Shown here in pieces: positions 1-27,504 of a stretch of DNA of 27,504 nt. The first letter of the stretch is position 1. Each line of letters starts with the position of its first letter. The position numbers and the translations under genes were made by a program. This stretch comes from a virus: positions 1 through 27,504 of IMG/VR virus record IMGVR_UViG_3300035670_005049, one strand, 5' to 3'. The notes under the pieces are model-generated. The model was not told the DNA's origin. It saw only the letters and a program-made list of their open reading frames with translations, and ran no database searches.

Positions 1-920
1 GATTCAAGGCGATCAACGAGCCGCACATCTTGGAAGTTATACTCCATGAACTTCTGAAAGTTCTGTGTGTAGAACTCCTGAATGGTTTCGTATTCCGCAT
101 ACGACAGTTTCTCTTCGCCCAACTCCACCTTGGAAATGTGATTGAGGGAGTAGGACTCCTGCTTCACATAGGTGAAAGTCTGATACAGTTCAAAGTAGTC
201 AAGCGTGGCAACACCGCTGATCACATACGCGGTCTGGTCGCGTCCCATGCGATTCACCACAGTCTCGCGGAGTTTGCCCCACGGCGAGAGGGAGTTCCCC
301 CATCCTTCTTCAAGGTAGTTCATCCGCGCCACTAGGTACGGAATATCAAAGAAGCGGATGTTCCATCCTGTCACGATGTCGGGATCAAGGAACCTCCAAA
401 GTTCAATGAACCCTGCAAGCAGTTCTTGCTCGTCATCATAAGGAATGCAGGAAACTCCCTCGCCGTCAATATGAAAGTCTCCCAAGCCTAGCACATAGGT
501 CTTGTCACCCATTGAGATCGTGATTGCAATGACCCGCTCGGTGGGAGCGGATGGCGTGGGAAAACCGCCGTCACACGATGTCTCAATGTCCAAGTTGGCT
601 ATGCGGAGGCTGCTGAAGTCGTAATCAACTTCATTGGGAAACTCCTTGTAAAGGTACTGGTACACAAAGTTGGTGTTTCCGTAGATGTCGTAGTTGGAGA
701 CATCCTTGAAACGGTCAATGAACTCGCGGGCTTCCCCGATGCCGTCAAACTGAATGGGCTGCACGGGCTTGCCGTTGATGGTGGTGAACTCTCCCGTGTC
801 CTTGGACGGGATGTAGAGGGTAGGGCAGAACGGGATGCGGAGATGCTGTCTCTGCCCGTTCTTCCATCCACGATACAGGATGTTCTTGCCACGAATGTCA
901 ACGGAAGTGTAGAAGTCCAC
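1..920 (-). CDS. 43: DNA polymerase gp43, family B (N-terminal part)
   Basis: Replicative family B DNA polymerase of the T4 type, cut by the window edge after about 306 residues. Only the N-terminal and 3'-5' exonuclease domains are visible. All three exonuclease motifs are present: Exo I with D111-I-E113, Exo II with GWN near 185-187 and FD at 191-192, and Exo III with Y294 and D298 (YNFQDV). The start is GTG at 920. An in-frame TGA lies just upstream, and AAGGAG at 925-930 is a good, slightly close ribosome site. It follows the GroES gene by about 8 bases. In T4, gene 43 directly follows regA; here regA lies 14 kb upstream in transcription order. T4 gp43 is about 898 residues, so roughly two thirds should lie beyond the window. 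The polymerase palm motifs cannot be checked here. Confidence 0.95.
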   Translation of the reverse strand, partial: MDFYTSVDIRGKNILYRGWKNGQRQHLRIPFCPTLYIPSKDTGEFTTINGKPVQPIQFDGIGEAREFIDRFKDVSNYDIYGNTNFVYQYLYKEFPNEVDYDFSSLRIANLDIETSCDGGFPTPSAPTERVIAITISMGDKTYVLGLGDFHIDGEGVSCIPYDDEQELLAGFIELWRFLDPDIVTGWNIRFFDIPYLVARMNYLEEGWGNSLSPWGKLRETVVNRMGRDQTAYVISGVATLDYFELYQTFTYVKQESYSLNHISKVELGEEKLSYAEYETIQEFYTQNFQKFMEYNFQDVRLVDRLE

Positions 921-928
921 GATGCTCC

Positions 929-1192
929 TTAACGCTCAACGAGTGCAATCCAGTCCTGATGAACCATGTCCCTGCCATCATGTCCCTGACCTTGGTTCTT
1001 GGTGCGATCCCACAGAACCTTGTCTCCAACCCTGATGTCTTCCGTTATCTTATCACCGATTGCGGCAACCGTACCCCAAATGTACTGGGTTTTGACTACT
1101 TCATTGTAGATGATGCCTGCTTCGGTTTCCTTCTGACCGCCAAGGTGCGACTGCACCCAAATCCATTTTCCAATAGGCTTGAACTTGCTCAT
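929..1192 (-). CDS. GroES-like co-chaperonin (gp31-like)
   Basis: An 87-residue protein with the GroES pattern: an N-terminal strand (KPIGKWIWVQ), a region like the GroEL-binding mobile loop (ETEAGIIYNEV, about 22-32), then the barrel segments GTVAAIGD and VRVGD-like IRVGDKVLWD. It ends in the usual final strand (WIALVER). It would cap the host GroEL ring, as T4 gp31 does for capsid protein folding, but it looks closer to bacterial GroES than to gp31. It is shorter than GroES (about 97) and gp31 (111). The ATG overlaps the TGA of the methyltransferase gene (ATGA). No phage GroEL gene is in the window, so the partner is presumably the host's. The family call is strong; its specific clients are inference. 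Confidence 0.85.
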   Translation of the reverse strand: MSKFKPIGKWIWVQSHLGGQKETEAGIIYNEVVKTQYIWGTVAAIGDKITEDIRVGDKVLWDRTKNQGQGHDGRDMVHQDWIALVER

Positions 1193-2133
1193 TCAAATAC
1201 TCCTTCTAGGGTTTGTGGAACGGATTCTTTAATCCGCTCTTCTGCGATCTTCACATATTCAGGATTGAGTTCAGTCCCGATGTAGTGCCGATTGTTCTTC
1301 ATTGCCACCACAGCCGTGGTGCCGCTGCCAGTGAATGGATCAAACACCGTGCCTCCCACGGGGCATCCTGCAAGCACACACGGCACGATCAGGTCTTCGG
1401 GATACACCGCAAAGTGTGCGCCCTTGTAACCCTTGGCGTTCACAGTCCACACCGACCGCTTGTTCTTCATGGGATTCTCTTCCCATTCCTTGCCCTGTAG
1501 CCCGTGGTGCTTCAGTTTGGGATCGGTGGTTCCGTCACGCATCTCGGAGCGATCACGGGTTCCCCAGTTACGAGCAGGTTCCTTGACTGCTTCGTGATCG
1601 TAGTAGTACTTCGGCTTCTTGGACAGTAGGAAGATGTACTCATGCGCCTTCGTGCAGCGGTCTTCCACGCTTTCGGGCATGGGATTGGGCTTGTTCCAAA
1701 TGATATCCTGCCGCAAATACCACCCGTCCGCTTGCAGCGCAAACGCTACGCGCCACGGAATGCCGATCAAGTCCTTTGTCTTCAGCCCCTTCTGATCCTT
1801 GCGATTAGCAGGAACAAAGTCTGAAGGCATTCCGCGCTGACCGCCCTGCGTCTGTGGGGGCGGGGCGCAGTTCTTTGCGCTCATGTACGAGTCGCCAAGG
1901 TTCAGCCACAGCGTACCGTCATCACGCAGGATACGGCGCACCTCGCGGAACACCTCCACCATCTTCTGCACATAGCCGTCAACGGTGTCCTCCTGTCCGA
2001 TCTCGCTGTCCCCGCCACCGTAGTCGCGGAGTCCAAAGTACGGTGGGGATGTGATGCAAGTGTGGATAATGCCATCGGGCAGCGTCTTCATGCCCTCAAT
2101 GCAGTCACCCGTGATGATGCGGTGTGTGTTCAT
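1189..2133 (-). CDS. Orphan DNA methyltransferase, beta-class N4-cytosine/N6-adenine type
   Basis: A 314-residue SAM-dependent DNA methyltransferase. Catalytic motif IV is TSPPY at 28-32 and the SAM-binding motif I is DPFTGSGTT at 265-273. IV before I is the beta-class order. The 85-235 stretch between them would carry target recognition. The WTV...KGAHFAVYP segment before motif I is typical of phage and bacterial N4/N6 enzymes. SPPY often goes with N4-cytosine methylation, but N6-adenine cannot be excluded. No restriction endonuclease gene is adjacent, so it is probably an orphan enzyme that protects phage DNA or marks it. Its ATG overlaps the TAA of the decarboxylase gene (TAATG), with GGGGA upstream as a weak ribosome site. 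Confidence 0.9.
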   Translation of the reverse strand: MNTHRIITGDCIEGMKTLPDGIIHTCITSPPYFGLRDYGGGDSEIGQEDTVDGYVQKMVEVFREVRRILRDDGTLWLNLGDSYMSAKNCAPPPQTQGGQRGMPSDFVPANRKDQKGLKTKDLIGIPWRVAFALQADGWYLRQDIIWNKPNPMPESVEDRCTKAHEYIFLLSKKPKYYYDHEAVKEPARNWGTRDRSEMRDGTTDPKLKHHGLQGKEWEENPMKNKRSVWTVNAKGYKGAHFAVYPEDLIVPCVLAGCPVGGTVFDPFTGSGTTAVVAMKNNRHYIGTELNPEYVKIAEERIKESVPQTLEGVFE

Positions 2134-2525
2134 TAGATGTCCCCGTATCCAACGCCGCGCTCAAAGTACCGCTCTTCGTGCTGCTGAAAGCCAAAGCACT
2201 CCCGTGCGTAGTCAAGAATGATCTGCTTGTCAAACTTGTTGCACGAATACACATCAAGCGTGATGAAGTGAGTGGGTTCAATGGAGTGAATCTGAATTCC
2301 GCTCTCAATAAGTGGAATCCATCCACTCACTCCTGCTTTTTCGGGGTACATTTCTACACCGAATACAGTTGGCGCGTGAATCACGATGGGCTGACTCATG
2401 CGGGTCATGCCGATCTTGTCCACCACGCGCTCAAGAAAGCGGTAGTGCAACTCCAAGTCATCCGCTGCTCCTGTGCGGCAACGGTACATATCAAGGTAGT
2501 ACGAATATCCGAATGGCTTGCTCAC
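2133..2525 (-). CDS. speD: S-adenosylmethionine decarboxylase proenzyme (SpeD/SpeH-like)
   Basis: A 130-residue protein matching the short bacterial/archaeal class of pyruvoyl S-adenosylmethionine decarboxylase. This family makes decarboxylated SAM, the aminopropyl donor for spermidine. E74-S75 (LIES) is the expected self-cleavage site; the serine becomes the pyruvoyl group. H80 and C95 lie 5 and 20 residues after S75, the same spacing as Ser63, His68 and Cys83 in the Thermotoga enzyme. The usual ESHISIH reads ESGIQIH here, so the residue after the serine differs. The start is GTG at 2525, overlapping the lysozyme TGA (GTGA), with AAGGAG 8 bases upstream. No spermidine synthase gene is seen, so it must rely on the host pathway. 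SpeD-like genes are known in marine cyanomyoviruses. Confidence 0.8.
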   Translation of the reverse strand: MSKPFGYSYYLDMYRCRTGAADDLELHYRFLERVVDKIGMTRMSQPIVIHAPTVFGVEMYPEKAGVSGWIPLIESGIQIHSIEPTHFITLDVYSCNKFDKQIILDYARECFGFQQHEERYFERGVGYGDI

Positions 2526-2953
2526 TTGGTCATCTCCTTTACAATCTTATTCCAATACTTCACGGTCGCGCTGCGCTTGTGTCCACGCGGTCCACCATTG
2601 TGGATACGCGCCAACTGCTCAAGGGTCGCGCCCTTCGGGGCGTATCGCGCCCAATACGCACGAATGATCTTTTCGGCATACGCCTTGTTCATGCAGTCTT
2701 CGTACTTCCCGCCGATGGACTTGTCGTGTTCCACAGCGTCCTGCCAGTACTCACGCCAAATCTGGTACGGACCAATCGCCTTCCCGCCGTCACCAACGAG
2801 ATTCTTGCCCCGATTGGACTCAACAGAGTACATGGCATCCAAGAGATTGTCAACGGTGTAGCACTCCACGGGAGCGGGAACGCGGGGAGCAGGAGCAGCC
2901 TTGCCGTCAACGGGAGCAGCAAAAAGCACGGTAGAGAGAATCAAACCAAACAT
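2522..2953 (-). CDS. Secreted lysozyme, i-type (destabilase)-like or lytic transglycosylase fold
   Basis: A 143-residue probable peptidoglycan hydrolase. Residues 1-22 look like a signal or signal-anchor sequence (hydrophobic LILSTVLFAA, then Gly/Ala/Pro-rich). The body reads like invertebrate-type lysozyme: candidate acid E45 in SVES, GPYQI at 61-65 followed by an aromatic stretch with YW, and IHNGGPRG at 117-124 followed by YW. The last motif is typical of i-type lysozymes, whereas SLT transglycosylases usually have AYNAGP. Few cysteines are present (C31, C87), unlike the disulfide-rich animal enzymes. It overlaps the 3' end of the UV endonuclease gene by 13 bases and has AAAGG upstream. 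It sits in a nucleotide-metabolism block, not beside visible holin or spanin genes, so a role as endolysin or exported muralytic enzyme is inference. Confidence 0.7.
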   Translation of the reverse strand: MFGLILSTVLFAAPVDGKAAPAPRVPAPVECYTVDNLLDAMYSVESNRGKNLVGDGGKAIGPYQIWREYWQDAVEHDKSIGGKYEDCMNKAYAEKIIRAYWARYAPKGATLEQLARIHNGGPRGHKRSATVKYWNKIVKEMTK

Positions 2954-3870
2954 GGTGTGTGAACCTTTCTGTATTCAAGCAGTGCCAAGTCCTTTGCCTT
3001 GGCTTCGATCATCACATCGTACTGAACGGTGTCCGACAGTACAGGAATCTCTTCACGAATGTAGTCCGAGTGGGCTTGCGGTCGCGCTCCCGCCTTGGAC
3101 TCCGAGTAGTGAACCTTCGGGATTTCACAGAATCCCTGCCATGTACGGAACGCCATGTCAGCGGCTTCGCGCAGCGACTCCCGATGGCAGAAGCGGTGGT
3201 GGTGAACATCCAACACCAACTTTACCGTGCAGTACTTGGCAACTTCCTTGTACAGTTCCGTCATGCTCCACATTGAGGGCTTGTCATCGTTCTCAAGTGT
3301 GAGCCGCCGCTTGATGGTGTGGGGCAGTCGGGAGAACTCGCGGAGGAAACGATCCGCCGTCTTGTGCTTGTCGCCGTACACGCCGCCCATATGGATGTTG
3401 ATGGCAAACTCGTCACCATAGCCCAAGATGTCGGGAATGAGCGAGTGCATAGCCAAAGACTTGATGCTTTTCTCCACAGTGTGCGGATCAGGCGAGGCAA
3501 TGCAAGTGTACGGACCAGGATGGCACGACAGGCGCATCCCGTTCTGCTTCGCAAACCATCCCGCCTGAATGAGTGATGCGCGGATGGAGGCTTCGTGTTC
3601 AGGCAGCAAGTCCGTGATCTCGTAGCCAAGCGTGGGGTGATCCATGAACGGAAACATCCCGCTGCCGATACGAAAGAACTTGATGCCGTTCGCTACATTC
3701 CATTGGAGGATGGGGAGCAGATCGGCGGCGTTCCGCGCACCGAGTTCTCCCACACGCTCCAACGAAAAGCCGTCCATCCGCAGGGTGCGGTCGGTGAACA
3801 GCCGATCCTTTGGTCGCCTCCCTTCGGCAAGCGACAGGTTCTGACAGGCGTAGCCAAGGTGACGAATCAT
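2941..3870 (-). CDS. uvsE: UV damage endonuclease (UvdE/UvsE family)
   Basis: A 309-residue protein with the UVDE pattern: GYACQNLSL at the N-terminus, RT.R, a WN..NGIKFFRIGSGMFP block around 58-75, LSCHPGPY, NIHMGG.YGDK, LENDD, VLDVHHH, HYSES and a late MIEAKAKD. These His/Asp/Glu motifs supply the metal site of its TIM barrel. The family nicks DNA 5' of UV photoproducts and some other lesions and starts excision repair. The length agrees with bacterial homologues (about 300). The ATG overlaps the stop of the DUF1599-like gene (ATGA). T4 uses the unrelated glycosylase DenV for this task, so this phage appears to have an alternative enzyme, possibly reflecting life in sunlight (inference). 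Confidence 0.9.
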   Translation of the reverse strand: MIRHLGYACQNLSLAEGRRPKDRLFTDRTLRMDGFSLERVGELGARNAADLLPILQWNVANGIKFFRIGSGMFPFMDHPTLGYEITDLLPEHEASIRASLIQAGWFAKQNGMRLSCHPGPYTCIASPDPHTVEKSIKSLAMHSLIPDILGYGDEFAINIHMGGVYGDKHKTADRFLREFSRLPHTIKRRLTLENDDKPSMWSMTELYKEVAKYCTVKLVLDVHHHRFCHRESLREAADMAFRTWQGFCEIPKVHYSESKAGARPQAHSDYIREEIPVLSDTVQYDVMIEAKAKDLALLEYRKVHTPCLV

Positions 3871-4238
3871 GCCCCAATCTTACCGCCACTATTATTTGAA
3901 TCAATACCCTTGCTATTATTTGAAGACTCCTTTTCTTTCAAATATGCAGCAAGCAGCACCATGTAGTTAATAACATCCACACAGGTGTCCATAAAAGACT
4001 CGTCCTGCACATTCATCTTTCCCGCGTGGATGAAAGACGACAGGCGGCTCATCTTGTCAGTTAACCGCACCATGAAACCTTGCTCTGTCTTGCAAATGCC
4101 CATAGACTCCACACGGGTAAAGTTCGCAAACGGCTCCGTGCCTTCCTTGCCTGCGTAGTCGCGGTTCTTCTTGCTCATCAGTTCACGGGCTGCACCGCAC
4201 AGTTCGGTGTGAAAGGCTAGTAGTTCTTCTCGCGTCAT
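3867..4238 (-). CDS. DUF1599-like (nucleotide modification associated) protein
   Basis: A 123-residue protein resembling DUF1599, also called nucleotide modification associated domain 1. Visible features are SKKNRDYAG (about 22-30), PFANF, RLTDKMSRLSSF and a helical DT..D.INY..LLAAYL segment. The C-terminal 20 residues are Ser/Asn/Lys/Gly-rich and probably disordered. The start is ATG at 4238: AAGGGAG lies 6 bases upstream and the dUTPase stop ends immediately before it. A longer form reaching 4298 would overlap dUTPase by 20 codons and is unlikely. The conserved polar helices recall all-alpha NTP pyrophosphohydrolases, but no reaction can be assigned. Its place beside dUTPase fits a role with nucleotides. 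Confidence 0.65.
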   Translation of the reverse strand: MTREELLAFHTELCGAARELMSKKNRDYAGKEGTEPFANFTRVESMGICKTEQGFMVRLTDKMSRLSSFIHAGKMNVQDESFMDTCVDVINYMVLLAAYLKEKESSNNSKGIDSNNSGGKIGA

Positions 4239-4239
4239 G

Positions 4240-4812
4240 TTAAACTCCCTTGTTAGCGTCCCATGAAAACTGTCCCGTGCTGCCGAATCCGCCTTCACGC
4301 TGCGTCTTCTTCAGTGGGGGGTGGTCAATCTTGCTGAACTCCACAGGCTGATTCCGCACCAGTTCGCCTTGGCAGATGCGCGATCCATTGGGAATGCTCA
4401 CCAAGCAGTTGCTCATGGCGGTCACCATCACCTTTAGTTCATCGGTGTAGTCAGAGTCAATCACGCCCTCCGCGTTCGCAAGCACCAAGCCCTCCTTCAG
4501 GGCAAGTCCGCTACGGGCATGGAGGCGCACCGAGTAGCCTTCAGGAATGTCTAGGATGAGTCCCGTGGGGATGAGGAACCGCCATCCCGCAGGAACATCA
4601 AGCACTCCCTGCGTGGGATAGATTTCGCTCTTTATGTTCTGCGGACCGTAGGCGACCACGGGCTTGTGGGCTTCCCAATCCGCTTCCGAGTTTTCGGGAT
4701 CGTGGTGGAAACGCGCACAGATATCAAAACACGCAGAGCCGTCTGTTGCGAATGCAGGAGCAGTTGCGCCTGTGTCGGGAATGCAATAGAAACCAAGTGT
4801 AGGCTTGTCCAT
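4240..4812 (-). CDS. dut: dUTP diphosphatase (dUTPase)
   Basis: A 190-residue trimeric-type dUTPase that hydrolyses dUTP to dUMP and pyrophosphate, keeping uracil out of phage DNA and feeding dTMP synthesis. All five motifs are visible: GSACFDI (25-31), RSGLALK (100-106), NAEGVIDSDYTDEL (113-126, with the catalytic Asp and Tyr region), GSRICQGELV (143-152) and the C-terminal REGGFGSTG (172-180). It exceeds the usual 150 residues because of an insert around 36-70. The ATG at 4812 has AAAGGAG 8 bases upstream and lies just behind a strong promoter, so it is probably the first gene of an early transcript. It is followed without a gap by the DUF1599-like gene. Confidence 0.95.
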   Translation of the reverse strand: MDKPTLGFYCIPDTGATAPAFATDGSACFDICARFHHDPENSEADWEAHKPVVAYGPQNIKSEIYPTQGVLDVPAGWRFLIPTGLILDIPEGYSVRLHARSGLALKEGLVLANAEGVIDSDYTDELKVMVTAMSNCLVSIPNGSRICQGELVRNQPVEFSKIDHPPLKKTQREGGFGSTGQFSWDANKGV

Positions 4813-4833
4813 GATGAAGTCTCCTTTGAGGGG

Positions 4834-4861
4834 ATTGTATCACAAGAAGCAGGAGAGTCAA
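4834..4861 (-). promoter_or_regulatory. Early (sigma-70 type) promoter before dUTPase
   Basis: On the minus strand, TTGACT (4861-4856) and TACAAT (4839-4834) are separated by 16 bases. TG-A precedes the -10 box, giving an extended -10 (TGATACAAT). Both boxes match sigma-70 consensus at 5 of 6 positions. The -35 box overlaps the TGA stop of the upstream 71-codon gene. Transcription would start near 4827, shortly before the dUTPase ribosome site. Host RNA polymerase recognition is inferred from the match. Confidence 0.7.
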
Positions 4862-5073
4862 TCCCACTGCTTCAGTATTAGTGTGTTCTTTTGTTTTTGA
4901 ATCCGTACACCGTAGCGGCGGTCGTGCTTCAGAACAGAGGCAAGATCGTTTTTGTAAATCTGCACACCCCGAGGCTTTGGCTTCACGGTGAAGGTGCTGT
5001 ACCAAACAACCAGTTTTCCTTCTGCTTGCTTCGGCTTTACGGTGTATGCAGTTTCTTTTACTTTTAGTTTCAT
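4858..5073 (-). CDS. Small basic protein of unknown function
   Basis: A 71-residue, lysine-rich protein (KLKVKETAYTVKPKQ at the start). It seems to be made of alternating beta strands: TVKPK occurs twice (11-15 and 29-33). No family is recognised. Its ATG overlaps the TGA of the upstream gene (ATGA at 5073-5070), which supports that it is translated. Its stop lies inside the -35 box of the dUTPase promoter, so it closes the upstream transcription unit. It could be a small nucleic-acid-binding or accessory protein, but there is no direct evidence. Confidence 0.6.
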   Translation of the reverse strand: MKLKVKETAYTVKPKQAEGKLVVWYSTFTVKPKPRGVQIYKNDLASVLKHDRRYGVRIQKQKNTLILKQWD

Positions 5074-5492
5074 CGGGTGTTCTTTGGAGCCACCACGAAC
5101 TGTCCTTGCATCAGTTCATCCGTAGTGACACCCTTGGTGATGTCCAAAGAATATTTCCATGATCCTGAACGAACATAACCCATTGTGGTGGCATCAGCAG
5201 TGATGAGGATTCCTCCTGTGAGTGCAGCACCCGTTTCACCCGTGTTGAGAGAGATGCCACCGCTGCCACTAATGCCTTGAGTGGCTCCGAACTCTCCTGT
5301 GGAGCCGCCACTGGTCACGCCTGATGTGGTAATCATCAAGTACATTTTGGACGAGTCATTGTTTGGGCGCACATGGAACCGCGCAGTGTATCCTGTCAGA
5401 TCAACAGGATCACCGTTGTCATCGTAGTACTCTGCATGAAAGTTCAGAGTGGAGTGCTGCTGTGCGTTGATGTCGTAGTACGCTGATGCCAT
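5070..5492 (-). CDS. Putative virion protein, baseplate/fibre-associated beta domain
   Basis: A 140-residue protein. The N-terminal half (AEYYDDNGDPVDLTGYTARFHVRP, about 20-43) resembles the strand pattern of phage baseplate upper-protein-like domains, where a DG.P.DLTG..V..QVR-type motif is common. A Gly/Ser/Thr-rich middle (58-90) and a final SGSWKYSLDI...VTTDELMQGQFVV segment follow. No signal or membrane segment is seen. The family assignment rests on pattern only. The start ATG overlaps the stop of the 43-codon gene (TAATG). It lies downstream of a glycosyltransferase with a late-type promoter-like sequence, which would suit a structural protein, but it could also be a non-structural accessory protein. 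Confidence 0.55.
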   Translation of the reverse strand: MASAYYDINAQQHSTLNFHAEYYDDNGDPVDLTGYTARFHVRPNNDSSKMYLMITTSGVTSGGSTGEFGATQGISGSGGISLNTGETGAALTGGILITADATTMGYVRSGSWKYSLDITKGVTTDELMQGQFVVAPKNTR

Positions 5493-5623
5493 TATCGTGC
5501 CTTTGCTGCTGCATTACGAGCGCGATTTGCGCTCTTGATCATTACGGCTGCTTTTCTTGCGCGGCGGGTCTTTGCGCTTGAGAATCCGCCCTTGCCTTTT
5601 CCTGATAGACTGTTTCTAGCCAT
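5492..5623 (-). CDS. Very basic 43-residue protein
   Basis: A short gene of 43 codons plus stop, coding for a protein rich in Lys, Arg, Ala and Ser (starts MARNSLSGKGKGGF, ends AAAKAR). It has no acidic residue in the translation I made by hand. Both ends are coupled: its ATG shares a base with the TGA of the glycosyltransferase gene (TGATG), and its TAA overlaps the ATG of the next gene (TAATG). The tight packing argues that it is real. Composition suggests DNA or RNA binding, or a packaged basic peptide, but no family is recognised. Confidence 0.6.
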   Translation of the reverse strand: MARNSLSGKGKGGFSSAKTRRARKAAVMIKSANRARNAAAKAR

Positions 5624-6861
5624 CACTTCCTCCGCTTCTTGAAACTCTTGATCTTCTGCTCTCCAGCAGTATTTAGTAAAGAGGGGGATGCTGTGGGCGC
5701 AACCTTTAGCGTCTGTGGTGTCTGCACTAGTTGATTTTGTGCTGCACCAATCTGCTGCAAACGCTCAAGGTAGGCAGCATGATTCTTCTGATTTCGCTCC
5801 ACTTCACCCTCTGGCAGTCTGTTCTGCTTCAGGAGGGCTTCACAGGCAGAAAAACCGCTCTTGTAGTCATGCACATAGAACGCGGTGGCAGCGAGTTCAT
5901 CCAGTGCCATCCACTTGTACACATTCGTGTCGATGAACAGGATGTCGTGCTGTGGGTACGGGATCTGGGCGGCTTCCTTCGCAAAAAGGTAAGCCGCCCG
6001 TGGTCGCCCGTTCATCCGAAGAAAACGCGCTATGGCATGGAGAGGTTCGGCACGGCAGGGTCGGTAGTCGTATGCATCAAGGAACTTCTGCTGAACCACT
6101 GGCCAGGCAGACTCCTTGGAGATTTCGCAAAGGGCAACGCGGAACAGGGAGTAGTAGCACTCCTCTTCCCATCCGCCCATCTCAACCCGCTTGTAGTACG
6201 CTTCGATAGCCTTGTCCCACTGCTGCGAGTCAAAATACGACTGTGCAAGGTAGAACTGATACCGTGAGTTGTTCGGCTCTGTCTTGAGGGCTTCCACTAG
6301 GAGTTCAGCGTCCTTGGAGTACTTCTCCACGGGAGTGACCCCGCCGTTGCGCTCCTGACCAAGAGTACGAGCCTCAAGGTAGTACTCTCCCTCAATCTTC
6401 TCCTGATGGAGAGGCTGCTTGTCACAGTGAGCGTATTCGTGCAGTACGCCCACATACTTCCAACCGATGCCTGTCTTGAAGATTTGGTTGCGCCACCACA
6501 CGCAGCCTTCGCGTCCGCACTTGATGGCGTAAGCGTCTGCGGTCATGTTCTTCCCGTGTGGATACTTGAATCCACCAACCACGCGGTCATCCGCATCAAT
6601 CATCCACGCATAGTCTGCCTTGCCTGTGCAGAGGTCAAGTGCTTCAGTGCGGTTGTGTCCAAAGTTCACCCAAGGGCGTTCAATGAGTTCGCCAGGAATG
6701 CCCTTCTCGGCAAAGTACTTCTTGATGTACTCCTGCGTTCCGTCCGTGGAGCCTGTATCCACGATCACCCAGTAGTCGATGTGGGGATGAACCGAGTCCA
6801 AGCACTCATGCAGGATCTTGGTTTCGTTCTTGACGATCATAGAGAGGCATACTGTAGACAT
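5623..6861 (-). CDS. Family 2 glycosyltransferase with helical-repeat C-terminus
   Basis: A 412-residue protein. Residues 1-150 form a GT-A glycosyltransferase domain: SMIVKNE (7-13), VDTGSTDGT (34-42) and the metal/sugar-nucleotide motif DADD (89-92). From about 175 the protein is helical with TPR-like units (PNNSRYQFYLAQSYFDSQQWDKAI type), a combination seen in many bacterial and phage GT2 proteins. The C-terminal 35 residues are Ala/Thr/Lys-rich and end in KSFKKRRK. The substrate is unknown. The ATG at 6861 has AAGGAG about 10 bases upstream. It is the last enzyme of the sugar cassette, and a CATAAATA late-type element precedes it, so it may be expressed separately from the rest. Confidence 0.85.
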   Translation of the reverse strand: MSTVCLSMIVKNETKILHECLDSVHPHIDYWVIVDTGSTDGTQEYIKKYFAEKGIPGELIERPWVNFGHNRTEALDLCTGKADYAWMIDADDRVVGGFKYPHGKNMTADAYAIKCGREGCVWWRNQIFKTGIGWKYVGVLHEYAHCDKQPLHQEKIEGEYYLEARTLGQERNGGVTPVEKYSKDAELLVEALKTEPNNSRYQFYLAQSYFDSQQWDKAIEAYYKRVEMGGWEEECYYSLFRVALCEISKESAWPVVQQKFLDAYDYRPCRAEPLHAIARFLRMNGRPRAAYLFAKEAAQIPYPQHDILFIDTNVYKWMALDELAATAFYVHDYKSGFSACEALLKQNRLPEGEVERNQKNHAAYLERLQQIGAAQNQLVQTPQTLKVAPTASPSLLNTAGEQKIKSFKKRRK

Positions 6862-6883
6862 TGGTCACGATCTCCTTGTACGG

Positions 6884-7825
6884 TTATTTATGCGCGGCGA
6901 TCCAGTCTTCAAGACGAACTTTCGGAGTCCATCCAAGATGTTCTTTTGCTTTGTTTGCGTTGGCTAGGGTAATCCTAGACTCACCTTGGCGAGGAGGAAT
7001 GTTTACTGTTTTTCCACCCATCATGGAGGCTATTTGATTAACAGAGTGATTTGTTCCTGTTCCAATATTGTAAATCTGACCCCACTCCCAATTAGTATAC
7101 ACCCGACAACTTCCAACATCATGAACACTGTACTCTGGAGCAGTGAACTCCGATGCCTTGATGTTTGCTTCCACTACATCACCCACATAAGTAAAATCTC
7201 GCCGCTGATCACCGTCACCCACAATAGTCATTGGTTCTCCTGCTGCCCGCTGACGCAGAAAGATTCCGATCACAGGCGCATACTGCCCACGCAGGGGCTG
7301 ACGCTCACCGTATACATTGAAATAACGGAAGATGATTGTCTCCAGTCCGTACAGTTTGGAATACATCTTGCACAACTCTTCTCCACCAGTCTTGGAAACT
7401 GAGTACGGGTTCAAGCAATCGTTGGGCATGGTTTCAACGAGAGGAGGGGTGTTCTTCAGACCATATGCCGATGATGTGGACGAATAGATTACTCGCTTGA
7501 CACCACACACCCGAGCGCACTGCAACACGCTGGCTGTACCAAGCATATTGGCTTCCACCGCCTTGAGCGGATCTTCAATACACGGTTGAATCCTCGCTTC
7601 CGCAGCAAGGTGAAAAACCGTGTCCACACCCTCATACAGTCTGCGAACCATCGTGTAGTCATTGATGTCGTGCTTGTAGTTCTTAGCAGCAGGATTCCAG
7701 TAGAACTGATCATGTGCATCGGATGATTCGTTGTCGATCACCGTGACATCATGTCCATCTGCCACCAAACGATCCACAAGATTCGATCCAATGAAACCCG
7801 CTCCACCTGTTACTAGTGCTTTCAT
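6884..7825 (-). CDS. NAD-dependent sugar-nucleotide epimerase/dehydratase (UDP-glucose 4-epimerase-like)
   Basis: A 313-residue extended short-chain dehydrogenase. It has the Rossmann motif GGAGFIGS (7-14), DIND (53-56), FHLAAEA (71-77), the serine-rich SSTSSAYG (115-122) and catalytic Y141 and K145 in YSVSK. RYFNVYG and DFTYVGDVV are the usual substrate-side motifs. The family interconverts UDP-sugars; UDP-glucose to UDP-galactose is the most economical guess, because the next gene is UDP-galactopyranose mutase, which uses UDP-galactose. Length matches the family (310-340). The ATG overlaps the mutase stop (ATGA). Other epimerases (GlcNAc, xylose) remain possible. Confidence 0.85.
   Translation of the reverse strand: MKALVTGGAGFIGSNLVDRLVADGHDVTVIDNESSDAHDQFYWNPAAKNYKHDINDYTMVRRLYEGVDTVFHLAAEARIQPCIEDPLKAVEANMLGTASVLQCARVCGVKRVIYSSTSSAYGLKNTPPLVETMPNDCLNPYSVSKTGGEELCKMYSKLYGLETIIFRYFNVYGERQPLRGQYAPVIGIFLRQRAAGEPMTIVGDGDQRRDFTYVGDVVEANIKASEFTAPEYSVHDVGSCRVYTNWEWGQIYNIGTGTNHSVNQIASMMGGKTVNIPPRQGESRITLANANKAKEHLGWTPKVRLEDWIAAHK
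6885..6892 (-). promoter_or_regulatory. Late promoter-like element CATAAATA
   Basis: The minus strand reads CATAAATA, one base from the T4 late consensus TATAAATA. It overlaps the last codons and stop of the epimerase gene and lies about 24 bases before the glycosyltransferase ATG, a workable distance for a late transcript. gp55, the late sigma factor, is coded in this window. One match of this length can occur by chance. Confidence 0.35.
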
Positions 7826-8913
7826 CGCTCAATTTCCTTTTCGCTGCGTGTCAGGGCAGACCCCACCACTTGGTGCATATCGTAATACTTGTAGTCTGCC
7901 AAGCGACCACCGAATATGTATCTGTCGGTGTCGATCCTGTTCTTGTACTGAATATACAGTTGGTTATTTCTATCGTCTGTGACAGGATAGAACTTCTCTT
8001 TTGTGCTGTCCCAGTTCTGCGGATACTCACGGGTAATGACTGTGTGATCCTGTTTTCCAAAGATGAAATGCTTGTGTTCCACCACACGGGTATACGGAAT
8101 TTTCGCATCCGTATAGTTTACTGCTGCGACTCCCTGATAGTCGGGAATCTGTAGCGTCTGGTGTTCAAACCGCAGACTTCTCCATTCAAGACTACCCAGA
8201 TCGGAACCAAAGAATTCGTCTATTGCTCCCGTGTACACAACCTTTCGAGCCATGACCTCAAAACGATCACGATCTCTTAAAAAATCAACTCCTGTCTCAA
8301 CGGGAATGCCACTCAAGAGTTTTTCAAAGATTGGCGTGTATCCGTCAACAGGGATGCCCTGATATTTGTCTTCAAAGTAGTTGTCATCGTAAGTGAGCCG
8401 AATGGGAAGCCGCTTGATGATGGACGCAGGAAGATCCTTTGGATCTCGGTTCCATTGCTTTGTCGTATAGCCCCTCACAAACTTCTCGTAAATCTCTTCT
8501 CCCACTTGAGATAGCACCCACTCCTCAAGATTAGATGGATGTGGAATGGCAATCCGTACTTGTGCAAGTTTGTCCCGTGCTTCTTGCGGAGTCTTCACGC
8601 CCCACAATTGATACAGAGTTAGCAAATTGATGGGGAACGAATACAGGTTGTCTCCGTGGATTACGCGAGGGCGGTACACAAAATGGTTGAACCGCGTCCA
8701 CCTGTTCATGTATTCCCATACGCGGTCGCTGCTCGTATGGAATATGTGTGGACCGTATTCGTGAACATGGATTCCGCCTTCATCACGGGTGTAGCAGTTC
8801 CCGCCGATGTGATTGCGCTTGTCCACAACAAGACAACGCGCACCCGCATCAGTCATCTGTCGCGCAAATATTGCGCCAAACAGTCCAGAACCAACAATCA
8901 GATAATCATACAT
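7822..8913 (-). CDS. glf: UDP-galactopyranose mutase
   Basis: A 363-residue flavoenzyme that converts UDP-galactopyranose to UDP-galactofuranose. Visible motifs are the FAD-binding GSGLFGA (8-14), RNHIGGNCY (33-41), HEYGPHIFHT (51-60), SFPINLLTLYQLWG, GYTTKQWNRDP, and the C-terminal FGGRLADYKYYDM...V segment with conserved Arg and Tyr. The length agrees with bacterial Glf (about 370). It forms a pair with the epimerase: epimerase supplies UDP-Gal and the mutase UDP-Galf. A galactofuranosyltransferase would be expected among the cassette's transferases, but which one cannot be told. The ATG at 8913 overlaps the preceding gene by 8 bases. Confidence 0.95.
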   Translation of the reverse strand: MYDYLIVGSGLFGAIFARQMTDAGARCLVVDKRNHIGGNCYTRDEGGIHVHEYGPHIFHTSSDRVWEYMNRWTRFNHFVYRPRVIHGDNLYSFPINLLTLYQLWGVKTPQEARDKLAQVRIAIPHPSNLEEWVLSQVGEEIYEKFVRGYTTKQWNRDPKDLPASIIKRLPIRLTYDDNYFEDKYQGIPVDGYTPIFEKLLSGIPVETGVDFLRDRDRFEVMARKVVYTGAIDEFFGSDLGSLEWRSLRFEHQTLQIPDYQGVAAVNYTDAKIPYTRVVEHKHFIFGKQDHTVITREYPQNWDSTKEKFYPVTDDRNNQLYIQYKNRIDTDRYIFGGRLADYKYYDMHQVVGSALTRSEKEIER

Positions 8914-9565
8914 TGAAGACTATACCGCGTTCTTCGACTGTGGTGCGGGAGCAGAGGCGTGGCTCCACAGTCTTATGTGTCAAGAAATAGTACCACAACT
9001 GCTCAAACATGATGCCCAAACGCAAATCATTCAGTTCAGTCTGATCCATGATCCAATCGTAACACTTCTGATAGAACGACAGAGGGTTTCTCAAAATGGA
9101 CTCTCGGGGAGCCACGAACTGTGCTGACATTGTGTGTTCAAGTTTAGATGGGAACGGCAAATCAATACAGTGCCACGCCAGTTTCATTTGATCCCAAACA
9201 ATCTGATCAGGACATCCTTCAAACAACAGATTACGGTAGTACGGATTGTTGAGGGTATAGAACTCCTGCCCATGATAATCCTCAAGTGCTTCAAGAACTG
9301 TTCTGTCCTGATGCCAAGCAGTGTCGTGTCCGTGACAGAAAGCAACATGGTCAGGAAACGAATCGTACCGATCAATGATGAACTTCAGATACGAAGAGGT
9401 TTCCTTTCCTTTGTTGGGAAGCAGCACAACTCGCTCGGGAGAGATACCGTACTTAGAAACCTCTGTTTCGTTTTTGGAGTAGACCACGAAATCGTATTCG
9501 GTCTGATTCACCAACCATGTCAAATTTTCTGAATAATGCGAGGCTAGGATCAGCGGCTTGTTCAT
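8906..9565 (-). CDS. DUF3431-like protein, probable glycosyltransferase-related
   Basis: A 219-residue protein. The segment VLLPNKGKETSSYL (about 48-61), then IIDRYDSFPDHVAFCHGHDTAWHQD, matches the pattern of DUF3431: NxGRE..YL..I...YD.LPD...F.H. This family is frequent in fungi and also found in bacterial sugar loci. The function is not established, but context and conserved His/Asp residues suggest sugar transfer. The start is ATG at 9565, with GGAG 6 bases upstream and an ATGA overlap with the preceding stop. An earlier in-frame start at 9598 would lie inside the preceding gene and is less likely. No membrane segment or signal is seen. Confidence 0.6.
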   Translation of the reverse strand: MNKPLILASHYSENLTWLVNQTEYDFVVYSKNETEVSKYGISPERVVLLPNKGKETSSYLKFIIDRYDSFPDHVAFCHGHDTAWHQDRTVLEALEDYHGQEFYTLNNPYYRNLLFEGCPDQIVWDQMKLAWHCIDLPFPSKLEHTMSAQFVAPRESILRNPLSFYQKCYDWIMDQTELNDLRLGIMFEQLWYYFLTHKTVEPRLCSRTTVEERGIVFNV

Positions 9566-10002
9566 CTTTTTCTCCAATCTTCGGGATAATCCGTACACAC
9601 TCCAAGTGCATCTACTGGCAGATGGTAATCCGCAGGGTAGTCCTTCACCACAGTGATGCCTCCCGCCATGTGGTTGTCAGGATAGCACCAAGGAATCCCT
9701 CTGCTAGTCAAAGTATATCGGTCGGTTTCGTGCCAGAAGCAGTGGAGTCCCGCAGACAGCATTTGCTCAAGAGCAGCAGCATTCTTTGCGTGACACCACA
9801 GCACTTCTTGAAGTTCCTTCAGCCAAGTTCCGTAAACTCGGTACTGCGGGGAATCGTGTCCAAGGTAATACTCGCCATCCACATACCACACATCCACCTC
9901 AACATCGTAGCCAGCATCTATCGCTGCCTGAATGTATGACGGATGATTCTCCTGTTCGGGATTTCTCCCAGTCAAGTTTCCTCGGTGTGATATGATCTTC
10001 AT
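9562..10002 (-). CDS. Short GDPD-like phosphodiesterase homologue
   Basis: A 146-residue protein with the start of a glycerophosphodiester phosphodiesterase-like TIM barrel: SHRGN with H6-R7, a PEQENHPSYI segment (15-24), VEVDVW with E35 and D37, and LGHD with H49. These are the catalytic and metal positions of GDPD enzymes. It is much shorter than a full GDPD (about 240), and the second half of the barrel is reduced, so it may have a special substrate or be non-catalytic. Proteins of this type also occur in surface-polysaccharide loci. Here it follows the nucleotidyltransferase with a 3-base gap, and a link to phosphate-bearing sugars is inference. Confidence 0.65.
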   Translation of the reverse strand: MKIISHRGNLTGRNPEQENHPSYIQAAIDAGYDVEVDVWYVDGEYYLGHDSPQYRVYGTWLKELQEVLWCHAKNAAALEQMLSAGLHCFWHETDRYTLTSRGIPWCYPDNHMAGGITVVKDYPADYHLPVDALGVCTDYPEDWRKR

Positions 10003-10005
10003 GGC

Positions 10006-10725
10006 TTATCGAACCGTTTTTGCCAAGAATGCGTTCAGGTCTTCGGGAGTGCCGATTCCGTGCATCTCTTGAACATAGAAAGGAATCACCGTCTTGCCTG
10101 TGGATATCATCTCGTTGTACACGGGGGCGATGTAGAACTCGTTGTTGACGCGAATATTCTTGGCAATCATGCTTTCCGCTGCCTCAACGAAATCCTTTCC
10201 CCGCCGATACCAGTATATCCCGCAAGTTGCTACATTTGAAATGGGAATCTTCTCTGCCACTTCAGACACGAAACCCGCACCATCAATCTTTGCAAATGAC
10301 CACTTGGGGTGAACCGCGTTGAATGTGAACACGATCCCATCCACCGATGTCAGGTTCTTCATCGTGATGAAATTCTCGGGACGATATTCGATTATCTGAT
10401 CGGAATTTGCAATCAGCAGATCATCATCGTTGTTGATGTGTTCCTTTGCCAATAGAGCAGTGCAAGCAGCACCTTCGGTCAGCCCATCAACCTCAACAAT
10501 CTTGAAGCGTCCGCCCGTAATGCGGAGCAGAGTGGTCAGAAGCCCTTCGTACTTTTGCAGATGCTCCTTGCGGACAAGAAAGATGAACTCTGCGGGGAAC
10601 TTAAGGTTTTCAACCACCTTTTGGATCATGGGCTTTCCGTCCACATCAATCAGTGGCTTCGGAAAGGTGTATCCTTCTTTTGCAAATCTGCTGCCTTCGC
10701 CAGCCATAGGAATAAGGATCTTCAT
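10006..10725 (-). CDS. Sugar-phosphate nucleotidyltransferase
   Basis: A 239-residue NTP_transferase-family protein. The N-terminal signature is IPMAGEGSRF (5-14) followed by FPKPLIDVDGKPMI (21-34), which binds the nucleotide and sugar phosphate. The acidic IANSDQII in the middle gives the metal-binding Asp. It would activate a sugar 1-phosphate (or similar) with an NTP. It is short, without a left-handed beta-helix domain, so resembles the compact CDP/GDP-sugar types found with HAD phosphatases in capsule loci. The exact nucleotide and sugar cannot be read from the sequence. ATG at 10725 overlaps the HAD gene's stop (ATGA). Confidence 0.85.
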   Translation of the reverse strand: MKILIPMAGEGSRFAKEGYTFPKPLIDVDGKPMIQKVVENLKFPAEFIFLVRKEHLQKYEGLLTTLLRITGGRFKIVEVDGLTEGAACTALLAKEHINNDDDLLIANSDQIIEYRPENFITMKNLTSVDGIVFTFNAVHPKWSFAKIDGAGFVSEVAEKIPISNVATCGIYWYRRGKDFVEAAESMIAKNIRVNNEFYIAPVYNEMISTGKTVIPFYVQEMHGIGTPEDLNAFLAKTVR

Positions 10726-11327
10726 TTCACAATCTCCTTGTAGTTCTCAAGAGTGACTTCTGATGGGTTTGCAACAACCCACAGATTCGGGACACACGAT
10801 GCACGGGCAGCGGCAACCCCTTTGGGCGAGTCCTCAACACACAGACACGCAGACGGATCGACACCAAGAGTCTTCACCGCAAAGTTGTAGCAATCGGGAT
10901 ACGGCTTGTTGTTGGGAACATCCCCGTTGCTCACGATAAGATCCATGAACTTGATCTGTCCTGTCTGCCGAAGCATGGCTGTAGCCGTGATGTGGATGGA
11001 ATTCGTCACACAGGCTATCTTGATGCCTTGGCTTTTCAGGTACGAGTGCAGTTCCTGTTTTTCTGGCATCACTGTTGCCTGATCCGCTATCATCTCAAGT
11101 GTCTTTATCTGCTTCAAGTTTTCGATTCGTGATGCCGTGCAAGATTCGATTCCAAGCATTCGTAGTTTGACTGCTGTTGGTAATCCGTTATACTTGGAAA
11201 CATGGTCTTCGTGTGATATTTGAAAACCCACGATTTCTTGTAGGGCTTCGTTCAGTGCTTGATAGTGCCATTCACAGGCATCAACAAGAACGCCATCAAG
11301 ATCAAACAAAACGCATTCTATCCTCAT
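10722..11327 (-). CDS. HAD-superfamily phosphatase (beta-phosphoglucomutase-like)
   Basis: A 201-residue haloacid dehalogenase-fold enzyme. Motif I is D9-L-D11-G (FDLDGVLVDA), a helical cap follows (20-75), motif II is CVTNS (about 105-109), the lysine motif lies in NNKPYPDCY, and the acidic motif is CVEDSPKGVAAA. This is the classic layout of sugar phosphatases and beta-phosphoglucomutases. Beside a nucleotidyltransferase it probably removes or moves a phosphate on the sugar precursor (inference). The start ATG overlaps the stop of the upstream gene (ATGA). The length is normal for the family (200-220). Confidence 0.85.
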   Translation of the reverse strand: MRIECVLFDLDGVLVDACEWHYQALNEALQEIVGFQISHEDHVSKYNGLPTAVKLRMLGIESCTASRIENLKQIKTLEMIADQATVMPEKQELHSYLKSQGIKIACVTNSIHITATAMLRQTGQIKFMDLIVSNGDVPNNKPYPDCYNFAVKTLGVDPSACLCVEDSPKGVAAARASCVPNLWVVANPSEVTLENYKEIVK

Positions 11328-12130
11328 GCCGTGCCTCTTTCCAAGAGATGCTGTATGTCCGCTGCGTAAGCAGTATACGGACGAAGTGAATGGAAGTCAA
11401 TATGCGTTCCCGCACCAAACGCAGAAATTTGAATACCGATGCGCGATCTACACAATCGGTTTTGCGGCAAGATCCGCTGACCTGTGGCAACAGAACCGCC
11501 TGCGCGATAGTATTCCCTCAACAGAGAGGTGGAGTACATTTCATCTATTCCCCACATACCGCCGTTGGCAGCACTTGCCTTTTGCAGATGTGCTTCTGGC
11601 GTGGTGGCAAAACCGCTCTCGTACTCGCTGTAGTCTCGGTTCATTAGTTTGGTCATCTCATCGGCATACGATTCAGAGAAACGGTACACCGCGTTGAGCA
11701 TTTCTGCCGTAGCCAAATGGTAGCACACGGGAACCGTGATGCCACCGCTCTTCCAACACTCAAAATTCCCAACATGATACGCATCTGCATTCAGGTGCGT
11801 GTAGCAATCAACGCGGGGATTTGCGGTTTCCAAGAAGAACTTGCGCGACAGAGGAAACATATCAATATCGCTGATCAGGCACATCTTGGTGGGGAAAAAC
11901 TTGGTAACCCAAAACCGTCCCCATGTAGCAGCAATGTAGTCGGGAACGCCTTCTATGGCATCGTGATAGATAACGGTTCCGTGTTCTTCGGACAGAGAAG
12001 GATTGCCCTTTCCGTAATAGAACAGCACGGGATGAATCCCGAAGTTCTGCTTCCAGTGTTTGGAAATGGGATTCCAAAACTCCCAATACATGGGGTCATC
12101 ATTGCAAGAAAGGGTCACAATATCAATCAC
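11324..12130 (-). CDS. Putative glycosyltransferase (GT-A fold)
   Basis: A 268-residue protein of unassigned family. The clearest feature is LISDIDMFPLSRKFF (about 85-99), an acidic D-x-D motif in the position used for metal and nucleotide-sugar binding by GT-A enzymes. It follows a first half (DIVTLSCNDDPMYWEFW) like the opening strand of such folds. CWKSGGI and NGGMWGIDEMY suggest the acceptor side. The start is GTG at 12130, three bases after the upstream stop, with GAGG upstream. It is likely soluble. The call rests on fold-like motifs and on its place in the sugar cassette. Confidence 0.6.
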   Translation of the reverse strand: MIDIVTLSCNDDPMYWEFWNPISKHWKQNFGIHPVLFYYGKGNPSLSEEHGTVIYHDAIEGVPDYIAATWGRFWVTKFFPTKMCLISDIDMFPLSRKFFLETANPRVDCYTHLNADAYHVGNFECWKSGGITVPVCYHLATAEMLNAVYRFSESYADEMTKLMNRDYSEYESGFATTPEAHLQKASAANGGMWGIDEMYSTSLLREYYRAGGSVATGQRILPQNRLCRSRIGIQISAFGAGTHIDFHSLRPYTAYAADIQHLLERGTA

Positions 12131-12133
12131 GGG

Positions 12134-12775
12134 TCACCTCAAAGTGAAAACTCTGTCTTCTATGTAGCCACGATCAAATTCCCTGCGGAGAAGTACAGTG
12201 TACTCAAAACGATTCACGGAAACGCTTTGATTGTTGTAGCGATTCAGTATTTCAGAATGGCAGGGAACTTCCGATTCACAATACGCGCCGATACGACCAA
12301 ACAGGGAGCAGTAGTTGGACATGATTGCGGGAGAACCTAATCCAACCATATCAAACAGTCCTCCTCTCCAATCACCACCAAGAGGAACATTCAGGCAATC
12401 CATGCTGAAGTTTTCAAGACGGAGGGGGTTCGTATACTTCAAATCATATCGTGTCTTCAGCACGCAATCGTATTCTCTGTCTACCAATCCAAAAGCGATC
12501 TCTATGTTTCGCCATTGGCACATCACACCAAAGGCGTTTACCTCTGGTGGCTTATTTGTCTCGCAAGCAGGAGGAACAGGAAATGAAACAGAAGACTTCT
12601 CTTCTAAAACAAATCGCTTTGGAGAATACATCTTCAGGACTTCTTCCGTGTTCTCGTCTTTGTACAGGTGGAGAAATAAGTCGCAGTTGTTCTGCGAAAG
12701 AATGCAGGCATTGAGCGAGGGATAGCAGTCACGAAAGGTTCGTGCATCTCCTGCTATGATTACCGCTGTTTTCAT
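12134..12775 (-). CDS. Putative glycosyltransferase of a phage/LPS-locus family
   Basis: A 213-residue protein starting with a single strand (TAVIIAGDARTFRDCYPSL), then CDLFLHLYKD. The acidic RYDLKY motif at about 109-114, in VLKTRYDL, is reminiscent of WavE-type lipopolysaccharide transferases and of related uncharacterised phage proteins. The GGDWRGGLFDMVGLGS block would suit a substrate loop. No signal peptide or membrane segment is visible. The ATG overlaps the stop of the methyltransferase-like gene (ATGA). The family link is by motif only; the sugar and acceptor are unknown. Confidence 0.55.
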   Translation of the reverse strand: MKTAVIIAGDARTFRDCYPSLNACILSQNNCDLFLHLYKDENTEEVLKMYSPKRFVLEEKSSVSFPVPPACETNKPPEVNAFGVMCQWRNIEIAFGLVDREYDCVLKTRYDLKYTNPLRLENFSMDCLNVPLGGDWRGGLFDMVGLGSPAIMSNYCSLFGRIGAYCESEVPCHSEILNRYNNQSVSVNRFEYTVLLRREFDRGYIEDRVFTLR

Positions 12776-13278
12776 CCAAGCACCGCTTGCAAATCGTACT
12801 TGTTGCTGACCACTGTAGTCGTTACGGGGAAAACATCGTAGTCATAGACAGAACTGAAGTGTCCCTCTAGTTGCTTCCATCCGTATGATGGCTCTTCGGA
12901 ATCGTGATACAGTATCACATCAACCTTGTCCTTCAGACGCAAGATGTCCGTGATGCGCCGCTCACCAGGCGCGTGATCCACAAAAGCAATACTCCAGTGC
13001 TTGTTCCAGTCAACAATATCGTACACCGCATCCCAATTTCCGTTGGGAACGAAGTGTAGATTGTGGTTGGGCTTCTTCCACAGGTTCTTCCCGTGAACTC
13101 CAGAATTCATCATGTTGTACCACGATTCATTAGACTCAAACGAACACAACTCGCCTTCAACAAGAGTACACATGACAGGACTTGAACCCATTCCCGTACC
13201 AAACTCAATCACATTTCCACCAAATTTGGAAATGCACTTTGCGAGAATAGGGATGTGGGTCAGGCACGGATCAATCAT
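12772..13278 (-). CDS. Class I SAM-dependent methyltransferase-like protein
   Basis: A 168-residue protein with a Rossmann-type methyltransferase opening: NVIEFGTGMGSSP (about 22-34) matches motif I (E-x-G-x-G), and SFESN (about 46-50) fits the acidic end of strand 2. SIAFVDHAPGERR and VDVILYHDSEE mark later strands. Family members in glycan loci methylate sugars, but this one is compact and has no recognised acceptor domain. It lies between two putative glycosyltransferases with ATGA overlaps at both ends. O-methylation of a sugar residue is plausible; it may also be a non-catalytic relative. Confidence 0.6.
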   Translation of the reverse strand: MIDPCLTHIPILAKCISKFGGNVIEFGTGMGSSPVMCTLVEGELCSFESNESWYNMMNSGVHGKNLWKKPNHNLHFVPNGNWDAVYDIVDWNKHWSIAFVDHAPGERRITDILRLKDKVDVILYHDSEEPSYGWKQLEGHFSSVYDYDVFPVTTTVVSNKYDLQAVLG

Positions 13279-13973
13279 GGTGTTTCTGCTTTCTGCAATA
13301 CAGCAATATCGGAATCGCTGTTGTGGTTTTCATTTTCATCAAAGCACTGTCCTACAAACCACACACCACCGTTCTCTTCTCCGCGCTTTGCCCCTTCGGG
13401 AAACGGGGACTTCTGAAAGAACGGATCGTGAACGCAGACTGTGAGTTCGCCGTCCTTTACCTTGTCCCACACCCATTCCCACAAGAACGCCTGATCCTGT
13501 CCCTTGTCGCTGCTCGGCTGAAACTCTTCCATGTCACGGGAGATGCCCTTGAGTTTGCCGCCCTTTACGCCCCACATACCGCCAAGCATGGGAACACCGT
13601 GATACGGATGGTCGCGCATCAAATGAAGATCCGCACCACTGGCAATCCAAGCGTCAACCGCCAGCCGCTCACGCTCGGACAGACGGGAATCTGTATCGCG
13701 GCTCATCATGTACTCTACGCCCTCTTCGTCTGCGGGAAGGAAACGGTGGAACATACCACGGCTATCTGCGGTATTGTAATCACCCTCCACCCGCCGAACA
13801 AGCACATTCGGACGAGATTCCAACTGGGCGATTATTTCTGCGGGAACAGACTGAAAGCAGTAAAACACACAAGTCCAATCAGGGAACAGTTTCGCTGCTA
13901 GATCCGCATTCCGAACCGCACCAACCGTATATGTGGGCTTGTCTCCCCACAGACTGTAGGAGATTACCTTCAC
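13275..13973 (-). CDS. Putative glycosyltransferase-like protein
   Basis: A 232-residue protein. The core motif SRDTDSRLSERE (about 90-101) has the D-x-D arrangement of GT-A enzymes, followed by HLMRDHPYHGVPMLGGMWGVKGG. The N-terminal ISYSLWGDKPTYTVGA looks like the first beta strand of a sugar-nucleotide fold. Similar proteins occur in phage and bacterial polysaccharide regions, without a described activity as far as I know. The start is GTG at 13973, overlapping the upstream TGA (GTGA), with AGGAG 5 bases before it. Confidence 0.6.
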   Translation of the reverse strand: MKVISYSLWGDKPTYTVGAVRNADLAAKLFPDWTCVFYCFQSVPAEIIAQLESRPNVLVRRVEGDYNTADSRGMFHRFLPADEEGVEYMMSRDTDSRLSERERLAVDAWIASGADLHLMRDHPYHGVPMLGGMWGVKGGKLKGISRDMEEFQPSSDKGQDQAFLWEWVWDKVKDGELTVCVHDPFFQKSPFPEGAKRGEENGGVWFVGQCFDENENHNSDSDIAVLQKAETP

Positions 13974-14608
13974 TGCTGCTCCTGTGGAACGAGCGATTCA
14001 GTGGTCTTTGAGTTGTAAATGTAGCCGTGAAGTGCATCGGGGATGTGATGCTCGGTCTGAATCTTGGGATACAGACGCATGAGCCAGTCAATGTCTTCCG
14101 TGGACTGACCGTTGGCACCATACACGGGATTGAATGCCTCGGTGATTGCAATCTCCCGCCGCCACAGACACATATGGTAAGGAGGACGCTTGATGTCTCC
14201 AAGGAAGCCGTCCTCGTCGCGCCACAGGTGTCCATGCGGATTGCCGATGCCGAACTCCACATCCATCGGCTCACCGTCAAGGCTGCACCACTGGTTGAAC
14301 GAGATGCAGTCCACATCGTTCTCGTCAATAGCCTTCAGGATCTTGCTCATGTAGTCCTTACTGACGGCATCGTCATCGTCCAAGAACGCGATATACTTGC
14401 CCCGTGCCATTTGCAGGAGATCATTGCGCTTTTCGGAAATACTCTTGGACTTGTTGTCAAGCAGGACAAGAATCTCAACAGACTTGCCCTGCCCCGTGGC
14501 ATCGGCTTGTTCCTGTAGATGATTGACCGCCGCCTTTAGCGATTCAAAACGGGACGGGATGGACAAAATGAGAATACTGAACTTGATTTCACTTGCTGGT
14601 ACTGGCAT
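13970..14608 (-). CDS. Family 2 glycosyltransferase
   Basis: A 212-residue GT2 enzyme: FSILILSIPSR (10-20), a nucleotide-sugar region around ILVLLDNKSKSISEKRN (46-62) and the metal motif FLDDDDAVS (75-83). STEDIDWLMRL near residue 180 gives the conserved ED..W acceptor motif, used for base catalysis. The start is taken as ATG at 14608, which overlaps the preceding gene by 20 bases and has GGAG about 10 bases upstream. A longer version to 14755 would run through that gene in another frame without any GT2 homology, so was not used. The substrate is unknown. Confidence 0.8.
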   Translation of the reverse strand: MPVPASEIKFSILILSIPSRFESLKAAVNHLQEQADATGQGKSVEILVLLDNKSKSISEKRNDLLQMARGKYIAFLDDDDAVSKDYMSKILKAIDENDVDCISFNQWCSLDGEPMDVEFGIGNPHGHLWRDEDGFLGDIKRPPYHMCLWRREIAITEAFNPVYGANGQSTEDIDWLMRLYPKIQTEHHIPDALHGYIYNSKTTESLVPQEQQ

Positions 14609-15293
14609 AGAACATAGTCTCCATATCAAACTTGTTTGCGGCGCGCCGCTCAAAGGTTTCACCATCAATCCCGTACATTTCCGCGTTTTCGTTACGGGCG
14701 TGAAGCGTGTCAAACGGTTCATGTGTCCACTGGTGCTGAATAATGCAGATATCACAGCGGCGCAACTTGTTCAACGCAGCGCACACCTGTGTCTGCTCGT
14801 TGTCGCAGTACAGGGACTTGTATTCAGGATTGTAGATGTAGCCGAATCGCTTGTAGAGTGGGAATCCCATGACCGTCAGGGTCATCAGCGGGTCTTCCTT
14901 TGGACGCAGACCATCCCAGAACTTGATTGCGCCATCGTAGTCAGGGAAAGCCTGCTCGTACACCTTGGCAATGATGTCATCGTAACCCATCTGCACGGGA
15001 ACCATGTCATCGGACGCAAGCAGCAGCACATCGCCGTCCACGCCCTCTAGGTTCGCGTTGCAAGCCTCAATCTTGCTCTTGGAGTTGCCGTAGAAGCACT
15101 CAATCTGCGCGTTCTGTGCGCGAGTGGCAAACCACTGCTGCATCTCTGGGTTGTTCATCGTGGGATCGTCTTCGTCCATCGTGACGATGAAACGCACATC
15201 ATGCCGTCCACTGAGGAAGGTAAGATAGCGCGTAAACACAGCCTTGAACTTGTCGGGACGATTACGAGTCGGGAACTTGATCACTAGGTTCAT
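14589..15293 (-). CDS. Glycosyltransferase family 2-like protein
   Basis: A 234-residue protein with a GT2-like start (LVIKFPTRNRPDKF, 3-16), an acidic VTMDEDDPTM block (37-46) and LLLASDDMVP (about 89-98), which is the likely D-D metal motif. A later WTHEPFDTLHARNE region replaces the usual acceptor end. It is the first gene of the sugar cassette after regA. The ATG at 15293 has a strong AAGGAG 8 bases upstream. The gap before it (15294-15331) holds a CATAAT box but no good -35 box, so a promoter there is uncertain. Confidence 0.75.
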   Translation of the reverse strand: MNLVIKFPTRNRPDKFKAVFTRYLTFLSGRHDVRFIVTMDEDDPTMNNPEMQQWFATRAQNAQIECFYGNSKSKIEACNANLEGVDGDVLLLASDDMVPVQMGYDDIIAKVYEQAFPDYDGAIKFWDGLRPKEDPLMTLTVMGFPLYKRFGYIYNPEYKSLYCDNEQTQVCAALNKLRRCDICIIQHQWTHEPFDTLHARNENAEMYGIDGETFERRAANKFDMETMFYASTSK

Positions 15294-15331
15294 TATGAAA
15301 TCTCCTTGTCACCATTATGTATGCTCTCAAA

Positions 15332-15769
15332 TCACTCTTCGGGCTTCATGTTTTTCTTTGAACGACCAATATGATATTTCGGACACAGTTCCCACTCCCC
15401 CTTCTCCTTGAAGGGCAGAATCTTTATTTTGTTCAGGGGAACCTTGTCCGTGATCTTGGCTTTGTCCACGATCTTCACCAATCCCCACTCCTCAAGCAGA
15501 CACGCAATGGTGTTCCGCCGTCCAGTGTCTTCGGTGTTGATGGAGGTGGGTAGATCGTCAAGCGCAAACATCTCCTTGAAGTGGACAATGTAGTACTTGC
15601 CCTTCTTGTGGAGGATATGGCAGGACTGCCACAACTTCTTTTCGGCTCGGGACGATACGCCAATGCGGGTCAGCGTTTCACGGACTTTCAAGAAGTCATC
15701 AGGTTTCTGTAGCGTGACCTCAAGCAGATCGGTTGTCTCAAGGTCGATGTAGCGTTCGTTTTGTTCCAT
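15332..15769 (-). CDS. regA: RegA translational repressor
   Basis: A 145-residue homologue of T4 RegA (122 residues). Strong matches are LQKPDDFLKVRETLTRIG (20-37), QSCHILHKKGKYYIVHFKEMF (48-68), the RR.TIACLLEEWGLVKIV block and the WELCPKYHIG end. In T4, RegA binds start regions of early mRNAs, including those for the clamp loader, and blocks ribosome loading. The protein has a short extra N-terminal stretch (MEQNERYIDLETTD) and a KK-rich end (RSKKNMKPEE) compared with T4. ATG at 15769 has GGGAG about 10 bases before it. It follows gene 62 as in T4, but gene 43 does not follow it. Confidence 0.95.
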   Translation of the reverse strand: MEQNERYIDLETTDLLEVTLQKPDDFLKVRETLTRIGVSSRAEKKLWQSCHILHKKGKYYIVHFKEMFALDDLPTSINTEDTGRRNTIACLLEEWGLVKIVDKAKITDKVPLNKIKILPFKEKGEWELCPKYHIGRSKKNMKPEE

Positions 15770-15806
15770 GTTGCGTTCACTCCCAAATATTGAACAGACA
15801 CGGAAC

Positions 15807-15814
15807 TATTTAGA
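15807..15814 (-). promoter_or_regulatory. Late promoter-like element TCTAAATA before regA
   Basis: The minus strand reads TCTAAATA immediately after the gene 62 stop, one base from the T4 late consensus TATAAATA, about 38 bases before the regA ATG. The A+T-rich gap is unusual in this tightly packed operon. The same seven-base core also occurs inside genes of the window, so it may be chance. Confidence 0.25.
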
Positions 15815-16207
15815 TCAACGCCGCTTTCCACCTTTGTCCACAGCCGCTAGAATCTCCTCCATATCCGCGTCAGACAGCACGGACAGGGCTTCCCGTGCCT
15901 TCCGCGTGGAGATGCCGTAGTACTCCACAAGAGCGGCTACGCGGGTGTCTTCCTCCCGCTTCAGCCACTTGGAGAACCGCTTGCGAGGACGCACCGCACC
16001 CCGCAGGAAGTCAAAGTGCATTTTTGAATCCAAGTGGGGGCGGATGTTCATCTCGTTCGCGGCGAACAGTGTGTCAGGGAAATACGATAGGCAGCGCGTC
16101 ACCACGAACGGTGGATACGACTGCTTCGTGTACGACTCGCTCTCGTCCAAGAGCGGTTCCTTGTTCACATTGATGGCATTCAAATAATCCGTCAGTTGGT
16201 GGCTCAC
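15815..16207 (-). CDS. 62: Clamp loader small subunit gp62
   Basis: A 130-residue gp62 homologue of the short cyanophage type; T4 gp62 has 187. Recognisable segments are DYLNAINV, PPFVVTRCLSYFPDTLFAANEMN and FDFLRGAVRPRKRFSKWLKREED. With four gp44 subunits it forms the clamp loader that opens the gp45 ring. The start is taken as GTG at 16207: it overlaps the gene 44 TGA (GTGA) and has GGAGGTG just upstream. A longer in-frame start at 16243 would lie inside gene 44 and lacks homology. The C-terminus ends in KGGKRR. Confidence 0.9.
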   Translation of the reverse strand: MSHQLTDYLNAINVNKEPLLDESESYTKQSYPPFVVTRCLSYFPDTLFAANEMNIRPHLDSKMHFDFLRGAVRPRKRFSKWLKREEDTRVAALVEYYGISTRKAREALSVLSDADMEEILAAVDKGGKRR

Positions 16208-17157
16208 TTGAACTTCACCTCCATCATCAACTGCACAAGACACGCCGTGAGATTGATCTCATGGTCGGCTGCAAACGCTGCCTTGTACTGATAGTCGCCA
16301 AGCACAAGAATGGCTTGAGGAATGGAGCCAGGCTCCGCAGTCTCGTACAGGCTGTCGTAGATCGCACGGAAGATGCGGGTCTGGTCGTTGTCCAAGTTTT
16401 CCACCACCCACTTGCGGACAGCACCGAAATCCTTGGACTTCATGTGCTTGATGAGTTCCTTCACAGCCACATCACCCACGCTGTTCAGGATGCCCACATC
16501 AATCTTGCCGTTCGCGGCGTACCGCTGCAACTCGTTCAGGGTACGGCGGAAGTCGGGGAAGTACTTCATAATGAGTTGGGCTACCACCTTCTCATCGTAC
16601 TGCACCCCCTCCGCTTCAAGGATTTCCGCTGCCCGCTTCAGGAACTTCACCGCGAGAGCAGGCTTCTCCTTGGACGGAATGCGGAAGTCAATGCAGGTGC
16701 ATCGTGAGTGCAGCGGCTCAATCACCCTGTTCTTGAAGTTGCAAGTCAGGATGAAGCGGCAGTTGTCCGCAAACTCTTCAATGAAACCGCGAAGGGCGGG
16801 TTGAGTGGACTGTGCGTTTGAATAGTCAAACTCGTCCAAGATCACGACCTTCTTGACCCCATCGGTCAAGGACACGGTGGAAGCGAAACTCCTAATCTTC
16901 GTGCGGAGCGTGTCAATGTTCCCGTCCTCCGAGCAGTTGATGATCATGGTGTCACAACCAAGATCATTACAAAGTGCCTTCGCCACGGAGGTCTTGCCAC
17001 AGCCTGGTCCTCCCGACAGCAGGAGGTTCTGTGGTTCTCCCCGCTCAACCATCCGCATGAAACTCTCATGCGTTTCCGTTGGCAGAATGCAGTCTTCCAC
17101 GGTCTGTGGTCTGTAAGACTCAACCCAAAGACCCTTCACGGTTTCAGTTTTAGTCAC
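16204..17157 (-). CDS. 44: Clamp loader large subunit gp44 (AAA+ ATPase)
   Basis: A 317-residue AAA+ protein, nearly the T4 length (319). Walker A is GGPGCGKT (49-56), Walker B is ILDEFD (106-111), sensor 1 is in LTCN (137-140), and SRC (151-153) carries the arginine finger. It uses ATP with gp62 to load the gp45 clamp at primer ends. The WVESYRPQTVEDCILP opening is the usual start of this family. The start codon is GTG at 17157, with GAGGG 7 bases upstream and a 3-base gap after gene 45. No anomaly is seen. Confidence 0.97.
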   Translation of the reverse strand: MTKTETVKGLWVESYRPQTVEDCILPTETHESFMRMVERGEPQNLLLSGGPGCGKTSVAKALCNDLGCDTMIINCSEDGNIDTLRTKIRSFASTVSLTDGVKKVVILDEFDYSNAQSTQPALRGFIEEFADNCRFILTCNFKNRVIEPLHSRCTCIDFRIPSKEKPALAVKFLKRAAEILEAEGVQYDEKVVAQLIMKYFPDFRRTLNELQRYAANGKIDVGILNSVGDVAVKELIKHMKSKDFGAVRKWVVENLDNDQTRIFRAIYDSLYETAEPGSIPQAILVLGDYQYKAAFAADHEINLTACLVQLMMEVKFK

Positions 17158-17160
17158 GAA

Positions 17161-17865
17161 TCAACCCTCGTAAGTAGAGTCAGCGTTCAGAGCAATCCAA
17201 TAGGTCAGCGGTTCATTCTTGTTGGAGAAGGACGAAACAACCTTCTCGGAAATGGCAACGGTGTAGTCGCCAGGCAGTATCTTCAGGTTCTCCACATCAA
17301 AGATGAACTCAAATGTGGCTCCTGAAGTGTTGTCTCCCACCACAAGCGAATAGAAGTTGGAGGTCACATCACCCTTGTCCGTGGCGGCAAGTTCAATCTT
17401 GGAGCCGTCAGCAGACGAGCGGACGCACAGGTGTCCCACCTGAAGCACGGACGCTGCCTTGATGATGTCCGCGAAATCCTTTGCGGTGAGGTCAAACTGC
17501 ACCACGGGGGACGGCATGGCAATCTTCTTGCTTGTGGAAGTCACCAACTTCGGGTCGCAGTAGTAGTACCGCACACTGGACTTGCCGCTCTTCACCGTGA
17601 TGTAGTTCTCCTCAAACACGAACTCTGGATCCTTGAACAGGCTCACGGTTCCAAGGAACTTGTTCAAGTCCCAAATGGCAAACGACTTCGTGAAAGTCTC
17701 GCCAACCTTGGCTTCCGCAAGAATGTTCTTCGTGGACGACAGCGTGTTCAGGGTGTTGCCCTCGTTCACGATGATGCCAGAGTTGATGGACGCGAAGTTC
17801 TTGAGGATTTCAAGAGTCCGCTTTGAGATGGTGATGGAGTTAGTCATTGTCTTCGTACTCGTCAT
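17161..17865 (-). CDS. 45: Sliding clamp gp45
   Basis: A 234-residue homologue of the T4 clamp (228). ILKNFASINSGI (about 20-31), SFAIWDLNKFLGTVSLF (61-77), YSLVVGD and IALNADSTYEG at the end match the T4 pattern. It forms a ring that tethers the polymerase and, in T4, also activates late promoters through gp55 and gp33. Two starts are possible. ATG 17865 has a good AAAGGA ribosome site 8 bases away but overlaps the upstream gene by 26 bases. ATG 17847 would give 228 residues, with a weaker site. I list the longer one because of the ribosome site. Confidence 0.95.
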   Translation of the reverse strand: MTSTKTMTNSITISKRTLEILKNFASINSGIIVNEGNTLNTLSSTKNILAEAKVGETFTKSFAIWDLNKFLGTVSLFKDPEFVFEENYITVKSGKSSVRYYYCDPKLVTSTSKKIAMPSPVVQFDLTAKDFADIIKAASVLQVGHLCVRSSADGSKIELAATDKGDVTSNFYSLVVGDNTSGATFEFIFDVENLKILPGDYTVAISEKVVSSFSNKNEPLTYWIALNADSTYEG

Positions 17866-18028
17866 AGTTAAAGTCCTTTCGTCCTGCGTTCAAATCATCC
17901 ACATAATCCTTGAGTTGCTGCTTTTCATCGTGCCGCCTCGCGCTTTTGTGCTTGCGATCTACGCTTCTACGCGCCTTTCTCGCACTAGGGTCGCGGTCGT
18001 ATTCGCTCCAGTCATTGCTTCTACTCAT
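17840..18028 (-). CDS. Small charged protein preceding the clamp gene
   Basis: A 62-residue protein rich in Arg, Lys, Asp and Ser (SRSNDWSEYDRDPSARKARR..., ending in DEYEDND). A basic first half and an acidic tail suggest a disordered nucleic-acid- or protein-binding peptide. Small genes with a similar basic ARKARR-type core occur before gene 45 in marine T4-like phages, to my recollection. The start is ATG at 18028: GGAG lies 9 bases upstream and the RNase H stop ends two bases before it. A start at 18052 would lie inside rnh. No function is assigned. Confidence 0.6.
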   Translation of the reverse strand: MSRSNDWSEYDRDPSARKARRSVDRKHKSARRHDEKQQLKDYVDDLNAGRKDFNYDEYEDND

Positions 18029-18029
18029 T

Positions 18030-18878
18030 TCAGAAATCTCCGATGTCCTCAATCAGGTTGCGTAGCCCCTTCTCAATCATGTAGTTCAGTATCTTGGCGC
18101 GAGAGGGCGTAAAAGGTTTATTCCACTCCGATTCTATTCTTTCTTCGTACTCCACAGGAATGTGCAGCAAGTCAATCAGAGTCTTGTTGCGATTCCAGTT
18201 AGCGGAATACTTGTCGGGAATACTACCTGTATCGGCGTAGGACTCCAAGATTTCTTCCATTCGCTTCTTCGTCACAGGCTTCTGTCGCTTGGACTCGTCC
18301 ACGAATGAATCATCGTCAGAAAGAATGTTTGGAACACCATCAGAGGAGTCTCCCTTAATGATGTGTTCAAGCAGATACTGCTTGGGATTCTCCACAGTGA
18401 TGAACTTCTTCAGTAGGGGAGAATACTGAACTACGCCAGGATGTAGTTGCAGTTGACCGAAATCCTTGTCCCCGCTCAAGATGAGAACCTTCTCGGTGGG
18501 GGCGTATCGCTTTGTCAAGAATGCAATGATGTCATCGGCTTCGCAGCCCTGCACAATCATGTTCCTGTACGGGAAGTTTTCCGCGACTTCATCGCGGATG
18601 GTGTTGATGATGCCGTAGAACCGCTCCCACTGCTCGGGGTTCTCCTTGCGGTCAGCCCTGCGCTTTGCCTTGTACATGGGAAAGTATTCACGCCGCCAAG
18701 ACGCTCCACCGTCCTGACAGATCACCAGTTCCCCGTACTCGCGGAAGAACTTCTTGCGGTACATACGATATGTGTTCAGCACCATGTGCCGCACAAGATG
18801 TTCATCAATCGCACCGATGTCCCGTTGCTGTGCAAAGATGGAGGACATCAAAACCTGTGTGTTGTCTACGAGAATCAT
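18030..18878 (-). CDS. rnh: RNase H / 5'-nuclease (T4 Rnh family)
   Basis: A 282-residue FEN-1-like 5'-nuclease that removes RNA primers from Okazaki fragments. The metal-binding acids are visible: D5 (ILVDNTQ), D55 (ICQDGG), the CEADDIIAF block (112-120) and SGDKDFGQL (135-143). REYFPMYKAKRRADRKE is the helical arch with basic residues. The start at ATG 18878 overlaps the upstream TGA (ATGA). Longer in-frame versions would read into the upstream gene and have no homology. T4 RNase H has 305 residues. Gene 45 lies two genes downstream. Confidence 0.93.
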   Translation of the reverse strand: MILVDNTQVLMSSIFAQQRDIGAIDEHLVRHMVLNTYRMYRKKFFREYGELVICQDGGASWRREYFPMYKAKRRADRKENPEQWERFYGIINTIRDEVAENFPYRNMIVQGCEADDIIAFLTKRYAPTEKVLILSGDKDFGQLQLHPGVVQYSPLLKKFITVENPKQYLLEHIIKGDSSDGVPNILSDDDSFVDESKRQKPVTKKRMEEILESYADTGSIPDKYSANWNRNKTLIDLLHIPVEYEERIESEWNKPFTPSRAKILNYMIEKGLRNLIEDIGDF

Positions 18879-20005
18879 TTCTGTACCTGTAGAATAAGGC
18901 AGTGCTTGTTGACACGACCCGTGGGAACTCCCGCCTTCGTCTTCACGCCGTTGAGGTAACGCACCGCAGCGGTAAAACTCTTTCTGCATCCATCGGCATT
19001 CTTCACAAAGTCTTCAGGCTTGCGGACAGTCTTTTCAAAGGACTTTGCCGAATCAAATCCCATGATCGTAGACCCCTTCACGGACAGTCCGCTCTTGGGT
19101 TCCACTGCCACAAAAACCGTAGCCTTGTTGTTCTTGGTGTTGAACATGATGAAGCCTTGCGACCCAATGATATCACTTGCCTTCGCAGAGTCAACACCAA
19201 AGGTTTCACATCTTGACAAGAACTTCAATCCCTTGATCTGTGTCTGTGCGCTCTTGGGCTTGCGCTTGCGAGGCTTGCGGGACGCTCGGAGAACGCCGAT
19301 GCGGTCATTCAGATTTTGAATCGCCTCTTCATAATATCCGACCAAATACTTCAGGCTCTTGGGCTTGAGATAGGAATATCCCTCCACAAGATCAGGATCG
19401 GTCTTGTCGTGTGCTGCCTTTAGATCCGCATAGTTTGACTGTAGGCGGTTCAGGGCAACCGTAGCCATTGGCTTGTTCAGGTCTGCACCCTTGATCCAAT
19501 CCATGAGGGGATTGGGCTTCTTGCGAGAAGACACTACACACTCCATAGCCAGATCAAGCACAGGCTCAAGTGCGGTCAGCATCTCGTTTGCCTTTGCTTC
19601 AATACGATCTTGAACACTGACTCGTTCCGCCGTGTCTGCGGGTACACGCTTTCGTGCGTAATCCAACAGTTCATCCACATTCTTGCGAATGAACTCGCTC
19701 TGCTGCTCGTTTACAGGAAATCCACGGGTCACGCAGCGGCAATACGGGGAAATGAGTTTCAGATGATTCTTGGACGCACGGGACACAGCCTTCGCATCGT
19801 CTTCTCGTCCCTGTGCTTCAAGCCAGCCTGCAACCCATCGCTTTGCTTCGGACTGATTGAAATTTTGCCGATACCAATGGATGGCTTTTTCCAAAAGCAA
19901 ATCGGTATCGGCATCAGCGGAAACGGAAGAGAAATCAGGCTCTTCGCCTCCCGACAGAATGTTGCGAGCGCGTTCGTTGGACAGTTTCCGAGTCATGGTT
20001 AGCAT
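18875..20005 (-). CDS. Conserved phage protein of unknown function (376 residues)
   Basis: A 376-residue protein that I do not recognise beyond resembling unassigned proteins of T4-like environmental phages. Residues 30-200 are helical and charged (QNFNQSEAKRWVAGWLEAQGRED type). A lysine/arginine-rich linker follows (SRKPRKRKPKSAQ, about 240-252). The last 120 residues read as alternating strands (GFIMFNTKNNKATVFVA, LSVKGSTIMGFDS). No catalytic motif is obvious. It lies between gene 46 and rnh, overlapping the first by 7 bases and the second by 4, so a role in recombination or primer processing is a reasonable guess only. A second possible start lies at 19996 (MTRKL). No ribosome site is strong. 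Confidence 0.75.
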   Translation of the reverse strand: MLTMTRKLSNERARNILSGGEEPDFSSVSADADTDLLLEKAIHWYRQNFNQSEAKRWVAGWLEAQGREDDAKAVSRASKNHLKLISPYCRCVTRGFPVNEQQSEFIRKNVDELLDYARKRVPADTAERVSVQDRIEAKANEMLTALEPVLDLAMECVVSSRKKPNPLMDWIKGADLNKPMATVALNRLQSNYADLKAAHDKTDPDLVEGYSYLKPKSLKYLVGYYEEAIQNLNDRIGVLRASRKPRKRKPKSAQTQIKGLKFLSRCETFGVDSAKASDIIGSQGFIMFNTKNNKATVFVAVEPKSGLSVKGSTIMGFDSAKSFEKTVRKPEDFVKNADGCRKSFTAAVRYLNGVKTKAGVPTGRVNKHCLILQVQK

Positions 20006-21711
20006 AGTTTGCTGAAGTTGTTGACCTTCTTATAGGTCAAGATGTTTTGGAACTTGTCTAGCAGTTGATCCGACTTGTGGGAGATCACGAATATGTTGTT
20101 TGAACCGCCCATGCTCTGTAGGATCTTGATGACCTCTTCAGTACCCACGGCATCCAAAGAAGAATCAAATACCTCGTCCAAGATGAGAAGGTTCGTGTTG
20201 GCACTGTTCTTCATTCTAGCAATGTCTCGCCACGCTAGCAAGAGGGACAGGTCGATTCTCAATTTTTCACCCTCACTGAAATTATCATACGAAAACTCAT
20301 CGCGGTGGCGGCTCTTGATTATTTCATTAAAGTCCTCGTTCAGGGTGAACTGCGCGAAGAAATCCATTGAAATCAAGTACTTGTTGATGATTTTGTTGAG
20401 AGCAGGAATGTATTTACGAATGATCTTGCGCTTGATGCCGCTGTCCTTCAGCAGCACCGTGGCGATCTCCATTGTGTGAAGATCCTCCACGAACTCCTTT
20501 CGCTGCGCTTCCGCGCCCTGCTCCTCCGTCTGTAGAGCAGCCATGCCGTCCCGCTCGGTCTGCACCGATCCCTTCTCCTCTTCAGTCTTGCGGGACAGAT
20601 CCTGCAACTGCTTCATGTACTTCTTGGAGGATGCAATAGCAGAATCCGTCTTGTGGGACTCCTGCTTCTTGGATTCGATGAGGGACAGAACCTCTGTAGA
20701 CTTGTCTAGTTTGGTTCGTGCGTCCTCAAGCATCGTCTGCATTTTTTGAAGTGCTGTGACCAACTCAATCTCGCGGGAGTCCTTCTTGCCGATCATGTCC
20801 TGACGGAACTCGTCAGGCAATCCGTGCTTGCACACAGGACACTCCTCGTTCTGTTCATAGAAAGACTTCTCCTCCTGAACCTTCTTCACACTGGACTGCA
20901 TCTGCTTCCGTAAAGCAGTCATCTGCGAGATGGAGTCACGCTGCTTGTCCACAGATGCCACGCTCTCTGCAAGCGCAGCAATCTCGCTTTGTAGGTTAGC
21001 CTTCCGCTCAAGCAGTGCCGTGAGTGCTGTCTGCTCTTCCGCTAGAGACTTGTTGTACGATTCCAACTGACTGTCGGACTTTTCCTCAATCTTGGCGATC
21101 ATGTCCGCCTTGTGTTCTATCTTCAGTTTGAGGGTAGAAATCTGCGACTCCACTCCACGCAGTTCTTCCTTCGTGGAGGAGATGCGATTCTTCAGAGCCT
21201 CGTTCATCTTGGAGAACACATCAATATCCAACAGGTTCTCCACGATGTTGCGGCGATCAGCAGCAGGAAGTCGCATGAACGGCACATAGTTCGTGGAGCC
21301 AAGAATCACAACCTGACAGAATGTCTTGTAGTTCATCTTGAGGATTTGCCCCTCAAGAATGGCTTGATAGTCCTTCGCGTTAGCCGTCTGCTCAACGGTC
21401 TTGCCGTCCTTCTCAATCGTGAATACCTTCGGAGACAGCCCACGGACTACCTTGTATGCGTGTCCGTTCATGGTGAACTCAATCTCCACCACGCAGTCCT
21501 TGCCATTGATGGAGTTTACGATCTGCGGCAGATTGATGTTTCGGAACGGCTTACCGTACAGCACAAAGGTCAGGGCATCCAACATGGTGGTCTTGCCCGC
21601 ACCATTCTCACCGCAGATGAGTGTGGTGGTGTGCTTGTCCAACTGCACTTCCGTGAAATAGTTTCCCGTGCTTAGGAGATTCTTCCATCGTATCTTGTTG
21701 AATGTAATCAT
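19999..21711 (-). CDS. 46: Recombination endonuclease subunit gp46 (Rad50/SbcC-like ATPase)
   Basis: A 570-residue SMC-like ATPase (T4 gp46 has 560). Walker A is GENGAGKTT (34-42), followed by LYGKPFRN. Coiled-coil arms surround the zinc hook CPVC (291-294). The signature motif is FSEGEK (478-483) and Walker B is LLILDEVFD (508-516); the H-loop histidine lies in VISHK. With gp47 it resects DNA ends to make 3' single strands for strand invasion. The start is ATG at 21711, with an ATGA overlap with gene 47. An upstream in-frame start at 21738 lies within gene 47 and is rejected. The match to T4 is strong in both ATPase halves. Confidence 0.97.
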   Translation of the reverse strand: MITFNKIRWKNLLSTGNYFTEVQLDKHTTTLICGENGAGKTTMLDALTFVLYGKPFRNINLPQIVNSINGKDCVVEIEFTMNGHAYKVVRGLSPKVFTIEKDGKTVEQTANAKDYQAILEGQILKMNYKTFCQVVILGSTNYVPFMRLPAADRRNIVENLLDIDVFSKMNEALKNRISSTKEELRGVESQISTLKLKIEHKADMIAKIEEKSDSQLESYNKSLAEEQTALTALLERKANLQSEIAALAESVASVDKQRDSISQMTALRKQMQSSVKKVQEEKSFYEQNEECPVCKHGLPDEFRQDMIGKKDSREIELVTALQKMQTMLEDARTKLDKSTEVLSLIESKKQESHKTDSAIASSKKYMKQLQDLSRKTEEEKGSVQTERDGMAALQTEEQGAEAQRKEFVEDLHTMEIATVLLKDSGIKRKIIRKYIPALNKIINKYLISMDFFAQFTLNEDFNEIIKSRHRDEFSYDNFSEGEKLRIDLSLLLAWRDIARMKNSANTNLLILDEVFDSSLDAVGTEEVIKILQSMGGSNNIFVISHKSDQLLDKFQNILTYKKVNNFSKLC

Positions 21712-22775
21712 GGCTTGGCACTCTCGTTTGCAATGCACTCCGCATACAGTTCACGCACAAGTGTCTTCAGTCGCTTCGGATCGGAGATGTTCTGTAGGGC
21801 TTCAATCTCCTTGTTGATGATGCTGATCGTGTCTTCGCTCAAATCCACCGTTTCGCTGTCCCCGCCGCTCTGATCCGCTTGCAGGTCTTCAATAATGGTA
21901 ACACCGTGTGGGCTAGTGGAGTACACCGAATCAACGAACTTCTCAAACAGATACGGCTTTGTCTTCTGCTCCACGATGATGCGGACAAACTTGCCCCGTG
22001 TCCGCTCTTCGTCCACCTTGATATGGGTAGTCTCACTCACCTCGCTGTCATCGTAGCGAATCTGCGTGAAGATCGTATGCGGATTCTTGACGAACTCCAA
22101 CTCACTGGTTTCGGTGTCAAGAATGTGGAATCCCTTCTTGTCACCGTAGTCATTCATGGTGATTTGGTAGGGACATCCCAAATAGTGGATGTTCTCGCGT
22201 GAATGACGAGTATGGAAGTGTCCTGTGTACACAGCCTTGAACCGCTTGAATGGCTCGGGACTCATACCGCCATCAAACGGCGTGTTCCGCAGCACCTGAT
22301 AGCCGTTCAGTTCAAGGTGACCACAGAGGATTTCGGCAGGAGTTTCCGCAATGAACTTCAGGGATTCCGCTTCGTTCTCCTTGTTGATCCACGGCAGCAG
22401 CGCAATCGGTGTGCCGTCGAACTCAACAGTGGTTGGCTTGTCATACACCACGAACTTGTCGGAGAACAGTTCCTGAAGCGAGTTTACCTCGCTCTTGTTC
22501 TTGAAGAAGATGTCGTGGTTGCCAAGAATGCAGTGCATGACCGCACCGCTCTCTTCAAGCCGCTTCACAAAACCATTACGGACAGCATTCAGCGTGAGGA
22601 AGTTCACGAACTTGCGGCGATCAAGAAAATCGCCCATGTGAATAATGGTGGTGATGCCTTCCGCTTGGATGCGAGGAAAGAACACGCGGTCAAAGAACCG
22701 CATGAAGTGTTCCATGAATACAGGGGAATCATTACGCGCACCAAAGTGCGTGTCCGTCACGATGGCAATCTTCAC
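21708..22775 (-). CDS. 47: Recombination endonuclease subunit gp47 (Mre11/SbcD-like nuclease)
   Basis: A 355-residue metallophosphoesterase (T4 gp47 has 339). The five phosphoesterase motifs can be seen: DTHFG (8-12), GDFLDRR (48-54), GNHD (85-88), CGHLE, and YTGHFHTRH. These bind two metals for the nuclease that works with gp46. The C-terminal part is acidic and would contact the ATPase. The start codon is GTG at 22775, with AAAGG 6 bases upstream and a GTGA overlap with the gp55 stop. The order 55-47-46 follows the T4 core. Confidence 0.97.
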   Translation of the reverse strand: MKIAIVTDTHFGARNDSPVFMEHFMRFFDRVFFPRIQAEGITTIIHMGDFLDRRKFVNFLTLNAVRNGFVKRLEESGAVMHCILGNHDIFFKNKSEVNSLQELFSDKFVVYDKPTTVEFDGTPIALLPWINKENEAESLKFIAETPAEILCGHLELNGYQVLRNTPFDGGMSPEPFKRFKAVYTGHFHTRHSRENIHYLGCPYQITMNDYGDKKGFHILDTETSELEFVKNPHTIFTQIRYDDSEVSETTHIKVDEERTRGKFVRIIVEQKTKPYLFEKFVDSVYSTSPHGVTIIEDLQADQSGGDSETVDLSEDTISIINKEIEALQNISDPKRLKTLVRELYAECIANESAKP

Positions 22776-23404
22776 TTCTTCTTGCCTTTCTTTGAAACCT
22801 TTGCCTTTGGCTCTGAAGGCTTCTTTGCCCTCGGCTTTGAAGGCTTCTTTGGCTTCGTGGTCTTCTTCGGCTTTTCTAGTGGCTCATCCACAACGATTTC
22901 AGCCTCACCCGTCTTCTTCTCAAACGAGTTGATGTCGTTTTCGGTGAGGAATGTGGGTAGAGTCTCAAAGTTGTCGCCAACCTTCAGGTAGTTCTCACGG
23001 AACCACTTCTTCATCTGCGAGTCTACATCGCTCATCTCAATCTTCTTCAGTTTGATGTACGCCTGCTTCTTCTCCTTCTGAATGCGGCGAAGGAAAGCGT
23101 AGTAGATGATCTGTGTGAAGTACGAGAACGGGTTCTTGGACTTGGACGGATCAAAGTTGTATGCGTACAGCAAGCAGTTTTCTATGCCGTCCGAGATCAT
23201 CTCGTCACGATACGGATAGTTGATGAAGTTCGGCTTGCGGGACAGGTTCTCCGCAATCTTCATAAAGCACTCGCCAATGTAGTGCGTGACAGGTGGGTGC
23301 GGAGATCCCGCCTTGTCTGCTGCATTCACAAGCATTTTCCACTCGCGCATCTCTTCAAAAAACTGCTGATTGTCTATGTAATGTTCACTTTTCTTTTTTG
23401 CCAT
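22772..23404 (-). CDS. 55: Late sigma factor gp55 with Lys/Pro-rich tail
   Basis: A 210-residue homologue of T4 gp55 (185), the sigma-like factor that directs host RNA polymerase to late promoters. The conserved core is RDEMISDGIENCLLYAYNFDPSKSKNPFSYFTQIIYYAFLRRIQKEKKQ, seen in parts around residues 66-115 and matching sigma region 2. After about 165 the protein becomes a low-complexity tail of Lys, Pro, Ser and Ala, with an 8-residue tandem repeat, ending in KGKKK. T4 gp55 ends in a short clamp-binding motif, which I do not see here. ATG 23404 has AAAGG 7 bases upstream; an ATG at 23425 is in frame but less well placed. Confidence 0.93.
   Translation of the reverse strand: MAKKKSEHYIDNQQFFEEMREWKMLVNAADKAGSPHPPVTHYIGECFMKIAENLSRKPNFINYPYRDEMISDGIENCLLYAYNFDPSKSKNPFSYFTQIIYYAFLRRIQKEKKQAYIKLKKIEMSDVDSQMKKWFRENYLKVGDNFETLPTFLTENDINSFEKKTGEAEIVVDEPLEKPKKTTKPKKPSKPRAKKPSEPKAKVSKKGKKK
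22809..22856 (-). repeat. Tandem 24-bp repeat in the gp55 tail
   Basis: Two imperfect 24-bp units lie back to back (22809-22832 and 22833-22856). They encode KPSEPKAK and KPSKPRAK in the C-terminal tail of gp55. The units differ at a few bases, so this looks like a local duplication that has drifted. Confidence 0.75.
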
Positions 23405-23423
23405 CGTATGCCTTTCACGGATC

Positions 23424-23451
23424 ATTATCCATCATGTAGTGCTTTTGTCAA
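23424..23451 (-). promoter_or_regulatory. Early (sigma-70 type) promoter before gene 55
   Basis: On the minus strand, a perfect -35 box TTGACA (23451-23446) is followed after 16 bases by GATAAT (23429-23424), which matches the -10 consensus at 5 of 6 positions. The -35 box contains the stop codon of the upstream Sm-like gene. The start would fall near 23417, in a short leader before the gp55 ATG at 23404. It has the same 16-base spacer as the dUTPase promoter. Confidence 0.65.
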
Positions 23452-24347
23452 CCCTCATCTTCATTTTTTGGAGGCTCTTGCTCTGGCAAGTAGTCCTTCA
23501 GGTACGGCGACCAGTCTTCGTGGCTGTTGCCGTAGTTGGGCTTCTGCTTCAGATCATCAGTGGGTTCTTTCCACTCGTCCTTGGAAATCTTTTCGCGCCT
23601 GTTCCTTTTCTTCTTTGGCTTCTGAGGAACCTCGTCCTCATCATCATTCATGATTTCTTCCATGAAATCAGTGCTGATGAAGTCTTGAACGCTGTCTTTC
23701 AGGTAGTCAAGGAATCCGCTCTCTACCCAAGCAGCAAGTATGTCCTGCGGGATGCTAACGCTGAACACAATAGAACTCGGCAATCGCGGGGGAATGTTCG
23801 TTTCCGAATTCGTGAAAGGCAACGGTGGGGTAAACGGAAGAGGATTAACTGGAGGCTTTGAAGCGTCCCAATCCATTCCCGTGGGGGTAATGTCGCTACC
23901 AGACAGTCCTTGAGCGTCTTCACTAGCCAACTGCTTCAGCATCTCTTCTAGTTTCTCGTCAATCTCATCAGACATTTTCTGAATGTCTGCTTCGCTCATG
24001 TTTGGAAACAGAGACTTTGGATTCTTTGGAGCAGGGGTGTTATTTGTGTCTTCTATTTCTGTCTGCCGAGAATACAGAGAGATCATGTCAGGATCAGGAG
24101 ACAGTTCCACCACAATAAAGTCAAGAGGAATATCAGCAGACAGTTCTGCCGTGTTTCCGAGCCAATTAGTGAAAAACACAAACTGACGCTTTGTTCCCGT
24201 GAAAGGATCGGTCTGATAGTTCTCCACGATCTTCATGGGACGCTGCAACTTGATCTTGTCCTTCGACTTGCCAGCAACCTTCGCAATGATCTCTTCACCG
24301 CTACGAAGTTTGAAGACTCTGAGTTCCGACTTCTTTGATCTTCTCAT
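23448..24347 (-). CDS. Sm-like (Lsm/Hfq-fold) domain protein with long disordered tail
   Basis: A 299-residue protein. Residues 8-95 resemble an Sm fold: FKLRSGEEIIAKVAGKSKDKIKLQRPMKIV has the bent first strands and SGE-x-I pattern of Sm1. VFFTNWL and FIVVELSPDPDMISLYSR follow as later strands. Sm-like proteins of probable cyanophage origin are known from structure work, to my recollection. The rest is acidic and proline-rich (PLPFTPPLPFTNSE), with KPKKKRNRREK in the tail, probably disordered. RNA binding is inferred from the fold. The ATG overlaps the uvsW stop (ATGA) and has AGGAG 7 bases upstream. Confidence 0.65.
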   Translation of the reverse strand: MRRSKKSELRVFKLRSGEEIIAKVAGKSKDKIKLQRPMKIVENYQTDPFTGTKRQFVFFTNWLGNTAELSADIPLDFIVVELSPDPDMISLYSRQTEIEDTNNTPAPKNPKSLFPNMSEADIQKMSDEIDEKLEEMLKQLASEDAQGLSGSDITPTGMDWDASKPPVNPLPFTPPLPFTNSETNIPPRLPSSIVFSVSIPQDILAAWVESGFLDYLKDSVQDFISTDFMEEIMNDDEDEVPQKPKKKRNRREKISKDEWKEPTDDLKQKPNYGNSHEDWSPYLKDYLPEQEPPKNEDEG

Positions 24348-25846
24348 GCGTCTTCTCCTAACTGTATCTTGACTAGTTTGTGTTCAAACCCTTCCGCTTC
24401 GTACAATCTCATACGCTCGTTCATGTGTCGTAGCGTGTGGTTTTTCCAAGATTTCCACGAAAGGTCATCACCGATGTCGTAAAGTCGCGCCACCGTTTTG
24501 TCTTGGGACACCCGCAACTGTCGCCCTATGCTCTGTAGGACACGAATGCGGGACTTGGACGGCGAGGCGAATATGATGTTGTGGAGGCGGCGGATAGAGA
24601 TTCCTGTGCTGAATGTGCCGTATGATGCAATGATCACCGCATCGGATTCACTCTCAACGATTTTCCGAATCTCTTCTCTGTCCGCAGCCTCCGTACCACC
24701 ATGCACAAAGAATACCTTACGCTCGGGAGAAACGCAAGCCCTCACAAGACTATTTAGCACCTTTCCGTGATCTTCGACAAATTGAAATAGTATCAGGGTG
24801 TTGCCTTTGAGTCGCTGACACATACCTGCAATAAATGCATTCCGCCGCTTGGAGCCAATGATCCACTTGATTTCGTCTTGATACTTTGCTCGCCTCACAG
24901 ACTCGCGGTCAAGATCAGGATACGACAGCAGCAAGCACTCAATCTTTAGATCGCTGAGTATTTGCTTCTCCATGAGAGTTTTTGTTTTGGTGACTTCGTA
25001 AGCCTTTCCAAAAAGTCCTTCAAGCACCAATTTGTGAGTATTGGTTCCGTCCAGTGTTCCCGTGGTTCCCACACGATACGGACAGGTCTTTAGTTTGGAC
25101 ATGATGGCAGTAAGCGACTTCGACTTGAACAGATGAGCCTCGTCACCAACCACTGCACCAAACTGCTGAAACCACTTCTCGCTCTGCTTGTATATGCTCT
25201 GCCAAGTGGACACCACCACCCGCTTGTCGCTGTTCTTTTCTTCGCCTGACATGATCTTGTGGCAGTTGCTCTTCACGCTCCACCCGTTCGCAGACGAGTA
25301 GTCCGTGAAATCTGACAGCATCTGCTCTACAAGAGACACCGTTGGAACCACGATCAGCACCTTCTTGTCCGAAGGGATCTTGTCCAAGTAGTACCGCAGG
25401 AGCGTGTAGATGATGAGGCTCTTGCCGCTGCCTGTGGGAGACAAGAGCAAACACCGCTCCTGCTGCATGGCGTGGTGTACTGCGTTTACTTGGTGTTCGT
25501 GTGCGTCCACCTTCTTGCCGCCCACATGAACCTGCAAGAAGTCCTGCATGAACTTTCTCACAGCGTCAGGCGTGATGTTGATTTCGTTTCGCGCAGGAAA
25601 AGTAACGGTGTACTGCCGCTCGTCCGCGAACTTCTTGATGTAGTCCACCAAACCCGCGTAGATGAGTTGGCTGTGGATGTTGTACAGTTTGATCTCACCG
25701 TTCCACAGACGGGAACGATACGCGGGCATGAACTTGTAGCCAGGAACCTTGAATGTGAAGTAGTCGGACAGTTCATGTGCGATGCCTCTGTCGCATTGCA
25801 CACGAACATAAACCGAATCCACTGCGCTCACATCAAGGTCAAACAT
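24344..25846 (-). CDS. uvsW: UvsW DNA/RNA helicase
   Basis: A 500-residue superfamily 2 helicase, nearly the T4 length (about 503). Motif I is SPTGSGKS (136-143), II is DEAH (235-238), III is TGT in VGTTGTLDG, and VI is QSIGRQLR. The first 110 residues are the DNA-binding N-terminal domain seen in T4 UvsW. In T4 it unwinds R-loops and branched DNA and shifts the phage from origin- to recombination-dependent replication. The start is ATG at 25846, sharing a base with the deaminase TGA (TGATG), with GAGGA 9 bases upstream. TTG at 25849 is a less likely start. Confidence 0.95.
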   Translation of the reverse strand: MFDLDVSAVDSVYVRVQCDRGIAHELSDYFTFKVPGYKFMPAYRSRLWNGEIKLYNIHSQLIYAGLVDYIKKFADERQYTVTFPARNEINITPDAVRKFMQDFLQVHVGGKKVDAHEHQVNAVHHAMQQERCLLLSPTGSGKSLIIYTLLRYYLDKIPSDKKVLIVVPTVSLVEQMLSDFTDYSSANGWSVKSNCHKIMSGEEKNSDKRVVVSTWQSIYKQSEKWFQQFGAVVGDEAHLFKSKSLTAIMSKLKTCPYRVGTTGTLDGTNTHKLVLEGLFGKAYEVTKTKTLMEKQILSDLKIECLLLSYPDLDRESVRRAKYQDEIKWIIGSKRRNAFIAGMCQRLKGNTLILFQFVEDHGKVLNSLVRACVSPERKVFFVHGGTEAADREEIRKIVESESDAVIIASYGTFSTGISIRRLHNIIFASPSKSRIRVLQSIGRQLRVSQDKTVARLYDIGDDLSWKSWKNHTLRHMNERMRLYEAEGFEHKLVKIQLGEDA

Positions 25847-26385
25847 CAAATCAAGTCCTCGTCTGTGATCTCCGATCCGCTGAACCGTATACTGTATTTA
25901 GTGCCGAGGCTTCCCTTCCACCCAACAACCTGTATTCTTGCGTCTTCCATCATCTCCAAGCCAGTGCGAATGGAATCGCTCCACCGTTTATCTGTACGCT
26001 CAACAAGTCGATAAAGAGTCACAACCCTCCTGATACCGAATCCAATAATGCAACGAGAGCATTCAGCGCAAGCAGCCCATGTGCAGTACATGGTGAGTCC
26101 TTCTGTAGGCAATCCATTTTTGATTGCCTTGAATATGACTGCTCGTTCGGCGTGTTCGGTGCAGTAGTTTTTTGTTTCGGGTGTTCGTGGGTATCCAGCC
26201 GATTCCAACTGCGGAAGCACATGATTCCACGCAGACAACAAGACACCTTTAGTGGGAACAACCAGCACAGCACCAACCTGTGTTCGTGGATCGGTGCTGT
26301 GTCGTGCAGCCGCAAAAGCGTCTTGCAGATACATTCGATCAACCCACCAGTTGGCAGGGTCTGTGCGAAGGAACTCACTCACCAT
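25846..26385 (-). CDS. Deoxycytidylate (dCMP) deaminase-family protein
   Basis: A 179-residue zinc deaminase of the cytidine/deoxycytidylate superfamily. The zinc site is HAE (in TEHAERAVIF) and the two cysteines of AACAEC, where the usual PC-x-x-C has Ala in place of Pro. The long C-terminal part (VERTDKRWSDSIRTGLEMM) fits dCMP deaminase, which makes dUMP for thymidylate synthesis. The nucleotide itself is not proven. The start is ATG at 26385, overlapping the uvsY gene by 11 bases; GTG 26382 or TTG 26406 are alternatives. It would feed the same dUMP pool as dUTPase in this window. Confidence 0.8.
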   Translation of the reverse strand: MVSEFLRTDPANWWVDRMYLQDAFAAARHSTDPRTQVGAVLVVPTKGVLLSAWNHVLPQLESAGYPRTPETKNYCTEHAERAVIFKAIKNGLPTEGLTMYCTWAACAECSRCIIGFGIRRVVTLYRLVERTDKRWSDSIRTGLEMMEDARIQVVGWKGSLGTKYSIRFSGSEITDEDLI

Positions 26386-26809
26386 TGGTGAACTTTCTCC
26401 ACTCAATAGCGTTTCGTATCTTCCAATGGCGAGTGTTCAATTCCCTTACCACCTCTTCAAGCAGCGCAACCTTTTCCTTCTGGTAATGCGTCTTCTGCTG
26501 TAACTTGATCAGATCGGTATCGGAGTTCAAATACAGGTCGATGTCTTGGCGCAGAATCTTGAGGGCAAACGGTTGCCATCCACGCGAATCTAACTCTTCT
26601 TGCGACATCTTTCCCGTGTAGTACTCCCACTTTGCTCGGAGCAGAATGCTGTAATCAGCCTCTGCCTTCCGCTGCACAAGGCGTTCGTCCATGAGAAAGT
26701 TCAGGTACTTGCTGTGTAGTTGCGGGATCTTCAGCGACTCTAGGTCAAGAGCCGCCTGATCCAACACCATGTCCCGCTCTAGTTCTGTACGAATTTCGTC
26801 CAATGTCAT
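26375..26809 (-). CDS. uvsY: UvsY recombination mediator
   Basis: A 144-residue helical protein matching T4 UvsY (137) in length and pattern: LDEIRTELERDMVLDQAALDLES at the start (in parts), SKYLNFLMDERLVQRKAEAD in the middle, then AKWEYYTGK, which fits the T4 KARLDYYSG block. It helps load the UvsX recombinase on gp32-covered single strands. uvsX and gene 32 are not in the window. ATG 26809 has GGAG 6 bases upstream. A promoter-like sequence precedes it. Identification is by pattern and by neighbour uvsW; the sequence is less conserved than the other core genes. Confidence 0.85.
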   Translation of the reverse strand: MTLDEIRTELERDMVLDQAALDLESLKIPQLHSKYLNFLMDERLVQRKAEADYSILLRAKWEYYTGKMSQEELDSRGWQPFALKILRQDIDLYLNSDTDLIKLQQKTHYQKEKVALLEEVVRELNTRHWKIRNAIEWRKFTNGE

Positions 26810-26827
26810 ATGAATCTCCGTGCGCGT

Positions 26828-26855
26828 AGTCTACAACAACAGCACAGAGAGTCAA
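26828..26855 (-). promoter_or_regulatory. Possible early promoter before uvsY
   Basis: On the minus strand, TTGACT (26855-26850) and TAGACT (26833-26828) are spaced by 16 bases, the same spacing as the promoters before dUTPase and gene 55. The -35 box matches at 5 of 6 and the -10 box at 4 of 6. It lies in a 53-base gap between a tail gene and the recombination genes, where a transcription switch is expected. Confidence 0.45.
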
Positions 26856-26862
26856 GAAGCAA

Positions 26863-27390
26863 TCACATGACTTCTATATTGTAATTCCTGTACGCGAATG
26901 TTGCCGTGCATTGGAACGGCTCTGGATCCATTAGAGTAGTGGTAAAATCAATAGACCCGAGTGTTCGCGGATACAGCCCCTCGAATGTCACATTGATTTT
27001 TGGATTCTTGTTGCTGTTCAATATGATGAGGTTTGCCGTTGTGAGGTGGGTATTGGCGGCAGCAAACTCTGTGAAGTCTTCTACTTGAGTGGTTGATCGC
27101 ATCCAGTTGAATATTTCCAACCAATTACGCATACGCTCATCCACTAAGAAGGTGATGCTTAATTCATCAAAGTCTAGTTTGGTTGGCTGCTTTACTGTTG
27201 CAAACGGAGTGGGCATCAGCACCTCTCCCATCGTCACGGTCGGCAGAGAGGCGGTCTGACAGAAATAAGTCACATTAGGCAAACGCTGAATAGAGAAACG
27301 GAAATATGTCGGCAGCAGAGGATTGACGCTCTCTGGATACCGATCCTTGATGTCTTCGGGAAATACACTGAAGTCGTAGGGGTTTGCCAT
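26863..27390 (-). CDS. Tail tube protein, T4 gp19-like family
   Basis: A 175-residue protein following the tail-tube pattern. T4 gp19 has NFTFQCKATALP, and here NVTYFCQTASLPTVTMGEV (about 39-57) occupies that place. It is followed by FDELSITFLVDERMRNWLEIFNWM (from about 74), comparable to gp19's FDDWTVTVMNDE. The end (FEGLYPRTLGSIDFTTT...FQCTATFAYRNY) matches the T4 GLWPTNVGEL...FEVTLALDYW. gp19 itself has 163 residues. Related proteins (gp48, gp54) share the fold, so it may be tube or baseplate-tube junction. The ATG at 27390 has no clear ribosome site. It lies after a strong terminator. Confidence 0.75.
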   Translation of the reverse strand: MANPYDFSVFPEDIKDRYPESVNPLLPTYFRFSIQRLPNVTYFCQTASLPTVTMGEVLMPTPFATVKQPTKLDFDELSITFLVDERMRNWLEIFNWMRSTTQVEDFTEFAAANTHLTTANLIILNSNKNPKINVTFEGLYPRTLGSIDFTTTLMDPEPFQCTATFAYRNYNIEVM

Positions 27391-27400
27391 ACTAGTATGT

Positions 27401-27433
27401 AGAAAAGAAAAGGGGAGGGCTTTCGCCCTCCCC
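27401..27433 (-). terminator. Strong rho-independent terminator
   Basis: A perfect 9-bp GC-rich stem (27412-27420 with 27425-27433) closes a 4-base loop. On the minus strand it is followed by TTTTCTTTTCT (27411-27401). It lies 26 bases after the stop of the partial gene at the window end and before the tail tube gene, so it ends the upstream transcript. Confidence 0.85.
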
Positions 27434-27459
27434 CGTTCGGTTCGTTACCGCTGCTTCTA

Positions 27460-27504
27460 TTACGAAGCCACGCCGTGGAGGTTGTCCACGCGGAAGATGC
27501 GGTA
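27460..27504 (-). CDS. C-terminal end of an unidentified gene
   Basis: An open frame enters from the window edge, reads YRIFRVDNLHGVAS and stops with TAA at 27462-27460. Only 14 codons are visible. It is read as a gene end because a strong terminator follows and the frame is in step with the window edge. In T4-like marine phages the neighbour here is often a major structural gene such as gene 23, and a strong terminator would suit it. The fragment is too short to decide. Confidence 0.5.
   Translation of the reverse strand, partial: YRIFRVDNLHGVAS

Follow-up and report, generated by a model that had tools for sequence, protein, structure and literature searches.

Anatomy of the glycan locus

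The window, the 27,504-nucleotide stretch of viral DNA analysed here, carries a cassette of sugar genes between regA and a block that runs from p1084 (phrog_1084) and dUTPase to gene 43. The features on either side of the cassette are as follows.

15332..15769, minus strand: regA, translational repressor, left boundary of the locus (PF01818, E 2e-42; phrog_242, E 1e-56)
5492..5623, minus strand: 43-aa Arg/Lys-rich ORF whose start and stop overlap its neighbours
5070..5492, minus strand: p1084, Ig-like beta-sandwich of tail/baseplate-type fold, right boundary of the locus (phrog_1084, E 3e-14; model pLDDT 75)
4240..4812, minus strand: dUTPase, near the start of the block towards gene 43 (phrog_135, E 5e-36)
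3..920, minus strand: gene 43, DNA polymerase, truncated at the edge of the window (phrog_262, E 6e-101)

Positions 5623–15293 are occupied by 13 ORFs, all on the minus strand. The earlier note had described 12 sugar-related genes here; the sugar block stands, with its count corrected. The genes, in order from regA, are:

14589..15293, minus strand: GT234, first cassette gene, conserved, GT-A-like glycosyltransferase (phrog_14945 glycosyltransferase, E 1e-8)
13970..14608, minus strand: GT2b, second cassette gene, conserved, family-2 glycosyltransferase, left homology arm (PF00535, E 6e-10)
13275..13973, minus strand: x232, probable glycosyltransferase with no family match; this third gene is allele-dependent (x232 or the unrelated c4)
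12772..13278, minus strand: x168, methyltransferase-like by eye only, no family match
12134..12775, minus strand: MT213, probable glycosyltransferase by motif (PF25072, DUF7796, E 3.5e-7; phrog_13607)
11324..12130, minus strand: x268, probable glycosyltransferase, no significant family match, conserved D88xD90
10722..11327, minus strand: HAD phosphatase (PF13419, E 5e-30)
10006..10725, minus strand: NTPt, sugar-1-phosphate nucleotidyltransferase (PF00483, E 3e-8; PDB 4evw, NDP-sugar pyrophosphorylase, E 1e-23)
9562..10002, minus strand: h34507, GDPD-like by motif (phrog_34507, a phrog without assigned function, E 1e-34)
8906..9565, minus strand: DUF3431 protein (PF11913, E 6e-29)
7822..8913, minus strand: GLF, UDP-galactopyranose mutase, source of the galactofuranose donor (PF03275, E 2e-73; PDB 4mo2, E 1e-132, full length)
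6884..7825, minus strand: EPI, UDP-glucose 4-epimerase-like (PF16363, E 5e-59; PDB 4zrm, E 6e-51)
5623..6861, minus strand: GT2_TPR, last cassette gene, conserved, family-2 glycosyltransferase with TPR, proposed initiating protein glycosyltransferase (PF00535, E 3e-12, plus TPR)

Most cassette junctions are overlaps of 4–8 bases (with DUF3431 read from its conserved start at 9565), and the remaining gaps measure 3, 3, 22 and 38 bases. GT2b most likely starts at the ATG at 14608, which is preceded by a GGAG-like site, giving a 20-base overlap with GT234. The 43-aa ORF couples GT2_TPR to p1084 and is missing from several relatives. The common strand and overlapping junctions bear out the earlier view that the cassette is built into the replication operon. 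G+C content is lower in the interior (46–49%) than in the flanks (51–55%). In a check for a T4-type late promoter ahead of p1084 or the cassette, TATAAATA occurs nowhere in the window, which contains a single ATAAATA, at 6891.

A sugar role is recognised above Pfam cut-offs for GT2_TPR, EPI, GLF, NTPt, HAD and GT2b, and for these genes the original sugar-gene reading holds; the methyltransferase-like label of x168 comes from inspection by eye only, and the GDPD-like label of h34507 from a motif. Profile recognition is weak or lacking for GT234, x232, x268, MT213 and x168, with MT213 matching only a DUF. The glycosyltransferase call for GT234 comes from PHROG only: its profile has no match in the PDB, and tblastn finds no match among phage isolates. 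GT-A enzymes make up nearly all of the best PDB matches to its low-confidence structural model (pLDDT 51), with no E value under 1e-3; proof of fold by structure was dropped because the model was too poor. The DxD motif of x268 (D88xD90) is invariant across an aligned family of eight, and the x268 profile has no match in the PDB.

Exchange of the interior among relatives

In T4, gene 43 (27197–29893) follows regA (29972–30340) immediately with nothing between them, as had been stated, and S-SM2, a marine cyanophage, has no more than hsp20 and two small genes in this gap. The cassette is therefore inserted relative to T4 and to relatives in which regA adjoins p1084, such as L052. A one-off insertion does not fit the relatives: all 13 long records of the phage clade carry a glycan locus at the same place, and GT234 is found in 13 of 13 in-clade records and in none of four outside the clade. 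The earlier note had reasoned that the same genes at the same place in all close relatives would mark an ancestral region; the place is shared by all and the gene set differs. On these sequence comparisons, the locus is ancestral to the phage clade, and its interior turns over while the outer genes stay. The simple insertion reading was accordingly replaced by that of an old locus with a replaceable interior.

The exchange is clearest between near-identical phages. Three unrelated interiors occur on backbones whose replication proteins are 99.7–100% identical. Between G003 and G006, DNA is 93.5–97.5% identical up to the end of GT2b, nothing is shared for the next 10.3 and 9.0 kb, and similarity resumes at 94.4% from the end of EPI and start of GT2_TPR. 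The window and G004 are mostly 90–97% identical in replication-gene DNA (98% in pol), show no detectable interior similarity, and regain identity in EPI (87%) and GT2_TPR (84%). DNA identity to relatives thus ends where GT2b ends; in most alleles EPI belongs to the right homology arm, the far end usually being an epimerase followed by GT2_TPR. Conversely, the complete window interior recurs in L010, L014 and L050, despite replication-protein identities of 91, 89 and 74%, respectively. Replication-protein identity and interior sharing are uncorrelated (Spearman 0.05, 190 pairs), and the x232/c4 state requires at least 10 changes on the replication-protein tree. Other alleles encode epimerases, transketolase, transaldolase, DegT aminotransferase, C-methyltransferases, FkbM methyltransferases, GT10, GT25 and GT47.

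All of these data are metagenome contigs, one of which (G010) looks odd in bearing a second replication block, and the exchange could in principle reflect conserved outer genes that misjoined different phages during assembly. This is highly improbable. For every one of the three arrangements there are assemblies from two different metagenomes (L018/L021, L015/L019 and L014/L020; 99.93–100% identity over 7–16 kb), so none is an assembly accident; window-type interiors are also present on four or more backbones.

Large aquatic phages have long been known to carry clusters of sugar genes, with the question of functional or stuffer DNA left open, and for the LPS clusters of large cyanophages the stuffer idea was raised as a possibility (PMC3037559). 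The high variability of the cassette would suit useless passenger DNA that merely fills the head. Against this stand dN/dS values of 0.04–0.19 in every gene measured (0.04–0.05 in x168), which point to purifying selection and indicate that the cassette genes are in use, as well as overlapping junctions, full-length catalytic genes and the presence of GT234 in every in-clade record; a passenger role is extremely improbable.

In varying its content at one fixed site between closely related phages, the locus also behaves like a hypervariable (metaviromic) island of aquatic phages. The LPS/glycosyltransferase clusters of cyanomyoviruses and the host-recognition island of pelagimyophages likewise place sugar genes in a variable region of T4-like aquatic phages (PMC3037559, PMC7029224). 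Those islands are found close to hli03/phoH or between VrlC and gene 14, whereas this locus lies between regA and gene 43. It further differs from them in being framed by the same outer transferases, in exchanging discrete interiors between near-identical backbones, and in ending with a protein-glycosyltransferase-like gene. The conserved ends and exchangeable interior resemble bacterial O-antigen and capsule loci, in which a replaceable middle makes strain-specific sugars; unlike those, this locus has no flippase or other polytopic membrane protein and sits within a phage replication operon. No exchangeable phage glycan locus of this layout was found in searches of open-licence papers, and a DNA similarity search with the cassette returned no match among phage isolates.

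The last cassette gene and its tail-protein-like neighbours

GT2_TPR combines a PF00535 domain (residues 8–108) with TPR at about residues 183–240. Its best glycosyltransferase matches in a profile search of the PDB are GmaR (E 4e-9), 7msk and SunS (about 5e-6), which suggests remote kinship to the characterised protein glycosyltransferases SunS and GmaR. The GT domain of GmaR adds GlcNAc to flagellin (PMC9638930). GmaR, SunS and 7msk, like GT2_TPR, join a family-2 glycosyltransferase domain and TPR helices in one soluble protein; GT2_TPR differs from them in its single short detected TPR stretch, its C-terminus and its phage operon context. FlmG, whose TPR domain binds the flagellin substrate (PMC7591256), resembles GT2_TPR by logic and not by fold.

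In 60 of 79 viral loci, p1084 is the next recognised gene after GT2_TPR, and in 57 of 79 it lies no more than 250 bases away. The p1084 model matches the phage 80alpha baseplate in Foldseek (6v8i, E 4e-5), as well as phage minor tail and BppU-N proteins; tblastn found no p1084 match among phage isolates. In distant relatives, GT2_TPR directly precedes this tail-protein-like gene and collagen-like fibre genes come next: Gly-X-Y runs lie downstream of p1084 in 22 of 29 distant loci, and the downstream proteins tested match Pfam Collagen (E 1e-42 to 3e-7) and carry a Gly-rich domain. Within the clade of the window, genes for collagen-like fibres do not adjoin the cassette and lie elsewhere in the genome, so the linkage is tightest in the distant relatives; in the window, p1084 is the only such gene linked. 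Glycosyltransferase genes are thus linked to virion protein genes, the virion role of p1084 itself being predicted. At no fewer than 13 loci there is a minimal form, regA-GT2_TPR-dUTPase, in which GT2_TPR is the sole sugar gene; in these phages no p1084 adjoins GT2_TPR.

Candidate targets of the glycan

The earlier note left the choice between virion, host surface and DNA open. The kinship of GT2_TPR to protein glycosyltransferases and its linkage to tail-protein genes favour virion decoration.

That T4-like phages can modify their DNA with sugars is established (PMC6024577, PMC12838424), and the operon that hosts the cassette is a DNA replication operon, so the cassette might glycosylate phage DNA against host nucleases, as in T4 or RB69. 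The dCMP hydroxymethylase/thymidylate synthase family PF00303 is nevertheless found in 0 of 17 records, including records of 150 kb and 147 kb, by a search that recovers T4 gene 42, and the relatives have ThyX in its place. Even Thanatos, whose DNA bears a pentose, encodes a hydroxymethylase. The lack of a dCMP hydroxymethylase disfavours T4-style DNA glucosylation, and DNA modification does not readily explain many exchangeable sugar pathways; this target is very unlikely. A search for Tet/JBP, run with no positive control, found nothing.

A host-surface target would fit the gene content, which resembles that of bacterial surface-polysaccharide loci. The cassette would then remodel LPS core, O-antigen or a capsule precursor during infection and block superinfection. 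Pelagimyophage glycosyltransferases have been given such a reading (PMC7029224), and a position in the replication operon makes expression during infection plausible. Against it, 12 records contain no flippase family (PF01943) and none of 277 cassette ORFs has two or more predicted membrane segments, which disfavours synthesis of a surface polysaccharide de novo by a Wzx/Wzy or ABC-exported system; moreover, the conserved far-end enzyme, GT2_TPR, resembles protein glycosyltransferases and is encoded next to tail-protein genes in many loci. The phage could still rely on host enzymes to flip or ligate its glycan, so the absent export genes leave room for this target, and modification of an existing host surface glycan is possible. 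On balance, a host-surface role is rather unlikely.

No psbA, sought as a sign of a cyanobacterial host, was found in the relatives. Nearest bacterial GLF was rejected as a guide to host or donor: the only close match (77%) lies on a 6.4-kb contig from a Crocinitomicaceae bin. This contig, of 36% G+C, holds an interior arranged as in a phage allele and probably comes from a phage itself. All other bacterial matches, at about 56% or less, are uninformative.

We consider it fairly probable that these phages, an uncultured T4-like aquatic clade, possess an exchangeable glycan locus whose products build a strain-specific glycan in the cytosol and attach it to a virion appendage. The swapping mechanism, acceptor, linkage, sugar order and biological role in this account are as we infer them. 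The outer genes (GT234, GT2b and usually EPI, then GT2_TPR) would frame an interior that supplies activated sugars and transferases particular to the strain. Phages would swap these interiors, probably with the conserved outer genes as sites of homologous recombination. The kinship of GT2_TPR and its TPR domain make it the probable initiator, which would bind a virion protein in the cytosol and place the first sugar on it. The remaining transferases would lengthen the glycan with allele-specific sugars, here including galactofuranose via the mutase GLF. Likely acceptors are tail appendages, namely p1084 and/or the collagen-like fibres. The variable glycan probably changes adsorption, or shields the particle from binding proteins, decoys or grazers.

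Parallels exist elsewhere. Mycobacteriophage glycosyltransferases have been proposed to act on virion proteins (Freeman 2023, as described in the citing papers PMC12619734 and PMC12691614); relative to what those papers relate, whole donor-sugar pathways are encoded here and exchanged as alleles, and the likeness is drawn from description. Chloroviruses and giant viruses encode cytoplasmic machinery that glycosylates particle proteins, including a giant-virus enzyme that glucosylates a collagen-like protein (PMC9614988); these are viruses of eukaryotes, and the resemblance is likewise drawn from description.

Implications

Tentatively, and with somewhat less than even confidence, the alleles may define phage 'serotypes': near-identical T4-like aquatic phages with different GT2-TPR-started oligosaccharides on collagen-like tail appendages, their diversity kept by selection on particle recognition and paralleling the diversity of O-antigens and capsules among their hosts. 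The system offers natural, nearly identical backbones with several unrelated sugar cassettes, always at one site and with conserved enzymes at the ends, together with a candidate enzyme for the transfer of sugar to protein. If the virions are glycosylated, the regA-GT2_TPR-dUTPase form would show a possible start of such a system, and the surface chemistry of phages would switch fast, as bacterial capsule type does, with a bearing on adsorption and phage typing.

Gene order and content of the regA-side cassette

The window covers 27.5 kb of an uncultured T4-like phage. Identity of its clamp loader to that of any isolate does not exceed 57%; marine Synechococcus and Methylophilales phages come closest. 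Every gene lies on the minus strand, in this order:

Regions flanking regA in the window
regA side (−): tail tube, uvsY, dCMP deaminase, uvsW, gene 55, 47, 46, RNase H, 45, 44, 62, regA
Past regA (−): sugar cassette, p1084 (a phrog_1084 homologue), dUTPase, small genes, speD, DNA methyltransferase, GroES-like gene, gene 43 (DNA polymerase)

In two relatives, a methyltransferase related to the one that the window has beside gene 43 lies instead between genes 44 and 62 (L027 8524 and L033 5554).

T4 regA is followed directly by gene 43. Here, 5623–15293 is filled by 13 ORFs, most junctions overlapping by 4–8 bases. The earlier note had described 12 sugar-related genes; the sugar enzymes, common strand and overlaps hold, and the count is corrected to 13. 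GLF is a UDP-galactopyranose mutase (nearest solved relative, E 1e-132). The other clear enzymes are a UDP-glucose 4-epimerase-like protein (EPI), a sugar nucleotidyltransferase (NTPt), an HAD phosphatase and two family-2 glycosyltransferases, and GT234 is a glycosyltransferase according to PHROG. The DUF3431 gene product belongs to a family of unknown function, and x232, x168, MT213, x268 and h34507 gave no function call. A 43-aa Arg/Lys-rich ORF (5492–5623, −) is start/stop-coupled between GT2_TPR, the last cassette gene, and p1084; it recurs in relatives G001, G004, G010 and G011, and several relatives lacking it pass from GT2_TPR directly to p1084.

The cassette genes are in use: dN/dS falls between 0.04 and 0.19 in all 13 of them and in p1084 (Nei–Gojobori; several dS values near saturation).

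Exchange of the cassette interior

Eighty relatives were collected via regA. A distant group (L052/L054–L058) carries the p1084 homologue immediately after regA, a layout that reads as the empty site. Relative to T4, as the earlier note proposed, and also relative to this site, the cassette is an insertion. It is not a one-off event: phages of the clade share its two ends and differ in the middle, which is replaced. GT234 occupies the same place in 13/13 long in-clade records (0/4 outside the clade), and the interior genes differ. G003 and G006 are 93.5–97.5% identical as far as the end of GT2b, the second cassette gene, share no sequence over the following 10.3 and 9.0 kb, and align again at 94.4% from the epimerase end. 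Replication-gene DNA of the window and G004 is mostly 90–97% identical (polymerase, 98%), and similarity from x232 to GLF is not detectable. Conversely, the window's entire interior, with its gene order kept, is carried by L010, L014 and L050; their replication proteins share 91%, 89% and 74% identity with those of the window.

Across 190 locus pairs, interior sharing and replication-protein identity were uncorrelated (Spearman 0.05; no p-value is claimed because pairs are not independent). On the replication-protein tree, third-gene state (x232 or the unrelated c4) requires at least 10 changes over 33 tips; for five recurrent alleles the minimum is seven changes over 14 tips. By our own grouping, 20 loci hold about 13 interior types. 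Assembly error could mimic such exchange and is unlikely, because each of three different interiors that sit on near-identical backbones was recovered from two metagenomes, at 99.93–100% identity. These comparisons indicate an exchangeable locus rather than a single insertion.

Genes can be added at the left edge too: L092 (G007) carries two extra ones (305 and 194 aa) between regA and GT234. L259 (G010, a 32-kb contig) has a second gp45-gp44-gp62-regA-dUTPase block (17618–20931) after its first replication region, about 40–60% identical to the window's; this points to a chimeric contig or else to a second module. L097, a 6.4-kb contig (36% G+C) binned with a Crocinitomicaceae genome, contains the phage allele B interior, with GLF-EPI at its end. 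It is probably a misbinned phage contig, and possibly hints at a host or donor.

Among 84 families from other alleles, Pfam identified FkbM, C- and other methyltransferases, epimerases, transketolase, transaldolase, DegT aminotransferase, kinases, cytidylyltransferase-like proteins and glycosyltransferases of families 10, 25 and 47. Together these form pathways to unusual sugars.

GT2_TPR and its neighbours

In GT2_TPR, a family-2 glycosyltransferase domain is combined with TPR helices. Among glycosyltransferases of solved structure, its best-matching relatives are GmaR, 7msk and SunS, the last of which glycosylates a peptide. GmaR glycosylates flagellin (PMC9638930). FlmG, a GT-B enzyme not related to these, recruits its protein substrate through a TPR domain (PMC7591256). 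A wider search found three architectures:

Architectures of GT2_TPR loci
Minimal: regA-GT2_TPR-dUTPase
Large (many low-G+C phages): regA-[variable sugar genes]-GT2_TPR-p1084-[fibre genes]-dUTPase
Window: regA-[variable sugar genes]-GT2_TPR-p1084-dUTPase

The minimal form, with no other sugar gene, occurs in L309, L310, L312, L314, L315, L317–L319, L321, L322, L324, L327, L328, L330 and L333.

The next recognised gene after GT2_TPR is p1084 in 60/79 loci. p1084 itself is predicted to fold as an Ig-like sandwich similar to a baseplate chain of phage 80alpha and to minor tail proteins of phages. In 22/29 distant loci, Gly-X-Y runs are encoded downstream of p1084, and several of these are rich in Gly-Ala-Thr and Gly-Pro-Thr. 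Of nine proteins tested with Pfam, six have collagen repeats and another has a glycine-rich domain. In the window's clade, p1084 stays at the locus and a collagen-like protein is encoded elsewhere: in the four longest in-clade records (G001–G004), collagen-like frames lie close to thyX, near 142.5, 84.9, 47.1 and 40.0 kb. A known precedent is the Bacillus exosporium protein BclA, whose collagen-like region bears oligosaccharide side chains (cited in PMC9614988).

Proposed target of the glycan

Glycosylation of DNA, as in T4, is disfavoured because a search that detects T4 gene 42 gave no hydroxymethylase in relatives as long as 150 kb (possibly incomplete), which carry ThyX instead. The host surface is a less likely target; by hydropathy alone, more than one membrane segment was predicted in none of 277 ORFs from 18 loci, and the 12 records searched contained no flippase family.

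Variable sugar regions of T4-like aquatic phages (PMC3037559, PMC7029224) and mycobacteriophage virion glycosylation (through PMC12619734) are already known. An exchange locus of this architecture at regA, bearing conserved end transferases and a protein-glycosyltransferase-like enzyme adjoining tail-protein genes, had no match in the open-licence literature searched.

From the observed gene content and linkage, we infer the acceptor and chemistry of a proposed virion glycosylation. GLF, EPI, NTPt, HAD and partners would supply donor sugars in the cytosol. A virion appendage protein would receive its first sugar from GT2_TPR, and the remaining transferases would extend the chain.
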